NCBI GenBank assembly: GCA_036654455.1
Contig: JAVVRZ010000002.1
Span: 186,001-250,000 of the forward strand
Source of the DNA: Clostridia bacterium
Lineage (GTDB): Bacteria; Bacillota; Clostridia; Christensenellales; CAG-314
DNA: 64,000 bases
Reading direction: 5' to 3'
A program made the translations under genes and the position numbers. The notes beneath the pieces are model-generated. The model saw only the letters and a list, made by a program, of their open reading frames with translations, ran no database searches and was not told the origin of the DNA. This document shows positions 1 to 64,000 of this stretch, piece by piece (within the stretch, counting starts at the first letter, position 1; each line of letters begins with the position of its first letter).

Positions 1-372
1 ATTACTAATTACTTTTTGCACAAATCTAACTCGGTCGTTGCTATTTTTAACAATTATAAAAATTTTAGCAAACAAGTAGACAACTTTTAACCTTTGCAAT
101 TAATCTAACCGAAAAATACTGTAAAATCATTTATTGCTTGTCTTTGCCTTTTATCACTGTAATTTAAATATTGTTTTGTATTTTAAATATTATTTTTCTA
201 CTTGTATTATAGCACATTAACACAATTCTTTCAACTTAGAACTATTTTAATTTAACGTTAATAAGCGTATGGCAGTTTTATTAATAGTACTTTGAGCAAA
301 CTTACAAACCTAGCTATTATAATTTGTCAATACGATTGACAAAACAAATATATATTTTGTTAAGTTAATTGT
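1..372. other. AT-rich non-coding edge
   Basis: No convincing gene on either strand. The only recognisable element is a leftward promoter at 206-234. If that promoter is real, the stretch 1-199 is the leader or start of a minus-strand transcript whose gene lies beyond the left edge. No known riboswitch or RNA fold was recognised in it. Confidence 0.5.
206..234 (-). promoter_or_regulatory. sigma-A promoter pointing out of the window
   Basis: Read on the minus strand there is a -35 TTGAAA (229-234), a 17-nt spacer and a perfect -10 TATAAT (206-211). Transcription would run leftward off the window edge, so its target gene is not visible. Confidence 0.5.
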
Positions 373-503
373 AGCGACGGGATAGCATTTTGGCGAATGG
401 CAAAATGCGTTACTGTTCGTAGACCTAGCTCGTAGCAATACAAAACCACCCAAAAGGCAATAGCCTATTTGGGTGGTTGCGGTGGCGGAGAGAGTGGGAT
501 TTG
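373..503. repeat. 131-bp direct repeat, copy 1 (degenerate tRNA-Ser 3' end)
   Basis: This segment matches 583-713 exactly, except for five differences confined to the loop of the terminator hairpin. On the minus strand it begins with the last 21 nt of tRNA-Ser including CCA, then the terminator hairpin, then a tail containing an inverted repeat GCATTTTG/CAAAATGC (385-408). The rest of the tRNA is missing here, so this is a leftover 3' fragment. Confidence 0.9.
442..478 (-). terminator. orphan terminator hairpin in repeat copy 1
   Basis: Inverted repeat AACCACCCAAA/TTTGGGTGGTT (444-454 with 468-478) followed on the minus strand by a short T run. It is the copy of the tRNA-Ser terminator that accompanies the tRNA fragment. 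Confidence 0.6.
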
Positions 504-582
504 TAAGGAGCGAAAGATATATGAAAAAGGTCTTGTTAAGACAAATTATAACAAACTTAATTTATTCGAGTTTGTTAGTTTA

Positions 583-713
583 AGCGACGGGATAGCATTT
601 TGGCGAATGGCAAAATGCGTTACTGTTCGTAGACCTAGCTCGTAGCAATACAAAACCACCCAAAAGGCGAACGCCTGCTTGGGTGGTTGCGGTGGCGGAG
701 AGAGTGGGATTTG
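583..713. repeat. 131-bp direct repeat, copy 2 (overlaps intact tRNA-Ser)
   Basis: Second copy of the 131-bp unit, offset by exactly 210 bp from copy 1. It includes the 3' 21 nt of the intact tRNA-Ser, its terminator and the downstream hairpin at 595-618. Seventy-nine bases lie between the copies. Confidence 0.9.
652..688 (-). terminator. tRNA-Ser terminator
   Basis: Stem ACCACCCAA/TTGGGTGGT with an inner GGCG/CGCC stem, followed by TTTT on the minus strand. It lies 5 nt past the CCA end of tRNA-Ser. The inner stem differs from copy 1 but pairing is preserved. Confidence 0.75.
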
Positions 714-782
714 AACCCACGGTTGCATTCCTACAACACACGATTTCCAATCGTGCTCATTCGGCCACTCTGACATCTCTCC
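693..782 (-). tRNA. tRNA-Ser (anticodon GGA)
   Basis: Read on the minus strand: acceptor stem GGAGAGA pairing with TCTCTCC, discriminator G, encoded CCA, anticodon stem CACGA/TCGTG with loop TTGGAAA giving anticodon GGA (codons UCU/UCC), a long variable arm typical of tRNA-Ser, and a standard TTCAAAT T-loop. Its own promoter lies just upstream (795-823) and a terminator just downstream. Confidence 0.97.
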
Positions 783-794
783 AAAGCCATAAAT

Positions 795-823
795 AGTATA
801 TACTATTTGCCTATTATTTGCAA
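795..823 (-). promoter_or_regulatory. tRNA-Ser promoter
   Basis: Minus-strand -35 TTGCAA (818-823), 17-nt spacer and -10 TATACT (795-800). The predicted start lies only a few bases before the mature tRNA 5' end at 782. Confidence 0.7.
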
Positions 824-1015
824 CCGCTTACGCAATTTTTATGCCTAGAAAATATTTTGTCAAATGTATCGGGCATTTAAAAAGTAGCTGAGGTTAGTTA
901 GCAAAATTTTACAAAAGCACGGTTGTAAAGCAAAAAAAATTGTTGCTATATTTTTTTAAAAAGTTAAACTTTGCCGATTAAAATTAAATTACTGTTATTA
1001 TTTATTTTATTAACC

Positions 1016-1043
1016 TTGACATATAGCGTAAATTTGCTATACT
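1016..1043 (+). promoter_or_regulatory. tRNA-Arg promoter
   Basis: Perfect -35 TTGACA (1016-1021), 16-nt spacer, -10 TATACT (1038-1043). The predicted start near 1050 leaves an unusually long leader of about 84 nt before the tRNA. Confidence 0.75.
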
Positions 1044-1057
1044 TAAATAGCTTAGAT

Positions 1058-1126
1058 ATGCGGTCAATCTTTTCTATTGCCGTAGGGTAATAATGTAAAA
1101 TTTTACCCGTGGCTCTACCCCCGCAT
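1058..1126 (+). other. structured leader of the tRNA-Arg transcript
   Basis: Nested inverted repeats fill the stretch between promoter and tRNA: outer ATGCGG (1058-1063) with CCGCAT (1121-1126), middle GCC (1079-1081) with GGC (1111-1113), inner GGGTAA (1085-1090) with TTACCC (1103-1108). GGGTA can alternatively pair with TACCC at 1116-1120. No known RNA family was recognised. It could be only a processing leader. Confidence 0.4.
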
Positions 1127-1133
1127 TAATTAT

Positions 1134-1208
1134 GTTTCTGTAGTAAAACGGATATTACAAGGCCCTCCTAAGGCCTAGTTTCGGGTTCGATTCCCGGCAG
1201 AAACGCCA
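1134..1208 (+). tRNA. tRNA-Arg (anticodon CCT)
   Basis: Acceptor GTTTCTG pairs with CAGAAAC, followed by G and encoded CCA. D-stem GTAA/TTAC, anticodon stem AGGCC/GGCCT with loop CTCCTAA (anticodon CCT, codon AGG), and T-loop TTCGATT are all present. Length is 75 nt. Confidence 0.97.
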
Positions 1209-1218
1209 AAATATACTT

Positions 1219-1244
1219 AGCCACGAAAAGAGCGTGGCTTTTTT
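1219..1244 (+). terminator. terminator after tRNA-Arg
   Basis: Stem AGCCACG/CGTGGCT with a short loop and a run of six T. It ends four bases before the ribosome site of the next gene, so that gene depends on read-through or on a promoter not seen. Confidence 0.8.
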
Positions 1245-1258
1245 AGTAAGGAGTAAAT

Positions 1259-1588
1259 ATGAACGGAAAAGAAATTTATAAAGCGCTTGACGACCAAGAG
1301 AAAAAGGCTGTGCGAACGGCGTATGCCCAAAACACAAAGCACAAAAAGGCTATGCGAATAGCAACTTTAATAAGTTCGCTATTTTTTTGCGGTTTTGCTA
1401 TATGGGAACTTGTTGATTTGTGCAAATTTATCTTTAACGGGCTAGAAGTGTTGTCTCTAAATCTTTACGCTAACATTGGGCTAGCTGTATTTGGCATTGT
1501 CTTCTTCGTACTTAATTTTATCAATCTCAATAATTTCTACAAATTTATAGAAAGCAAGGCAGAAGAAAGCAAAAAAGACCAAACTTAG
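1259..1588 (+). CDS. small two-helix membrane protein, unknown function
   Basis: A 109-residue protein I do not recognise. The N-terminal ~30 residues are highly charged (Lys/Glu-rich, probably helical). Two hydrophobic segments follow at about residues 33-57 and 68-90, then a charged tail rich in Lys, Glu and Ser. No signal peptide, cysteine motif or catalytic signature is visible. The start is supported by AAGGAG at 1248-1253, six bases before ATG. That ribosome site directly follows the tRNA-Arg terminator and no separate promoter is evident, so the gene may be expressed by read-through from the tRNA. A terminator follows at 1621. Confidence 0.7.
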   Translation: MNGKEIYKALDDQEKKAVRTAYAQNTKHKKAMRIATLISSLFFCGFAIWELVDLCKFIFNGLEVLSLNLYANIGLAVFGIVFFVLNFINLNNFYKFIESKAEESKKDQT

Positions 1589-1620
1589 CATTGTATTTAA
1601 CTTAATTATTTTATTACGAC

Positions 1621-1650
1621 AAAACGCTTAGATAACTCTCTAAGCGTTTT
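1621..1650 (+). terminator. terminator after the small membrane protein gene
   Basis: Inverted repeat AAAACGCTTAGA/TCTAAGCGTTTT followed by CTTTG. It lies between convergent genes and could also act weakly on the minus-strand operon ending at 1776. Confidence 0.75.
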
Positions 1651-1775
1651 CTTTGTGACGTAAAAATGTAAAAAATTAAGATAAAAAAGAATAGTTAAGT
1701 CGACTAAAATAAAAAGATATATAAATTTGTGTTGTATGGACGGAATAATTAAGTTACCGTTTGTTTGTCACGGCG

Positions 1776-2903
1776 CTAGACTTGATAATGTTTTCCACAC
1801 GCAAAGACCGACACTATTTTGTCGCCCCTTACAAGAACTATGTCGGCGTCTGCGCCTACTTTTAAATTGCCCTTACTAGCTAGACTTAGTATGCGAGCAG
1901 GATTTGTCGTTGCCGGAAGCAGGGCTTGACTAAGGTCAATTCCTTGCGAAACTAGGGCAGAAATTGTCTCCCAAACGCTTGCTACCTTGCCTACGCCCGA
2001 ACCGATAATTCGCTTATCTATGTCATAAATTGGCATACTGCCTTGTCCGTCCGAGCTAAATGTAATGTTGCTTATATTTACGCCCGAAGCAAGCGAAGAA
2101 ATAAAACAATTATGCGCATTTAAAGGGTCGTTAATCGGCGTAATATTATCTCTACTTGTAGTAAAGTCTATTGTCGCATTAAATTTAATCGAATAAGCTA
2201 TGCCTTGACTAAAAATATCTTGGCTTCTATTAATATGTGTGGGTAGAATTTTTTGCGAAGGAATTTCCGTTTCGGTAAGTAAAGTTGTCAAAAGTTTAAG
2301 TCCGCTCTTGCCACTGCCTAAATGAACGTTACTTACGCCGGCTTTGCCAGAAAGCATACCGGCTACATAGGTGTCGGCTACTACGCTGTTGAAGTCTTGT
2401 TGGGTCGGTTGAGAAGAGCGATGGTCGTTAATTGCAAGTTCTCCGCTACCAATAATACAATCTACAAAAAGCATATCTTTAAAGATATCCCCCGTTGCCG
2501 TTAGCTGAGGTATGCGATAGTTGCCTGCCATACAGTATGCAGAAACACCTTGTTCCCTTAGCCCCCTAACCTTTGCGACTAAATTTGCCATTGTGCGAGA
2601 AACGCCGTCAGTACCAAGTACGCCTACTACGGTAGTTACGCCCGAGGCGATAAGTTCGCCTGCCTCAATGGGCGGAGTTTGAGACGCATACGACGCTTCG
2701 CCACCGCCTCCTAAAATATGAACGTGGTTGTCGATTAAACCGGGAATAGCCGTAAGCCCTTGACCATCGACTATTACGACGTTATCAAGCGTTAAAGAAA
2801 TGTTTTGAGAAATTTGTTCAATTCTATCATTTGCAATTAAAATATCGCAAATTCCCAAAGGCGAAGGCGAATAGACGGTAACATTTTTAATAAGAGTTAA
2901 CAT
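1776..2903 (-). CDS. iadA: isoaspartyl dipeptidase (beta-aspartyl-peptidase, M38 amidohydrolase)
   Basis: A 375-residue cytosolic zinc hydrolase that cleaves beta-aspartyl dipeptides. Metal-site residues of the amidohydrolase fold are visible: His60 and His62 (DNHVH), His194, His223 and Asp285. The family motif DHRSSQP is at about 160-166. The bridging carboxylated lysine of the E. coli enzyme aligns with Glu155 here, so metal bridging is by glutamate, a variant I believe occurs in other clostridial members. It is the last gene of the operon and overlaps the upstream cyanophycinase by 7 bp. With three cyanophycinase-family genes upstream, the likely substrate is beta-Asp-Arg, giving aspartate and arginine. 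Family assignment is firm; the substrate is inferred. Confidence 0.9.
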   Translation of the reverse strand: MLTLIKNVTVYSPSPLGICDILIANDRIEQISQNISLTLDNVVIVDGQGLTAIPGLIDNHVHILGGGGEASYASQTPPIEAGELIASGVTTVVGVLGTDGVSRTMANLVAKVRGLREQGVSAYCMAGNYRIPQLTATGDIFKDMLFVDCIIGSGELAINDHRSSQPTQQDFNSVVADTYVAGMLSGKAGVSNVHLGSGKSGLKLLTTLLTETEIPSQKILPTHINRSQDIFSQGIAYSIKFNATIDFTTSRDNITPINDPLNAHNCFISSLASGVNISNITFSSDGQGSMPIYDIDKRIIGSGVGKVASVWETISALVSQGIDLSQALLPATTNPARILSLASKGNLKVGADADIVLVRGDKIVSVFACGKHYQV

Positions 2904-3715
2904 TTTGCGTTCTCCGTAATGCGTTCTATTGTTGTTTCGTTGTCGGCTAAAACTATCTTGTATACGTATGCGCTACCTAATACCTCAATAGCGCCACTGG
3001 CTATATTGTAAATTAAGCCCGTATCTTCGCTTATGCCGTAGCCGTAGGGAGTGGAAGTATATTTCATTGTGGTAATTAATCTACGCTGACGAGCCCGAGT
3101 ATTAAAGTGTTGGTCGATAATACCGCCGTCAAAAAAACCTAAACCTTTGGTTATTAGCAGTTTTTCGTGTTCTTCGTTAGATTTGTCGCTAAAATATTCT
3201 TTTACACAAGTAATTGGAGGATAAGCAAGGCAACCCTCGTCTGTGCCGTTGCCTATCATAACCTTGCTCATAATTGCAGCGCCCGCCGAACTACCGCCGA
3301 TTACTCCGCCACGAACAAGAACTTGACGAATCGATTTAAGATAAATCGTATCGGTAAAGTCTTCGTTGAGGAAAAGCGCAGTTGTGCGTAGTTGACTGCC
3401 ACCGGTAAACCAAACGCCGGTAGCGTTGCTGAGAATATCTAAAAGTTCCTGATGTCTTGCGTTTGCTAGTCCTAACTGAGTAGCTACTTCTTTATCAAAT
3501 AATGGTAGCATAAATATATCTTCTTTTGGAACGCCTACGCTAATCAATTTATCTTTTGTTGCGTCAAAACTTTCTATTGGTTCGTCGCTTGCAGAAACAA
3601 CAACTACTATTTTTGTTCTATCAAGTGTCGCATACTGCGCAAATCTTGTAAAAATCTTTTTTGCCGACACCGATATATTACCGCCACAAATGACGAGTTT
3701 ACCCTTTTTTTCCAT
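2897..3715 (-). CDS. cphB: cytosolic cyanophycinase-family serine peptidase (S51)
   Basis: A 272-residue protein without a signal peptide. The nucleophile elbow GGSSAGA places the catalytic serine at 143. His203 in DQHFNTRARQRRL and Glu230 in GISEDTG complete the triad expected for cyanophycinase. Residues reported as substrate-contacting in Synechocystis CphB are also conserved: the Gln of FTGGSQ (108), Asp201, Gln202 and the spaced arginines 207, 209 and 212. Length fits the family (about 270). The arginine set argues against alpha-aspartyl dipeptidase PepE. It follows the secreted cyanophycinase by 25 bp and overlaps iadA, suggesting trimming of imported fragments before iadA acts. Confidence 0.85.
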   Translation of the reverse strand: MEKKGKLVICGGNISVSAKKIFTRFAQYATLDRTKIVVVVSASDEPIESFDATKDKLISVGVPKEDIFMLPLFDKEVATQLGLANARHQELLDILSNATGVWFTGGSQLRTTALFLNEDFTDTIYLKSIRQVLVRGGVIGGSSAGAAIMSKVMIGNGTDEGCLAYPPITCVKEYFSDKSNEEHEKLLITKGLGFFDGGIIDQHFNTRARQRRLITTMKYTSTPYGYGISEDTGLIYNIASGAIEVLGSAYVYKIVLADNETTIERITENAKC

Positions 3716-3740
3716 AATGATGCCCCTTATTAGCTATTAT

Positions 3741-5918
3741 TTACTTCTTAATTGATAGTACTAGGTTTATTATAGTACACTTTTTGTAATCTTTCAACCC
3801 CGTAATTGTCATAGCTACGCTAGAAGAAGCATAAACTTGGGTCGATTCTACTCTGGTTAGTATAAGCTTAGTGGTTTGAGATGCAATTCCATAGCTTGAA
3901 GTTGCTAGTTGACTAAACGCAAACGTCACTAAGGCTTGGGTTGTTGAGTAGTTTGAACCAAAAATATCCTTAGTAGTATAAGTTGTGGTTATCGGCTCGG
4001 TTACAAGTGATTTTTGAAAAGGAATGACTGTCATTGTGTCAAATTTAATACTGTCGCCTGCTGTTAAATAATGTATTACTATATTATCGCAAGTAAAACT
4101 TGCGTCATTCTTACTGCCAAAAGTAGCCTTTCTTGCGTCTACAATAAATACGCCGTTAGGTCCGTATACAGTGCCTACGCCCCTACAAATACAAATGCCT
4201 GTGCCTTCGTCAAAGCCCATACCTAACTTAATGTTGTTGTCACGCATAGCTACTAACATTCTGCCTAAACGACTACGAGCGTCAAAGTGGCTGTCAAGTA
4301 GAGTAACATAACCTGTTAAGTCGCTAGACCAACTAAGTCCTTGCGTAGAAATAGCTACGTCCGTGTTGGGAGCTCCGCTGTCGCAATCGCCGATATTACA
4401 GTTTGTAGAAGAATTTGCATTGATTGTGCTAGTTGACGTGCCGTTTAAATAAGTAGGATTGCTCATAATGTTTGCGCCTGCGCTTGTGCCTGTTGCAAAA
4501 CCGCCCTTTCCTACAATGTCGTAGATAGCTTGTCCGCATTTATTTAAAGTATTGTCGTCGTTATAAATACATCTACTAATCTTTGATTGGTCTCCGCCGA
4601 TAAAGTGTACGCCGTGACAACTGCCTATTAAGGCTGAAAAATAGTCGTCGTTGCCGATTACTTTATAATTTTCGGGGTTAAGCGGAATATAAACAGCGTC
4701 CATACCAACTTGTTTGAAAAGTTGCTTCTGTACTCCAAATTCGGTAAAATTGTCAGCTTCGCTACCCGAAGCAGCGCCGATAATTGCTACACGTGGGCGT
4801 CCGCCGATTGCCGCTTTAAGTTTGGTTAATTCGCTCGAAGCAAGCACTGTTGTGGTGCAAGCTCCGCCGTTAGGGAATATCGTGCCGTTTCCAGCCCCAT
4901 AACCGATTGTAGCTAGTACGGTAGGTAAGGTCGTAGGCGTAAGTAATCTAAACGACTTGTAAATTCCCGTAACTCTACCTTCCTTGTTAAGGCTTGCGAC
5001 ATAGACATAATATATGTTCTCGGCATTGTACGCTTTGCCATAAATATCTTTTTGACTGTTTAAATCTATACTCGCAGTCGAGTCGACAGCGTTAGCAACT
5101 TCAACAACCTTCTTATCGCTGATTAATGTTTTAATTTCGTTTGCGCTAAGTAACTTAACACGCATTTCAACGTCGGCAATATTTGTCATACTGTAAAACA
5201 CTATATTGCTAACAATATCTTCAAAACTCCTAAACGTTAAGTTTAAACTGTTGCCATTTTTAGTAAAGTCTAGGTCGGTTGCATAAGCTTGCTTAATAAT
5301 TGTGCGGTCCGCAATAGATAGCGCAAGCATACCATCTTTACCCAAAGTAAAGCAGAAAAATCTATATTCGCCCGGGTCGGTCATTACTTTACCACTAATA
5401 ATATCCTTTTGATTAGTGTTATAGGTATTGCCAACACCGTCAGCATAAGACAAATCTGTCATAATATACACCGAATTATCGCCCTCTAAGGCAAGAATTT
5501 GTTCCTTATTAATTTTTGACAAATAATCTTTAACTTGTTTTGGGCTTGAAGTGGAGTAGCATATTCCGTACGCCTCTACGCCGGTCATATTCTGGCTCTT
5601 TGTAAAAGAAATCTTATATTTTTCAGGTGTAACGCCACCGTTGCCATATAATGTAACCTCTTGCAAAGAGAATTCAGTCTTAGCTAAATAATTCTCATCT
5701 TGATGTTGGCATATTACGCATACGCCGTTTTCATATTGATGCGCGCACTTTTTTCCGCAAATAGAGCATACGCTATCAACCCATTTATGTTCGCATTTTT
5801 CTCCGCAAATAGAGCATACGCCGTCAACCCATTTATGTTCGCAAGCGCAACCGGTTAATACAAACATTGGAATAACCAGCAGTAATACAAAGATAATAGC
5901 AAGGATACGCTTTTTCAT
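3741..5918 (-). CDS. secreted lipoprotein cyanophycinase with zinc-knuckle and repeat domains
   Basis: A 725-residue lipoprotein: signal peptide with lipobox LTGC (Cys24), then three tandem Cys/His knuckles (about 26-72, pattern C.HxWxxxVCSICGxKC). Two copies of a domain shared with the neighbouring repeat lipoprotein follow (about 85-210 and 215-328). A cyanophycinase domain occupies about 335-650. The nucleophile is Ser479 (GTSAGA), with His544, Glu571 (FDEGTG), the GGDQ glutamine, and arginines 548, 550 and 553 conserved. The residue before His544 is Ser where cytosolic homologues have Gln. A beta-rich tail ends the protein. It should sit on the outer membrane face and cut extracellular polymer. 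It is encoded between the repeat lipoprotein and the second cytosolic cyanophycinase. Confidence 0.85.
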   Translation of the reverse strand: MKKRILAIIFVLLLVIPMFVLTGCACEHKWVDGVCSICGEKCEHKWVDSVCSICGKKCAHQYENGVCVICQHQDENYLAKTEFSLQEVTLYGNGGVTPEKYKISFTKSQNMTGVEAYGICYSTSSPKQVKDYLSKINKEQILALEGDNSVYIMTDLSYADGVGNTYNTNQKDIISGKVMTDPGEYRFFCFTLGKDGMLALSIADRTIIKQAYATDLDFTKNGNSLNLTFRSFEDIVSNIVFYSMTNIADVEMRVKLLSANEIKTLISDKKVVEVANAVDSTASIDLNSQKDIYGKAYNAENIYYVYVASLNKEGRVTGIYKSFRLLTPTTLPTVLATIGYGAGNGTIFPNGGACTTTVLASSELTKLKAAIGGRPRVAIIGAASGSEADNFTEFGVQKQLFKQVGMDAVYIPLNPENYKVIGNDDYFSALIGSCHGVHFIGGDQSKISRCIYNDDNTLNKCGQAIYDIVGKGGFATGTSAGANIMSNPTYLNGTSTSTINANSSTNCNIGDCDSGAPNTDVAISTQGLSWSSDLTGYVTLLDSHFDARSRLGRMLVAMRDNNIKLGMGFDEGTGICICRGVGTVYGPNGVFIVDARKATFGSKNDASFTCDNIVIHYLTAGDSIKFDTMTVIPFQKSLVTEPITTTYTTKDIFGSNYSTTQALVTFAFSQLATSSYGIASQTTKLILTRVESTQVYASSSVAMTITGLKDYKKCTIINLVLSIKK

Positions 5919-6010
5919 ATTATTTATCTCCTAACATTTATTAGTATATTTATATATTCAAACACTTACATAGAGCGTTTGGTTATATTCAAATTTAAGT
6001 TTATTTGGTA

Positions 6011-6046
6011 TTTTCCCACAAACGCAATAAAGCATTTGTGGGAAAA
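6011..6046 (-). other. intergenic stem-loop between two lipoprotein genes
   Basis: The 224-bp gap 5919-6142 holds no gene. It contains a perfect 12-bp inverted repeat TTTTCCCACAAA/TTTGTGGGAAAA and, upstream in transcription direction, two GCTAGC copies that can pair (6070-6110). The stem lacks a following T run on the minus strand, so it looks more like an mRNA processing or stability element than a terminator. It may set the ratio of repeat lipoprotein to secreted cyanophycinase. Confidence 0.45.
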
Positions 6047-6142
6047 AACCGACTGATTGTAAGATACGCTAGCAAGTGTAAGACAGAGTGTGTAAAACTA
6101 TCGCTAGCAAACTATAACGCTGTTAAATGCGCTATTGTTTAA

Positions 6143-8227
6143 TTATGAACGAACGATAGCTTGTTCGAGTCTACCAACCCAAAGCAAACCATTGTCGCCA
6201 ACTACTATTACATAGATGTAATAAGTGCCGGGAGTAGCCATCATATCTACGGTCTTGTTGATAAAGTCGAACGAACCCTTAGATAGAGCCATTGTCTTGC
6301 CATCGGTAACATAAGAAAGTTTTCTTTCTCTTAGATAAATTGCGCCTTCAACAGGATACATTGCGTCAAAGTCGGCTCTTGTTAAGCCTGCTAGGGCAGC
6401 TTTAACAGTTGCAAGGTCAGCTGAGGAATAACCGATAAATATGCTCTTAGCAAGAGTAGCGTCAAATGCAGGACCAGCGACTATCTTAACGCCTAGGTCA
6501 TTTACGCTTGTAAGAGGGTCTAAGTGGTCGGCTGTGATATTTGCAAGCCAAGCCGTTGGGTCAACTCTTACGATTGCTTGTTCAAGTCTACCAACCCAAA
6601 GCATACCGTCGTCGCCAACAACTACTACATAGAGGTAATAAGTGCCGGGAGTAACCATCATATCAACGTCTTTGTTAATAAAGTCAAACGAACCTTCCGA
6701 AGGAGCCATTGTGCCACCATCATCAACATAAGAAAGGCCTCTTTGTCTCATATAGATTTTGCCTTCGACAGGATACATTGCGTCAAAGTCAGCTCTTGTT
6801 AAACCTGCTAAGGCAGCTTTAACAGTTGCAAGGTCGGCTGAGGAATAACCGATAAATAGGCTCTTAGCTAAGGTTTTGTCAAAAGCAAAGCCTTTCTTAA
6901 CCTTAATGCCAAAGTCATTTACAGTCTTAATTTCGGGTAAGTGGTCTGCTGTAATTTCTGTTAGCCAAGCAGTTGGGTCGGCTGGCGGTCCAAAGATAAC
7001 GTCAATTTCTCTTGAAGCGCTAACAGCGCCCTTAGAAATTGTTACTGTAAAGATATTGCCTGATTTGAAAGTAGGCGTTACGGTCAAACCCGTAATGTTT
7101 GTTCCAATTTCAGCTACAATGCTCTTTTTAATAGCTTCGGCCTTAACTTCGGGAGCCCAGTTAGCCGCATCTTTGTTATCGCTTTCGAGAACGGTTGAAT
7201 ATACAAAGTCTATTAAAGCATTTCTTACGTCGATAGTATCGGGCGTAATTTCAACTGTCTTTTGAGCTTCGCCTACCCACTTAATTTGTCCGTTTGCAAC
7301 AGACGCCATATAGAAGTGGTAAACGCCGGGTGTTTGCTCGATAGAATTAAGAGTAACAAAGTCTACCGCTACGCCATAAAAACCTGTGCTAGCAGGATTG
7401 TCGGTAGCTAAATATTCTAGTCTTTTGCCTTTATTGAGTAATCTAACACGGTTAGCCGTATCAAGAGCTTCAATGTCAACGCCGGTCTTAATATTCTCTT
7501 TAATATAAGCTTGTATTTCTGCAAGAGTCTTAACCGAATATAACATTAAAACTGAGTCTAGTTTGTTGTAAAGTTCGCTTTGTGTTTGTCCTTCGGCAAG
7601 TTTTTCTAAGTAAACGTCAGCGTGCATTCTAAATTGTTTTGCGCCTGTTAGGCTAAAATCAAAGGGGTCGCACTCTACTAACTTAATGTTAGGAATTGCA
7701 AAAGTTTCGTCCCAATTTTGGTCTCCGGTAGAAGCGTCTGTTCTTACTATTGCTTCTTCGAGTCTACCAACCCAAAGCAAACCATTGTCGCCAACTACTA
7801 TTACATAGATGTAATAAGTGCCGGGAGTAGCCATCATATCTACGGTCTTGTTGATAAAGTCGAACGAACCCTTAGATAGCGCCATTGATTCGCCTCCAAC
7901 ATAGGAAAGTTCTCTTTCTCTTAGATAAATCGTACCCGTAGTAGGATACATTGCGTCAAAGTCAGCTTTCTTCAAGCCTTCTAAGGCTGTCTTTACGGTT
8001 GCAAGGTCAGCTGAGGAATAACCGATAAATAGGCTCTTTGCTTGCTTATCATCAAAGTCAGCGCCTTTCTTTACCTTTACGCCATAATCATTAGCGCTTG
8101 CTATTGTTGCTAGGTGATCGGCTGTAATTTCAGTAAGCCAAGTTTCCTTATCGCCCTTACAAGCAGATAACGAAAACAAGCAAGAAACAGCTAGTAACAC
8201 AGCTAGAAATAGTGATAATTTTTTCAT
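6143..8227 (-). CDS. repeat lipoprotein, candidate surface polymer-binding protein
   Basis: A 694-residue lipoprotein (lipobox LSAC, Cys23) of no family I recognise. It carries three close copies of a ~130-residue domain (about 30-162, 421-551, 560-694), each starting WLxxITADHL and containing FIGYSSADLATVK, FDAMYP, PGTYY and VGRLE. A fourth divergent copy lies at about 230-330 and a separate beta-rich segment at about 337-420. The same domain pattern (an I-x-Y-S strand, PGxY, a terminal V-x-x-G-x-G-x-L hairpin) occurs twice in the secreted cyanophycinase encoded next. No catalytic motif is visible. The start has AAGGAG eight bases upstream. I infer a surface protein that holds substrate for the peptidase and the ABC importer; this is not shown. 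Confidence 0.75.
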   Translation of the reverse strand: MKKLSLFLAVLLAVSCLFSLSACKGDKETWLTEITADHLATIASANDYGVKVKKGADFDDKQAKSLFIGYSSADLATVKTALEGLKKADFDAMYPTTGTIYLRERELSYVGGESMALSKGSFDFINKTVDMMATPGTYYIYVIVVGDNGLLWVGRLEEAIVRTDASTGDQNWDETFAIPNIKLVECDPFDFSLTGAKQFRMHADVYLEKLAEGQTQSELYNKLDSVLMLYSVKTLAEIQAYIKENIKTGVDIEALDTANRVRLLNKGKRLEYLATDNPASTGFYGVAVDFVTLNSIEQTPGVYHFYMASVANGQIKWVGEAQKTVEITPDTIDVRNALIDFVYSTVLESDNKDAANWAPEVKAEAIKKSIVAEIGTNITGLTVTPTFKSGNIFTVTISKGAVSASREIDVIFGPPADPTAWLTEITADHLPEIKTVNDFGIKVKKGFAFDKTLAKSLFIGYSSADLATVKAALAGLTRADFDAMYPVEGKIYMRQRGLSYVDDGGTMAPSEGSFDFINKDVDMMVTPGTYYLYVVVVGDDGMLWVGRLEQAIVRVDPTAWLANITADHLDPLTSVNDLGVKIVAGPAFDATLAKSIFIGYSSADLATVKAALAGLTRADFDAMYPVEGAIYLRERKLSYVTDGKTMALSKGSFDFINKTVDMMATPGTYYIYVIVVGDNGLLWVGRLEQAIVRS
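6164..6286. repeat. 123-bp perfect repeat in the repeat lipoprotein gene, copy A
   Basis: Identical to 7757-7879 (offset 1593 bp). It encodes the C-terminal third of domain copy three. DNA identity with no silent differences points to recent duplication or gene conversion inside the gene. Confidence 0.9.
7757..7879. repeat. 123-bp perfect repeat in the repeat lipoprotein gene, copy B
   Basis: Partner of 6164-6286; encodes the C-terminal third of the first domain copy. The second domain copy is similar but diverged at the DNA level. Confidence 0.9.
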
Positions 8228-8290
8228 TGTTTCTTCTCCTTTAATACTTTATTTAAACCCCTCTAATTAATTGTATCGGGCTATAAATTT

Positions 8291-10570
8291 TTAAACAGTT
8301 TTTTTAGACTTCTTTGGAGCTGTCTTTTTTGCGGTTTTGACTACCTTGGGAACGTCGGGTTGCAAATTTTTAATATAAATTTCCATCTCTTTATCGTTAG
8401 CTAATATGAAATGCCCCTCTTTAAGTTTCTGCCAACTTGGCTGTTGAACAGAGTAATCGTGAGAAACTTTTGGGTCATAATTAGTTACAATCTTGTTCCT
8501 TTCGTATTCGGGGTCGGGCATGGGTATTGCCGAAAGCAACGCCTTAGTGTAAGGGTGCATAGGGTTGAGAAATAGTTCTTCCGCCTCGGCAAGTTCGACA
8601 ATTTTGCCCTTATGAATTACGGCTATTCGGTCGCTTATAAATCTAACAACGGATAAGTCGTGAGCGATAAATAGATAGGTCAAATCACGAGCTTTTTTCA
8701 AATAGTTAAGTAGGTTAATGATTTGAGCCCGTATAGAGACGTCTAGCGCCGAGATAGGTTCGTCTGCTATAATTAGTTGGGGTTGCATAATAAGCGCCCT
8801 TGCAATGCCCAAACGCTGTCTTTGACCGCCTGAAAACTCGTGCGGAAAGCGACTTGCAAACTCCGGCGATAGTCCTACGTCAATCATTGCCTTAGCTACT
8901 TTTTCCTTTCGCTCCTCTTCGTTTTTAAATAATTTGAAGTTGTAAAGACCTTCGCTTATGATATAGTCTACCTTAGCTCTTTCGTTTAAAGATGCCATTG
9001 GGTCTTGGAAAATCATTTGCACGCTTTGACGAAATTGCTTCATTTGTTCGTAGTTTAATTTCTCGTCTATGCGTTCGCCGTTGAAAACTATTTGTCCGCT
9101 ACTGTTAGGAGTTATCTTCATAATCGAACGACCTATGGTAGTTTTTCCGCTCCCGCTCTCGCCGACTAAGGCAAATGTTTCGCCTTTATGAATTTGAAAA
9201 CTTGCGTTATCTACTGCACGGAATTTCTTTTTGCCTGCGCCGAAATCTACGCAAAGATTTTCCACCGACAGTATAACTTCCTTTTTATTAAGTTCGTCAA
9301 GTTTGTTTCTATCTACTACTGCTTTGGCAAAGTGCGACCGAGCAGACGACGCCGAACCAATATAATTTTTTGGGTCGCCGTATTTGTCAATAGCGTATTT
9401 GTGTAGCGTCCAAGTCTTAGCTTTATGCGTTGGAGATACCTCAAAAAACGGCGGTTCTTGCTCGAAGTCAATCTTTAAAGCGTCGGGGTTACGATAAGCG
9501 AATGCGTCGCCCTTAATCTCTTTATATAGGTTTGGGGGCGTACCCTTAATTGCGTATAAGTCTTCGCCTTTAACCCCTAGCTGAGGTAACGATTTCATAA
9601 GCGCCCTTGTATAAGGGTGAACCGGCAGCGAGAATAGTTCGTCGCTTGACCCAATCTCGACTATTTCGCCTGCGTACATTACTGCGACTCGGTCGGCAAC
9701 GTTAGCTACTACGCCTAAGTCGTGAGTAATAAAGACTACGGTTAAGTCGAGTTCGGCTTGAATATCTTTTAATAATTTTAATATTTGAGTTTGTAAAGTT
9801 ACGTCTAGCGCAGTTGTTGGTTCGTCGCAAATAAGAATGTCGGGGTGGCAAGCAATAGCCGTAGCTATTACTATACGTTGACGCATACCACCGCTAAATT
9901 CGTGCGGATATTGATAATATCTTGTGGCAACGTCGGGGATACCGACTTTTTCCATAAGCGACATCGCCTCTTTCTTCGCATCTTCTTTATTTAATTTACT
10001 GTGAAGCACCAAAACTTCTTTGATTTGTTCGCCAATGCGTTTAAGAGGATTAAGAGCAGTCATAGGGTCTTGAAAAACCATAGCTATGCGTTTGCCTCTA
10101 ATCTTCAACCAATTCTTTTTATTGATTCGGCGTTGATTGTAGTCAGGTCGCCTTGTTGACCACTCGGCTAAGTCTTGTCCGTCAAAAAGAATGTTACCGC
10201 TCTCGACCCAGCCATTTTTATCGGTCATACCAACAAAAGTCTTAGTTAGCACAGATTTACCGCTACCGCTTTCGCCAACTATGGCTAAGGTTTCGCTACG
10301 ATATAATTTTAAGCTTGAACCTCTTACTGCGGTAAGCGTCCTGCCTCTTAGATTAAATTGAACTACCAAGTCTTTAATTTCCAAAATGACGTCTTTGTCG
10401 CAGGAATCTTGTTCTATTTCGATTTGTTCTTCGTCTTGACTTTGCTCTGTTTCGGTTTGTTGTTCGCCTTGACTTTGCTCTATTTCGATTTGTTCTTCGT
10501 CTTGATTTTGCTCTGTTTTGGCTTTAACTTCGTCTTGATTTTGTTTTGTTTGTTGTTCTTCTATGTTCAT
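8291..10570 (-). CDS. fused OppD-OppF type double ABC ATPase
   Basis: A 759-residue cytosolic protein joining both ATPases of an oligopeptide importer. First half: Walker A GESGSGKS, signature FSGGMRQR, Walker [11 protein letters not shown], then the Opp/Dpp-specific C-terminal segment. Second half: [25 protein letters not shown]. The first ~55 residues are an acidic Gln/Glu-rich repeat ([15 protein letters not shown]-like), and the tail is Lys/Ala-rich. I prefer the ATG at 10570 over an upstream in-frame GTG at 10579, because the latter lies inside the GAGGTG ribosome site. It follows oppC closely and powers import of the peptides handled by the rest of the operon. Confidence 0.9.
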
Positions 10571-10582
10571 AATATTCACCTC

Positions 10583-11524
10583 TTACACGTGATTTTTGGG
10601 GTCGGACGCATCTGCGAAACGATTGCCCAAAACATAGAATGAAATTGTTATAATCGACAAAATCAAAGTGGGAAACCATAATTGATAGGAGTGGAAACGG
10701 AATACCGCTCTACCCGTGCTTATTAAGTCGCCTAGCGACACTACCGAAGTACCCGGTAAACCTAAACCGATATAACCTAAGAAAACTTCCGAACCAATGG
10801 TCATAGGTATAGTTAACGCAGTTTGCATAATAATCAAGCTAACTAGATTAGGAAGAATATTCTTAGATAAAATGCGTCCTAGCGGAGTGCCTAAACAACG
10901 ACTTGCGATGTTATACTCGCTTCGCCTTATAGCAACGACCTTGTTGCGAATAAACATTGCAACCGACAGCCAACCCGTCACGCACATAGCTAGAACTATC
11001 GTCCAAAAACCCGGAGTAAATATATAGGTAAATAAAACTAGATATATTGTCTGTGGTATATTGACTAAAACGTTGTAAATTTCGGTCATTATTCTATCCA
11101 TTTTTTCAACGTATCCCCAAAGAGCGCCCATAATTACGCCGATGGTGATGTCAAAAAACGCTACTACAAAACCTAGCAAAAGCGAAGTTCTTGTGCCGTA
11201 CCAAGTACGTGTCCACATATCTCGCCCTAAGTTGTCAGTTCCAAAGATATGTTCTGCGCTAGGCGCGTTGTTAGCTAGCTCGGGATTATTAATGATTGTA
11301 GGCGCTATGGGGTCTACCGAAGTAAACATCGGGTAAAAGAACGCCATAAGCACAAACAATCCGGCTAAAATTACTAATGTTTTAGAAATAGGGCTTTTAA
11401 AGAACGTTCTTATTGTAGACCGCCAGTAAGAATAATTGGAATAGCCTATATTGTCAGCTTCTTTTTCGTTAAACCCGGCTTTTTCAAACATAGATTCGGT
11501 TAACTTAACTTGGAGATTCATCAT
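10583..11524 (-). CDS. oppC: oligopeptide/dipeptide ABC permease, OppC type
   Basis: A 313-residue integral membrane protein of the DppC/OppC family. An N-terminal cytosolic stretch of about 35 residues precedes the first helix, followed by a periplasmic-type loop with IFGTDNLGRDMWTR, a hallmark of this family. Five further helices follow, with the EAA-type loop around RNKVVAIRRSEYNIASRCLG. Start and stop overlap oppB (ATGATGA), with AAGGAGG ten bases upstream, so translation is coupled. It forms the import channel together with OppB. Confidence 0.92.
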   Translation of the reverse strand: MMNLQVKLTESMFEKAGFNEKEADNIGYSNYSYWRSTIRTFFKSPISKTLVILAGLFVLMAFFYPMFTSVDPIAPTIINNPELANNAPSAEHIFGTDNLGRDMWTRTWYGTRTSLLLGFVVAFFDITIGVIMGALWGYVEKMDRIMTEIYNVLVNIPQTIYLVLFTYIFTPGFWTIVLAMCVTGWLSVAMFIRNKVVAIRRSEYNIASRCLGTPLGRILSKNILPNLVSLIIMQTALTIPMTIGSEVFLGYIGLGLPGTSVVSLGDLISTGRAVFRFHSYQLWFPTLILSIITISFYVLGNRFADASDPKNHV

Positions 11525-12495
11525 AACGCTTTAACCTCCTTTTTTGCCTTTCTTTTACTGCTTGAAGTAAGCTGTATGCGAGGGTCAATTATGGCCATAG
11601 CTATATCGCCCAAAAATACGCCGACAATGCCTAGTATTGAGAATAGTAGAACTAATATTTGTACTACGTTGTTATCCATTTCTTGTATAGCCTTGACTAA
11701 TAGTCCGCCCATGCCGGGTATGCTATACAAACTCTCGATTACAAGAGAGCCTGATATAGTTAGTAGTAGTTGAGTTGGAAAATACTGTACTAGCGGAACA
11801 AGGGCGTTACGCAAAATGTGGCTGTTCATAATTTTTCGTTCGCTCAACCCTTTTGCCCTAGCAAATTTAACGTAATCTCTATTTTCCTCGTCTACCATAA
11901 ATCGCCTTAGCCATACCGCATACCAAGCTATGCTAGACAGCGATAACGATATAACAGGCAGTACCCAAGTCGCAGGGTTGCTATCGCTAAATGTCATAGG
12001 TATTCCAAACCATCTAGTGAAATATACTTGAATAAAGAATAGATAAATCAAACTAGGTATTGCTCTTACCGCTACTACATAACCCGTACCAAGTAAGTCT
12101 GGCAGTTTGTCTTTATTTTTTGCCATAGATATGCCCATAAAGAAGCCCAGCGCCATAGAAATAACCATACTTACTCCGCCGAAAGCTAAGGAATATGGCA
12201 CTCTTTCGGCGAGTAAATCGACAATAGGCTTGTGAATTTTGTCAACACGCAATACTTCGCCTAAGTCGCCTTGAAATAAATTGACAAAGAATTTGCCAAA
12301 GAGAACAAAGGGATTGCCTTTTACGCCTATATCTATTAAATATTGTTCTCTCTCAAACTCGGTCATATTAAACAAGTCGTCCCTTGTAAAGTAACCGTCG
12401 GTTGGCATCAATCTAAGTAGCATAAATACTACAAAAATTATTATTATGATTGATATTAAAGACTGTAACAGCCTTTTTATTGTGTATTTAAACAT
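11521..12495 (-). CDS. oppB: oligopeptide/dipeptide ABC permease, OppB type
   Basis: A 324-residue membrane protein. The first helix (about 9-30) is followed by the large outer loop and five more helices. The family loop motif around FVKFARAKGLSERKIMNSHILRN is split here as RAKGLSERKI followed by HILRNAL. The C-terminal ESLYSIPGMGGL segment is typical of OppB/DppB. It lies 12 bp after the binding-protein gene and overlaps oppC by 4 bp. The substrate cannot be read from the permease; context suggests beta-linked Asp dipeptides. Confidence 0.92.
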   Translation of the reverse strand: MFKYTIKRLLQSLISIIIIIFVVFMLLRLMPTDGYFTRDDLFNMTEFEREQYLIDIGVKGNPFVLFGKFFVNLFQGDLGEVLRVDKIHKPIVDLLAERVPYSLAFGGVSMVISMALGFFMGISMAKNKDKLPDLLGTGYVVAVRAIPSLIYLFFIQVYFTRWFGIPMTFSDSNPATWVLPVISLSLSSIAWYAVWLRRFMVDEENRDYVKFARAKGLSERKIMNSHILRNALVPLVQYFPTQLLLTISGSLVIESLYSIPGMGGLLVKAIQEMDNNVVQILVLLFSILGIVGVFLGDIAMAIIDPRIQLTSSSKRKAKKEVKAL

Positions 12496-12507
12496 ATTAA
12501 ACCGTTA

Positions 12508-14457
12508 TTAATTAGCGCCGTTTAACGCAGCGAGCGCATCGTTAAATTCTTTTTCATATTTTTTGTATTCTTCGGTAGTTAAAGGTTCTTCTTGCGTATC
12601 CATCCATCTATAAGAGAAACGACTTAAACCAAAACCTCCACGTGGAGCAAGGAAAGGAATAGCACGAGTCATTTCAAATACGCCTCCGCCGTTCTCCCAA
12701 GGAATGAGGTAACCGCCGTTAATTAACATAGCTTCTAGTTCGCTAAATATCTTATATCTTTGCGATAATACCGTGCAAGCCGCAGCTTGTTTGACTAATT
12801 CGTCGTAACCTTCTATTACAAATTTACCGTCGTTAACTTCGCCTTGCGAGGTTAATCTTCCTAATTGAGCTAATGGGTCGCCATACTTAAAGCTGTAACT
12901 GTCGCAACTTATGTCAAAGCCCATATATTGATTGCAAGAAACATATTTGTCGTCGCCAGTTTGGAACATTCTTACGTTGATTAATTTATTACCATCTTTA
13001 TCCGCAAACAAGCCTTCGATAGCCGCTTTAAATACTTGGGCAACTTGAATATCGTTAGAGTCTGGTCCGTGTGTAAATACTAAGTCAATAGGAAGTTTAC
13101 CGTCCATCTCAAAAGTAATCGAGTTACGCATACTTACCGTGCCGGGCGTTACGCCTTTAATTGTCTTTCCGTCAGCTTCGACAAGTTCGGCAAGAGCAAG
13201 AGCGAAATATCTCTTAGCTTCCTCTTCATTATAGATGGTGTCTTTAAGGTCTTTAATAGCCTTTAATTCGGGGTAATCGGTGTAATCAACGCCATTTTCG
13301 TCAAAGCATACTCCTTCGGGAATTATTGTGTTAGTGAGCATTGCTTCGGGGTTGATGTTGTTGTAAATACGAGCCATTGCAGTACGGTTCACGCCGTGAC
13401 GAAGAGCTTTTCTAAAATTATCGTTGTGGATAAAAGTGTCAAACTCTTTGTTAAGCGATTGGAAGTTTTGATAAAACCAGAATGTTACAGTTGATTTATC
13501 TTTGAAATTTACATAATCCTTGTATTTAGCGTTGCCTAGATAATTTGCAACTTCGTCGCCCGGAATGTTTGCGCTAGTAAGTTCGCCACGCAAAAACATC
13601 TCGATTGTTGTATTTGTGTTAGAAACTTTTTGAAGTTTTATTGTGTCAACCTTCATATTTACAGCGTCATAGTGAGCGGGGTTTTTACTTAGAACAAATT
13701 CTACGCCAGTACGCCAGGTCTTTAAGAAGTAAGGTCCGTTGTATAGTAATTTGTCGCAATCTGCGCCAAACATCTCTTTGCAATTTAGCGCAAATTCGAT
13801 ATTAAGGGGCAAAAACAATTCGGTTACTAAGAATGACTCAAAATAAGGAATAGATTGGGTGAGCGTATAGGTAACAGTCTTAGTAGCGTTGTCAGCTTTT
13901 ACGCCTACAATGGTGTCAAATTGGTCGACAAGTTCCTGACGAGTCGAATTCTTAATGTTAGCAGGTTTCTTATAATCAGGGATAGAAGTGTCGTCCTTAA
14001 TACGAATATTCTCATAATAAGTTTCAAGTCCGGAAATAACGGTCTTGATCATACTTATGTCCGCCTTAGTATTCTTGTGGTCGGAGTAATATTTCATAGC
14101 GTCTGCCCAGTCGGTTGCAAGAACTTCTCTAACTTTCTCGCCCTTACAGTCAAACCAGAAAATGTTATCTCTTAGGTGGAATGTCCACACAGACTTGTCA
14201 GCGTTGCTTTCCCAAGTTTCTGCGCTTGCGCCAACATATCTGCCAAAGCGGTCGTTAATAATCAATCCTTCCATAGTGTTAGCGATTATCTTCTTACCCG
14301 TTGTATCGGGAAGGTTAAAAGGAGAGATTAAGTTTAGGTCGATAGCGTAACTAGCGTAGTAAGTCTTGCCTTTATTTTCTTCTCCGCAGGCAGACAAAGC
14401 GAACACGCAAGTTATAGTCATCAATATTGCAAGTGTTAAAGAAACTATTTTTTTCAT
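12508..14457 (-). CDS. oppA: oligopeptide-binding lipoprotein (SBP family 5)
   Basis: A 649-residue extracellular binding lipoprotein: signal peptide with lipobox LSAC (Cys24) and a family-5 solute-binding fold. Visible family features are the early GLIINDRFGRYVG segment, WTFHLRDNIFW, and the NDNFRKALRHGVNR segment near the middle. It is longer than typical OppA (about 540), with extra acidic insertions. GGAGG lies six bases before the start. A 149-bp gap separates it from the upstream cyanophycinase gene and holds an inverted repeat at 14566. It should deliver peptides released at the surface to OppBC. Confidence 0.92.
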   Translation of the reverse strand: MKKIVSLTLAILMTITCVFALSACGEENKGKTYYASYAIDLNLISPFNLPDTTGKKIIANTMEGLIINDRFGRYVGASAETWESNADKSVWTFHLRDNIFWFDCKGEKVREVLATDWADAMKYYSDHKNTKADISMIKTVISGLETYYENIRIKDDTSIPDYKKPANIKNSTRQELVDQFDTIVGVKADNATKTVTYTLTQSIPYFESFLVTELFLPLNIEFALNCKEMFGADCDKLLYNGPYFLKTWRTGVEFVLSKNPAHYDAVNMKVDTIKLQKVSNTNTTIEMFLRGELTSANIPGDEVANYLGNAKYKDYVNFKDKSTVTFWFYQNFQSLNKEFDTFIHNDNFRKALRHGVNRTAMARIYNNINPEAMLTNTIIPEGVCFDENGVDYTDYPELKAIKDLKDTIYNEEEAKRYFALALAELVEADGKTIKGVTPGTVSMRNSITFEMDGKLPIDLVFTHGPDSNDIQVAQVFKAAIEGLFADKDGNKLINVRMFQTGDDKYVSCNQYMGFDISCDSYSFKYGDPLAQLGRLTSQGEVNDGKFVIEGYDELVKQAAACTVLSQRYKIFSELEAMLINGGYLIPWENGGGVFEMTRAIPFLAPRGGFGLSRFSYRWMDTQEEPLTTEEYKKYEKEFNDALAALNGAN

Positions 14458-14565
14458 TTTATGCCTCCATGTTATTGTTTATAGTTTGATTACTTTTTCA
14501 AAAAGTATTAGTTAGCGTTGTTTGGTTATAATTTTACTGCTTATTTAAGTATTAAAGTTTTGCGA

Positions 14566-14585
14566 TTTGTCACTGCGTTGACAAA
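14566..14585. promoter_or_regulatory. inverted repeat upstream of oppA (candidate operator)
   Basis: Perfect 7-bp arms TTTGTCA/TGACAAA separated by 6 bp, about 110 bp before the oppA start. A single TTTGTCA also lies at 15555-15561 in the araC intergenic region. This could be a regulator site for the operon; the link to AraC is a guess. Confidence 0.35.
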
Positions 14586-14606
14586 CATATTGCTCTTATG
14601 TCTTTA

Positions 14607-15431
14607 TTAAAGTTTTATAATTTCATTTTTATAATGTTTGGTTATTCGTTTGTAACGAGGGTTACCTTTAATGAAACAAACATAGGCGCTACCTAGCACT
14701 TCAATTTGGTTTTGCTCTCGGTCATAGACAAAAGCGGTGTCTTCGCATATCCCAAAAGATTTACTTATATTAAATAGGTCCATTGAAGCTATTAATCGAG
14801 TTAGGCGGGGGCGAGTGTTAAAGTGTTGGTCAATCAAACCGCTACTAAATAAATTAAACCCTCTTGTCAAAAGAACTTGTCCGTCTGTTTCGTTTACGCT
14901 ACCTTCATATTTAGCGGCGTCGGTTTCTATTGGTAAGGTTAAAGATGCTAGGTCGCTACCTGCGCCAATCATAAACTTGCCCATAATCGACGCTCCTGCC
15001 GAAGTTCCGCCGACTACTCCGCCGTTTTCATATACTTCTCTTATTAATTTGAGGGAAGCGGTGTCTTTTTCGTAATTACGCAGTAACGCCTTTACAGTTT
15101 TCATTTGATCTCCACCAACAAACCACACGCCTGTCAAATCTTTGAGGTAAGGTAGTAACGCAGGGTCGTCGCCATCGCTTGACCAGCCCTGAGATATTAA
15201 ATTAGGTATTAGGGAAAGAGGTAGACAATTAATATTTGATGGTTTTGCTCCCAATTTAACTAAGGTAGTTTGAGTACAGCTAAACGATTCTAGCGGAATT
15301 GCCGAAGAAACAACAACTACGCATATTTTTGCATTCTCTCCGCCGGCAAGTCTAAGAAATTCTCCGTAAATCTCCTCTTTACTCCTGCCTACGTTACCGC
15401 CAGCTACGACTAAATAACCCTCTTTATTCAT
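14607..15431 (-). CDS. cphB: cytosolic cyanophycinase-family serine peptidase, second paralogue
   Basis: A 274-residue S51 peptidase, first gene of the operon. The start is set at the ATG at 15431, seven bases after AGGAG; an upstream in-frame ATG (15464) has no ribosome site. Catalytic residues match cyanophycinase: Ser144 in GGTSAGA, His203 in DQHFNTRPRLTRL and Glu230 in GICEDTA. The GGDQ glutamine (109) and arginines 207, 209 and 212 are also present. It resembles the 2897-3715 product throughout, including a shared IEVLGSAYV near the end, but they are clearly diverged paralogues. The cell thus appears to keep two internal forms that may differ in chain-length or side-chain preference. Confidence 0.85.
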   Translation of the reverse strand: MNKEGYLVVAGGNVGRSKEEIYGEFLRLAGGENAKICVVVVSSAIPLESFSCTQTTLVKLGAKPSNINCLPLSLIPNLISQGWSSDGDDPALLPYLKDLTGVWFVGGDQMKTVKALLRNYEKDTASLKLIREVYENGGVVGGTSAGASIMGKFMIGAGSDLASLTLPIETDAAKYEGSVNETDGQVLLTRGFNLFSSGLIDQHFNTRPRLTRLIASMDLFNISKSFGICEDTAFVYDREQNQIEVLGSAYVCFIKGNPRYKRITKHYKNEIIKL

Positions 15432-15487
15432 AACATAACTCCTAGTTTGATGTATTATTTGCACTAAATGATATCACTATGGTTGAC

Positions 15488-15493
15488 ATTATA
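15488..15493 (-). promoter_or_regulatory. -10 element of the cyanophycin operon
   Basis: Minus-strand TATAAT about 57 bp before the first gene's start. No recognisable -35 lies 16-18 bp upstream, as expected for a promoter that needs an activator such as the divergent AraC protein. Confidence 0.45.
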
Positions 15494-15678
15494 AAATGCG
15501 AAATTATGCTCTATTTCGGTTTTTATTACATACAAATTGATGCTTTACAGTTTTTTTGTCACAAACGCATTGTTTTATGCTAATATGCAAGCGGAAAAAC
15601 CATACTAATTTGAGCAAAGCACCAATTACTGTGGCATATTTATCAATATTACATATATTTTGATACGGAGGATACAAT

Positions 15679-16476
15679 ATGGCATTTATAGAGATCGACA
15701 AATTTGACCGTTTTGCAAATTATGACGGAAACAACACTTTTACAAACACTTTTTACCAAATAGTTTATATAGGTAATGGCGAAAAGGAATACACGATTGA
15801 AAACAAGCTATGTTTAGCTAAGGCAAATTCCTTTGTTCTTATACCGCCTAGCACGAAATACAGCTACAAAAACTTCTCGGGGGCGCAACTGCATATTTCT
15901 TTTGACGTATTCTACCTAGATATAATTGACGAAGTAATACTGCACCATTGTTTTAACAACAGAATTATACATTTAGATATGGCTCAACAATGCGGTATTA
16001 ATCTTGTAAATATGGTAAAAGAGATTGAAAAAGAATACAATATGAACATTAAGCAAGACAATTTACTGCTTAAACTGCTTGTTAGCGAACTAGTGTTACG
16101 CATCAATAGATACGCCCTTGAAAACGATAGTTTGACGCTACAACTCAGCAACTCTACTTGTTTGATGGAAGATATTAGAAATTATATTAATAACAATTTT
16201 GCCTCTTGCACGCTTGCAAGTTTGAGCAAAACTTTCTATGTGTCCACTTCTCACCTTAGTCGAGAATTTAAAAAAATGTTTGAAATAAATATTTCTGACT
16301 TTATCATTAGCAAAAAAATTGCCCTAGCTATCAATCTACTGCGAAATACTAAACAAAGTATGGAACAAATTGCAACCGAATGCGGTTTTTCTTCGGCAAA
16401 CTACTTCGGTCTACGTTTCAAGCAAGAAATGGGTATGTCGCCAATGGCTTACCAAAAGTCGGTTAGGTTTACCTAG
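15679..16476 (+). CDS. AraC-family transcription regulator
   Basis: A 265-residue regulator. The N-terminal ~150 residues look like a cupin-type effector-binding domain (beta-rich, with LIPPSTKYSYKN). Residues about 168-264 form the double helix-turn-helix, with LASLSKTFYVSTSHLSREFK and MEQIATECGFSSANYFGLRF as recognition regions. The start has GGAGG at 15667-15671. It is divergent from the nine-gene minus-strand operon and separated from it by about 250 bp, making it the obvious candidate activator. The effector is unknown; beta-Asp-Arg, arginine or aspartate are reasonable guesses from context. Confidence 0.88.
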   Translation: MAFIEIDKFDRFANYDGNNTFTNTFYQIVYIGNGEKEYTIENKLCLAKANSFVLIPPSTKYSYKNFSGAQLHISFDVFYLDIIDEVILHHCFNNRIIHLDMAQQCGINLVNMVKEIEKEYNMNIKQDNLLLKLLVSELVLRINRYALENDSLTLQLSNSTCLMEDIRNYINNNFASCTLASLSKTFYVSTSHLSREFKKMFEINISDFIISKKIALAINLLRNTKQSMEQIATECGFSSANYFGLRFKQEMGMSPMAYQKSVRFT

Positions 16477-16607
16477 AACTAACAGCTTAATTTGCCCTAT
16501 AACTTAAAACTTAGCTATAAACTTACATAATTAAGTTGACTAATAACTGTGGCAAGACTAGTCTACTACGGCTATTCTGGTAATATCTTTTGTATTTCTA
16601 TAAAATA

Positions 16608-16654
16608 AAGAAGGCTTTTGAAAATTGTTTATCCGCTTTCAAAAGCCTTCTTTT
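16608..16654. terminator. bidirectional terminator between araC-type gene and nup operon
   Basis: Inverted repeat AGAAGGCTTTTGAAA/TTTCAAAAGCCTTCT flanked by T runs on both strands, between convergent transcription units. Confidence 0.85.
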
Positions 16655-16722
16655 ATACCATTTTTGTCACCTAAATAGTACAATATTAAATTTTAAGTCA
16701 ATTAAAAATACTTTATATTAAA

Positions 16723-17691
16723 TTACCTTAACGCTTTGTCGTAAGGTATGCCTTCGGCTTTTGGCGCGCGAGATTTTTTAGATGTAAAGGCAAGCACGAC
16801 TAGGGTTGCAAAATAAGGCACCATATCGTAAATTGCGCTAGGAATACCTAAATTATCTAGGAAAGGTATCTTGCCGTGTAAAGAAGATAACGACATCATA
16901 AAGGCGAAGAATAGAGCGCCTAAGAATATCTTTGAAGGTTTCCACTGACCAAAGATTAAAACCGCTAAGGCTAAAAAGCCGTAACCAAAAACTGTACCGC
17001 TAAATTCGCTTATTAGTGGCACCATAAATAACATACCGCCGATACCGCCAAGTAGACCGCTTATTGCAACGCCCCAATAACGCATTCTAGGCACGTTGAT
17101 GCCTACGGAGTCGGCTGCCTGCGGGTGTTCGCCACAAGAACGCAATCTAAGCCCAAAGCGTGTTTTGTTGAGCAAAAAGGTAGACACTAAAAGAATAAGT
17201 AAGCCTATAAAAGTGGTAATATAGGTGTCTTTAAAGAACATATCGCCTATTACTGGGATACTGCCTAAAAAACCGCCATCTTTAATATAGAATAACCCGA
17301 CGGTATCAATTTGAATATTTTGCGTTCCTATTGTCATACGAGCAAGGAAAACAACAAGCGCAACAGAAATAATGTTAAGCGCCGTACCGCCTATGGTTTG
17401 GTCTGCCTTAAAATTGATTGCCGACACGCCTAGCAAGAGCGAATAAATTGTGCCTGCTATGCCTGCAATTAAAATGGCAAAAATCAGTAGTAATTGAGGG
17501 TTCATTACGACCCCTGCCTTTTGCATTAAATAGATAAACATATATCCGCAAAATGTGCCTATAATCATAATACCGTCAAGGGCGATGTTGATAGTTCCGC
17601 TTCGTTCGCTAAACATACCGCCTAACGCAACTACCATAAGTGGCATTGCTATTAAAAAAGCATATCTAAATACTTCGTAAAAAATTTCCAT
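16723..17691 (-). CDS. nupQ: nucleoside ABC importer permease, NupQ type
   Basis: A 322-residue permease of the BMP/nucleoside-import branch. The opening segment carries GGMFSERSGTINIALDG, a signature of YufQ/NupQ-like permeases. About eight hydrophobic helices and the LRSCGEHPQAADSVGIN loop that contacts the ATPase are visible. It is the last gene of a four-gene operon and begins 2 bp after nupP ends. It forms the membrane channel together with NupP for nucleosides delivered by the BMP lipoprotein. A purine nucleoside phosphorylase gene is at 58.5 kb. Confidence 0.88.
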   Translation of the reverse strand: MEIFYEVFRYAFLIAMPLMVVALGGMFSERSGTINIALDGIMIIGTFCGYMFIYLMQKAGVVMNPQLLLIFAILIAGIAGTIYSLLLGVSAINFKADQTIGGTALNIISVALVVFLARMTIGTQNIQIDTVGLFYIKDGGFLGSIPVIGDMFFKDTYITTFIGLLILLVSTFLLNKTRFGLRLRSCGEHPQAADSVGINVPRMRYWGVAISGLLGGIGGMLFMVPLISEFSGTVFGYGFLALAVLIFGQWKPSKIFLGALFFAFMMSLSSLHGKIPFLDNLGIPSAIYDMVPYFATLVVLAFTSKKSRAPKAEGIPYDKALR

Positions 17692-17693
17692 AT

Positions 17694-19184
17694 TTATTTC
17701 TCCTCGTCAGTATTTGACTCATTTTGACTTGCCGAATTTTTGGCAACTTGACTAGCCGAGTCAACGACTTCTTGACTAGCCGTATCGATTATTTCTTGGC
17801 TAGCCGGGTCAACGACCTCTTGACTTATATCTACATTATTATCTTGCTCATTCTCAACGGCAGGTTCTGTCACTTTTTTCTTTCTAAACTTAGCTATTAA
17901 TTTAGGCAAATACGACTTGATAATTAGAGCGGCGGCGCTGAAATAAATAATTATACCTACGATAATGTCTATAATCTCGGGCTTAAAGTCAAGCAGTTGC
18001 AAGAAGAAACCGCCTCGCTGTAAGTGCGCAATAAATAACGCCGAGAAAATTATGCCTATTGGGTGACTTACGCCGAGCAAAGCTACGGGTATGCCGTTAA
18101 AGCCCATAGGGGCGATTACGTTTTTGGGAGAATATGGATTTCCGCCGGTTTGTATATTGATTGCGCCTGCAAGCCCTGCAAGAGCGCCGGCTATTACCAT
18201 TGATAGAATAATACTGCGTTTCTCGTTTACGCCGGCATATCTTGCGGCATTCTTGTTAAGTCCGCACGCCCTTAGCTCAAACCCAAACTTAGTCTTGTTA
18301 AGCACGTAATAAAGAATAATCGCAGTTGATATAGCAAGTATAAGTCCCAAAGCTACACGTGAACCATTAAATAATTTGTCTAGCCCAAAAGTCGGCATAG
18401 CCGCATTAAGGGGAACAGGGTAAGTGCGTTGTTCGATAGACATAAACATCGTTGTATCATTCTTAATCATCATATCCACAAAATATACGCCGATGTAGTT
18501 GGTCATAATTGAGGTGATAACTTCGTTGACATTAAATACCGCTTTAAATAATCCCGGAATAAAGCCCCAAAGCGCTCCGCCAATAATGCCGGCAAGCAAA
18601 CAAACCACCCAATTACCTTCAAGGGTAAATGCAGCGACAAGGGCAAAATACATACCCATAGTATATTGTCCGCTTGCGCCTATATTAAATAGTCCTGTCT
18701 TAAAGGCAAAACCTACCGAAAGACCGGTTAAAAGCAAAGGAGTTGCGACATAGAGCATATCGCCTATGCCTCTCATAATGTCAGGATTATTAAATCCTCC
18801 AAGTAATATTCGCCAAAAACCCTCAAAAGCGTCTTGTGGCTTAGTTACAAGCATAAGAATTAGACCAAATAACAAGCCTATTACTACGGCTATTGCAGAA
18901 GAAGAAAAACTACTAAACGTCGAACTATTAAGTAAGCGTTTAAACATTGGCTTAGGGTGAGTGAAAAGTTGAACAAAAAAGTTAGCGATAGAAAGGGCGG
19001 TTTTTTTAAACCATCTACCAATAGCAAATGTTGCTTTCTTAATCCATCTACCAATAGCAAATGTTGCTTTCTTAATCCATCTACCAGTTGCGAATGTTGA
19101 CTTTTTAATCCATCTACCGGTTGCAAACGTAGCCTTCTTAATCCATCTGCCAACGGAAACAAAAAATTGTTTAAATTTATTCAT
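17694..19184 (-). CDS. nupP: nucleoside ABC importer permease, NupP type, with repeat extensions
   Basis: A 496-residue permease. The core (about 85-430) matches YufP/NupP-like proteins, with GLSVGFAFKTGLFNIGASGQ and a cytosolic LRACGLNKNAARYAGVN coupling loop. Both ends are unusual. Residues 12-61 contain five copies of an 11-residue basic amphipathic unit GRWIKKATFAT, and the C-terminal ~45 residues repeat SQEVVDPASQ-like acidic units. Neither end is expected in the family. The start codon overlaps the nupO stop by one base (TAATG), so translation is coupled. Confidence 0.87.
   Translation of the reverse strand: MNKFKQFFVSVGRWIKKATFATGRWIKKSTFATGRWIKKATFAIGRWIKKATFAIGRWFKKTALSIANFFVQLFTHPKPMFKRLLNSSTFSSFSSSAIAVVIGLLFGLILMLVTKPQDAFEGFWRILLGGFNNPDIMRGIGDMLYVATPLLLTGLSVGFAFKTGLFNIGASGQYTMGMYFALVAAFTLEGNWVVCLLAGIIGGALWGFIPGLFKAVFNVNEVITSIMTNYIGVYFVDMMIKNDTTMFMSIEQRTYPVPLNAAMPTFGLDKLFNGSRVALGLILAISTAIILYYVLNKTKFGFELRACGLNKNAARYAGVNEKRSIILSMVIAGALAGLAGAINIQTGGNPYSPKNVIAPMGFNGIPVALLGVSHPIGIIFSALFIAHLQRGGFFLQLLDFKPEIIDIIVGIIIYFSAAALIIKSYLPKLIAKFRKKKVTEPAVENEQDNNVDISQEVVDPASQEIIDTASQEVVDSASQVAKNSASQNESNTDEEK
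19011..19148. repeat. 33-bp tandem repeats in the 5' end of nupP
   Basis: Units begin at 19011, 19044, 19077, 19110 and 19143 (period 33 bp). Neighbouring units are nearly identical in DNA, so copy number could change by slippage without breaking the frame. Confidence 0.9.
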
Positions 19185-20722
19185 TACTCGTTAGTCTCCT
19201 TGTCATTTCTCTTGCTTCCCGCCATATACAGCCCTAATTCTTGTACGTTTGTAGTCTTAGGATTAAATTCGCCAACAATCTCGCCTTCGTACATAACAAG
19301 AATACGGTCGGACAAATTCATAACTTCGTCAAGTTCAAAAGAAATAAGTAGCACTGCGCTACCACTATCCCTAGCCGAAACTATTTGCTTGTGTATAAAC
19401 TCAATCGCCCCAACGTCAAGTCCACGAGTAGGTTGTACGGCGATTAAAAGTTTGGGGCTAAGGGAGATTTCCCTTGCGAGAATAGCTTTTTGTTGATTGC
19501 CACCCGACATACTGCGAGCGCTACTCTTTATGCCCAAACTACTTCTTACGTCAAACTTTTGAGTAAGATTTGTTGCGTATTCGTCTATTGCGTGACGATT
19601 TAAAAAGCCTAATTTATTGCTAAACTTTGGAGTAAAGTACTGTTTTAAGACAATATTATCTTCCAAAGAATAGTCAAGTATTAGACCGAATTTATGTCTA
19701 TCCTCAGGTATATGGGCTAGCCCTAGTTTGTTGCGATAACGAATACTCTTCTTAGAAACGTCTACGCCGTCAAGTATTATTTTACCGCTTGATAATTTTT
19801 CAAGTCCGGTTAAAGCGTACACAAGCGAAGATTGTCCGTTGCCCTCAATGCCTGCAATGCAAACAATCTCACCCTTATTAACCTTAAAGGAAACATTGTC
19901 TACGGCGTTCTTCTTGCTAAACTGACTCTTAACCACTAGGTCGCAAATTTCAAGAACGTTTTCCCCTGCGCAGGCTTGACTCTTATCTACCACAAAGTCA
20001 ACGTCTCTGCCAACCATCATTTTTGACAGCTTGTGAGTGTCGGTATCGGCAATATTGACCGTGCCAATACACTTGCCCTTGCGTAGAATAGTACACCTAT
20101 CTGCTACCGCCATAATTTCATTTAACTTGTGAGTAATAAATAGTATTGACTTACCTTCGGCGGCAAGCCCCTTCATAATACGCATAAGTTCGTCAATCTC
20201 TTGTGGCGTAAGCACGGCTGTTGGTTCGTCAAAAATAAGTATCTCATTCTTGCGATACAGCATCTTTAATATTTCTACCTTTTGCTGTTGACCTACGGGA
20301 ATATCCTCAATCAACGCATCTGGGTCAACTTTCAATTTATATTTCTCCGACAATTCGACAATTTGATTTCGAGCGTATTTTTTGTCAATCAAACCACGTT
20401 TCATAGGCTCTGCGCCTAAAATAATATTGTCAAGAGCTGAAAAACACTCGACTAATTTAAAGTGTTGGTGAACCATACCGATGCCAAGGTCGTTAGCATC
20501 GTTAGGGTCTTTAATAGACACAACTTGTCCATCTTTTAAAATTTCGCCTTCTTCGGCTACATAAAGCCCAAACAAAATGCTCATAAGAGTAGATTTGCCT
20601 GCGCCGTTCTCGCCTAGCAATGCGTGAATCTCACCACGTGCCAATTCTAGGGTAATATCGTCATTTGCAATAATACCCGGAAAACGTTTGGTGATATGTC
20701 TCATCTCAATTACATTGTCCAT
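19184..20722 (-). CDS. nupO: nucleoside ABC importer ATPase, NupO type
   Basis: A 512-residue double ABC ATPase. First cassette: Walker A GENGAGKST and QQQKVEILK with IFDEPTAVLT. Second cassette: a degenerate Walker A GIEGNGQSSL, signature MSGGNQQK, and LIAVQPTRGLDVG. This two-cassette layout with a weakened second P-loop is typical of BMP/sugar-type importers. It follows the binding lipoprotein gene after an intergenic terminator and overlaps nupP by one base. It energises nucleoside uptake through NupPQ. Confidence 0.93.
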   Translation of the reverse strand: MDNVIEMRHITKRFPGIIANDDITLELARGEIHALLGENGAGKSTLMSILFGLYVAEEGEILKDGQVVSIKDPNDANDLGIGMVHQHFKLVECFSALDNIILGAEPMKRGLIDKKYARNQIVELSEKYKLKVDPDALIEDIPVGQQQKVEILKMLYRKNEILIFDEPTAVLTPQEIDELMRIMKGLAAEGKSILFITHKLNEIMAVADRCTILRKGKCIGTVNIADTDTHKLSKMMVGRDVDFVVDKSQACAGENVLEICDLVVKSQFSKKNAVDNVSFKVNKGEIVCIAGIEGNGQSSLVYALTGLEKLSSGKIILDGVDVSKKSIRYRNKLGLAHIPEDRHKFGLILDYSLEDNIVLKQYFTPKFSNKLGFLNRHAIDEYATNLTQKFDVRSSLGIKSSARSMSGGNQQKAILAREISLSPKLLIAVQPTRGLDVGAIEFIHKQIVSARDSGSAVLLISFELDEVMNLSDRILVMYEGEIVGEFNPKTTNVQELGLYMAGSKRNDKETNE

Positions 20723-20747
20723 TTGTATACCCCAAAAAAAGTTATAA

Positions 20748-20775
20748 AATAAGGGGCAAATATTTGCCCCTTATT
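20748..20775 (-). terminator. attenuator between nupN and nupO
   Basis: Perfect 28-nt palindrome AATAAGGGGCAAATATTTGCCCCTTATT followed on the minus strand by a T-rich stretch. Its position after the binding-protein gene suggests partial termination, giving more lipoprotein than ATPase and permeases. Confidence 0.75.
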
Positions 20776-20859
20776 AAATTAAACCAAGTTAATAGTAGCA
20801 ACCATAACATTAGTCATCTAAAAGATTAAAATAAGAAACAGTAGCTACAAAAGCGTTAT

Positions 20860-22005
20860 TTATTTAACAACTGTTAAGATAACGTTAGTTAGTTTAAGAC
20901 CTGTCTTAATTTCTTCGGCTGTGGGTAGATCAGCAGCAGATTTAACTGTTCTTGCAAGGTCTTTTACTGTGCCAGCAACTAATTTAGCATAAATTGCTTT
21001 GTAATCGCCAACTGTAAATGTCTTAAATTGACCAACTTTTGCGGTGTCAGCATTAAGGTCTGCGATAGGTAAACCGATACCATCAACTTTTGCGTTGAAT
21101 ACTGTGGTCTTTCCGCCATAAATATCAAATTTGCCATCTCTAATAGATGTGAGAATGTCTTGTACAGATTTAGCAAGTCCCTTGGTTGCAGATGTGATGC
21201 AGGTCTTGCCAGCGCCAGTGTTGTATTGGTCAACGTCAACGCCGATAACCCATTTATCAGTAAGTTTGCCAGCTACGTCCATAACTTGCATACCAGCTCC
21301 GCCAGCGCAAGCAAAGATAACGTCAGCATTTTGGAACATTGTTGTTGCAGCGGCAGCGTTCTTAACAGCTTCGCTACCAAAGTTGCCTAAATAACTGTGT
21401 TGAATGTCAACAGTAATGTTTAATTCCTTAGCTGCGTCGTCTGCTCCTTTAAGGTAGCCATAACCAAACGCAACAACGGCTGGAACTGACATTCCGCCTA
21501 AGAAACCAAGGTCGGTAAAGCCATCTTTAACAGCAGCGTAACCTGCAAGATAACCAACTTCTTCTTCGGCATAAGTAACAGAAGCTACGTTCTTGTCTGT
21601 TCTAAATGTGCTGTAATCTAAGGTATGAGGAGCACCATCAAGAAGAATAAACTTAACGTCAGGATATCTGGTTTGAGCTTCAAAAATTGGAACTTCGAAC
21701 AAGAAACCGGGTGTAACGATTGTGCGAGCGCCCCAAGCAACTGCTAGGTCGATAGCATCAAGATAGTCAGCATCCGAAGCAGCGTAAGGTTTAATATACT
21801 TAATGTCGCTTTCTGCGAGTTTGTTAGCCTTAGCGTATGCTTTTACGCCTTCCCAAGCGCCTTGGTTAAAAGATTTGTCGTCGATAGTTCCTACGTCTGT
21901 GATTAAACAGATTTTACCAGTGCCTTGTTCGCCACAAGCTACAAAAACAGATACGCTTGTCGCAAGCATTGCAACTACTAAAAGTAGGCTAAATAGTTTT
22001 TTCAT
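20860..22005 (-). CDS. nupN: nucleoside-binding lipoprotein (BMP family)
   Basis: A 381-residue extracellular lipoprotein (lipobox FVAC, Cys24) of the basic membrane protein family. Family marks are CLITDVGTIDDKSFNQGAWE near the N-terminus, GGMSVPAV near the middle and FACAGGAGMQV in the nucleoside pocket region. It is the first gene of the nup operon, with a sigma-A promoter at 22049-22077 and GGAGG seven bases before ATG. It captures nucleosides for NupOPQ; the precise nucleoside is not readable. Confidence 0.92.
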   Translation of the reverse strand: MKKLFSLLLVVAMLATSVSVFVACGEQGTGKICLITDVGTIDDKSFNQGAWEGVKAYAKANKLAESDIKYIKPYAASDADYLDAIDLAVAWGARTIVTPGFLFEVPIFEAQTRYPDVKFILLDGAPHTLDYSTFRTDKNVASVTYAEEEVGYLAGYAAVKDGFTDLGFLGGMSVPAVVAFGYGYLKGADDAAKELNITVDIQHSYLGNFGSEAVKNAAAATTMFQNADVIFACAGGAGMQVMDVAGKLTDKWVIGVDVDQYNTGAGKTCITSATKGLAKSVQDILTSIRDGKFDIYGGKTTVFNAKVDGIGLPIADLNADTAKVGQFKTFTVGDYKAIYAKLVAGTVKDLARTVKSAADLPTAEEIKTGLKLTNVILTVVK

Positions 22006-22048
22006 TTTTTTACCTCCATAAATTACACAATAACTTTGTGTTCAATTT

Positions 22049-22077
22049 ATTTTAGCACACTATCTATATTTTTTCAA
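22049..22077 (-). promoter_or_regulatory. nup operon promoter
   Basis: Minus-strand -35 TTGAAA (22072-22077), 17-nt spacer, -10 TAAAAT (22049-22054), about 44 bp before the nupN start. A small ACACAA/TTGTGT hairpin lies in the leader. No purine riboswitch was seen. Confidence 0.65.
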
Positions 22078-22300
22078 CACTTTTTCTTGTTTTGTTATTA
22101 TTTTTTTTGCCTAATTACCTTAAAAATTACGCTCGAAATATAGTATCACTATAATTTTACAATTTATTCTTTTATCCGCATTGACAAGTATTTTTAAGTA
22201 AAGTATTGCTAGAAAAACCTATTGTATACTATTTAAAATTAAGCTTTATCTAAAATATAATTTAACCGCTAGATTTCACCAAACTTTAACAAAAAAATTC

Positions 22301-22329
22301 TTGTGTAATTGATTAATGCGGTGTATAAT
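22301..22329 (+). promoter_or_regulatory. marR-mmpL promoter
   Basis: -35 TTGTGT (22301-22306), 17-nt spacer, -10 TATAAT (22324-22329), leaving a leader of about 155 nt before the MarR gene. The remaining gap between the divergent nup and marR units (22078-22300) shows nothing else. Confidence 0.6.
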
Positions 22330-22341
22330 TAACAGTGTTAA
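22329..22341. promoter_or_regulatory. candidate MarR operator
   Basis: Perfect 13-bp palindrome TTAACAGTGTTAA touching the -10 and covering the predicted transcription start. The position fits autorepression by the MarR protein encoded next. Confidence 0.5.
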
Positions 22342-22491
22342 CTATTAGTTTTATACGTTAATTAGTTTTTCAATTTAATTAAACTGTCTATCGTATTTAG
22401 GCAAGAATATTTTAACAAGAATAATCTAAATAATAGTTAAGACAACATTATAAGGATAAACCGCTTTGACAAAAGCGCATAGAGGGGAAAA

Positions 22492-22917
22492 ATGCAAACG
22501 ATAAACAATCAAATGATTGAAACTATTAGACAGATGTATGATATGGAGGCGTTCTCGCCACTTATGGAATTCTGTCAAGGCGAAATGCGAACGCTAAATT
22601 ACCTTTTGACCAACAGAAACGTAAAAACTCTGCCGTCAAACATATCTAGCACGCTAAACGTATCTCGTAGCAGAACAACCGCTACGCTAACCTCGCTTAG
22701 GCGCAAAGGCTACATTAATATGGAAATATTGCCTAGCGACCGTAGATGCCTTGTAATTAGTCTAACCAAAGAAGGCACAGACTATATTATAGAGAAACTT
22801 AAACAAGCCGAAAACTACATAGGGCTTGTTGTAACTAATTTGGGACAAGAAAATGCAATAAAATTGATAGATTTACTAAAACTAATAGTAGATATTACCA
22901 AAAGGAATGAGGCTTAG
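22492..22917 (+). CDS. MarR-family transcription regulator
   Basis: A 141-residue winged-helix regulator. The DNA-binding core is visible around residues 45-100 (LPSNISSTLNVSRSRTTATL as recognition helix region, then a wing with LPSDRRCLVISLT). GAGGGG precedes ATG. The gene ends inside the start region of the exporter gene, so the two form an operon, a common pairing where MarR represses an efflux pump and releases it on ligand binding. A palindrome at 22329 is its likely operator. Confidence 0.9.
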   Translation: MQTINNQMIETIRQMYDMEAFSPLMEFCQGEMRTLNYLLTNRNVKTLPSNISSTLNVSRSRTTATLTSLRRKGYINMEILPSDRRCLVISLTKEGTDYIIEKLKQAENYIGLVVTNLGQENAIKLIDLLKLIVDITKRNEA

Positions 22918-22918
22918 T

Positions 22919-25606
22919 ATGAATAAAAAGACAGTGGCAAAAGAGGTTATAGTAAGGATTGTAGTAGGAGTAGTACTTCTATTGCTTTGCGTCGGCTCGG
23001 TATTTGGCATATTAAATACAAGAATTAATTACACATTAATCGACTACTTGCCGGAAGACTCGGCTACTCTTAAAGGTTTTAATATGGTAAACAAAGAGTT
23101 CGGCAGTACTTCTTACGCAAGGGTAATGATTAAAGATATAAATATCAACGCCGCTCGAACCGTCAAAGAGAGTTTTTCAAAAATTGAAGGCATAAAGTAT
23201 TCGTTGTGGATTGACGATATGGTAAAAATGGCTCTTGACGCCCTCGAAACACAAATTGACGAAAACAAAGACGTAATCGACCAAATAATCTCGGTACTGC
23301 CACAAGGCACAAAAGAAAAGTTAGAAGAACTAATCAAAAAGATTAAAGATGACACCGATATGGCGTCGACACTAGACTTTCTTGAACAAAACCCAATACT
23401 ACTTGACGCAGTCGACCTAATTACCAACTACTATTTCGACGGCGCAATTAGTCTAACTAACTATTATAACGTCTTGGATAAGAACGCTCTAATCGAAGTC
23501 TACTTTACCGAAAACGATTATAGTATGCTTACAAATACCGCAATTGACCAAATAAAAATGAAATGCTCAGGGCTTGACGTTGCCTACGAAGGAACGGCTA
23601 TCTCTACTAAGGCAGCAAGAGAAACTACAAGTAGCGAAGTGCTAATAGTTACCGTCCTTGTCGTTCCGCTTGCAATAGGCATATTAATGCTAACTACTAA
23701 CGCATATATCGAACCTCTGCTACTGCTACTTACTATCGCTATGTCAGTGCTATTTAATATGGGGACAAACCTATTCTTAGATTTGTTTGGGTGGCTTGAC
23801 GGTATAAGTTTCATAACAAATAGTATGGCGACAGCGCTACAAATGGCGATTACTATGGACTACGCTATATTCGTCTTGCACAAATATCGAAACGCAAGGA
23901 CAAACGGACTAGAAAAGAAAGATGCGCTTAAAGCGTGTATGAGAGAGTCGATATTGCCTACGGCGTCAAGCTGTCTTACAACTGTTGCGGGCTTTGTAGC
24001 TATGACATTTATGGACTTTGGAATAGGCAAAGACATCGGTTTCGTATTTGCAAAGGGCGTAATTATTAGCTTTATTGTTTCGCTACTATGTATGCCGTTC
24101 TTCCTTAAAATATTTGATAAATTGCTTACTAAGACCGAACACAAACCTTTAATGCCCACAGGTAAAAAACTTACCAAGTTTTGCATTAAATTTGCAATAC
24201 CGATAATTCTTGTGGTTGTGTTACTTGCCGGCGGTAGCTTTATGTTGCAAGATAATCTTCAATTTATGTACGGCGAATCGGCAATATCAGCCTCGGTCGG
24301 CACACAAACTTACGAGGATAGTAAGACTATAACCGAAGCATTTGGACTATATAACCCGATTGTAATTATGATACCTAAGTCGTATAGAGACCCACCGGAT
24401 AGCGAGGGCAAATTAAACGAAAAAGACCGAGAAATGAAGTTGATAGACGAGTTGCGCAACCTTACCGTACAAACGAAAAATAATAAAAAGCGTATGGTAG
24501 CTAGCATAATGTCCTACCGTTCTATTTGTAAACCCGGTATGGAGAGTATGATTCCCGCTCAACTTGTGGCAAACTTCGATAGCGAAAATTACACTCGTAT
24601 AGTCATTAATCTTAACGCTTCGAGCGAATCTCCCGACGCTTTCGCAGCTTACGACGAACTAAAAACTATTCTTACTCGTAACGCAGTAACAGAATGGTAT
24701 GTAGTCGGCAGTACGGTTGCCGCAAGCGAAATGAGAACTATGCTCGAAGGCAATAAGGACGTTCTTCTTGGCGAACGAGATTACACCTTTGTAAATTTAC
24801 TGGGAATAGCTGCGATATTCTTAATAATAATGTTTACCTTTAAATCTATATCCGTACCGATACTGCTTGTATCGACTATTGAAATGGGCATATTTATAAA
24901 TATGGCAATTTCCGCCTTGCAAGGCACAAAAATAGCCTTCTTGGGCTACTTGATAGTTTCGCTGATACAACTAGGAGCGACTATCGACTATGCAATACTG
25001 TATATGCAAAACTATGTCGACAGTAGAAAAATTCACGACCGCAACATAGCTACGTTAGAAGCGACAAGGCTATCTATTACAAGCGTGCTTACTTCGGCGC
25101 TAATACTATGCGTAGCGGGTTTCTCAATCGGGTTTGCTTCAAGCGTACAGGGCGTAAGCGAGATAGGCTTTATGATAGGGCGAGGCGCTCTAATCAGCGG
25201 AGTTCTTGTTCTTGTATTCTTGCCTCCGCTTGTTAGATTGTTTGATAGATATATACCGATGTTGTCGCTAAAAATGAAATTCTTAAAACCCTTAAAGGTA
25301 AGCGAAGAAGAAGCCAGCATTAGAGCGATAGACAAACACATTATCAATAATCCGGTTAAAAAATACGAAGACACTACCCCTCAACCTAACCAAGATATGC
25401 TCGAAGGCGAAGTTACTACAACGCTAGTTGACAAACACACCAAGAAAAAACTTAAATATAAGGCATTGAAAGAAGAATTGCAAGACCAAGATTTAGTTAA
25501 ACAAGAAGCGGTTGACGTTGAAGAAAAAATACAAGACGAAAAAGATGTTGACCGTGAAGAAAAAATACAAGACGAAAAAGACAAGGACGACGCAAGCGAT
25601 AAATAA
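22919..25606 (+). CDS. MMPL/RND-family exporter
   Basis: An 895-residue membrane protein with the classic duplicated layout. Each half has one helix, a large outer domain and five helices. Conserved helix-4-type Asp motifs are TMDYAIFVLHKYR in the first half and TIDYAILYMQNY in the second. The final ~100 residues are cytosolic, charged and partly repetitive (EEKIQDEKD twice). I chose the ATG at 22919, six bases after GAGG, over the in-frame ATG at 22907. Known relatives export lipids or hydrophobic compounds by proton drive; the cargo here is unknown. It is cotranscribed with the MarR regulator. Confidence 0.88.
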   Translation: MNKKTVAKEVIVRIVVGVVLLLLCVGSVFGILNTRINYTLIDYLPEDSATLKGFNMVNKEFGSTSYARVMIKDININAARTVKESFSKIEGIKYSLWIDDMVKMALDALETQIDENKDVIDQIISVLPQGTKEKLEELIKKIKDDTDMASTLDFLEQNPILLDAVDLITNYYFDGAISLTNYYNVLDKNALIEVYFTENDYSMLTNTAIDQIKMKCSGLDVAYEGTAISTKAARETTSSEVLIVTVLVVPLAIGILMLTTNAYIEPLLLLLTIAMSVLFNMGTNLFLDLFGWLDGISFITNSMATALQMAITMDYAIFVLHKYRNARTNGLEKKDALKACMRESILPTASSCLTTVAGFVAMTFMDFGIGKDIGFVFAKGVIISFIVSLLCMPFFLKIFDKLLTKTEHKPLMPTGKKLTKFCIKFAIPIILVVVLLAGGSFMLQDNLQFMYGESAISASVGTQTYEDSKTITEAFGLYNPIVIMIPKSYRDPPDSEGKLNEKDREMKLIDELRNLTVQTKNNKKRMVASIMSYRSICKPGMESMIPAQLVANFDSENYTRIVINLNASSESPDAFAAYDELKTILTRNAVTEWYVVGSTVAASEMRTMLEGNKDVLLGERDYTFVNLLGIAAIFLIIMFTFKSISVPILLVSTIEMGIFINMAISALQGTKIAFLGYLIVSLIQLGATIDYAILYMQNYVDSRKIHDRNIATLEATRLSITSVLTSALILCVAGFSIGFASSVQGVSEIGFMIGRGALISGVLVLVFLPPLVRLFDRYIPMLSLKMKFLKPLKVSEEEASIRAIDKHIINNPVKKYEDTTPQPNQDMLEGEVTTTLVDKHTKKKLKYKALKEELQDQDLVKQEAVDVEEKIQDEKDVDREEKIQDEKDKDDASDK

Positions 25607-25717
25607 CCAAAAGTCTTGTTAGACTTAATTATAAAATATTTATAATTAAGTTAAGCTAAATTACAAGTTAAACAAAACGCAATAAATAAGTTGTAATAAC
25701 CAACTCATAAACTAAAC

Positions 25718-25753
25718 AAAAGAACTCTCTAATATGTTTTAGAGAGTTCTTTT
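25718..25753. terminator. bidirectional terminator between mmpL and leuS
   Basis: Inverted repeat AAGAACTCTCTAA/TTAGAGAGTTCTT flanked by A and T runs on both sides, between convergent genes. Confidence 0.85.
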
Positions 25754-25765
25754 AATTGATAAAAA

Positions 25766-28195
25766 TTACTTAACTATAATATTTATAAGTCTATTTGGAA
25801 TGACAATTACCTTAACGACTTGCCCTAAAATATATTTTCTTACATTTTCGTCGTTTAAGACTGCAAGTTCGACTTCTTTTACCGTAAGACTGCTGTCAAG
25901 CGTTATTCTTGTCTTTAACTTAGAATTTATTTGTACGGCAAGTTCGACAACGGGTTTAATCAAATCAAGTTCGTTATAGGTAGGATAAGGTTGAGTTGTC
26001 ACCGAATAAGGCTTGCCTATTTGTTCCCATAGTTCTTCGCATATATGAGGAGCAATCGAAGAAAGCATTAAAACTAGGTCGCAAGCGGTGTCAAAGAGAA
26101 GTTTGCCATTTACATTCTGGCAACTAGAAACATAGGACGACATAGCGTTAGTTAACTCCATCATTCTTGCGATTGCGGTATTGAAGCTAAACTCGGGGAT
26201 ATCTTGGCTAACTTGTTTGATAGTATTTGCCCTAACAAATTTAAGCTCTTGGTCTTGTTGACAGGTCGAAACGACCCCTCTTGTATCATACGCCGATAGC
26301 ACTAAGCGTTCGACTTTTTCTAACCACTTAGCGACCGCCTTAATCCCTTCGTCGTTCCACGGACCGCCCTCAATATATTTAAAGGCAAAACCCATATAAA
26401 CTCTAAATGTATCGCTACCGTACTTCTCTATATATTCGTCGGGAGAAACAACATTGCCGTGCGACTTGCTCATACGATTGCCGTCTGGCCCGAGAATAAT
26501 GCCTTGATGGACTAGCGAAGTAAAAGGTTCGTCAAAGTTGAGGTAACCCATATCACGCAAAGCCTTAGTGAAAAATCTTGCGTAGAGTAGGTGCATACAA
26601 GCGTGTTCGGGTCCGCCTATATATTTGTCAACGGGTAGCATTTTATTAATTAATTTTTTATCAAAAGGCATAGTTGTATTCTTGTTGTCGGGGAAACGCA
26701 AGAAGTACCAACTACTGCACACAAATGTGTCTAGGGTGTCAACTTCTCTTGTAGAAGGTCTACCGCAAATCGGGCAAACGGTTGAGGTAAATTCGGCGCA
26801 CCTTGTAAGCGGGCTTGTGCCATCGGGCGTAAAGTTTACATTGTGGGGTAGTAGAACGGGCAAGTCTTTTTCCGGCACAGGCACTGTTCCGCAGTGGTCG
26901 CAATAGATTATAGGAATAGGCGCTCCCCAGTAACGTTGACGGCTAACAAGCCAGTCACGCAAGCGATAGTTTGTAACGAGTTTGCCTAAATTAAGCGTTT
27001 GTAGCTTAGTTGGAACTCTCAAACAGCCTTCTGCCGTACTCAAACCGTCAAACTCACCGCTATTACACATTATTCCGTGTTCGCAATAAGGTAGGTCGTT
27101 ATTTGTTCCGTCGGGCGAATTGATAACTCGCTTTATTTCGATATTATGCTTTTTGGCAAATATATAGTCCCTTGCGTCGTGAGCGGGAACACCCATAATA
27201 GCCCCTGTTCCGTAGCTACCTAGAACGTAATCGCCTACCCAAACTTGCGCAAGTTGATTGTTGATTGGATTGACTGCGTATGCTCCGGTAAATACGCCTG
27301 TCTTCTCTTTTGCCGTGCTTAAACGCTCTATCTCGGTAGTTTTGCTCGCTTGAAGAATGTAATCTTCTACGGCTTGTTTACATTCCTTAGAAGTGATAAC
27401 GTCAACTAAGGGGTGTTCGGGAGCAAGCACGCAATAAGTACAGCCAAACAAAGTATCAGCTCGTGTAGTGAACACTTTAAACTCGTGTTTGCCGTCTTGA
27501 AGCGCAAACGTAAGCTCTGCGCCGTTACTCTTACCTATCCAATTCTTTTGCATTAATTTAGTCTTTTCGGGCCAATCTAGGTTGTCTAGACCGTTAAGCA
27601 ATTCTTCGGCGTAGTCGGTAATTTTAAAGAACCACTGAGTCAAATTTTTCTTGCTTACTACCGAGTCGCATCGGTCGCACTTACCGTCTACTACTTGCTC
27701 GTTAGCAAGCACGGTATTGCAAGAAGGACACCAGTTGACGGGGGCATTTCTGCGATAAGCTAAGTTGTGCTTATAGAGTTGTAAGAACATCCATTGAGTC
27801 CACTTGTAGTAGTCGGGCATACAAGTAGCCAATTCGTAATCCCAGTCAAACATAGCGCCCATATCGGCAAGTTGGCGTTGCATCTTAGCAATGTTTGCAA
27901 GAGTTGATTGCTCGGGGTGAATGTTAGTCTTGATAGCGTAATTTTCAGCAGGCAAACCAAATGCGTCAAAGCCCATAGGCTCAAACACATTGTGACCGTT
28001 AGAACGCATAAACCTTGCGTAGACATCGCTTAAACCATAATTATACCAATGCCCTAAGTGTAATTTAGAAGCCGACGGATATGAAAACATCTCTAACACG
28101 TAGTGTTTGTTGTCAATCTTGCTCTTGTCGAAACTATAAATCTTAGTTTCTTTCCACTTATCATTCCACTTCTTCTCAATGCGAGTAACATCCAT
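25766..28195 (-). CDS. leuS: leucyl-tRNA synthetase
   Basis: An 809-residue class I synthetase that charges tRNA-Leu. The HIGH motif appears as HLGH (46-49) and KMSKS as RMSKS near residue 570. Zinc-binding cysteines around NWCPSCNTVL...CDRCDS and the inserted editing domain (GTGAIMGVPAHDARD) are intact. Length is normal for bacterial LeuS. It is monocistronic, with its own promoter at 28232-28261 and no T-box in the short leader. Confidence 0.98.
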   Translation of the reverse strand: MDVTRIEKKWNDKWKETKIYSFDKSKIDNKHYVLEMFSYPSASKLHLGHWYNYGLSDVYARFMRSNGHNVFEPMGFDAFGLPAENYAIKTNIHPEQSTLANIAKMQRQLADMGAMFDWDYELATCMPDYYKWTQWMFLQLYKHNLAYRRNAPVNWCPSCNTVLANEQVVDGKCDRCDSVVSKKNLTQWFFKITDYAEELLNGLDNLDWPEKTKLMQKNWIGKSNGAELTFALQDGKHEFKVFTTRADTLFGCTYCVLAPEHPLVDVITSKECKQAVEDYILQASKTTEIERLSTAKEKTGVFTGAYAVNPINNQLAQVWVGDYVLGSYGTGAIMGVPAHDARDYIFAKKHNIEIKRVINSPDGTNNDLPYCEHGIMCNSGEFDGLSTAEGCLRVPTKLQTLNLGKLVTNYRLRDWLVSRQRYWGAPIPIIYCDHCGTVPVPEKDLPVLLPHNVNFTPDGTSPLTRCAEFTSTVCPICGRPSTREVDTLDTFVCSSWYFLRFPDNKNTTMPFDKKLINKMLPVDKYIGGPEHACMHLLYARFFTKALRDMGYLNFDEPFTSLVHQGIILGPDGNRMSKSHGNVVSPDEYIEKYGSDTFRVYMGFAFKYIEGGPWNDEGIKAVAKWLEKVERLVLSAYDTRGVVSTCQQDQELKFVRANTIKQVSQDIPEFSFNTAIARMMELTNAMSSYVSSCQNVNGKLLFDTACDLVLMLSSIAPHICEELWEQIGKPYSVTTQPYPTYNELDLIKPVVELAVQINSKLKTRITLDSSLTVKEVELAVLNDENVRKYILGQVVKVIVIPNRLINIIVK

Positions 28196-28231
28196 AAGTT
28201 TTGCCCTTCTTTTTTTTGAAATATTATTTTA

Positions 28232-28261
28232 ATTATAATACAAAAATGTCAAAAATGTCAA
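28232..28261 (-). promoter_or_regulatory. leuS promoter
   Basis: Minus-strand TTGACA (28256-28261), 18-nt spacer, TATAAT (28232-28237), about 37 bp before the leuS start. The spacer contains a second TTGACA-like repeat. Confidence 0.7.
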
Positions 28262-28290
28262 ACCTAATCTATACAATATTACTTTGTTAC

Positions 28291-28319
28291 TTTACAATAT
28301 TAAATTTTGTGTGTATAAT
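28291..28319 (+). promoter_or_regulatory. promoter of the DUF1294-like gene
   Basis: -35 TTTACA (28291-28296), 17-nt spacer, -10 TATAAT (28314-28319). It sits inside a longer open frame and so argues for the downstream start at 28345. Confidence 0.7.
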
Positions 28320-28344
28320 AAATTTAGTCAAGGAGGGGGGCAAA

Positions 28345-28524
28345 ATGACATATTACATATATATGGGCTGTATAACGCTACTTGGCGGAGCGTTAGGTGG
28401 CACGCTTGCGATGTATCTATTTAGACACAAAACCAAAAAAGTTTACTTTATTATTGTCAACATAATCGGGCTAGGCATACAATTTGCGTTAAGCTTTTAC
28501 TTCGGCATTAAATTTATTACTTAA
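28345..28524 (+). CDS. short DUF1294-like membrane protein
   Basis: A 59-residue protein with two hydrophobic segments. The core LLGGALGGTLAMYLFRHKTKK matches the second half of DUF1294 membrane proteins, whose function is unknown. The usual first half (FGLDKxxAKxxxWRIPE) is missing, so this is either a natural short form or a truncated gene. The start follows a very strong AGGAGGGGGG ribosome site and a promoter at 28291-28319, so it is probably expressed. A terminator follows at 28584. Confidence 0.7.
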   Translation: MTYYIYMGCITLLGGALGGTLAMYLFRHKTKKVYFIIVNIIGLGIQFALSFYFGIKFIT

Positions 28525-28583
28525 AACATTTAGTAAATAGATGCAAAGAATTTAATTACAAAAAATTTAATTACATTATTAAC

Positions 28584-28625
28584 AAAGTTAGACAAGACTA
28601 ATCGAGCCTTGCCTAACTTTTTTTT
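28584..28625 (+). terminator. terminator after the DUF1294-like gene
   Basis: Stem AAAGTTAG-CAAG with CTTG-CTAACTTT followed by a run of T; it may also serve the convergent acetyltransferase gene. Confidence 0.8.
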
Positions 28626-28655
28626 AAATATTACTATTAATTTAGACTATTAAAT

Positions 28656-29261
28656 TTAACTGGGCGGAATTTTAAGATATTTGCCCGCCCTATTTGGTTT
28701 AATCATAACATAAGGACGACCTATCGCAAAGTCATAATTTGCAAGGTCTTGCGTTAAAGTTGTTCCGCAAGCGATAAAACAATTAGACGCTATTGTTAAA
28801 GGCGCTATAAGATTACTGTTACTGCCTATAAAGCAGTTGTCGCCCACGCTTGTTCTATGTTTCTCCCTACCGTCGTAGTTTACAAAGATTACTCCGCAAC
28901 CAATATTGCAATTTACCCCTACGGTAGCGTCGCCAACGTATGCAAGATGCGCCGCCTTAGTGTAATCGCCCAATGTAGAATTCTTTAATTCGACAAAATT
29001 ACCTATTCGAGCAAAATTGCCCACTCTGCTATTCTCACGCAAATGCGCATTTGGACCTACCGTTGTGCCTTCGCCTACGTAGGAGTCGATTATCCGGCTA
29101 GAACGAATTACGGCGGACTTGCCAATGTGACCGTTGACAATATAGCTAAAACTCTCTATAACGCAACCATCTTCAAGCACAGAGTTACCCTTAATTACGC
29201 ATTCGGGTTCTATTGTGCAATTTTGCCCTATTATAACGCTACTATCTATATAAGTTGTCAA
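28656..29261 (-). CDS. stand-alone GlmU-type N-acetyltransferase domain (left-handed beta-helix)
   Basis: A 201-residue hexapeptide-repeat protein closely matching the C-terminal half of GlmU. It has VGPNAHLRENSRVG, the catalytic His105 in TKAAHLAYVGD, NYDG (128-131) and FIGSNSNLIAP. The N-terminal uridyltransferase domain of bifunctional GlmU is absent. The likely activity is acetyl-CoA-dependent acetylation of glucosamine-1-phosphate for cell-wall precursor synthesis, with the UDP-transferring half encoded elsewhere. The start is TTG at 29261 (a G-rich site lies about 8 bases upstream); no nearby ATG keeps the first repeat. The 29262-29555 gap upstream shows nothing else. Confidence 0.8.
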   Translation of the reverse strand: MTTYIDSSVIIGQNCTIEPECVIKGNSVLEDGCVIESFSYIVNGHIGKSAVIRSSRIIDSYVGEGTTVGPNAHLRENSRVGNFARIGNFVELKNSTLGDYTKAAHLAYVGDATVGVNCNIGCGVIFVNYDGREKHRTSVGDNCFIGSNSNLIAPLTIASNCFIACGTTLTQDLANYDFAIGRPYVMIKPNRAGKYLKIPPS

Positions 29262-29555
29262 GCTGTTCGCCCCCTACTACAAATAATAATACATTATTGT
29301 ATGCGCAAGCGAAAGATGTGTGAACTAAGACTTGTCAAAAAATAAAATAAACTACTACTATTAAAGATAGCTAAAACCTAACTATACAAAATTTACATTT
29401 TTACTATAAAAGCTCGCAGCAAAATAGCCGTTAAATTAACCAAATACAAAACAAATTAATTTAACAAGCGACCTTACTAAGTCACAAAATATAACTCTAT
29501 TAATACAACTACATTACTTAAACTAAGGTTAGATTAAAATTAAGCCTTTGCTAAT

Positions 29556-31814
29556 TTAACAAGCGACTAATCTTGCAACAATTACCGTAATATCGTCTTT
29601 TGGTTGGTTAGAATTGTAATAAATTGCCTTATTAAGCAGTTCGTCGGCGATTATTTGAGGGTTAGTGACATTTGACTGTTGAAGCAAGTAGGCAATTTCA
29701 TTCTTATCGGCAAAGCTATCGGCAAAACCGTCGCTATAAATTAAAATTAAGTCACCGCACTTTAAAACCTTCTTGGTGCAGGCAGGCTTAATCTGGCTTA
29801 GCACGCCTAGCGGAAGCGAACCGCCAACTATAAATTGAACTTCTTCGCCACAACGAGTGACAGAATTGGGAGAGCCTAGTTTGATAAAGTCGGTAAAACC
29901 GCTAGTTAAGTCAATTACGCAAATATCTAGGGCGGTAAAAGTTTCTTCGTTAGCCGAAGCGAGCAAATGATTGACGCAAGTTAGAATACAATCGCTATCG
30001 AAATTTGCCTTATAAAAATTCTCGACCAAACTTATAGCTATGTTGCTAGTATTTTGAGCCTCTTTACCGCTACCCATACCGTCGCTAAGGGCAAGTAAGA
30101 ACTTATCGTTATTTAACCTTATAAAGCTGTGCGTGTCGCCGGAAATATCGCTACCTTGTTTGGTTACAAAGGAAAACCCAAAAGTAACGTTGTACTTAGG
30201 ACTTTCTTTCAAAAACAATATATCCCAATTAGAATTTGGCATACTCTCGATATGCTCGATAAACATCTTGCGACTAGCAAGTTTGGTAATAATTGTAGTT
30301 ATAATATCTTTTTTAGCGTCTTGACGAGCTATCGTAAGCGTTACAAGCAGTTTTCCGTCTTCTTCCCAAACAACCGCCTCTTTAACTAAGCAATGACAAA
30401 AAGTCAACTCCTGCATAGCTAGCTTCTCTTTTTCTCGGTCAAATTGCAAGTTTTTACGGCAACTTTGCGACAAATCTTTGAGAATAGTGGATACTCCGCC
30501 TAGTTGCTCGCCTAAAAGCAACTTGCTGTTAGCGTTATTTTGCTCGGTTTGGTAATATTCCTTATATACAAGAACTTCCTTATTGATTGCAGAAAGTAGA
30601 GTGTTGAGTCGCATACAATTAGACGCAAGCAAATTTGGAATATCTAGCAAGGTAGCTTTGCCTTTGTCAAGCCCAGCCGTAACTAATTCGCAAAAGGCTT
30701 GCTCGGTCTTGTCTATATTGTTTCGCCAACAACGACTTCGCTCGGGACAGTCCTTGCAAATGCCCTCGCTAACGTCTTTGCTAATTGCAACAGTTGCTTT
30801 TTCGGGCGAAAGCGCTCGCTTAGTCAGCGATTTGTAAGTCAACTGCATTTCATAAAATACATCGGCAAGCTCGTAAAGTCTGCGTGAGATGTTATTTCTA
30901 AGTCTGTTGATAATCGGTTCGGGACTATAATGTTCGGCGCACTTGCCAAAACAATCTTTTGCTTTATTGAGCAAACTGTTTGGAAATACGCAAAAGACAA
31001 CGCAACCTAAAAACGTTGGCAAAAGCACTAAATAGTGCGTTGAACCATAAACATCAAAGAAAAACACTAGTACAAGCAAACTAAGCAATAGCGCAAGAGC
31101 CGACAAATATTTGCTTAATTTATAGAATCCTACCGACACAAGAGCAAAGACACAGTAAATTGCAATAGAACTTATCTGTCCGCTATTTAACGCAACGCCT
31201 AGTCCTAGCGAAGAAGCAAAACAAAAAGAAGAAAGAGGGGAATATGTAAATAATAGAAATAAAATTCCAAATGGCGCAACTATATCGATAATGGCAACGT
31301 TGCCTACTTTAATATCGGCAAACGATTGAGAAATAGCTACGCAAACCGTAGCTAAAAAGATAAGTTCGTCTGTTCCTAGTCGGTATCTTAGCCCTCTAAC
31401 AAACACCGCTCTAAACACATACATACATACGTAAGAAAATATAATCGAGCTACCGCAATATATTAACCGTTCGACAACGCCTACATCGCTAGAATAGACA
31501 AAATAAAAAATAAGGGAAAGCAACATATATAGGCACATCAACCACTTGTTGACAGCTCGCCCTATCCTATTATGTATAAGTAACGCTACGACAATAACCA
31601 CAGCTTGCGTAGCTGTGATTATAATTTGATTTAATCCATAAAAGACGCTCGACAGCAAAAAGACAACGCAGGACAACCATATATTAATGCAGTATGCGTT
31701 GGCTACAAATATGCCGTAAGCGTAAGTTGGACTTGCCCGTCTAACAAGTATAGAACAACCTAATAATAAAACTTGGATTAAAATAAGTTTAACTTTTTTC
31801 ATATAATCCTGCAC
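29556..31814 (-). CDS. spoIIE: stage II sporulation protein E (serine phosphatase)
   Basis: A 752-residue membrane phosphatase. The first ~290 residues hold about ten hydrophobic segments. A central domain includes SEGICKDCPERSRCWRNN, a cysteine motif typical of SpoIIE. The C-terminal PP2C-type domain has LSDGMGSGKEA and YSDGFADSF metal-binding motifs. In known sporulators it dephosphorylates SpoIIAA to activate sigma-F in the forespore. Presence of an intact gene indicates a spore-forming lineage. It appears monocistronic. Confidence 0.96.
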   Translation of the reverse strand: MQDYMKKVKLILIQVLLLGCSILVRRASPTYAYGIFVANAYCINIWLSCVVFLLSSVFYGLNQIIITATQAVVIVVALLIHNRIGRAVNKWLMCLYMLLSLIFYFVYSSDVGVVERLIYCGSSIIFSYVCMYVFRAVFVRGLRYRLGTDELIFLATVCVAISQSFADIKVGNVAIIDIVAPFGILFLLFTYSPLSSFCFASSLGLGVALNSGQISSIAIYCVFALVSVGFYKLSKYLSALALLLSLLVLVFFFDVYGSTHYLVLLPTFLGCVVFCVFPNSLLNKAKDCFGKCAEHYSPEPIINRLRNNISRRLYELADVFYEMQLTYKSLTKRALSPEKATVAISKDVSEGICKDCPERSRCWRNNIDKTEQAFCELVTAGLDKGKATLLDIPNLLASNCMRLNTLLSAINKEVLVYKEYYQTEQNNANSKLLLGEQLGGVSTILKDLSQSCRKNLQFDREKEKLAMQELTFCHCLVKEAVVWEEDGKLLVTLTIARQDAKKDIITTIITKLASRKMFIEHIESMPNSNWDILFLKESPKYNVTFGFSFVTKQGSDISGDTHSFIRLNNDKFLLALSDGMGSGKEAQNTSNIAISLVENFYKANFDSDCILTCVNHLLASANEETFTALDICVIDLTSGFTDFIKLGSPNSVTRCGEEVQFIVGGSLPLGVLSQIKPACTKKVLKCGDLILIYSDGFADSFADKNEIAYLLQQSNVTNPQIIADELLNKAIYYNSNQPKDDITVIVARLVAC

Positions 31815-31923
31815 AGTAATTTTTAATTAGATTATATGTATTAATTGTTAAAGCGACTTACTTCTTTTTGTTTAATTATGAGGTATGCTGTCGCAAAGTA
31901 ATCAAAAGTAGGCTTAGACTAAT

Positions 31924-32133
31924 TTATAACAAGACCTTGCCTAGCTCGACAAGAAGCTCTTTCCATCTAGGAAAATATTCTTCGGGGACATAGTCTTGTA
32001 ATTGACTAATTTTATAGTCATTTACATATTCTATAAATGGGCTAGACAATAAGTTTGGAAAGTATTTGTTGATAAGTTGAACCGCTTTACTATTAGAAAG
32101 GACTTCTTTAACTGTTAAATTATTAATATTCAT
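31924..32133 (-). CDS. small helical domain protein, unknown function
   Basis: A 69-residue soluble protein. The pattern TVKEVLSNSKAVQLINKYFPNLLSSPF followed by a YxISQLxxYxPE segment resembles a small helical domain found in clostridial proteins, alone or appended to enzymes. I do not know its function. It lies between spoIIE and ktrB, divergent from ktrB, with no clear partner. Confidence 0.6.
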   Translation of the reverse strand: MNINNLTVKEVLSNSKAVQLINKYFPNLLSSPFIEYVNDYKISQLQDYVPEEYFPRWKELLVELGKVLL

Positions 32134-32195
32134 AATTTATTGTATGTAAATATGGTTAAATAAGTACCTCTTACGCCAACATTACAAAAAGATAT

Positions 32196-32224
32196 TTGAC
32201 AAAAATTATAAATCGGTGTAGACT
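32196..32224 (+). promoter_or_regulatory. ktrBA promoter
   Basis: TTGACA (32196-32201), 17-nt spacer, TAGACT (32219-32224). The predicted start leaves only about 14 nt before the ATG and no ribosome site. Confidence 0.65.
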
Positions 32225-32244
32225 AGACCATACCTTACAAAAAT

Positions 32245-33588
32245 ATGAAAAATTTAGCGACTAAAAAAATATCTAGTTACCAACTAATTGCCCTAACATA
32301 TATGGCGGTTATACTTGTTGGTTCGCTGTTACTACTGCTACCGATATCTTCAAAAGACGGGCAAGTGACCCCCTTTATCGATTGCTTATTTACCGCAACA
32401 AGCGCAACTTGCGTTACCGGACTAATAGTTTACGACACTTACCTACACTGGACGGTATTTGGTCAAATAGTTATTCTACTTATGATACAAATCGGCGGAC
32501 TAGGGTTTATGACGCTTGTGACTATCTTTATAATGTTTATAAGCGGTAAACTCTCACTCTCCGAAAGAAAACTCTTTCTTCAAACAGCAGGCGGTAAAAA
32601 TTTAAGCGACACAGGCAAATTAATTAGCAACATTGTTAAAGGCACGTTGATATTTGAGCTGTTTGGCGTAGTTATGCTGTCGACTAGATTTTGCGTTGAC
32701 TTTGGCTTTGGCGAAGGACTATGGATATCAATATTCCTTTCTGTCGCCGCTTTTTGTAACGCCGGCTTTGACATTTTAGGTTTTTTAGGCGAATTTAACT
32801 CGCTTACGGCTTATACCGGCGACGTTATAGTCAACTTTACAATAATGTTTTTAATCATTATGGGCGGACTAGGTTTTCTTGTTTGGGGCGACTGCCTACG
32901 CAATCGTTTCAAATGGAGCAAATATAGCTTGCACACCAAAATGGTGCTTAGCTTTACAGCCGTACTTATCGTTAGCGGAGCAGGGCTGTTTATGCTATTT
33001 GAATATAATCACTCGCTTAAAGATTACAACTTTTGGGTAAAACTACTAGCCTCGTTATTTGGCTCGGTTACGCCTAGAACAGCGGGCTTTAACACCGTAG
33101 ATATGGCGTCGCTGTCCGAAGCGGGACGGCTACTAACTATGTTTTTAATGTTTGTCGGCGGTAGCCCGGGTTCGACGGCAGGCGGTGTAAAAACTACGAC
33201 TTTCCTTATTGTAGTATTTGCGGTAATAGCAAATATTCGCCGTAGAGCCGATATTACAATCGGCAGAAGAAAAGTCGAAGCGTCGGTGCTTCCTCAAACA
33301 ATAGCTATAATGGGCATTTACCTATCTTTAATACTAGTATCTACCTTAGCTATACTTGCGGTAGAGCCATTTAGTATGTCGCAAGTAGCGTTTGAAGTCT
33401 TTTCGGCTATTGGCACAGTTGGACTAACAGTGGGAATTACCTCGTCGTTGACAATCTTTTCAAAAATTGTTATAATAATTCTAATGTTTATCGGTAGAAT
33501 TGGCGTACTGTCGCTAGCTATGATATTTAGCGGTAAAATTGCGCCTCTGCAACTAGAACGACCTACCGAAAAAATCATAATCGGCTAA
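32245..33588 (+). CDS. ktrB: potassium uptake channel subunit KtrB (TrkH family)
   Basis: A 447-residue membrane protein that moves K+ (often Na+-coupled) inward. Four selectivity-filter repeats are visible: TSATCVTGL, FCNAGFD, TPRTAGFNT and SAIGTVGLT. The intramembrane glycine-rich gate is present as GGSPGSTAGGVKT. Length fits KtrB rather than longer TrkH. No Shine-Dalgarno precedes the ATG and the leader is about 14 nt. The gating subunit KtrA follows after 15 bp. Confidence 0.95.
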   Translation: MKNLATKKISSYQLIALTYMAVILVGSLLLLLPISSKDGQVTPFIDCLFTATSATCVTGLIVYDTYLHWTVFGQIVILLMIQIGGLGFMTLVTIFIMFISGKLSLSERKLFLQTAGGKNLSDTGKLISNIVKGTLIFELFGVVMLSTRFCVDFGFGEGLWISIFLSVAAFCNAGFDILGFLGEFNSLTAYTGDVIVNFTIMFLIIMGGLGFLVWGDCLRNRFKWSKYSLHTKMVLSFTAVLIVSGAGLFMLFEYNHSLKDYNFWVKLLASLFGSVTPRTAGFNTVDMASLSEAGRLLTMFLMFVGGSPGSTAGGVKTTTFLIVVFAVIANIRRRADITIGRRKVEASVLPQTIAIMGIYLSLILVSTLAILAVEPFSMSQVAFEVFSAIGTVGLTVGITSSLTIFSKIVIIILMFIGRIGVLSLAMIFSGKIAPLQLERPTEKIIIG

Positions 33589-33603
33589 ATCTAAGGAGTA
33601 AAA

Positions 33604-34257
33604 ATGAAATCTATATTGGTTATTGGTATGGGCAAATTTGGCACTTACCTAGCTACAAAATTACAAGAGCTTAATAATGATATCTTGGTAATCGACAACA
33701 ATCCGCTTATTATTGAGGAACTTGCATCTAAATTTCCAAATGCGCAAATAGGCGACTGCACTAAGCCAGAAGTGCTTGAAACACTTGATATACCCTCGTT
33801 TGACGTGTGTTTCGTAGCTATTGACGAAAACTTCCAGTCCTCGCTAGAAATTACTTCGCTACTCAGCGAAATGGGCGCTAAATGCGTAGTAAGCAAGGCA
33901 AGCCGTGGCACGCAAGAAAAATTTCTTAAACGAAACGGCGCAACCGAAGTAGTATTTCCCGATAAAGATATCGCAGAACGTATGGCGGTAAGATATTCGG
34001 CAAACAACATCTACGACTGTATACATTTAAGCGGTGACCACAGTATTTACGAATTGCCTATTAATGAACTTTGGGTGGGAAAAACAATACAAATAGTTGA
34101 CGTTCGTAAAATCTACGGCATAAATATCCTTGCAATTAAACAAGGCGACAACGTCATACCTTCGCCCCTTCCCTCTTATATTTTTAAATCTCACGACCAT
34201 ATTATCGTGCTTGGCAAACAGCAAAACGTACTAAAACTAGATAGCAAATTAGGTTAA
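33604..34257 (+). CDS. ktrA: potassium channel gating subunit KtrA
   Basis: A 217-residue cytosolic RCK protein. The N-terminal Rossmann domain starts ILVIGMGKFGTYLA (nucleotide-binding GxGxxG variant) with the acidic DNNP strand end. The C-terminal TrkA-C domain (about 140-215) includes LPINELWVGKTIQIVDVRK. It forms the ring that opens KtrB in response to ATP/ADP and c-di-AMP in known systems. It is cotranscribed with ktrB, with TAAGGAG before ATG and a terminator at 34284. Confidence 0.95.
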   Translation: MKSILVIGMGKFGTYLATKLQELNNDILVIDNNPLIIEELASKFPNAQIGDCTKPEVLETLDIPSFDVCFVAIDENFQSSLEITSLLSEMGAKCVVSKASRGTQEKFLKRNGATEVVFPDKDIAERMAVRYSANNIYDCIHLSGDHSIYELPINELWVGKTIQIVDVRKIYGINILAIKQGDNVIPSPLPSYIFKSHDHIIVLGKQQNVLKLDSKLG

Positions 34258-34283
34258 ATGCCTCTTAATAATTAAACTACTTA

Positions 34284-34317
34284 AATTAGCGCAAGAAATA
34301 TGCGCTAATTCTTATTT
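34284..34317 (+). terminator. ktrBA terminator
   Basis: Perfect stem AATTAGCGCA/TGCGCTAATT with a 7-nt loop, followed by CTTATTT. Confidence 0.8.
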
Positions 34318-34360
34318 ATAACAAAATATAGTATATAAAAGTATTTATTTGTTAAATTTG

Positions 34361-34389
34361 TTGACTAAGTATATTTGTAGATGTATTAT
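34361..34389 (+). promoter_or_regulatory. promoter of the metal ABC operon
   Basis: TTGACT (34361-34366), 17-nt spacer, TATTAT (34384-34389). It lies within an upstream extension of the frame and supports the start at 34412. No clear Zur box was recognised. Confidence 0.6.
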
Positions 34390-34411
34390 TCAATTTATAA
34401 AGGTGAAAAAT

Positions 34412-35248
34412 ATGAAGAAATTATTGTTAGTTATATGCGTTATACTTTGCTTGCCTTGCCTTACTTCTTGCGTGGGTAGCGACAAACCCGTAGTTGCAGT
34501 TAGCATACTGCCCCTTGCAAACTTTGTTAGAAATATTTGTGGCGACACGGTAGAAATAATTACCCTTATTCCATCAGGCGCAAGCCCGGAAAATTATTCG
34601 CCTAAGCCTCAAACTATTGCAAAGGCGGAAGACAGCTTAATTTATTTCGCAATAGGCGTGCCTACCGAAGTCGCAAATATTCTACCTCGACTTAACCTTG
34701 ACAATATTGTTCATTTAGAAGAGGCGGTAGATGCAAAATATCCCGATTTAATGTTGGGCGACCAGCGTGACCCTCATATTTGGCTATCAATTAAGCGAGC
34801 AAAAGTTATGGTTGATACAATTTGCCTGCAAATGTGCAAGCTTCTACCTATAAACACGGACTTCTACCAGCAAAACGCTAAGGAATATTTGACAAAATTA
34901 GACGAAGTTGATAAACGTTTGCATAGCCTACTTGACAATTTGATTGAAAAAACTTTTATAGTCTATCACCCTGCGTTTGCCTACTTAGCTGACGACTACG
35001 GCTTAACTATGCTTGCGCTAGAAGAAGACGGCAAACCTGCAACCTTAGAAAAATTGACGCAAAAAGTCGACAACGCAAAAAAATTAAACATTAAAGTAAT
35101 ATTCTATCAAGAAGAAATAGACAGTTCGCAGGCGCAAACCTTCGCCGACGAAATCGGCGGTAGGGCTATAAAATTATCGCCCCTTGCCGAAGATTACCTT
35201 GCAAATATGGTAAAACTGGCTGAGGCTATTGAGGACGCAACAAAATGA
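34412..35248 (+). CDS. znuA: zinc/manganese-binding lipoprotein (ZnuA/AdcA type, cluster A-I)
   Basis: A 278-residue lipoprotein with lipobox LTSC (Cys20). Family landmarks are VAVSILPLANFVRNICGD, LIPSGASPENYSPKP, DPHIWLS and YHPAFAYLADDYGL. Two of the usual metal-binding histidines are present (DPHIW and YHPAF). The first one, normally in DPHxYEP, is Glu here (SPENYSP). No His-rich loop is seen. The start is the ATG with AAAGGTG upstream, inside a longer frame. It overlaps the ATPase gene by four bases. The metal is most likely zinc, but specificity is not proven. Confidence 0.88.
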   Translation: MKKLLLVICVILCLPCLTSCVGSDKPVVAVSILPLANFVRNICGDTVEIITLIPSGASPENYSPKPQTIAKAEDSLIYFAIGVPTEVANILPRLNLDNIVHLEEAVDAKYPDLMLGDQRDPHIWLSIKRAKVMVDTICLQMCKLLPINTDFYQQNAKEYLTKLDEVDKRLHSLLDNLIEKTFIVYHPAFAYLADDYGLTMLALEEDGKPATLEKLTQKVDNAKKLNIKVIFYQEEIDSSQAQTFADEIGGRAIKLSPLAEDYLANMVKLAEAIEDATK

Positions 35249-36084
35249 ACGTAATCGAAGTAAAAAATCTTACCGTATATTATAACGCTAATAAGGCGCT
35301 TGACAACATCTGCTTGACCGTGCCGGAAAAAGCCTACTTGGGCATTATGGGACCTAATGGCGGAGGCAAGTCGACCCTACTTAAAGCTATGCTCGGGCTT
35401 GTAAAAGTTACTAGCGGTAGCGTAGAAATTCTTGGCAAGGTAGGCGGTGTTTCGGGCGTTGGCTATGTTCCGCAAATTGCGCCTATTGACCGAGCTTTTC
35501 CAATCTCGGTAGTAGAAGTTGCGCTTACTGGATTTATGAAACGCCTTAGACCTTTCTACAATTACACAAAACAAGAAAAACTTGAAGCAAACCAACAATT
35601 AGAACGGCTAGGCATATTGCATCTTGCAAACCGACAAATAACCGAGCTTTCGGGCGGAGAATTTCAACGAATGCTTGTAGCAAGGGCGCTTGTAAGCAAA
35701 CCAAAATTGTTACTGCTTGACGAGCCTACGGCTAGTTGCGATACGGCTAGTTGCGACAAAATTTATGAAATACTAGCCGACCTTAATAAGACAATATCTA
35801 TTGTGCTTGTCACTCACGATATGTTAGCCATATCTTCAAAAGTTAAAACTATCGCTTGCTTAAATCAAACTTTGGTATATCACGGAACGCCCGAACTTGA
35901 CCAACCGACAGTCAACAAATTGTATGGTTGCCCGGTAGATTTAATTGCCCACGGCGTACCGCATAGAGTGCTTGACGAACATCAACACGGCAGTTGCGGT
36001 CACCAACACAGCAGTTGCGGTTGCGAACACGGCAGTTGCGAACAAAATCAAGATAAACCAAACGGCGAGGTAACAAATGTTTGA
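35245..36084 (+). CDS. znuC: metal ABC importer ATPase with His/Cys-rich tail
   Basis: A 279-residue ATPase: Walker A GPNGGGKST (about 36-44), signature LSGGEFQR, Walker B LLLLDEPTA, H-loop THD. A small tandem TASCDTASCD lies just after Walker B. From about 236 onward a tail carries seven His (236, 240, 246, 248, 253, 255, 262) and four Cys (251, 258, 260, 265) in repeats such as HQHGSCGHQHSSCGC. Such a tail could bind zinc in the cytosol and sense or buffer imported metal. It overlaps znuA by 4 bp and znuB by 8 bp. Confidence 0.93.
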   Translation: MNVIEVKNLTVYYNANKALDNICLTVPEKAYLGIMGPNGGGKSTLLKAMLGLVKVTSGSVEILGKVGGVSGVGYVPQIAPIDRAFPISVVEVALTGFMKRLRPFYNYTKQEKLEANQQLERLGILHLANRQITELSGGEFQRMLVARALVSKPKLLLLDEPTASCDTASCDKIYEILADLNKTISIVLVTHDMLAISSKVKTIACLNQTLVYHGTPELDQPTVNKLYGCPVDLIAHGVPHRVLDEHQHGSCGHQHSSCGCEHGSCEQNQDKPNGEVTNV

Positions 36085-36901
36085 AGCTATTCTTAAATAT
36101 CAATTTCTACAAAACGCTATATTTGCAAGTCTGCTTGCTAGCATAGTATGCGGAATAGTAGGCGCTCTTGTAATAGAAAAAAAGTTAATTATGATGAGTG
36201 GCGGAATTGCGCATACGGCTTACGGCGGAGTCGGTCTAGGCTACTTACTAGGTTTTGAGCCTATAATCGGCGCAGTGATATTCTCGGTTATTTCCGCAGT
36301 CGGCGTAGGGCTACTTAAAAATAAAAAGGGCGGTAGCGACATTGTAATCGCCCTACTTTGGTCGCTTGGAATGGCGCTAGGCATACTCTTTATCGGGCTA
36401 ATGAAGGGGTATCCGCCCGATATGAATTCTTACTTATTTGGCGATATATTGACGGTAACAAGACTTGACATCTACTTTATGCTTGCGCTTACAATTGTAG
36501 TTTGCATAGTTGTATTTATATTCTTCCAAAGCTGGAAGTCATTCTTATTTGACCAAGAATACGCAAAGATAAACGGGCTACCCGTTACCTTAATGGAATA
36601 CGCTCTACTTATATTGATTGCCCTTACAATAGTAGTTCTTATTAGAGTTGCAGGTATTATCCTTATGCTTGCCTTACTCACCGCCCCTGCCGCAACAGCA
36701 GGGCTACTTAGCAACAAGTTAGGCTCTCGTATGCTTATAGCTTCAATTCTCGGGATATGTTTCTGCCTAGTCGGTCTTACTGTGTCATACTTTGTAAATA
36801 TCGCCTCAGGCGCAATAATTGTAATTCTCTCGGTAGTAGTCTATGGCGTTACGCTAGCGATAACAAGTTTGATTAAAGGTAAAAAGAAATCAAAAGTTTA
36901 A
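36077..36901 (+). CDS. znuB: metal ABC importer permease (ZnuB type)
   Basis: A 274-residue membrane protein with about eight helices. Family features are the GALVIEKKLIMMSGGIAHTAYGGVGLGYLLG segment near the N-terminus (here split as IEKKLIMMSGG and IAHTAYGGVGLGY), DILTVTRLD, and LLTAPAATAGLLS near the end. It is translationally coupled to the ATPase gene by an 8-bp overlap and ends the operon; a terminator follows at 37028. Confidence 0.93.
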   Translation: MFEAILKYQFLQNAIFASLLASIVCGIVGALVIEKKLIMMSGGIAHTAYGGVGLGYLLGFEPIIGAVIFSVISAVGVGLLKNKKGGSDIVIALLWSLGMALGILFIGLMKGYPPDMNSYLFGDILTVTRLDIYFMLALTIVVCIVVFIFFQSWKSFLFDQEYAKINGLPVTLMEYALLILIALTIVVLIRVAGIILMLALLTAPAATAGLLSNKLGSRMLIASILGICFCLVGLTVSYFVNIASGAIIVILSVVVYGVTLAITSLIKGKKKSKV

Positions 36902-37027
36902 ATAACTAACCGTTAAGACAAATCTATAAAGAAAAATTAAAAACTTATAGAAAAGCAGACCCTTCTACAAGAATAGTTTGTTACGCCAACAAGTCTAAAT
37001 TAATACATATATAAAACATATTAATAG

Positions 37028-37059
37028 TAAAGAGGGACGAAAAATTCGTCCCTCTTTTA
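37028..37059. terminator. bidirectional terminator after znuB
   Basis: Stem AAAGAGGGACGAA/TTCGTCCCTCTTT with T runs on both strands. It lies in the 281-bp gap between convergent genes; the rest of the gap shows nothing. Confidence 0.85.
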
Positions 37060-37182
37060 AACTAAAAATACTAGATTGCTAAAAATACGCTTAACTGCAA
37101 TTAACTTACGCTTATCTAACGGCTTAGCGTTTGATTACTATTTTGCAATAGAAAAGTATTACGGCGTATTGTAATTGAGAAA

Positions 37183-39237
37183 TTACAGCGACATAGCTAC
37201 GTCCCAAGCGCCCCAGATAACCGTCCTTAGGTTGCCAACTGCATTACAGTCGCCAACAAGATGGGCTTTGCCTAAGTCGCCTACAATAGGCGAAGGCTTA
37301 TAGCCTACCGACATAATTACATTGTCGCCATCGATATTAAACTTTCTACCATCTTTTCCAACAGCTACTATGCCTTTATCGGTTACTTCGGCAAGTTTTG
37401 TTTCAAGATAGACAGGAACATTGTTTAGCTTAAAGAAATCTCTTAAATAGGAAGTATTAGCTAGACAAATGCCGGCAACTGCCATTAAGTCGTTCTTCAT
37501 TTCAACTATTACAGGTTTTGCGCCCTTTAAGAATAAATCATAGGCAATTTCACAACCGGTTAGTCCACCGCCAACAATAATTACATTCTCGCCAACTTGC
37601 TTTTTGCCCGACAAATAGTCAACGGCTTGAATTGTCTTAGTTATGCCAGCTACGCCTAGTTTAATCGGCTTTGCGCCAGTTGCAACTACCACTTCGTCGG
37701 CTTTTAGCGTGGCGATATCTTTAACTTCGGCATTAAATTTAATTGTGATATTAAGACGCTTCATTTCCCTTGCGTACCAGTCAAGTAAAGCTCTGTCTTT
37801 TTCTTTAAAAGAAAAACTAGAAGCGGCTACGAATACTCCGCCTAATTTATCGGTCTTTTCGTAAATTGTAACCTTGTGACCTCTTAGTGTCGCTACACGA
37901 GCGACGCACATTCCGCCTATGCCTCCGCCTATTACCGCAATGTTTTTAACCTTTTTAGCAGGAATAATCTTGTACTTATCGGTATGCATAGTTTCGGGGT
38001 TGATTGCGCAACGAGCCATGTGCATAGAGTCGCTTAATTCTTGGTCGTTAGCTACGCCTTTATAGTGCGCCATATTAAAGCAACCATTATGACAGCAAAT
38101 GCAAGGCAAAATGTCGCTTTCTTTTTCTTCCATAAGTTTGGTAACCCAAGCAGGGTCGGCAAGGAATTGACGAGCCACGCCTAAACCGTCAAGTTTGCCT
38201 TCGGCAATAGCCTTAGCGGCAACCGAGGGTTCCATTCTACCTGCGCACACTACGGGAATATCTACAAATTGCTTAATATGTTCGCAATCGCTTAGGTTGC
38301 AGTTTTGAGGCATATACATTGGCGGATGCGACCAGTACCAAGCATCATAAGTGCCGTTATCGGCGTTAAGCATATCGTAACCTGCATCTTGAAGATACTT
38401 TGCGGCTTGTTCGCTCTCGGTTAAATCACGACCTACTTCGGTAAATTCTTCGCCGGGCATAGCGCCTTGACAAAAACCCTTAGTCTTAGAAACAACCGAA
38501 TATCTAAGCGAAACGGGATAGTCTTGACCGCAAACTTTCTTAACTTCTTTAACAATTTCTGCCGGGAAACGATACCTATTCTCAAAGCTACCGCCGTAGT
38601 TATCTTCACGTTGATTAGTGTATTTCAAAGTAAATTGGTCGAGTAAATAGCCCTCGTGAACAGCGTGAATTTCTACGCCGTCAACGCCTGCCTCTTTGCA
38701 CATTTTTGCCGTTTTGCCAAAAGCGACAATCATTTCTTGAATTTCGTCAACTGTAAGCGCTCTTGACGGAGTTTTGGTTGACCAACGATTGGGGTTTGGG
38801 CTTGCGCTTGCCGTAAGTCTATCTACGTTAAACAATGGTTTTGCAATAAAACCTAAAAATTTGTTCTCAACCATTTTTTCCATTAAATGATTGACTGCGA
38901 AAGAACGGCCAAAGCCTGCGGTTAATTGAACAAACAATTTTGCGCCGGTCTTGTGAATTTCTTCCATAAAGCCTTTTAATTTTTTAAACGATTTTTTGCT
39001 CTTATATAACCAACCTCCGCCCATAACGTTTCGTATAGGCGCAATACCCGGTAGAATCAATCCAACGTTATTCTTCGCCCTTTCAAGCAAAAAATTTGCC
39101 GCCTCTTTGTCAAAGTGATGTGGTTCCATCCAACCGAAAATTGAAGTTCCGCCCATTGAGGTTAGAACAATACGGTTCTTTATCTCCACATTCTTAATCT
39201 TCCACGGGGTAAATAAACTTTCGTACTCCTTCTTCAT
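37183..39237 (-). CDS. FMN/FAD/4Fe-4S enoate reductase (2,4-dienoyl-CoA reductase family)
   Basis: A 684-residue oxidoreductase with an N-terminal old-yellow-enzyme TIM barrel (about 1-370) including EIHAVHEGYLLDQF and YGGSFENR. Iron-sulfur cysteines follow at 379, 382, 386 and 410 (the last spacing longer than usual), then a C-terminal flavin/NAD domain with IAVIGGGIGG and VIIVGGGLTG. Relatives reduce enoates, dienoyl-CoA, trimethylamine or bile-acid-type substrates; the substrate here cannot be chosen. It is monocistronic, with a RBS-like AAGGAG before ATG. Confidence 0.88.
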   Translation of the reverse strand: MKKEYESLFTPWKIKNVEIKNRIVLTSMGGTSIFGWMEPHHFDKEAANFLLERAKNNVGLILPGIAPIRNVMGGGWLYKSKKSFKKLKGFMEEIHKTGAKLFVQLTAGFGRSFAVNHLMEKMVENKFLGFIAKPLFNVDRLTASASPNPNRWSTKTPSRALTVDEIQEMIVAFGKTAKMCKEAGVDGVEIHAVHEGYLLDQFTLKYTNQREDNYGGSFENRYRFPAEIVKEVKKVCGQDYPVSLRYSVVSKTKGFCQGAMPGEEFTEVGRDLTESEQAAKYLQDAGYDMLNADNGTYDAWYWSHPPMYMPQNCNLSDCEHIKQFVDIPVVCAGRMEPSVAAKAIAEGKLDGLGVARQFLADPAWVTKLMEEKESDILPCICCHNGCFNMAHYKGVANDQELSDSMHMARCAINPETMHTDKYKIIPAKKVKNIAVIGGGIGGMCVARVATLRGHKVTIYEKTDKLGGVFVAASSFSFKEKDRALLDWYAREMKRLNITIKFNAEVKDIATLKADEVVVATGAKPIKLGVAGITKTIQAVDYLSGKKQVGENVIIVGGGLTGCEIAYDLFLKGAKPVIVEMKNDLMAVAGICLANTSYLRDFFKLNNVPVYLETKLAEVTDKGIVAVGKDGRKFNIDGDNVIMSVGYKPSPIVGDLGKAHLVGDCNAVGNLRTVIWGAWDVAMSL

Positions 39238-39646
39238 ACATACTCCTTTTGGTATATAATTGTAAATTTATTATAAATAATATCGCAATTAATATACCTT
39301 GTTTACATTATACAGCAAGCTAAACTGGTGTCAATTACTATTTTAACTCGAACGCAAAAATACACTAAACTTTCACACAACAACGCTTTAACTATCAATT
39401 AACCAACCTTCAACTAGGGTTTTCAGCTAGCTACCTAGCAAACCTTAGCAAAAAAACACTTTGCGATAAAACAAAAGGACGCAATAAATCTAGCTCAATT
39501 TGCATTGATTATATAAGTTAATGCTTATTAAAATTAAACCTTGACTTAGAAAAAATATATTTAATTAATAATTATTGAGAAAAACTTTTCTTTAATTTAA
39601 CGTTTATAGAACTATTAGCTTGACTATAAAAATAACCCTTGCTAAA
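39238..39646. other. non-coding gap
   Basis: About 410 bp of AT-rich DNA between the enoate reductase gene and the terminator of the zinc-ribbon gene. No gene, RNA or clear repeat was seen, apart from short AGCTAGCTACCTAGC-like self-complementary words. Confidence 0.5.
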
Positions 39647-39684
39647 CAAAAAACACGCCGACTAAATTAAATCTAATCGGCGTG
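39647..39684 (-). terminator. terminator after zinc-ribbon gene
   Basis: Stem CACGCCGA/TCGGCGTG (39654-39661 with 39677-39684) followed on the minus strand by six T. Confidence 0.85.
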
Positions 39685-39709
39685 CCTTGTTAAATAAACC
39701 TACTAGGGT

Positions 39710-39976
39710 CTATTTCTTTGAAAAACATTCGCTACAATATACTGGTCTGTCTTCTCTGGGTTCGAAGGGCACTTGGCACTCTTTACCGCAGTTAGCGCAG
39801 GTTGCTGTAAACATCTTTCTGGTCTGTCTGCGTTCTGACTTCTTCTTGTCACGGCAAACTTTACATCTTTGTGGTTCGTTCTCAAATCCCTTCTCTGCAT
39901 AAAATTCTTGTTCTGAAGCAGTAAATGTAAATTCACTTCCGCAGTCTTTGCAGGTTAATTTCTTGTCCTTGTACAT
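39710..39976 (-). CDS. zinc-ribbon protein (double CxxC type)
   Basis: An 88-residue soluble protein with two zinc-ribbon units. The first has CKDCGSEF and CKVCRDKK; the second has CANCGKECQVPF and CSECFSKK. The middle is strongly basic (DKKKSERRQTRK). This matches a widespread clostridial small zinc-ribbon family of unknown role, probably nucleic-acid or ribosome associated. A terminator follows. Confidence 0.85.
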   Translation of the reverse strand: MYKDKKLTCKDCGSEFTFTASEQEFYAEKGFENEPQRCKVCRDKKKSERRQTRKMFTATCANCGKECQVPFEPREDRPVYCSECFSKK

Positions 39977-40084
39977 TAGTTCCTAAACCTCTTTATTTAA
40001 ACTTGGCATATACTATATATACACCTAATAGCATTATAGATTAAGTCAACATTATTGTCAAATGTTTTTGCGTGGTTTCGCAAT

Positions 40085-40285
40085 TTATATATTGTTTAGG
40101 CTTGCAAAATTTGCGCTACCCGGACAACTCCTTGTATCGTTACCTCGACAACACAGCTGTTGTAGACACGGCGCAAGCAAAATTATGCCAAAGGCGATAA
40201 GTAATGCCGTTGTTACATTTAATTTTCCGTCGGCAAGCACGGCGTAGAGTAACAGAAGATACAGCAGTTCTTGTGAAATATTCAT
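40085..40285 (-). CDS. small membrane protein, unknown
   Basis: A 66-residue protein with one strongly hydrophobic region split by a short polar bend (about 5-18 and 22-44), then a Cys-rich end (CLQQLCC...SC). The start is the ATG at 40285 with GGAG eight bases upstream; an upstream ATG lacks a ribosome site. I do not recognise a family. It is divergent from the ArsR gene, and regulation by that protein is possible. Confidence 0.5.
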   Translation of the reverse strand: MNISQELLYLLLLYAVLADGKLNVTTALLIAFGIILLAPCLQQLCCRGNDTRSCPGSANFASLNNI

Positions 40286-40359
40286 CGGGTTCTCCTCATT
40301 TATAACAATAATTTCTTTTTTTATACAATATGCGCCGAACACAAAGAATGTGCTTGTCC

Positions 40360-40375
40360 TATAATAATATTATTA
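40360..40375 (+). promoter_or_regulatory. -10 and candidate ArsR operator
   Basis: TATAAT (40360-40365) merges with the 14-bp palindrome TAATAATATTATTA (40362-40375), placing a dimeric regulator site over the promoter of the ArsR gene. The -35 is poor. Confidence 0.4.
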
Positions 40376-40392
40376 ATTATAAGGAGAATATT

Positions 40393-40716
40393 ATGATTAC
40401 TGAAAAAGACCGCAAGGATATAGCCTATTATTTGCCCGACGTCAACGCAACAAGCAAACTTGCAACCTTCTTCTCGCTATTTGCCGACAGCAGTAGACTA
40501 CGCCTTATATCGCTACTTGCGCTATGCAATATGTGCGTAAACGACATTTCTCAAATGCTGGGTATGAATCAAACCACAGTTTCGCACCAACTTAAACTGT
40601 TAAAACAAATGCAAATTGTGCGTAGCGATAGACAAGGTAAAACTATATTTTATTCTTTGTCAAACACAAAGATAAATGAAGTATTGCTATTTGGCGTAGA
40701 ATATCTGGGATATTAA
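40393..40716 (+). CDS. ArsR-family transcription regulator
   Basis: A 107-residue winged-helix repressor. The HTH runs through VNDISQMLGMNQTTVSHQLKLLKQ, followed by the wing RSDRQGKTIFYSL. Two cysteines (LCNMCV) precede the recognition helix in the region where metal-sensing ArsR proteins carry their Cys pair, though the spacing differs from the classic CVC. The start is chosen at ATG with AAGGAG six bases upstream; the longer frame covers the promoter. No obvious resistance gene is adjacent, so the target is unclear. Confidence 0.85.
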   Translation: MITEKDRKDIAYYLPDVNATSKLATFFSLFADSSRLRLISLLALCNMCVNDISQMLGMNQTTVSHQLKLLKQMQIVRSDRQGKTIFYSLSNTKINEVLLFGVEYLGY

Positions 40717-40809
40717 TGATTTTATATTAAAATTTTCTCTTTTGCACTAAAATTACCTTAAAATTTAAATAAATAAGCGAATATTTTGTAATTAATGCTG
40801 TTTTGCCTA

Positions 40810-40838
40810 TTGCATAGACCAAACAAGTTTGGTATAAT
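40810..40838 (+). promoter_or_regulatory. promoter of the c-di-GMP gene with palindromic spacer
   Basis: TTGCAT (40810-40815), 17-nt spacer, TATAAT (40833-40838). The spacer ends with CCAAACAAGTTTGG (40819-40832), 6-bp inverted arms, a likely repressor site. The predicted start is about 4 nt before ATG. Confidence 0.6.
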
Positions 40839-40848
40839 ATAAGTAATT

Positions 40849-43752
40849 ATGTTACATTACTTTCAAACTACCCTTAATACGCTTAATTTATTTTTGCACG
40901 AGACTATCTCTCATACAATAGATTTTGTTCACTTTGATTTTCGCCTTAATTTTCTTTTTGGAATGACTGCGCCCGACGCTGAAAAAGTTTTAAGTAGCGT
41001 TTTAATCGCTATTAGCGTGGTGTCGGCTCTTTTAATTGTATTTATAGCTATATCTTTTATAAACAATAGAATTATGCGTAGGTCTTACTACTTCGACCAA
41101 CTAACAGGGCTGTATAGCGAAGCGGGGTTTGACCAACTACTTAAAAAAAGATTTAAGCAATACTCTAATAACGACTTCTACGTCGTCGACTTTGACATAA
41201 ACAATTTCGAACACTTTAACTACGCTTTTGGTTACGAAGTAGGCAACCGTCTTATTATAAGACTGGCTAACTTAATTAGAGATTATCTAACCGATTGCGA
41301 ATTTGCCACAAGAATAAGCGGTGACCACTTTGTTATGTGCTTTATCCGCAAAGACAACGATACTCGCAACCTTTACACCGGTCTTAAATCGGCAAACGAA
41401 CAACTTAAATTATTCTCTATCGACTATTCAATCGTGCCTTCTTTTGGCATATATAAGGTTGACGACAAGACTTTACCGCCATCTGTAATAAGAGATAGGG
41501 CGTTAATTGCCAAAAAGACAGTTAAGGGCAAGCGTGACACCTTGTACGGCGTGTATAATCCCGAATATCACAAAAATCAATTAGAAGAAAATCAACTTAC
41601 TAGCGAAATAGAATATGCCTTGCTTAATAAAGAATTTATTCCGTATTTCCAACCGCAAGTTGACACTAAGACCGAGCAAGTAGTCGGCGTAGAATTGCTA
41701 GCTAGGTGGAAAAAACCCGACGGCACAATCATTCCGCCTTCAAAATTTATAAACGCTCTTGAAAAATCTGGGCTAATTACTCAGCTAGACTTTTTAATGT
41801 GCGAGGAAGCTTGCAAAATTCTTAGCGCAAATATCTTAAAGATATCGCCCGAAGAAAGTCGGCCTATCTCGGTAAATTTCTCAAAACTTAACTTATACAA
41901 AAACAACTTTGTTGAGTCTATTCTTGCGTTAACTCAAAAATACAACGTGTCGCCACGTCTAATAGGCATAGAATTTACCGAACAAATATTTGTGCTTGAA
42001 CAGCTAAAAATTGAAAATTGCCTTTATAAATTGCACGCAGCAGGCTTTACCGTTTCACTTGACGACTTTGGCTCGGGATATTCTTCGCTTAATATGATAA
42101 GAAACTTTCCATTTGATTATGTAAAACTTGACAAAGCATTTTTCAGCGCTATGTTGCTTGGGCAAAAAGATAGAATTGTAGTAGAAAGCATAGTTCAAAT
42201 GACTAAAAAACTTAACATTAAAACCGTTGCCGAGGGCGTAGAAACCAAAGAACAGCTAGAATTTCTAAGGGCTTGCGGTTGCGACGTTATACAAGGCTAC
42301 TATTTCTCTAAACCGCTTAATTTCGCCGACCTACTAACCTTTAAAGAAAAAATAGCTGGCAAGAAGAAACCTGCTATGACGTTTGAAGAAATACTGCTTA
42401 CTCACTCGTCGCAACTTGACTTAGCTCAACACGATTCGGTAGACTTTTCCGACCAACTAAGTAAAGCGGTATTTAAATTTGTGCCTATTGGGCTGTCTAT
42501 TTGGGATATTAAACAAAATAAATTGCTTGACTTAAATCAAGCTACGCTAGACCTACTAGGGTACGACGAAGAAGAACTTAAATCGCAATCTTGGTTTAGC
42601 CTTGTGCATATCGACGACAAGGACCTACTTAAAGAATTCTACACCGAATTTATCATTACCGGCGGTCCAACAAAAAAAGACCTACGCTTTTATCACAAAG
42701 ACGGCAGGGTAATATATGTCGAATTTGAACTTGTCTCTTTTGGTATGGGCAACGACAATCGCCCTTATACGCTAGCTCTACTTAAAGACGTTACAAACGA
42801 AGTTGCTCAATATAACGCCTTAAAAATTTCCGAAGGTCGTTATCGGGCAATCGCAAACGACGAAAACAGCGTAATTATTAGCATTGATACCGTAAACGAT
42901 ATAGCGTTATTCCCCGAGAATAATTCGCTAGGCGTAAGCGTGGTTAAAAATTATATTAAAAATTTACATAGCAGAGAACTGACTTATACCTTTGTTCACC
43001 CCGACTACGTAGACGAATGGGTCTCGGTAATTAAAGAGTGCATAAATACAATCGGTGGCAAGCGTGGTTCGATAGACTGTCTAGCTAAACTATTTCAAAA
43101 CGAATATAGATGGTGCAGACTGTCTTACATACCTATTTGCGACCAACGTGGTAACGTTATTGAAATTATCGGCAAAGGTCAAAATATCAATAAAGAAAAA
43201 ATCGCTTACTTAGAGCTTGCCGAGCAAGTTAGCAAAGACCCGTTAACTAAGTTTTACAATCGAGATGTAATGATGAGTATGGTTTCGCAAGTGCTATCGC
43301 AAACTACAAGCGAAACTAGCCACGCTTGCTTTATGGTAGATATTGACAATCTTCGTGAGTCAAACGCTAAATACGGACATATCCGCACAGACGAAATAAT
43401 TAAGAAATTTGCCGATATTCTTGCAAGAAGCGTAAGGGACGAAGACTTGATTGCTAGGTTAGGCGGAGACGAATTTTTAATATTTGCCAAAAATTGTAAG
43501 ACCGCCGACGCTAAGGTAATAGCGCAACGTATCCTTAGCTTGACCGAACGCTTTACCGTGACCGGAATTGGCTTAGTTAAACAAGGGTGTAGCATCGGCA
43601 TAGCCCTTTATAGAAACGACAACATTGACTATTCGGGGCTTGTCGCAAGGGCTGACAGCGCTATGTATAATGCAAAACAACGTGGTAAAAATCAATTTTC
43701 CTTCTACTCCGCCTCTATGGCTTTTTTAGAAAAGTTTGACGAGGGCAATTAA
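40849..43752 (+). CDS. membrane GGDEF-EAL-PAS-GGDEF c-di-GMP protein
   Basis: A 967-residue signalling protein with one membrane helix at about 46-68. A degenerate GGDEF domain (RISGDHF instead of GGDEF, about 80-235) follows. An EAL domain (about 245-490) has E-x-L-x-R as ELLAR, EFTE, DDFGSG, KLDKAF, AEGVE and QGYYFSKP, so it looks catalytically complete. Two PAS-like segments (about 540-800) precede a C-terminal GGDEF domain with intact RLGGDEF (about 800-960). It could both make and break c-di-GMP. No ribosome site precedes the ATG; transcription appears to begin almost at the start codon. Confidence 0.92.
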   Translation: MLHYFQTTLNTLNLFLHETISHTIDFVHFDFRLNFLFGMTAPDAEKVLSSVLIAISVVSALLIVFIAISFINNRIMRRSYYFDQLTGLYSEAGFDQLLKKRFKQYSNNDFYVVDFDINNFEHFNYAFGYEVGNRLIIRLANLIRDYLTDCEFATRISGDHFVMCFIRKDNDTRNLYTGLKSANEQLKLFSIDYSIVPSFGIYKVDDKTLPPSVIRDRALIAKKTVKGKRDTLYGVYNPEYHKNQLEENQLTSEIEYALLNKEFIPYFQPQVDTKTEQVVGVELLARWKKPDGTIIPPSKFINALEKSGLITQLDFLMCEEACKILSANILKISPEESRPISVNFSKLNLYKNNFVESILALTQKYNVSPRLIGIEFTEQIFVLEQLKIENCLYKLHAAGFTVSLDDFGSGYSSLNMIRNFPFDYVKLDKAFFSAMLLGQKDRIVVESIVQMTKKLNIKTVAEGVETKEQLEFLRACGCDVIQGYYFSKPLNFADLLTFKEKIAGKKKPAMTFEEILLTHSSQLDLAQHDSVDFSDQLSKAVFKFVPIGLSIWDIKQNKLLDLNQATLDLLGYDEEELKSQSWFSLVHIDDKDLLKEFYTEFIITGGPTKKDLRFYHKDGRVIYVEFELVSFGMGNDNRPYTLALLKDVTNEVAQYNALKISEGRYRAIANDENSVIISIDTVNDIALFPENNSLGVSVVKNYIKNLHSRELTYTFVHPDYVDEWVSVIKECINTIGGKRGSIDCLAKLFQNEYRWCRLSYIPICDQRGNVIEIIGKGQNINKEKIAYLELAEQVSKDPLTKFYNRDVMMSMVSQVLSQTTSETSHACFMVDIDNLRESNAKYGHIRTDEIIKKFADILARSVRDEDLIARLGGDEFLIFAKNCKTADAKVIAQRILSLTERFTVTGIGLVKQGCSIGIALYRNDNIDYSGLVARADSAMYNAKQRGKNQFSFYSASMAFLEKFDEGN

Positions 43753-43828
43753 TTTTATAAAAACTATTGCAATTTACTACATTTTGTGATAAATTAGTAT
43801 TAATTATAAGATTATGTGAGGGGTAAGT

Positions 43829-44329
43829 ATGCCGTTTGTTAAAAGTAGCGAAAATGTCGTGGGCTCTATTACCGGGCTACAAACTAAAATAACCCTTACC
43901 GACCAAAGATTCTATTGCGATGGTTTGGTAAAAGTTAAGTCTAGCCAAGGCAAAGTGGTGTCGAAGCACGTTCATAATATAATCAACCTAGACGCAATTA
44001 ACGCTGTGACTTACTCAACGTCAAGCAAGCCCGCCCTAATAGTTATTGCTCTAATAGTTGCAGTTGCTAGCGTATTGCTGGCAACATTGCTTAAACTTAA
44101 TTACTTATACGGTATTCTTGTTATTTCGGTAATCTTTATCGCTATATATATAGCTACAAGGTGCTTAGAGCTAACTATTGAGTACGTTGGAGGTAACGGC
44201 TTACTTATCTTTAATGCAAGAAGAATAAGCGCCAAAAAAGCGCATATATTTATTGCGGATATATTTAAGTCAAAAGAGTCTTGCCAGACGCAATCTCCTG
44301 TCGCTTTAATAGCGCCTAAAACTAAATAG
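43829..44329 (+). CDS. two-helix membrane protein, unknown
   Basis: A 166-residue protein. A beta-rich N-terminal part (about 1-65, ITLTDQRFYCDGLV) is followed by two adjacent helices (about 68-88 and 93-111) and a second beta-rich part. The arrangement resembles small bacterial PH-like membrane proteins, but I cannot name a family. GAGGGG precedes ATG. It lies 76 bp after the c-di-GMP gene and may share its transcript; a terminator follows. Confidence 0.65.
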   Translation: MPFVKSSENVVGSITGLQTKITLTDQRFYCDGLVKVKSSQGKVVSKHVHNIINLDAINAVTYSTSSKPALIVIALIVAVASVLLATLLKLNYLYGILVISVIFIAIYIATRCLELTIEYVGGNGLLIFNARRISAKKAHIFIADIFKSKESCQTQSPVALIAPKTK

Positions 44330-44375
44330 ATTGGCTCTTTTTGCAAGCGAAAACTTCTATATGCCATTAAACTAA

Positions 44376-44404
44376 AAATACGCTACACAAAATGTAGCGT
44401 ATTT
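44376..44404. terminator. bidirectional terminator
   Basis: Stem AAATACGCTACA/TGTAGCGTATTT with T-rich flanks both ways, between convergent units. Confidence 0.85.
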
Positions 44405-44537
44405 CTTATTTAATTATATATCTTACTTATTATATAAATTGCTTAGGTTTTTCTTACTATTTACACACTTATTACTATTATAAGTTGTAAAATTTCTGGC
44501 AACTTATCGGTTGACAATTTAGATTAAATAGTTATTA

Positions 44538-45140
44538 TTAATTGCAACCGCCACACAAACAATTTGTGCAAAGGTTAGCTAAACACACGTCGCCACAACA
44601 ACTGCCGGTGCAAGTGCCGTTATTTACCGCTCCGCTTGACCCCGCAGGTTTAGCGGTGGTGCGTAATTGGTCGGGTGAAACGTTATTTGACGCAAGATAG
44701 CGTGTAAGCTTGTCAAGCGACTCGGTATACTTAGTGTTGTTTGGTTCAAGAGAAATGGCGTATTCGAGTTGCTTTTTTGCCTCGACAAACCAGTTCTTGT
44801 TGAAAAAAATTGTAGATTGAATATAGTGCCATTCGGCGTCACGAGTATTTATACCGTCAAGAAGTTGCTGGGCTAACTCAAAATTGCTAGCCTTAATGGC
44901 GTCTTTAACGTCGTCGTACAGCTCTTGTCCGGTAGTGGTATTCTGGTTACTGCGAAGCTCGTTTAGACAGTCGCTATACGCTTGTTCAAGCTGTTGCAAT
45001 TTCTCGCTGGCTTCTTCGCCTACGCTACCGCTTTCAAAACGAAGGTTACGCAAGGTTTCTCTTATAGAACGGTAAGAAGCGTCGACCTCTTCTCTTGTAG
45101 CCGAGCTTGTTAGTCCTAATATCTCAAAAGGGTTGTACAT
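44538..45140 (-). CDS. J-domain-like/TPR protein with Cys-rich tail
   Basis: A 200-residue protein. The N-terminal ~65 residues resemble a J domain (NPFEILGLTSSATREEVDASYR) but lack the HPD motif needed to stimulate Hsp70. A TPR-like helical region (about 75-150) includes AKKQLEYAISLEPNN. The last ~24 residues contain eight cysteines (CTGSCCGDVCLANLC and more). It directly abuts the DUF5685 gene (TAAATG junction) and its GGAGG lies inside that gene, so the two are coupled. Such a tail may bind metal; the role is unknown. Confidence 0.75.
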   Translation of the reverse strand: MYNPFEILGLTSSATREEVDASYRSIRETLRNLRFESGSVGEEASEKLQQLEQAYSDCLNELRSNQNTTTGQELYDDVKDAIKASNFELAQQLLDGINTRDAEWHYIQSTIFFNKNWFVEAKKQLEYAISLEPNNTKYTESLDKLTRYLASNNVSPDQLRTTAKPAGSSGAVNNGTCTGSCCGDVCLANLCTNCLCGGCN

Positions 45141-46049
45141 TTATTCCTCCTTATTGCTTCTTAAATTACACTCTGCATTGTCGCAAAGCGAAATATCTGT
45201 GGTTTCTTGTCCGCCTAATAACTTTGCCGTTTGATTACGCAAAGAATAATATAGAATATCTTTGAGCAAGCAAGTATAGTGCGCCGGATTAAGGTCATTA
45301 AAACATTCGGCAATTTTGTTAAGCGTGGTATAAAATATATAATTTAAGTCGGTTTTGTTGTCGTCTATAAATTGCCGTTGAGTTGTAAATTTGCCAAAAC
45401 TTGCAATTAACGGGTTGTAGTTGCCTCGTGAGAAGTCTTTTTCGAGGTCTTCGAGGGCATCAATTAAATATATCCACTTACCCACATTGTAACATAGATT
45501 GCTTAAATATGAGTTGTTACCGCCTGTAATATTGTCGGCAACTTGCCTACTTAACAAAGCAAAACAGTCGCAAACTTGGTCTAAAATAGCGCAATTTGCT
45601 TGTTCGAGCTTGCGAAGATTGAGATAATTAGTGGATATAATATTATCTAAACTACTAGAAATATTCTTAGCTACAAGGTAATGCTTGCGAATACTTCTTA
45701 GCAACATCTTCTTTTTGATTGACTTACCGTCTATGCAGTCGTCTAAAACATTGTAGTAAGTTAATAGAACATTTGCCGTTGATAGTTTATCGGTCAACTC
45801 GTCGTTAGCTATTATCGAACGCTTGACAAACGGGTTAGAAATACACCTTGCCATATTGATATCTACGGACTTTTCAACCACCGAGTGGAAAAGAATATTT
45901 AAAAAGTTGATATCGTAATTTACAAAGTTTCGCATAAAATTGCCATAAATTCGCTTGGTAGACATACACAGCCCACACATAAAAGTTTGATAGAAGGCAA
46001 TTTGCTGTTTATTAAGTTTGTCCTTATATAGGCTAACATATCCAAACAT
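45141..46049 (-). CDS. DUF5685 family protein
   Basis: A 302-residue mostly helical protein. The start MFGYVSLYKDKLNKQQIAFY with FMCGLCMSTKRIYG and the following NYDINFLNILFHS pattern are typical of DUF5685, a clostridial family of unknown function. Several conserved cysteines (GLC and ARCISNPF) suggest metal or thiol chemistry. It lies between trpS (4 bp upstream) and the J-domain-like gene. A polyprenyl-synthase-like helical fold is possible (LDDCIDGKS has an acidic patch) but not established. Confidence 0.8.
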   Translation of the reverse strand: MFGYVSLYKDKLNKQQIAFYQTFMCGLCMSTKRIYGNFMRNFVNYDINFLNILFHSVVEKSVDINMARCISNPFVKRSIIANDELTDKLSTANVLLTYYNVLDDCIDGKSIKKKMLLRSIRKHYLVAKNISSSLDNIISTNYLNLRKLEQANCAILDQVCDCFALLSRQVADNITGGNNSYLSNLCYNVGKWIYLIDALEDLEKDFSRGNYNPLIASFGKFTTQRQFIDDNKTDLNYIFYTTLNKIAECFNDLNPAHYTCLLKDILYYSLRNQTAKLLGGQETTDISLCDNAECNLRSNKEE

Positions 46050-46051
46050 AT

Positions 46052-47047
46052 TTAAAATTTACGTGGCACAAAGCCGACCTTGCGATAGACTTTACAAAGC
46101 ATTTTGTTAGCTAGCGTTTGAGCCTTTTGCGCTCCCTGCGAAAGTATCTCGTCTAGGGCTTGCTTATCTTCTAATAATTCTTTTTGTCTTGCCTGAATAG
46201 GCGCAAGGGTAGATATAATTGAATTAGCTACTTCTTGCTTAAACTCGGCGTAACTAGACGACGCAAAACGACTCTCCGCCTCGCTTATGGAACAATTACT
46301 GCACAGCGAATAAATTGTAAGCAAATTAGAAATGCCGGGTTTGCCCGTCGAAAATTTGATTGATTCGCTACTGTCGGTTACGGCTCGACGAATTTTTCGC
46401 GTGATTGTGTCGGCGTCATCGGTTAAATATATACTAGCATTCTCATTTGCGTCGCTTTTGCTCATTTTCTTTGTAGGCTCTTGCAAACTCATAATCTTAC
46501 CGCCTACCTTAGCTATATAGGGTTCGGGAACGGTAAAAGTAGGGGAATACCTTGCGTTAAAGCGTTCGGCAAGCGTGCGAGCAAGCTCTAAGTGCTGTTT
46601 TTGGTCTTGCCCTATTGGAACGACAGCCGTATTGTACAGTAAAATGTCGCTCGCCATAAGAACAGGATAATCTAGTAGCCCGACGTTGATATTCTCGGCG
46701 TTGGTCTTAGACTTCTCCTTAAATTGCGTCATACGATTGATTTCGCCAATATATGTTAAGGTATTGAGTACCCAAGTAAGCTCGGCGTGGGCAGAAACGT
46801 GCGATTGCACAAAAATTACGCTCTTAGTCGGGTCAAGTCCGCACGCAAGATAAAGCGCAAGTAGCTCCATTGTCTTGTTGCGTAATTCGCTAGAAATTTG
46901 CTTGACTGTGATTGAGTGCATATCTACAACGCAATAAACGCAATCGTATTCGTCTTGTAGCAACGCCATATTTTTAAGCGCCCCAAGATAATTGCCAAGC
47001 GTTAATTTGCCCGTAGGTTGTATTCCGCTAAAAATTACTTGTTTCAT
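46052..47047 (-). CDS. trpS: tryptophanyl-tRNA synthetase
   Basis: A 331-residue class I synthetase. The HIGH-type motif is in GIQPTGKLTLGNYLGAL and the KMSKS motif is present as KKMSKSDAN near residue 195. VVDMHSIT and GQDQKQHLELAR are typical of TrpRS. Length is normal. It is followed by DUF5685 after 2 bp. No T-box or trp leader is visible upstream. Confidence 0.98.
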   Translation of the reverse strand: MKQVIFSGIQPTGKLTLGNYLGALKNMALLQDEYDCVYCVVDMHSITVKQISSELRNKTMELLALYLACGLDPTKSVIFVQSHVSAHAELTWVLNTLTYIGEINRMTQFKEKSKTNAENINVGLLDYPVLMASDILLYNTAVVPIGQDQKQHLELARTLAERFNARYSPTFTVPEPYIAKVGGKIMSLQEPTKKMSKSDANENASIYLTDDADTITRKIRRAVTDSSESIKFSTGKPGISNLLTIYSLCSNCSISEAESRFASSSYAEFKQEVANSIISTLAPIQARQKELLEDKQALDEILSQGAQKAQTLANKMLCKVYRKVGFVPRKF

Positions 47048-47135
47048 TTTTTCCTCGCAATTAGTTTAACACAAAATTTACTTCTTTGACAAGAACTATT
47101 CTATTGAAAAACAATAGTTTTATTAAAACTTTAAC

Positions 47136-47161
47136 AAAAAACCGACTTTTTACTGTCGGTT
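47136..47161 (-). terminator. terminator after the P-loop gene
   Basis: Stem AACCGAC/GTCGGTT with an 8-nt loop and a following T run on the minus strand. Confidence 0.8.
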
Positions 47162-47173
47162 GATGTTTGCTAG

Positions 47174-47581
47174 CTAAATATACTTTTTAATATATTCGGG
47201 CAAAGTCGTTTCGTTACAACCTATTGTTATTACAAAATTAACTCTCAAAACATTGACTAAGGTTTCTAATTGATTAAATAATGTTTCAAATTCGTTTGCA
47301 GTTTTGCCTGTAATCTTCTCTAAATTATCTACGTATACGGTTTGAATATCGTAATTACCCGAAACCATACCCTTAATAAAGGCTATAAACTGCTCGACGT
47401 TGCAAATTCCAAGTTCGACAAGGTCAAGTAATTTGATTGTGTGGTCTAACACGTGCATTTTTGAATTGTTTTTATCTATATAGACAAGTATACCTTTTGC
47501 GCTGTCAACAGCTTCGTTTGCAAGACTAATTAACTTTGCCGTCTTACCGCTACCTTCTCCGCCGTAAATAATATTTATCAT
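47174..47581 (-). CDS. small P-loop NTPase
   Basis: A 135-residue protein starting MINIIYGGEGSGKT, a clean Walker A motif at residues 7-14. A Walker-B-like strand TVYVDNLEKI lies near residue 82. It resembles short clostridial P-loop proteins sometimes labelled as PilT-like, but it lacks other PilT motifs. Function unknown. It is monocistronic with a terminator at 47136. The 267-bp gap upstream (47582-47848) shows no further gene. Confidence 0.7.
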   Translation of the reverse strand: MINIIYGGEGSGKTAKLISLANEAVDSAKGILVYIDKNNSKMHVLDHTIKLLDLVELGICNVEQFIAFIKGMVSGNYDIQTVYVDNLEKITGKTANEFETLFNQLETLVNVLRVNFVITIGCNETTLPEYIKKYI

Positions 47582-47848
47582 TTTTTTCTCCTAATTTTTA
47601 TTCTATTATATCACTTTATAGTATAAATACAATAGTAATGTTGGCTTTTTGTATAATTTTCGTGATAATTTCACTTCTGCCCTTCTGTATTTCTTTTATA
47701 TAAATATGGTAACTGCCATATTTATTTTACTTTTAATATCGATATTGCCAAGATGCTTATATGTTGTTGACTAACTACAAATTAGCCGTTACAGCTGGTA
47801 TTGTCATACATTTGCGTTTGCCTTTGATTATAACTATTATTGTAGCCT

Positions 47849-48916
47849 TTATTCTTGACTTTCAAGCTTTGCCGTTTGGTCGGCCAGCGTTAACGCCTCA
47901 ATCATTTTGTCGATATCGCCGTTTAAATATTCGGTCAAGTTGTATACCGTAAAGCCTATGCGGTGGTCGGTTACCCTACCCTGCGGATAGTTATATGTCC
48001 GTATTCGTTCGCTACGGTCGCCTGTGCCGACCTGCGTTCTACGACGTTTGGCATATTCTTCGTCGGCTTGACTTTGATAGAGGTCATACAATTTGTTTTT
48101 CAACATCTCCATAGCTTTTTCTCTATTTTGAATTTGCGACCGCTCATTTTGACAAGCTACTACGGTATTAGTGGGTAGGTGCGTTAGACGAATTGCCGAA
48201 TCGGTCTTGTTTACGTGCTGTCCGCCTGCTCCGCTACTGCGGTAAGTATCGACTTTAAGGTCTTTTTCTTCGATAGTAATTTGAACGTCTTTAACTTCGG
48301 GTAGCACGGCTACGGTAATTGTGCTTGTATGAATTCGCCCTTGACTCTCAGTTTCGGGTACTCTTTGCACACGGTGAACTCCGCTCTCATATTTAAATTT
48401 AGCATAAGCGTTATGCCCTTTAACAATAAAACTTGCTTCTTTAAGACCGCCTAACTCGGTTTGGTTGATATCAAGTTCCTCAATCTTTAATTTGTTGTTT
48501 TCGGCGTACATATAGTACATTCGGCGAACTTCTTCGGCAAATAACGCCGATTCTTCTCCGCCTGCTCCGCAACGAATCTCAATAATAACGTTTTTGCTGT
48601 CGTTAGGGTCGGTTGGTAAAAGCAAAACTTTAAGCCTCTGTTCTTGTTTATCCTTTTTTTCCATAAGCTCGCCTATCTCTTGATAGAGAAGCTCACGCAT
48701 ATCTTGGTCGTTTTCTTCTTTGGCAAGTTCTTCCGAACTTACTAACTGATTAGAAATGTTTACCCACTCGTTATATTCTTGAACAATTTCTTCTATCGAA
48801 CTATGCTCTTTTACAAGTTTTGTCCATTCGCTAACGTTAGAAATTATATTTGGGTCAGCTAATTTTGTGGTAAGCGTATCATATTTTTGTTTAATTGATT
48901 TTAATTTTTCAAACAT
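47849..48916 (-). CDS. prfA: peptide chain release factor 1
   Basis: A 355-residue translation terminator. The catalytic GGQ is at 231-233 in SSGAGGQHVNKTDS. The stop-codon recognition motif PxT is present as PET (187-189), which marks RF1 (UAG/UAA) rather than RF2. It is encoded downstream of the DUF1385-PrmC fusion, whose methyltransferase half should methylate the GGQ glutamine. Confidence 0.98.
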   Translation of the reverse strand: MFEKLKSIKQKYDTLTTKLADPNIISNVSEWTKLVKEHSSIEEIVQEYNEWVNISNQLVSSEELAKEENDQDMRELLYQEIGELMEKKDKQEQRLKVLLLPTDPNDSKNVIIEIRCGAGGEESALFAEEVRRMYYMYAENNKLKIEELDINQTELGGLKEASFIVKGHNAYAKFKYESGVHRVQRVPETESQGRIHTSTITVAVLPEVKDVQITIEEKDLKVDTYRSSGAGGQHVNKTDSAIRLTHLPTNTVVACQNERSQIQNREKAMEMLKNKLYDLYQSQADEEYAKRRRTQVGTGDRSERIRTYNYPQGRVTDHRIGFTVYNLTEYLNGDIDKMIEALTLADQTAKLESQE

Positions 48917-48993
48917 AAGTTTCCCTTTATTAATTTAGTTAATAGCTATTTAATTTACCGAATTGCTCTATTTGTTACAAAGCAAAAGTCTAG

Positions 48994-50757
48994 CTACTTA
49001 TATTTGATAGTCTTAACCGTGGCTACTATTATGCGGTCTTGTCCGCCGTAATCTTTCTTGACTTGGTCGATTGTAAAGTTCTCTTTAAGTAACTCGACTA
49101 CTTGTTCGGCTTGGTCGTAACCTATCTCTAACACCAGTTTGCCGTCTTTATATAGGTAGTAGGGCGACTCTACGGCAAGCGTACGATAATAGTCAAGTCC
49201 GTCTGCCCCGCCGTCTAGGGCTAGCGTAGGCTCGTAGTCTTTAACCGTAGTTTCAAGCGTGGGTATAACCGCAGTTGCAATATACGGAGGATTGCAAACG
49301 ATTAAGTCAAATCTAGCCGTAAAAGGTTTAAACATATCTCCGCAAACAATATTTACATTTGCTTGATAGGTCTTAGCGTTCTTACTAGCTACTACAAGCG
49401 CCTTCTTGCTTATATCGCTACAAGTCACATAATTTTTAGTCTTTAACGCTATGGTAAGCCCGATACAACCGCTACCGCAACACAAATCTAGAACTTTCTT
49501 GCGTTTGCCTTCAAGCAGTTTGAGCGCCTGCTCGCAAACAAGCTCGGTTTCCATACGTGGAATTAAGCAGTCCTTATTTACGGCAAAAACATAGCCATAA
49601 AATTCGGTGTTGCCAAGAACATATTGTAAAGGTTTGCCCGAAGCGCATTCTTCAAGCATTTTTTTAGCCTTTATGCTAAATCCAACGGGAATTTTTAGCT
49701 CGTCCTTCAATTTATCTCGCTTGACCTTTAAGATAGAACAAAGTATCCAATCTAGCGTGTCACTTTCAATCGTCTTATATTCTAACAAAGGCTTAACTTC
49801 TTCTTTAAACTCGGCAAGCGTAATCGGCAAAGGAAAATGTTGTTCTTCTCTTGACAAGTCGTTATCCATAGCCTCAACCTCCTTATGGGCGGCAATCGCA
49901 ACTTCGAGCATTTCTAGCGTAGGTTCTTTGGTGGTAATCTTCTGCATCTGTTTGCCTAACCATTTAAACGGACGAAACAAAATAAAGTTACTTCTTGCAA
50001 ATACCATTAAAAGTTCAAAACAAATGCCTGCAACAAAAGGAAGAAGCCCTATTTTTACCAAAGCTCTTACCCAACCATAGTCAAAAAATGCTTTAAACCC
50101 AACAAGCTGAGCAAACATTCCAAATAACATTGACACAATAATGCTTATTATAATTACAAATACGACAAAGCTTGTACCGCATCTATCGTGATGTTTGCTA
50201 CATTTCATAGCGTTCTCGGGCGTTAGTTCGAGGTTTGCTTCGTAGCAAGCTATTGTCTTGTGTTCTGCGCCGTGATACATAAATACTTTCTTAACGTCGC
50301 CTATACAAGAAACTGCAAAGAAATAACCAATCATAATAATTGTCTTTAAAATTCCTTCGACTAGCAATTTGATAAACCCGTTAGAAATATTAAACCATTG
50401 AACAATACCTGTTGGCAAAAATACAAATAATCCCAAAGCTAAAACTATGCCAAGTAGAGTTGATAGCAAAGACAATATGCCCATTGTTCCGCTGTTAGAA
50501 GTATCTAAGTCTTCGACTGCTACTTCGGCAGATTTAAGTAAAATTTTCGTACCCATAACAAGCGAAGTAACTAAGTTGACGACGCCTCTAATAATTGGAA
50601 TTTTACTTATTTTTCCCTTAGGTTTTGTTCTAGAACTGTCGATACGAATATTGCCAAACTCGTCCCTTACCGCAACCGCCATAGCTGTCTTACCACGCAT
50701 CATTACGCCTTCGATTACGGCTTGACCTGCGATTTGGACTTTATCATTTTTTCCCAA
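48994..50757 (-). CDS. DUF1385 membrane domain fused to PrmC methyltransferase
   Basis: A 587-residue fusion. Residues 1-300 are a DUF1385 (YqhQ-type) membrane protein, with GQAVIEGVMMRG, HGAEHK (162-167) and RCGTSFVVF plus four or five helices. Residues about 305-587 are a complete PrmC (HemK). This part has the PRMETE motif (400-405), the SAM-binding DLCCGSGCIG (424-433) and the NPPY catalytic motif (489-492). PrmC methylates the GGQ glutamine of release factors, and prfA follows directly. In many Clostridia the two are separate neighbours; no stop or frameshift is seen at the join. The gene order rpmE-fusion-prfA is otherwise standard. Confidence 0.93.
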   Translation of the reverse strand: MGKNDKVQIAGQAVIEGVMMRGKTAMAVAVRDEFGNIRIDSSRTKPKGKISKIPIIRGVVNLVTSLVMGTKILLKSAEVAVEDLDTSNSGTMGILSLLSTLLGIVLALGLFVFLPTGIVQWFNISNGFIKLLVEGILKTIIMIGYFFAVSCIGDVKKVFMYHGAEHKTIACYEANLELTPENAMKCSKHHDRCGTSFVVFVIIISIIVSMLFGMFAQLVGFKAFFDYGWVRALVKIGLLPFVAGICFELLMVFARSNFILFRPFKWLGKQMQKITTKEPTLEMLEVAIAAHKEVEAMDNDLSREEQHFPLPITLAEFKEEVKPLLEYKTIESDTLDWILCSILKVKRDKLKDELKIPVGFSIKAKKMLEECASGKPLQYVLGNTEFYGYVFAVNKDCLIPRMETELVCEQALKLLEGKRKKVLDLCCGSGCIGLTIALKTKNYVTCSDISKKALVVASKNAKTYQANVNIVCGDMFKPFTARFDLIVCNPPYIATAVIPTLETTVKDYEPTLALDGGADGLDYYRTLAVESPYYLYKDGKLVLEIGYDQAEQVVELLKENFTIDQVKKDYGGQDRIIVATVKTIKYK

Positions 50758-50851
50758 AATTTTCCCCTTCTTTTTAATTCTTTTAATAATTATACACTAT
50801 TTTTGTCGCTCAAAGCAATAAAATAGTCAAAGTTTTTGTTTATTTATAAAT

Positions 50852-50880
50852 AAAAAGGACGCAGAAAAAATTCCGCGCCC
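50852..50880 (-). terminator. rpmE terminator
   Basis: Minus-strand stem GGGCGCGGAA/TTCTGCGTCC (with two G-U pairs) followed by TTTTTA. Confidence 0.7.
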
Positions 50881-50896
50881 CAAAGTTAAAAGTTTA

Positions 50897-51100
50897 CTAT
50901 ATACCGTATCTCTTTTTAAATTTGTCAACTCTACCGCCGGCGTCAACTAATTTTTGCTTACCGGTAAAGAAAGGGTGACATTTATTGCAAATTTCTACTC
51001 TTATAGTATCTGTCTTTTTGGTGCTACCTGTCATAAATGTTTCGCCACAAGCGCAAGTAACGCTTACTTGGTGATATTCTGGATGGATTTTTTCTTTCAT
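50897..51100 (-). CDS. rpmE: ribosomal protein L31
   Basis: A 67-residue L31 of the zinc-binding (C+) type, with cysteines at CACGETF and [19 protein letters not shown] near the start and a basic end KFKKRYG. It sits upstream of the DUF1385-PrmC gene, with a terminator between them. Confidence 0.98.
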
Positions 51101-51182
51101 TGTTATTACCTACCTATTTAAATTCGCCTAGTTATTGTATATCTTGTAGTTATATTTGTCAACATTTTTGCCTACTATTTTG

Positions 51183-51995
51183 TTATTTAGTTAAGCAATA
51201 TTTTTCTATCGTGTGGGCAAGCCCGTCTTGGTCGTAATTTTCGCATATAATATCGGCAGTTTCAAGAACTTCGGGCATAGCGTTGCCTACCGCTACCCCT
51301 AAACCTGCAAATTTAAGCATAGAAATGTCGTTTGTCGAGTCGCCAAAACACATAATGTTCTCACGCTTGATGTTATATAAGTCGGCTATAAATTCTACCC
51401 CTCGACCCTTGCTTGCTAAAATATCATTCGTTTCTAAAAATGTCGGCGCAGAACGAGTTATATTAAGTTTACCCTTGTACTCTTGCCCGAGTTGCTGTTC
51501 GAGTTTAAGCGCTAAGTCTTCTTCAAGTAACGCTAAAATTTTACTACACGGCTGGTTGGTCTTGATTATTAGGTCGGCTAGTCCGTTAGGCGCAATGTTA
51601 TAATTAATTTTATTTGCCTGAATATAGCGTTCAATTCCCTGATAATATTTTTCTACATAGAGAGTATCATTGATATATACATTAATTGGACAATCGTATC
51701 GCGCAAGACGAGAAATAAACTCGCTAGCAAGCGCTGGCGATATTCCATAGTGTTTTAAGACCTTGCAAGACACCGCATCGACGACTTTTGCCCCTTGGTA
51801 AGTAATTACAGGGGCGTTTACGTTGACGCCGTCAAGGTTAGCGAGTAGCCCGTTTGTCATACGTCCGGTAGCGATTGTAAACAGTCCGCCTTGCTTGATA
51901 TATTGATTGATAACCTCTTTGGTATAAGAACTTGCCTTGTGATTAATTGAGGCTAGCGTGTAGTCGTAATCGGTTGCGATTAATTTATATTTCAT
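51183..51995 (-). CDS. HAD-superfamily phosphatase (Cof type)
   Basis: A 270-residue cytosolic hydrolase. Motif I is DYDYT (9-13), motif II is TGRMTNG (ATGR segment), and motif III/IV is GDSTNDISMLKFAG with VAVGNA following. The C2-type cap between motifs II and III defines the Cof/YidA group, which dephosphorylates sugar phosphates or flavin precursors; the substrate is not readable. It follows uvrC by 3 bp with GGTGAAAT before ATG, so the two are likely cotranscribed. Confidence 0.92.
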   Translation of the reverse strand: MKYKLIATDYDYTLASINHKASSYTKEVINQYIKQGGLFTIATGRMTNGLLANLDGVNVNAPVITYQGAKVVDAVSCKVLKHYGISPALASEFISRLARYDCPINVYINDTLYVEKYYQGIERYIQANKINYNIAPNGLADLIIKTNQPCSKILALLEEDLALKLEQQLGQEYKGKLNITRSAPTFLETNDILASKGRGVEFIADLYNIKRENIMCFGDSTNDISMLKFAGLGVAVGNAMPEVLETADIICENYDQDGLAHTIEKYCLTK

Positions 51996-51998
51996 ATT

Positions 51999-53801
51999 TC
52001 ACCTATTAAAGTAGTCAAAGATTTTTTGCGCTAAGGGTTTAGTTATGCGAGGTGTCGAGCTAAGTTCTTCAAGACTGGCTTTGCTGATATTGTCAACGCT
52101 ACCAAATTTCTTAATCAATTCGATTTGCCTTATTTTGCCTACGCCTGCAATATTTTCAAGGCTAGAACGCAAACCGTTCTTGTTGTGAAGTTGCCTAAAA
52201 TATGTGATGGCGTAGCGGTGCGCTTCGTCCCTAATATTTACAAGCAATTTAAATGCGTAGCTACTGCGGGGAAGTTTAATGCCTTGTTTGTTGGTTAAAG
52301 TATAGACGATTTCTTCCCTTTCGGCTAGCGAAATAAGTTCGATTGATTGATTAGCGTCTTGTAAAGCCTTATTTGCGCTACTTAATTGACCCAGTCCGCC
52401 GTCGACTACTATCAAGTCGGGCGCAGAGCCAAACTCGACGTCGTTTGCGTTGAGGTGAGCTAGTCTACGTGAAACGACCTCGTACATACTTGCAAAGTCG
52501 TCTGCCCCTTCTACCGTGCGAATTTTAAACCGTCTATATTGTTTTGTATCGGCCATACCCCTTGTAAACACAACTTGACTAGCTACCTTATCTACACCGC
52601 TAATATTGCTGATGTCGTAACACTCAATTCTTGTTGGATATTTTGTCAAATTAAGTAGAAGTTTAAGTTGCTCGACTGCGCCTTGACTGGCTAAATATTT
52701 CTTTTCTTCTTTGGATTGATTTTTTTGTAAAAATTCTTCGGCATTTGCCTTACTCATATCGACAAGGCTCTTTTTTGCCCCCTTTTTTATAGGACAAACA
52801 ACGCTAATTTTCTTATTCTGCTTCTTACTAAGCAATTCTTCAAGGACTGTTTGGTCGGCAAGCGGAATGTTTGTAATAATAGTTTTTGAGGGTTGAGCTA
52901 GATTATAATACGACATAATAAAACTTGTAAGAGTTTGTTCAAGCTCTATTCCTGCGTCGACTACAAGATAGTTACAAGAATCGTAAACCTTACCGCCTCT
53001 AACTAAAAGACGGTTGCAAGCCGTATTCTGTCCGTTTGTAGTAATCGAAAAAATATCGTAATCGACAAGTTTATTTTGAACAACAACGCTACCCCCTCTA
53101 AAACAATGTAACAGCGACAAATATTGTTTGTAGATTTGCGCTTGTTCGTATTGCATTAAATTAGAAGCGTTGTTCATCTTGCAAGTTAAAATTTGACTTG
53201 CAAGTTCGGTCTTACCGCCGAGTAGGTCTTGTATTTGTTTAATTGTCTTAGAATATTCTTCTCTTGTAATGTTGTTTACGCAGGGCGCAGGGCAAGTTGC
53301 GATATGATAATTTAAGCAAGGACGGAAATTTTTACTTAGTTTATCAAAATTAAATTTGCAAGTAGCTAGGGGAAAAGCTGTAATAATACAATCAACCAAC
53401 ATTCTTCCGCCCGAAGTAAACGGCCCGTAATAGGTAAAATTATCTTTTATAATTTTTCTTGTAAAAATAAGTCGTGGAAAATCTTGCTTTACGTTAATTT
53501 TAATGTAACAATATTGTTTGTCGTCTTTAAGCAATATATTATAAGGCGGTTTATATTTTTTTATCAATGTGTTTTCAAGAGAAAGGGCGTCGCTTTCGCT
53601 AGGGGTAACTATAAACTCTAATTTTGCTATGCGTTCGACAAGGGCAAGCACCTTAGAATTAGTAACACCGCTCATAAAATATTGTTTTATGCGATTTTTT
53701 AGACACTTTGCCTTGCCAACATAAAGAATATTGTCAAAACTATCTCTATAAATATATATTCCGCTACTTTCGGGAAGATTGTTTAGTTGCTCTTTAATCA
53801 T
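51999..53801 (-). CDS. uvrC: excinuclease ABC subunit C
   Basis: A 600-residue nucleotide-excision repair nuclease. The N-terminal GIY-YIG domain has SSGIYIYRDSFDNILYVGKAK-type residues (Gly-Ile-Tyr near 16 and Tyr-Val-Gly near 28). A UVR helical segment lies near 200. The RNase-H-like C-terminal nuclease has ECYDISNISG and IVVDGGLGQ. A terminal helix-hairpin-helix pair ends the protein. The start is set at the Met beginning MIKEQLNNLPESSG; the longer frame would run through the promoter. A -10 TATACT lies so close that the message appears leaderless. Confidence 0.95.
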   Translation of the reverse strand: MIKEQLNNLPESSGIYIYRDSFDNILYVGKAKCLKNRIKQYFMSGVTNSKVLALVERIAKLEFIVTPSESDALSLENTLIKKYKPPYNILLKDDKQYCYIKINVKQDFPRLIFTRKIIKDNFTYYGPFTSGGRMLVDCIITAFPLATCKFNFDKLSKNFRPCLNYHIATCPAPCVNNITREEYSKTIKQIQDLLGGKTELASQILTCKMNNASNLMQYEQAQIYKQYLSLLHCFRGGSVVVQNKLVDYDIFSITTNGQNTACNRLLVRGGKVYDSCNYLVVDAGIELEQTLTSFIMSYYNLAQPSKTIITNIPLADQTVLEELLSKKQNKKISVVCPIKKGAKKSLVDMSKANAEEFLQKNQSKEEKKYLASQGAVEQLKLLLNLTKYPTRIECYDISNISGVDKVASQVVFTRGMADTKQYRRFKIRTVEGADDFASMYEVVSRRLAHLNANDVEFGSAPDLIVVDGGLGQLSSANKALQDANQSIELISLAEREEIVYTLTNKQGIKLPRSSYAFKLLVNIRDEAHRYAITYFRQLHNKNGLRSSLENIAGVGKIRQIELIKKFGSVDNISKASLEELSSTPRITKPLAQKIFDYFNR

Positions 53802-53807
53802 ATTAAT

Positions 53808-53813
53808 AGTATA
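53808..53813 (-). promoter_or_regulatory. uvrC -10 element
   Basis: Minus-strand TATACT followed by six bases and then ATG, so the expected transcription start coincides with the start codon. The -35 region is T-rich and weak. Confidence 0.45.
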
Positions 53814-53843
53814 CCATAAACAAATAAAAAATAAAAACACTTT

Positions 53844-54030
53844 TTATACACAGGATATTAAGATATTATCCCCAAAAGAATATAATCAAAAAAAATAAAC
53901 TTGCCTTACTACTTGATTTTTTAGTCAATGTAACTTATAATAAATAGGACAAATAAGGTTTTTGTAAGTTGTTATCCACAAACTAACACACTCTACTACG
54001 GCTACTACTAATAGAATGTTAATTAATAAC
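53844..54030. other. candidate origin of replication (oriC)
   Basis: Between divergent uvrC and dnaN lie a perfect DnaA box TTATCCACA (53972-53980), a consensus-fitting TTATACACA (53844-53852) and a one-mismatch TTATCCCCA (53866-53874). A run of CTA/CTAC triplets (53993-54012), resembling DnaA-trio elements, follows the perfect box. AT-rich sequence comes next. Genes to the left are mainly on the minus strand and the run from rpmH on the right is on the plus strand, as expected around an origin. dnaA itself is not present. Confidence 0.6.
53913..53941 (+). promoter_or_regulatory. dnaN promoter
   Basis: TTGATT (53913-53918), 17-nt spacer, TATAAT (53936-53941). The DnaA box at 53972 lies in the resulting leader, so DnaA could control dnaN expression. 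Confidence 0.65.
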
Positions 54031-54054
54031 TTGCAAACAAAAAAGGGGAAGAAT

Positions 54055-55158
54055 ATGAGAATAATTTGTGACGGACTAACTCTTGCCGATGCGGTATTAA
54101 AGGTAAGTAAGGCTCTACCGCAAAAAACAAGTAATCCCGTACTTGACGGACTAAAACTTGTAGCCAAAGACGAAACTTTAACGCTATTTGCAACCGACCT
54201 AAATTTTTCTATCGAAAAGACAATTCCCGCTACGGTAATTACGCCCGGCGAATTAATAATTCCCGGTAGATTGTTTACCGAATTTACACGCAAGCTTGCA
54301 AGCGAACAACAAATTGAAATTCTTGTAAATGAAGAAAAGCAAATTATTCTTAAATATACCGATAGCCAAAGCGTATTTCAATGTCTAGATAACGCCGAAT
54401 ATCCCAACTTTAACAAACCAAATAAAGAAAAAGGCTTTTTAGTTGGCGAAGAAGAACTTAAAGATATAATCAACAAAGTTATTTTTTCTGCGGCTACGGA
54501 AGATTCTAGACCAATACTTAAAGGCGTGCTATTCGAAGTAGACGATTATACCCTAACGGCGGTTTGCTTAGACGGTTATAGACTTGCTCAATGTAAAAAA
54601 CCCTTAATAAAGCAAAGCGAAAAGATGTCGGCTGTTGTGCCTGCAAGAATTCTTGCCGAAATTGCAAAATTACTAGAAGACGGCGACAATATAGCCACGA
54701 TTTACCTTGACAAAAATATGATGTATGTTGACTTATCGCATACAAAAATATCTACAAGTTTGTTAAGCGGAGAATATATCAATTATAAGCAAATATTACC
54801 ACAACAATTTGTAACTTCGATTACTGCAAATAGGGAGCAATTTATCAACGCATTAGACCGTGCAAGTATTATTTCCAGAAATGAAAAAAGGAACTTTGTC
54901 ACACTAGAAATTAAAGAAAATTTACTTGTGCTTACGGCAAATAGCGAGGTAGGCAACATTAAAGAGTCGATTACAATTAGTCTATGGGGCAAAGACATAA
55001 TAATATCTTTAACCACACACTATCTAAGCGATTGTTTGAAAGTTATTCCCAACGAATTTATTAAAATTCAATTTAATACTTCGGTTACGCCCTGCATAGT
55101 TACGCCCTGCGAAACCGACGAATATTTATATCTAATATTACCTATTAGAATGAACTAA
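54055..55158 (+). CDS. dnaN: DNA polymerase III beta sliding clamp
   Basis: A 367-residue clamp that tethers polymerase to DNA as a dimeric ring. The N-terminus MRIICDGLTLADAVLKVSKAL, the SRPILKGVLFEV segment and the terminal LILPIRMN (the clamp C-terminal PxR pattern) are characteristic. The start is the ATG 6 nt after AGGGGAAG; an upstream in-frame ATG adds a non-homologous stretch. It directly follows the candidate oriC, but without dnaA between them. Confidence 0.97.
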   Translation: MRIICDGLTLADAVLKVSKALPQKTSNPVLDGLKLVAKDETLTLFATDLNFSIEKTIPATVITPGELIIPGRLFTEFTRKLASEQQIEILVNEEKQIILKYTDSQSVFQCLDNAEYPNFNKPNKEKGFLVGEEELKDIINKVIFSAATEDSRPILKGVLFEVDDYTLTAVCLDGYRLAQCKKPLIKQSEKMSAVVPARILAEIAKLLEDGDNIATIYLDKNMMYVDLSHTKISTSLLSGEYINYKQILPQQFVTSITANREQFINALDRASIISRNEKRNFVTLEIKENLLVLTANSEVGNIKESITISLWGKDIIISLTTHYLSDCLKVIPNEFIKIQFNTSVTPCIVTPCETDEYLYLILPIRMN

Positions 55159-55337
55159 TAAATATTAATAATATGTATTTTAATAGATATTAAAATACAA
55201 AAAGTAATAATTAACGGTAATAAAAAATGGAAAAGACATAACCGATTGCCAAAAAATATTTATAAATAAATATTTTTCAAAAACCAAAACGATATTTAAT
55301 AAATAATAGCCAACTTAAAAATATAATAAATAAAAAT

Positions 55338-55366
55338 AATAGGCGTAGAAAACTACGCCTATTTAT
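55338..55366. terminator. bidirectional terminator between dnaN and gltX
   Basis: Stem AATAGGCGTAG/CTACGCCTATT flanked by A/T runs, in the convergent gap of about 230 bp. The rest of the gap is AT-rich and shows no gene. Confidence 0.85.
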
Positions 55367-55387
55367 ATTTCCAATTTTTTTTAAAAA

Positions 55388-56824
55388 TTATTTATTTAGC
55401 AAGTCAATCGAAAATTTAATTCTTGCAATAGAGGAAGTCTTACCAAGTAATTCGGCAAGTTCGGTAGCGCCTCCGGGCGTAGACTCACGACCAGTTAAAG
55501 CAACCCTAGTTACCCAAAAAAGTTGTCCTTTCTTAATTCCAACTTGTTCGGCAAGCGCACTCAAAGAAGAATATAAAGCGTCGTTTACAAATTCGGTTTC
55601 TTCTAAATTTATAATAACTTCTAATACTTGGGGTAGAATTTGTCTAGCAAGTTCGATTGAAGTCTTTTGCTTAATATTTGTAAAAAGAGCTAAATCGTAT
55701 TCGGTAAATTCGTCTAAAAAAGCGACTTTTTCTATAATATCCTCATAAGTTTCTATTCTACCTTGTATTAATTTTGCAAGCAAAGCGTAATTATACTTGT
55801 TGTAAGCGCAAGATTTATCTAGCCAAGTTGTTGCCGAACGCAAAAATTCGTCAAAAGGAAGTTCCTTAATATACAAGCTATTTAACCAACGCATTTTATC
55901 AAGGTCAAATATTGCGTTAGAACGACTTATGCCTTCAACTGAAAATAGTTCGACCATTTCTTCTAAGCTCATTTTTTCTTGATTATTTTTTGGCGACCAA
56001 CCAAGTAATGCGACATAATTAAGTATAGCCTTGTTGATAAACCCTTGATTGATAAAGTCGGCGTAGCTAACCGAGCCAAAACGCTTAGAAAGTTTGTGTT
56101 GAGCGTCCTTCATTATTTGCGGTAAATGGATATATATAGGTCTTTCCCAACCAAAAGCGTCATAAAGTAAGTTATACTTAGGAGTAGAAGAAAGATATTC
56201 GTTACCACGCATAACGCAAGTGATGTTCATTAAATGGTCGTCAACTACGTTTGCAAAGTTGTAAGTAGGTAGACCGTCTGCTTTAATTAAAATATTATCT
56301 TCAAGCTCGTCGTTATCTATGGTAATTTCGCCAAACACTAAGTCGGTATAAGTAGACACGCCTTTTTTAATATTTTGTCTAATTACGTATGGAACGCCAC
56401 TTGCAAGCTTTTGCTCGACCTCAACAGCGCTTAAAGAAAGGCAATGTTTGTCGTACTTAGTAGCGCCTTGTTCTTTAAGTTCTTCAAGACGCTCTTTACT
56501 ACAAAAACAATAATAGGCGTCGCCTTGCTCTACTAATATCTTAGCGTATTTAAGATAGTCAAGCTTGCGAAGACTTTGTATATAAGGACCATATTGTCCG
56601 CCGATGTCCGGACCTTCGCTATAAATTAACCCTGCGTCACGCAAAGTAGAATAAATTAGTTCAACTGCGCCCTCAACATAGCGAGCTTGGTCGGTATCTT
56701 CAATTCGTAAAATAAAGTCGCCGTTATTTTTCTTAGCGTATAAATAAGCGTAAAGCGCCGTTCTAAGACCGCCTACGTGTAAAAAACCCGTTGGGCTAGG
56801 AGCAAATCTTGTTCTTATCTTCAT
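55388..56824 (-). CDS. gltX: glutamyl-tRNA synthetase
   Basis: A 478-residue class I synthetase. The start MKIRTRFAPSPTGFLHVGG includes the HIGH-type motif (His16), and the KLSKR motif appears as KLSKRFG near residue 245. RIEDTDQARY is typical of GluRS. The start is chosen at the ATG with GAGGTG six bases upstream, dropping 12 upstream residues of the open frame. It may be discriminating or non-discriminating; no gatCAB or glnS is visible to decide. Confidence 0.97.
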   Translation of the reverse strand: MKIRTRFAPSPTGFLHVGGLRTALYAYLYAKKNNGDFILRIEDTDQARYVEGAVELIYSTLRDAGLIYSEGPDIGGQYGPYIQSLRKLDYLKYAKILVEQGDAYYCFCSKERLEELKEQGATKYDKHCLSLSAVEVEQKLASGVPYVIRQNIKKGVSTYTDLVFGEITIDNDELEDNILIKADGLPTYNFANVVDDHLMNITCVMRGNEYLSSTPKYNLLYDAFGWERPIYIHLPQIMKDAQHKLSKRFGSVSYADFINQGFINKAILNYVALLGWSPKNNQEKMSLEEMVELFSVEGISRSNAIFDLDKMRWLNSLYIKELPFDEFLRSATTWLDKSCAYNKYNYALLAKLIQGRIETYEDIIEKVAFLDEFTEYDLALFTNIKQKTSIELARQILPQVLEVIINLEETEFVNDALYSSLSALAEQVGIKKGQLFWVTRVALTGRESTPGGATELAELLGKTSSIARIKFSIDLLNK

Positions 56825-56938
56825 GGTTACACCTCTAATATATTTCAAATAGTATAACATAAATAATAATTACTAGCAATATTTTATCAAATAGTGTATA
56901 ATGTATTTGCTAAATAAAATTAATTAGGAGATGTAGTT

Positions 56939-58282
56939 ATGAGAGAAATTGAAATACTCGAAGCAAAAAGAGAAGAAATTGTCAAGGTTGCGCAACAACT
57001 TTTACGCTATAACACCGTAAAACAACCTAAAACGCTAACTGCTCCTTTTGGACAAAACCTCGCCGATTGCCTAGACTTTATGCTTAAACTTTGCGCCGAA
57101 AAAGGCGGAAGAACACAAAACTTCGACAACTATTGCGGTCACGCAGACTTTGGTTGTGGCGAAGAAATATTTGGTATGTTAGGTCACCTTGACGTAGTGC
57201 CTGCCGATGAAGATAATTGGATAAGTTCGCCATTTTCGGCGAATATAATTAATGGTAAAATTTACGCAAGAGGCGCTCTTGACGACAAAACGCCCATACT
57301 TTCTTGCCTTTACGCTATACTTTGTCTACAAGAAGCCGGCTACAACTTTAACAAGAGAGCAAGGCTGATATTTGGTTGCGACGAAGAAAGCGGTATGGAA
57401 TGTATGAAGTACTATTTAACCAAAGTTGCTCCGCCTACGCTTGCTATCTCGCCAGACGGCGACTTCCCGGTTATTAATCGAGAAAAAGGAATAATGACCT
57501 TTGAAGTAAATTGCGGAAAATTAAACGACGATATAATTAGTATTGTTGGTGGCGCAAGAAGCAACGTTGTAATGGATAAATGCGTGGCAAAAATTAAAAA
57601 AATAGATATATCCAAGATGCCTATGACCTTACAATTCCCCCCGGTAGTAGAAATTGAAGAAAAGAACGATTGTTACATACTAACTACAAAAGGCGTGTCG
57701 GCTCACGGCGCAAGCCCGCAAGAGGGCGAGAATGCGTCCTGGAAAATGTTCGCTACGCTTGCTAATTGGTTTAACGAACCTAAACTAAGCATTGTTAGTC
57801 AACACCTATGCGACTACACCGGCAAGAAGTGGGGCGTAGACCTAAGCGACGAGCTAAGCGGAGCGCTAACGGCAAATATCGGCATAGTTAGATACGACGG
57901 CGAACTGAAAATAACCGTCAACGTTCGTCACCCCATAACCTATACAAATAAGCAAGTGACCGAATTATTTATGAAGAACGACTTAGGCTTCAAAATTACT
58001 TTGTTAGGCGCAAGCGAACCGCTCTACGTTGACGAAAAATCTTATCTTGTTCAAAAACTACTAAGTTCTTACAAAAAAGCTACGGGAAAAGAAGGCTATA
58101 CAATAGCAATCGGCGGTGGAACGTATTCTCGTCACTTCCCAAATTGCGTAGCCTTTGGACCAGAATTTCCGGGAGAAACCGCAGTAATCCACCAACCTAA
58201 CGAGTGCATAAGTATTGATAGAATTATGGAAATGACAAGAATTTATATGGAAGCTATCAAAGAAATTTGTTGCGAACCGTAA
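56939..58282 (+). CDS. M20-family dipeptidase (PepV/Sapep type)
   Basis: A 447-residue zinc dipeptidase. Metal-site motifs are GHLDVVPA (His, Asp), GALDDK (bridging Asp), GCDEESG (general base Glu) and a late GGGTYSRHFPNCVAFGP with the final His. The inserted lid domain (about 190-330) is typical of PepV/Sapep. It hydrolyses dipeptides in the cytosol; beta-Ala-His or D-amino-acid dipeptides are known for relatives. Though far from the cyanophycin operon, it adds to the peptide-breakdown capacity. RBS TAGGAG precedes ATG. Confidence 0.92.
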   Translation: MREIEILEAKREEIVKVAQQLLRYNTVKQPKTLTAPFGQNLADCLDFMLKLCAEKGGRTQNFDNYCGHADFGCGEEIFGMLGHLDVVPADEDNWISSPFSANIINGKIYARGALDDKTPILSCLYAILCLQEAGYNFNKRARLIFGCDEESGMECMKYYLTKVAPPTLAISPDGDFPVINREKGIMTFEVNCGKLNDDIISIVGGARSNVVMDKCVAKIKKIDISKMPMTLQFPPVVEIEEKNDCYILTTKGVSAHGASPQEGENASWKMFATLANWFNEPKLSIVSQHLCDYTGKKWGVDLSDELSGALTANIGIVRYDGELKITVNVRHPITYTNKQVTELFMKNDLGFKITLLGASEPLYVDEKSYLVQKLLSSYKKATGKEGYTIAIGGGTYSRHFPNCVAFGPEFPGETAVIHQPNECISIDRIMEMTRIYMEAIKEICCEP

Positions 58283-58410
58283 AAGGGTAACAAATCTAGG
58301 TTACTTAGAAAAACTCAATCTAATATAGATTAAAAATTAAAGTAAGCATAAACATAAAATTTAACAATGCTTATTAGCAACAAGGAACTTAATAAAATTA
58401 TCAATATAAT

Positions 58411-58444
58411 AAAAACCGCTAGAAAAATTTTTCTAGCGGTTTTT
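58411..58444. terminator. bidirectional terminator between pepV-type gene and deoD
   Basis: Perfect palindrome AAAAACCGCTAGAAAAA/TTTTTCTAGCGGTTTTT, between convergent genes. Confidence 0.88.
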
Positions 58445-58540
58445 AAAATACTGTTTTGTAATAAATTTAAAAATAAACAATCATATATGATATATAGATT
58501 ATAATTTATTAAAATTAAGAGTAAAACACAATAAATTTAA

Positions 58541-59248
58541 TTATTCGGCAAGCTCTAAGGCAAGCTCCATCATCTGTAAGAAAGTATTCTGTCTATCTGC
58601 CGAGCTAAGCGCTTCGCCCGTTACTAAATTGTCCGAAATTGTGCAAATTGCAAGAGCGTGTTTGTTGCAGTAAGCGGCGGTTGCGTAAAGTCCGGCTGCT
58701 TCCATCTCAACGGCAAGAGCGCCCATCTTAGCCCAAGCAAGCGTGCTAGCGCTAGCGTCGTAAAAAGTGTCCGAAGAATAAAGGTTGCCGACCTTGTAAG
58801 GCAAAGACTTCTCTTTGGCAATTTGTACTGCCTTTTCAAGCAATTTATAGGAACTAATAGGGGCAAACGTCCCGCAAAGACCGTATTGCGAAAGGAAGTT
58901 GCTGTTTGTACAAGCGCCTTGACCTATTACAATATCTCTAACTTTAATATCTTCACGCATAGCGCCGGCGCTACCAATTCTAATAATATTTGTAACGTCA
59001 TAGAAATTGTATAATTCGTAACTATATATGCCTATGCTAGGTATGCCCATACCGCTTGCCATAACCGAAACACGCTTGCCCTTATATGTGCCGGTATAGC
59101 CTTGTACGCCTCTAACATTGTTGACAAGAACGGGGTTGGTAAGCAAATTGTCGGCTATAAATTTAGCTCTAAGCGGGTCGCCGGGCATAAGTACGGTTTT
59201 TGCAAAATCGCCTAACTTTGCGTTGATATGCGGAGTTGGTGTATTCAT
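58541..59248 (-). CDS. deoD: purine nucleoside phosphorylase, DeoD type
   Basis: A 235-residue hexameric-type phosphorylase. MPGDPLRAKFIADNLL and GSAGAMREDIKVRD bind phosphate, and VEMEAAGLYATA contacts the ribose. It splits purine (deoxy)nucleosides to base and (deoxy)ribose-1-phosphate in the cytosol. It is a natural downstream step for nucleosides imported by the nup system at 16.7-22 kb. AAGGAG precedes ATG. Confidence 0.97.
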   Translation of the reverse strand: MNTPTPHINAKLGDFAKTVLMPGDPLRAKFIADNLLTNPVLVNNVRGVQGYTGTYKGKRVSVMASGMGIPSIGIYSYELYNFYDVTNIIRIGSAGAMREDIKVRDIVIGQGACTNSNFLSQYGLCGTFAPISSYKLLEKAVQIAKEKSLPYKVGNLYSSDTFYDASASTLAWAKMGALAVEMEAAGLYATAAYCNKHALAICTISDNLVTGEALSSADRQNTFLQMMELALELAE

Positions 59249-59394
59249 ATTGAAATTCTCCTTAATAATTATTTTTCTTATCTAAATAGTAACAAATAAT
59301 TGTTATTAAGTCAATATTAATATCATTCTTGTCAAAAATTACTTAATTAGGCAATAATTTCACACTTGTCAAACAACCTATTGTCGTTGATTAG

Positions 59395-59423
59395 TTGACA
59401 AGTCAATAACAATTCCTTATAAT
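59395..59423 (+). promoter_or_regulatory. rpmH operon promoter
   Basis: Perfect consensus TTGACA (59395-59400), 17-nt spacer, TATAAT (59418-59423), 36 bp before rpmH. This is the strongest-looking promoter in the window. Confidence 0.85.
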
Positions 59424-59458
59424 TAAAAGGCTATATATATAAAAAGGAGGACATTGTT

Positions 59459-59593
59459 ATGAAGAGGACGTACCAACCTAAGAAGAAACACAGAAGTAAA
59501 GTTCACGGTTTCCGTACAAGAATGAAGACACAAGGCGGAAGAAGAGTTCTTCAAAGCAGACGCAATAAGGGTAGAGCCAAGTTATCAGCATAA
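59459..59593 (+). CDS. rpmH: ribosomal protein L34
   Basis: A 44-residue basic protein, [19 protein letters not shown] to the end KGRAKLSA, matching L34 along its whole length. AAAGGAGG lies eight bases before ATG and a consensus promoter precedes it. It heads the conserved rpmH-rnpA-yidD-yidC-jag-mnmE-mnmG cluster normally found at the origin, but dnaA is not upstream; deoD is. Confidence 0.98.
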
Positions 59594-59617
59594 TAACCAA
59601 AAAAGGGGTGCATTACA

Positions 59618-59953
59618 ATTAAAGCTAAATATAGATTAAAAAAGAGGTCGGCATTTGCCAGCATTTACAAGAAAGGCAAATGGATAAACGGCAAATATTT
59701 AATTATTGTGTATTGCGCTTCAAATAGTTGCCACTTCGGCTTTTCTATCAGTAAGAAATTTGGAAACGCCGTAAAGCGTAACCACGCAAAAAGGCAACTT
59801 AAAGAATGTGTGAGCAAGCTGTTGCCACGCATTAAACAACAATATAACTACATCTTTGTAGCTCGATATGGTCTAACTACCGACTATGCCGAGTTGTGTA
59901 TTGCTGTTGAAAAACAATTAGCAAGCGTTGGCTTGCTTGGCGAACAACTATGA
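59618..59953 (+). CDS. rnpA: ribonuclease P protein component, apparent ATT start
   Basis: A 111-residue RNase P protein that helps the RNA subunit mature tRNA 5' ends. The conserved N-terminal part KYRLKKRSAFASIYKKGKW lies upstream of the first standard start (GTG at 59708), and no ATG, GTG or TTG in frame precedes it. The best start is ATT at 59618, nine bases after AAAAGGGG. The RNR-type motif appears as GNAVKRNHAKRQLKE. It is 24 bp after rpmH, and its stop overlaps the yidD start (ATGA). Confidence 0.92.
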   Translation: MKAKYRLKKRSAFASIYKKGKWINGKYLIIVYCASNSCHFGFSISKKFGNAVKRNHAKRQLKECVSKLLPRIKQQYNYIFVARYGLTTDYAELCIAVEKQLASVGLLGEQL

Positions 59954-60195
59954 AATGGATTTGCATAGGCTTATTAATGTTCTATAAAGCGACTTTATCT
60001 AAAATTTTTGGTAAAAGTTGTATTTATACGCCGACTTGTTCGGTGTATGGTATGGAAGCGTATAAGCAACACGGCTTTTTTGTCGGTACTTACCTTACGG
60101 CAAAAAGAGTGTTTAGTTGCGCGCCGTGGTCAAAAAGGCGGGGTATAGATTTAGTGCCTCTTAACCTTAAAGGAGAAATTAAATGGAGTTTATAA
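59950..60195 (+). CDS. yidD: membrane protein insertion efficiency factor YidD
   Basis: An 81-residue protein with an N-terminal amphipathic/hydrophobic stretch, CIYTPTCSVYGMEAYKQHG (the family CxxxPTCSxY motif) and CAPWSKRRGIDLVP. It assists YidC/Sec insertion of membrane proteins. Start overlaps rnpA by 4 bp and end overlaps yidC by 13 bp. Confidence 0.96.
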   Translation: MKWICIGLLMFYKATLSKIFGKSCIYTPTCSVYGMEAYKQHGFFVGTYLTAKRVFSCAPWSKRRGIDLVPLNLKGEIKWSL

Positions 60196-61361
60196 GCTCA
60201 ATTTTTAGCGGAGTATGGTCGGTAATACAAACTCTGCCACAAAATGACTGGACAAAGTTTATTCCCGAGCCAAACGCCGTTGCGAGATTAATGCAATGGT
60301 TTCACGGGCTTATCGGCAATTATGGCGTAGCTATAATTATACTTACGGTCATACTTAAAATTATCACAATGCCACTAGACATTTGGCAAAAGTATTCGAT
60401 GAAAAAAAGTAGCGTTAAAATGAAATCGCTTGAAAAAACAATCGAAAAAATTGACAAACAATTTGCTAACGACAAAAAAAGACAAAACGAAGAAAAACAA
60501 AAATTATACAAAAAGAACGGTTACAACGCTCTAAGCTCCTGCCTACCAATGCTAGCCACAATGGCGATATTTATTATTGTCTTTTCAGGATTAAACAGCT
60601 ATTCGGCATTTATCAACGTAAACAGCTATGTAATACTTGAAAAAGCCTATATTGAAGAATATAACAAATATCTAATAGATAGTCCAACGGGCGAGTGGGC
60701 GGTTGGCATGACCGAAGACCAAATTAAGGCTTACGCCAAAGAAAAAGCCGACGTAAAGGTCAACGTTGTGTTTAAAGACGAAGTGCAAGAAGATTTCTTA
60801 TGGATTAAAAATATTTGGCGTCCCGACACGTGGGAAAAATTACTTGTCAACGCCGAAGGCTTTGAAAAAGGCAGTATGGGTATTCCCAAACTTCCCGACG
60901 AGGCTATTGGCGACCCATTTGTAAGAGATATCTACGTGTCCGTCCGCAATGCAGTAATTAAAGCAAACCCCGGTTACTTTGCCAGCTTTGACGAGCAAGG
61001 CAATATGGAGAAGAACAGTTCTGGCGAGCTAAAAAGCGGTTGGAACGGCTTGCTAATATTACCTATCGCAGCAATGGGCTTAGCCTTTTTGTCATCGTGG
61101 GTAACGCAAGCATTACAAAAAAAGAAAGGAACGACTTCGGTTGACCCATCGGCGCAAACGGGCAAAACAATGATGATAATAATGCCCTTGATGATGGGCG
61201 TATTCGGTTTTATGTATACGGCGGCATTTGCAATTTACCTAGTTTGCAACTCGCTAATTACCTTAATTACCACCATTGCGCTTGACCGACCTATTGAAAT
61301 AATGGTCGAAAGGAAAGCGGTCAAAAAAGGCGAAGGCGTTAAGGAAAGCTATAAGAGATAA
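60183..61361 (+). CDS. yidC: membrane protein insertase YidC/Oxa1
   Basis: A 392-residue insertase. The first helix region GNYGVAIIILTVILKIITMPLDIWQKYSMKK is followed by the charged coiled hairpin (about 85-115). Further helices include SCLPMLATMAIFIIVF and a C-terminal pair. A large extracytoplasmic insertion of about 110 residues (about 155-270) makes it longer than Bacillus SpoIIIJ (about 260), as in some Clostridia. There is no lipobox. It begins within yidD, after AAAGGAG. Confidence 0.95.
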   Translation: MEFISSIFSGVWSVIQTLPQNDWTKFIPEPNAVARLMQWFHGLIGNYGVAIIILTVILKIITMPLDIWQKYSMKKSSVKMKSLEKTIEKIDKQFANDKKRQNEEKQKLYKKNGYNALSSCLPMLATMAIFIIVFSGLNSYSAFINVNSYVILEKAYIEEYNKYLIDSPTGEWAVGMTEDQIKAYAKEKADVKVNVVFKDEVQEDFLWIKNIWRPDTWEKLLVNAEGFEKGSMGIPKLPDEAIGDPFVRDIYVSVRNAVIKANPGYFASFDEQGNMEKNSSGELKSGWNGLLILPIAAMGLAFLSSWVTQALQKKKGTTSVDPSAQTGKTMMIIMPLMMGVFGFMYTAAFAIYLVCNSLITLITTIALDRPIEIMVERKAVKKGEGVKESYKR

Positions 61362-61377
61362 TAAAGGAGAATATATA

Positions 61378-62067
61378 ATGAAAACAGCCGAGTCGACAGG
61401 TAAAAACGTAGCGACAGCTATTGAAAACGGCTTAAAATTATTGAAACTAGAACAAGAACAAGTTGATATAGAAATACTTAGTCAAGGAGGATTTCTCAAA
61501 CCCGCAAAAGTTAAATTGACTAAAAAATTAAGCGAGGGCGAAAATGCCCAACTATTTCTTGAAGAATTACTAGCAAAAATTAACTTTGATTTTATTGTAG
61601 ATTTAGTAGAAAACGAAGAAGAAATCAAACTTAACTTAATAGGTAAAGATGGCGGAAGCGTAATAGGATATCGTGGCGAAGTGCTAGACAGCTTGCAATA
61701 TCTTACAAGTTTAATGGTAAATCAAGGGCGTAAAAAGTATATTCGAGTAGTAGTCGACGCCGAAAACTATCGTGGCAAAAGAGAAGATATACTTGCAAAA
61801 TTAGCAAGCAACCTTGAAAAGAAAGTAATAAGAACACGCCACGCAGTTAAACTTGAACCAATGAACCCCTTTGAACGAAGAATTATACACGCAACGTTGC
61901 AAGACAGCCAGTTTGTAGAAACTTCTAGTTCGGGCGAAGAACCTAACAGACACGTAATAATATCCCCTAAGGGCGATAACGGCTTTGTCAAAGACGAAGA
62001 ACTAACTTCGCCTTCTCGCAAGAAATTGACATTTGCTTATAGAAGCGACAAAAAAAGAAAGAGATAG
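61378..62067 (+). CDS. jag: RNA-binding protein KhpB (Jag)
   Basis: A 229-residue RNA-binding protein. The Jag_N domain is at about 1-55 (GGFLKPAKVK), the KH domain at about 75-150 (GKDGGSVIGYRGEVLDSLQYL), and the R3H domain at about 155-215 (PFERRIIHATLQDSQFVETSSSGEEPNRHVII). It typically partners KhpA to control cell-wall and division mRNAs. It follows yidC by 16 bp with AAAGGAG; a terminator follows. Confidence 0.96.
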   Translation: MKTAESTGKNVATAIENGLKLLKLEQEQVDIEILSQGGFLKPAKVKLTKKLSEGENAQLFLEELLAKINFDFIVDLVENEEEIKLNLIGKDGGSVIGYRGEVLDSLQYLTSLMVNQGRKKYIRVVVDAENYRGKREDILAKLASNLEKKVIRTRHAVKLEPMNPFERRIIHATLQDSQFVETSSSGEEPNRHVIISPKGDNGFVKDEELTSPSRKKLTFAYRSDKKRKR

Positions 62068-62080
62068 GTCTTTAAAACTT

Positions 62081-62110
62081 TTAACGGGGACAATTATTTG
62101 TCCCCGTTAA
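62081..62110 (+). terminator. terminator after jag
   Basis: Stem TTAACGGGGACAA/TTGTCCCCGTTAA followed by a T-rich stretch; it separates jag from mnmE. Confidence 0.85.
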
Positions 62111-62168
62111 AATTTCCTTTAATATTTAGTTTTATTAAAATAAAGCAAAATTGCAATCGAGGCAAACA

Positions 62169-63458
62169 ATGGATACTATAATTGCTCTATCAACTCCAAT
62201 AGGTAGGTCGGCAATCGCCGTTATTAGATTAAGCGGTGACAACTGCCTACAAATAGCAAGACAAATATTTGATTTGCTACCAACTAAGCCCAATGTTTTA
62301 AAGGTGGGAAACTTAGTCTTGCCTAATTTTACCGACAAAGCTATGTGCGTCTACTTCCTTTCGCCTCATTCTTATACGGGGCAAGATATGGTTGAATTTC
62401 ACGTTCACGGCGGAGCGATGGTAGCAAACTTAACCATTGCAAGGTGTATCGAACTAGGTTGCAGGCTTGCTTATAACGGCGAATTTAGCAAACGAGCCTT
62501 TATTATGGGCAAACAAAACTTATCTTCCGCCGAAGGAATAATTGAAATTATCGACGCAGAAAGCGTTATGCAACTTAAAGCCGGGGCTAATTTAACTAGC
62601 GACAAACTAGGCAAAACCATAATAAATTTACAAGACAAATTAACCGACTTGATTGCGACTTGCGAGGCTACGTTAGACTATCCGGAAGAAAATCTCGAAG
62701 AAGGCGCAAGCCAAAACGTTAGCGTAGTTCTTAGCGAAATTAAACAAAAATTACAAGTTTTGCTTGACACAACACAGGTTGGAAAGGCCATAAAGTATGG
62801 AATTAACGCCGTTATAGCCGGCAAAACAAACGTGGGAAAGTCAAGCCTACTTAACGCTCTACTGGGGCAAAGCAGAGCTATTGTATCTAATATCGCAGGC
62901 ACTACCCGAGATACAATAACCGAAAGCATCATCTATAAGGACGCTAAAATTAACTTCATAGACACCGCCGGGCTTAGAACAACGACTCGAACGCTCGAAA
63001 GCGAAGGCATTAAGCGAACAAACATAGCTCTTGACCAATGTGACGTTATAATTTACGTCACCGACAAGCCCAACGCAAATTTACCACTATACAATAAACC
63101 CACAATCTACGTATGCAATAAATGCGACTTACTACCTCGTCAAGACAACGACAAGTTACTATATGTAAGCGCTTTAAATAATATTAATATCGAACAACTT
63201 AAACAACAAATCTTTGATATGTTTAGACTAGGAACAATCGACCAAAATCAATTAATACTAACTAACGCAAGACACGTTGATGTCTTAGCCCGAGCTAGCC
63301 ACGCCATAAATTGCGCCATTGAAGCTACAAACTTAACTCTCGATTGTATTGTAGAGGATATAAAAATTGCCTGGTCGACGCTTGGCGAAATTACAGGAAC
63401 TACTGCAAATCAAGACATAATCGACCGAATATATCAAAAATTTTGTCTAGGTAAATAA
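62169..63458 (+). CDS. mnmE: tRNA modification GTPase MnmE
   Basis: A 429-residue GTPase that, with MnmG, modifies U34 of certain tRNAs. The N-terminal folate-binding domain starts MDTIIALSTPIGRSAIAVIRLSG. The G domain (about 215-370) has GKTNVGKSS, DTAGLR and NKCDL. The C-terminal catalytic cysteine motif is present as FCLGK. I choose the ATG at 62169 with GAGG six bases upstream over a TTG at 62151, because homology starts there. Confidence 0.97.
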   Translation: MDTIIALSTPIGRSAIAVIRLSGDNCLQIARQIFDLLPTKPNVLKVGNLVLPNFTDKAMCVYFLSPHSYTGQDMVEFHVHGGAMVANLTIARCIELGCRLAYNGEFSKRAFIMGKQNLSSAEGIIEIIDAESVMQLKAGANLTSDKLGKTIINLQDKLTDLIATCEATLDYPEENLEEGASQNVSVVLSEIKQKLQVLLDTTQVGKAIKYGINAVIAGKTNVGKSSLLNALLGQSRAIVSNIAGTTRDTITESIIYKDAKINFIDTAGLRTTTRTLESEGIKRTNIALDQCDVIIYVTDKPNANLPLYNKPTIYVCNKCDLLPRQDNDKLLYVSALNNINIEQLKQQIFDMFRLGTIDQNQLILTNARHVDVLARASHAINCAIEATNLTLDCIVEDIKIAWSTLGEITGTTANQDIIDRIYQKFCLGK

Positions 63459-63590
63459 ACTAAAAAAAGATAAATTTAGCTAAGCATAATTAATCTAACA
63501 AGCAAAAAAAGTCTAAGCAAATATAACTAAAAATTATCGCAAACAAAACTATCTAAATTAATAAATAACACCAATATAAATAAGGAAAAT

Positions 63591-64000
63591 ATGACAAATT
63601 CGGCAAAAACTCTTAACACATATTATGACGCTATTGTAATCGGCGCAGGACACGCAGGTTGCGAAGCAGGGCTTGCTCTTGCAAGACTAGGTAGCAAGGT
63701 TCTTCTACTTGCAACAAACTTAGATACCGTAGCCTATTGCGCTTGTAACCCGAGCATAGGCGGTACGGCAAAGGGGCAAATGGTTAGGGAAATAGATGCC
63801 TTAGGCGGACAAATGGGACTTTGCGCCGATTCGAGTTTGCTACAACTTAGAATGTTAAATAAGGGCAAGGGCAGAGCCGTCTATTCGCCACGAGCCCAAG
63901 TAGATAAATATAAATATCACCTAAATATGAAATTAACGCTTGAAAACACGCCCAACCTTACGCTTAGACAGGGTGAAGCTACTGATATCGAGCAAGTTGA
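63591..64000 (+). CDS. mnmG: tRNA modification enzyme MnmG (partial, cut by window end)
   Basis: The first ~136 residues of the FAD partner of MnmE. The FAD-binding motif [21 protein letters not shown] and the family signature [21 protein letters not shown] are clear. The frame is still open at the window edge, so the C-terminal part lies outside. RBS AAGGAAA precedes ATG. The 132 bp between mnmE and this gene show nothing else. Confidence 0.97.

Follow-up and report, generated by a model that had tools for sequence, protein, structure and literature searches.

Cyanophycin is a nitrogen-storage polymer of cyanobacteria. In polysaccharide utilization loci, the genes of surface glycan-binding lipoproteins with several modules adjoin those of a surface depolymerase and an importer. 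Extracellular PHB depolymerases carry a linker, which is fibronectin-III-like in some of them, and a substrate-binding domain. More generally, fibronectin-III-like domains are often mere spacers. For cyanophycin, the concept of a cyanophycin-utilization locus exists (Ben Hania et al., cited in PMC10206079); as far as PMC10206079 relates it, the cyanophycinase, isoaspartyl dipeptidase and transporter genes are clustered there and cphA1 is absent.

The locus described here lies in a 64,000-nucleotide stretch of a Clostridia bacterium contig, referred to as the window. Its minus-strand block contains, in order, CphB type 2, OppA, OppB, OppC, OppDF, a repeat lipoprotein, a secreted cyanophycinase, CphB type 1 and IadA (Table 1). 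The gene order suggests that the block is transcribed as one unit; a promoter and terminator search of the block gave no call above chance. The inverted repeat in the gap that separates the repeat lipoprotein gene from the cyanophycinase gene could lead to different amounts of the two proteins. The source genome, which is small and 95% complete, contains no full CphA1, the best match reaching 114 bits against a cut-off of 850 and covering the ligase part only. Together with the clustered cyanophycinases, isoaspartyl dipeptidase and transporter, this fits a scavenging cyanophycin-utilization locus, to the extent that the concept is laid out in PMC10206079. What sets the window apart from the locus as related there is an enzyme that is itself a modular lipoprotein, along with a repeat lipoprotein built from the same module. 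The OppD–OppF fusion is 762 residues long, with an acidic, Gln/Glu-rich, repetitive N-terminus. Adjoining the locus at 16723–20722 are two permeases and an ATPase of a sugar/nucleoside-type ABC importer, whose closest models are those of a putative B6 transporter, below cut-off.

Table 1. Features of the cyanophycinase locus and of the two module-bearing lipoproteins, in window coordinates.
Feature	Position	Strand	Basis or remark
Isoaspartyl dipeptidase IadA	1776..2903	-	TIGR01975, 403 bits, over cut-off
Cytoplasmic cyanophycinase, CphB type, copy 1	2897..3715	-	TIGR02069, 140 bits, over cut-off
Secreted cyanophycinase lipoprotein P0002, 725 aa	3741..5918	-	Signal peptide with lipobox LTGC
C-terminal domain (YLTAGDS..)	3744..4118	-	Common to G931 and Romboutsia
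Peptidase S51 (cyanophycinase) catalytic domain	4119..4916	-	
Module copy C2, residues 210–328	4935..5291	-	Held-out profile E 7e-7
Module copy C1, residues 77–209	5292..5690	-	Held-out profile E 5e-14
Three Cys/His zinc-knuckle-like repeats, residues 25–72	5703..5846	-	Sequence
Inverted repeat, 19-nt arms, 89% complementary	6007..6050		Inside the 224-base gap separating the two lipoprotein genes
Repeat lipoprotein P0001, 694 aa	6143..8227	-	ORF; four modules and no catalytic domain, with a signal peptide and lipobox LSAC
Module copy R4, residues 560–694	6146..6550	-	
Module copy R3, residues 421–555	6563..6967	-	
R2–R3 intervening segment, ~86 residues (331–416)	6980..7237	-	Unrelated to module
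Module copy R2 (divergent), residues 176–330	7238..7702	-	Held-out profile E 2e-10
Module copy R1, residues 30–163	7739..8140	-	
Fused OppD–OppF ATPase	8291..10579	-	
OppC and OppB permeases	10583..12495	-	ORFs, position and sequence
OppA-type substrate-binding lipoprotein	12508..14457	-	SBP_bac_5, E 2.5e-31
Cytoplasmic cyanophycinase, CphB type, copy 2	14607..15464	-	TIGR02069, 128 bits, over cut-off
Divergent AraC-family regulator	15679..16476	+	

The two surface lipoproteins share a module of about 120–155 residues, present six times in the window: four copies in the repeat lipoprotein (R1–R4) and two in tandem in the cyanophycinase (C1, C2). A preliminary description of this DNA had reported three close copies and one divergent copy in the lipoprotein, and the same module twice between the zinc knuckles and the peptidase domain of the cyanophycinase. 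Both observations hold. Identity to R1 is 74% for R3 and 78% for R4, and R2, C1 and C2 are each recovered by profiles from which they were held out (Table 1). The dN/dS ratios among R1, R3 and R4, about 0.19–0.34, indicate purifying selection. At the DNA level, R1 and R4 agree in every base of about 30 codons close to their 3′ ends, whereas an early stretch is only 57% identical, and this suggests gene conversion between the copies. The segment between R2 and R3 shows no similarity to any module copy, nor to any family.

Identity to R1 falls to about 25% for R2 and C1, whose local scores against R1, R3 and R4 stand at z 5.7–9.5 over shuffles. Pairwise, C2 is not significant against R1, R3 and R4 (z 0.4–0.8); against the Romboutsia and G931 copies described below, it reaches z 6–10. 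The pairwise test led us to expect that C2 was a non-homologue, and the profile test overturned this. In the profile test, each copy was scored by a profile built without it, and for the lipoprotein, the cyanophycinase, and the Romboutsia and G931 proteins the whole protein was dropped. All six window copies are recovered at E 5e-14 to 3e-6, and the four lipoprotein copies score E 6e-9 to 3e-6 with a profile built without any of them; the best of 3,000 shuffles gives E 0.017 to 0.4. These held-out scores establish the six copies as one family, and R1–R4, C1, C2 and the Romboutsia and G931 copies are all one homologous module family. The best-conserved position is the Asp of (Q)-x-D-[IFV], which is present in all copies and had been omitted from the motifs listed in the preliminary description. 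Next in conservation is the Tyr-Ser pair, which that list did contain, and the Y-x-x-Y strand preceding the last hairpin is also among the best-conserved features. Two of the listed motifs need amendment: the hairpin is nearer to G-x-x-G-x-L (GDNGLL, GKDGML) than to G-x-G-x-L, and PGxYY does not occur in C2, which has AENIYY in its place, or in Romboutsia.

Searches of Pfam, NCBIfam and PDB sequences with the module gave chance-level or single-member matches, none holding over several copies. The Pfam fibronectin type III model and the Pfam carbohydrate- or wall-binding models show no match to it, and the repeat lipoprotein has zero Pfam or NCBIfam matches above cut-off. The earlier view of one non-catalytic module common to both surface proteins is borne out, with no known sequence family matched. 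A literature search found no paper with the phrase “cyanophycin-binding” and no account of the way in which anaerobes hold and digest insoluble cyanophycin extracellularly.

The AlphaFold2 model of C1, made from an alignment with five relatives, has a mean pLDDT of 75 and a pTM of 0.73, and it runs strand-strand-strand-helix-helix-strand-strand-strand. The R1 model is of low confidence (pLDDT 58.6, pTM 0.64), so its fold matches are no evidence by themselves; its confident part has the element order of C1. The predicted structures, one copy per protein, agree in this order, and the refuting outcome named in the preliminary description, different folds in the two proteins, did not arise. Fold searches with both models return mostly fibronectin-III chains, all of them weak (Foldseek E 0.26 and above), the best being Z 4.7 over 79 residues at an rmsd of 3.5. 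In strand order as predicted, and in the majority of its best weak matches, the module is like fibronectin type III; the lack of a Pfam match, the two-helix insertion after the Tyr-Ser strand and a Z of at most 4.7 are unlike it. The likely fold predicted from these models is a fibronectin-III-like beta-sandwich with a helix-pair insertion. The fold gives no information on the ligand. Beyond this weak likeness, the module matches no family of unrelated function.

No relative was found in 41 genomes of the same family, searched with the lipoprotein as the query, and 396 genomes of the order yielded no accepted relative; a weak match in one of the latter (G114) proved on reading to be an unrelated short lipoprotein. 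Scanning 391 genomes of the class with a profile of the window copies gave one clear foreign relative, a 1091-residue surface protein of Romboutsia maritimum, and four further matches at E 0.002–0.007 that are partial modules and near chance. In a phylum sample of 398 genomes, a nine-copy profile located the module in the window genome and in genome G931 only. G931 was first reached through its S51 domain, and the window-copy profile recovers it too; with the profile of the six window copies, the two foreign proteins come up at 1e-9 and 3e-16. Beyond the six window copies, the nine-copy profile gives no match in the source genome, and the G931 and Romboutsia genomes contain no second module-bearing protein. 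A search of genome contigs with the full cyanophycinase gave no match, and one with the S51 alignment gave a match in R. maritimum only. Plasmid cyanophycinases align with the G931 protein only from its residue 303 onward, after the modules. For a scan of viruses, the module profile yields no sufficiently conserved pattern. In the scanned genomes, the module is restricted to cyanophycinase-type proteins and their operon; the samples overlap and cover a small part of the Bacillota phylum, so this rarity is valid for the genomes scanned. The profile search suggested in the preliminary description thus returned no Pfam family, and foreign carriers only where there is a secreted cyanophycinase-type domain.

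The window enzyme is arranged as lipobox, zinc knuckles, C1, C2, S51 domain and C-terminal domain. Its S51 domain is like that of CphB/CphE (TIGR02069; PDB 7UQV, 3EN0), which has the motifs GTSAG, HFxxR and DE(D/G)T; the catalytic Ser, His and Glu motifs of the window enzyme are intact as GTSAG, DSHFDARSRLGR and DEGT. Unlike CphB/CphE, the window enzyme and the G931 protein each have a pair of modules at the N-terminal side and an added C-terminal domain; both fall below the TIGR02069 equivalog cut-off (for the window enzyme, E 1.4e-25 and 90.2 bits against 126.6). The G931 protein consists of a signal peptide, two tandem modules and an S51 domain in the C1-C2-S51 order of the window, with the same C-terminal domain, an LPXTG-type anchor and intact motifs (GTSAG, HFDARGR, DEGT). 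The zinc-knuckle repeats of the window cyanophycinase also occur in other large ORFs of the same bacterial family (E down to 2e-10) and, recurring in this way, look like a general surface-protein element rather than a cyanophycin feature.

The Romboutsia carrier, a large surface protein encoded at 7036–10311 of locus L047, has one module, a helical stretch, Ig-like domains and an S51-like domain, together with the C-terminal domain of the window enzyme, a surface Ig-like domain and a transmembrane end. Its S51 domain matches cyanophycinase at 4.7e-22 and has lost two catalytic residues: Gly replaces the Ser (GTSAG to GVGLG), and Asp replaces the His (HFD to DFD). From its sequence, it is an apparent pseudo-enzyme. 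The Ser of GTSAG is taken to be the nucleophile, as in S51 peptidases in general. It is Ser in 3EN0 and Ala in the 7UQW chain, a change that supports the same assignment. The three carriers of S51 type group in a single clade, supported at 100/100, in which Romboutsia is a long branch. Their link between module and cyanophycinase may therefore go back to one architecture passed on by descent and not to recruitment on several occasions. The repeat lipoprotein is a second, separate carrier of the module. No module was found in the cytoplasmic CphBs, nor in the secreted cyanophycinases of genomes G1099 and G915, and it is absent from the two loci that encode the latter (L081, L082). The G1099 enzyme has a doubled S51 domain. 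Read from sequence, both loci contain an IadA-like gene and a YfcC-like transporter.

The preliminary description took the module for a binder of cyanophycin or a similar polymer, a reading that the analysis supports in part. We consider there to be an even chance that the module is a non-catalytic polymer-capture domain for cyanophycin, acting in secreted degradation. In the arrangement that we infer, the four lipoprotein copies would form a surface string holding cyanophycin granules or chains through weak multivalent contacts, and the tandem C1-C2 would keep the S51 exopeptidase of the lipoprotein enzyme on the same insoluble polymer. OppABCDF would then import the released beta-Asp-Arg dipeptides or short pieces, and the two CphB-type enzymes and IadA would finish these inside the cell. 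Several observations argue for capture. A four-module lipoprotein with no catalytic cargo sits within a dedicated cyanophycin locus, and in the genomes scanned the module occurs only in cyanophycinase-type proteins and in this locus. The dead Romboutsia cyanophycinase retains the module, as a binding protein would. In addition, the four carriers have separate anchors (two lipoboxes, an LPXTG motif and a C-terminal transmembrane segment), and anchoring therefore does not depend on the module. Against capture, the G1099 and G915 enzymes lack the module, which attack on the polymer therefore does not require, and fibronectin-III-like beads are commonly spacers.

That last point leads to the reading of the module as a structural spacer, in which fibronectin-III-like beads with no ligand of their own lift the catalytic domain off the membrane. 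The likeness to fibronectin-III domains is weak but consistent, the tandem copies do sit between anchor and catalytic domain, and the zinc knuckles of the same protein likewise look like a general element. Since the four-module lipoprotein has nothing to space, and spacers recur in many surface proteins while this module, in the genomes scanned, keeps to cyanophycinase-type proteins and their operon, we regard a spacer as unlikely, if still a serious contender. The presence of one module in two adjacent surface proteins, with conserved hydrophobic and Tyr positions, could instead reflect protein docking, where the lipoprotein and cyanophycinase copies pair with each other, or with OppA, as a surface degradation complex. 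This is improbable, because G931 and Romboutsia each have one module protein and no module-bearing partner in the genome. Surface location and non-catalytic repeats would also suit a classical wall- or carbohydrate-binding module directed at the cell wall or another polymer, such as polysaccharide or peptidoglycan. All four carriers already possess another anchor, no Pfam wall- or carbohydrate-binding model matches, and every carrier is linked to cyanophycinase-type proteins, which leaves this reading very improbable.

Under the capture reading, the locus resembles those of the glycan-binding proteins and carbohydrate-binding modules (CBMs), with a multi-module non-catalytic surface lipoprotein beside a depolymerase and an importer, and the module also fused to the enzyme. 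It differs in that the proposed polymer is a poly-amino acid, and the module has no sequence similarity to Pfam models. Like PHB depolymerases, it has non-catalytic accessory domains on a depolymerase of an insoluble bacterial storage polymer; the catalytic domain and substrate are unrelated, and here the accessory module also forms a separate multi-copy lipoprotein. We propose tentatively, with somewhat more doubt than belief, that this may be a founding cyanophycin-binding module, which evolved with secreted cyanophycinases, was multiplied into the lipoprotein and persists on a dead Romboutsia enzyme that only binds. If it is polymer-binding, the module would be to a poly-amino acid what carbohydrate-binding modules are to polysaccharides. 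It would then also mark cyanophycin scavengers in metagenomes and offer a ready-made tag for the labelling or purification of cyanophycin.
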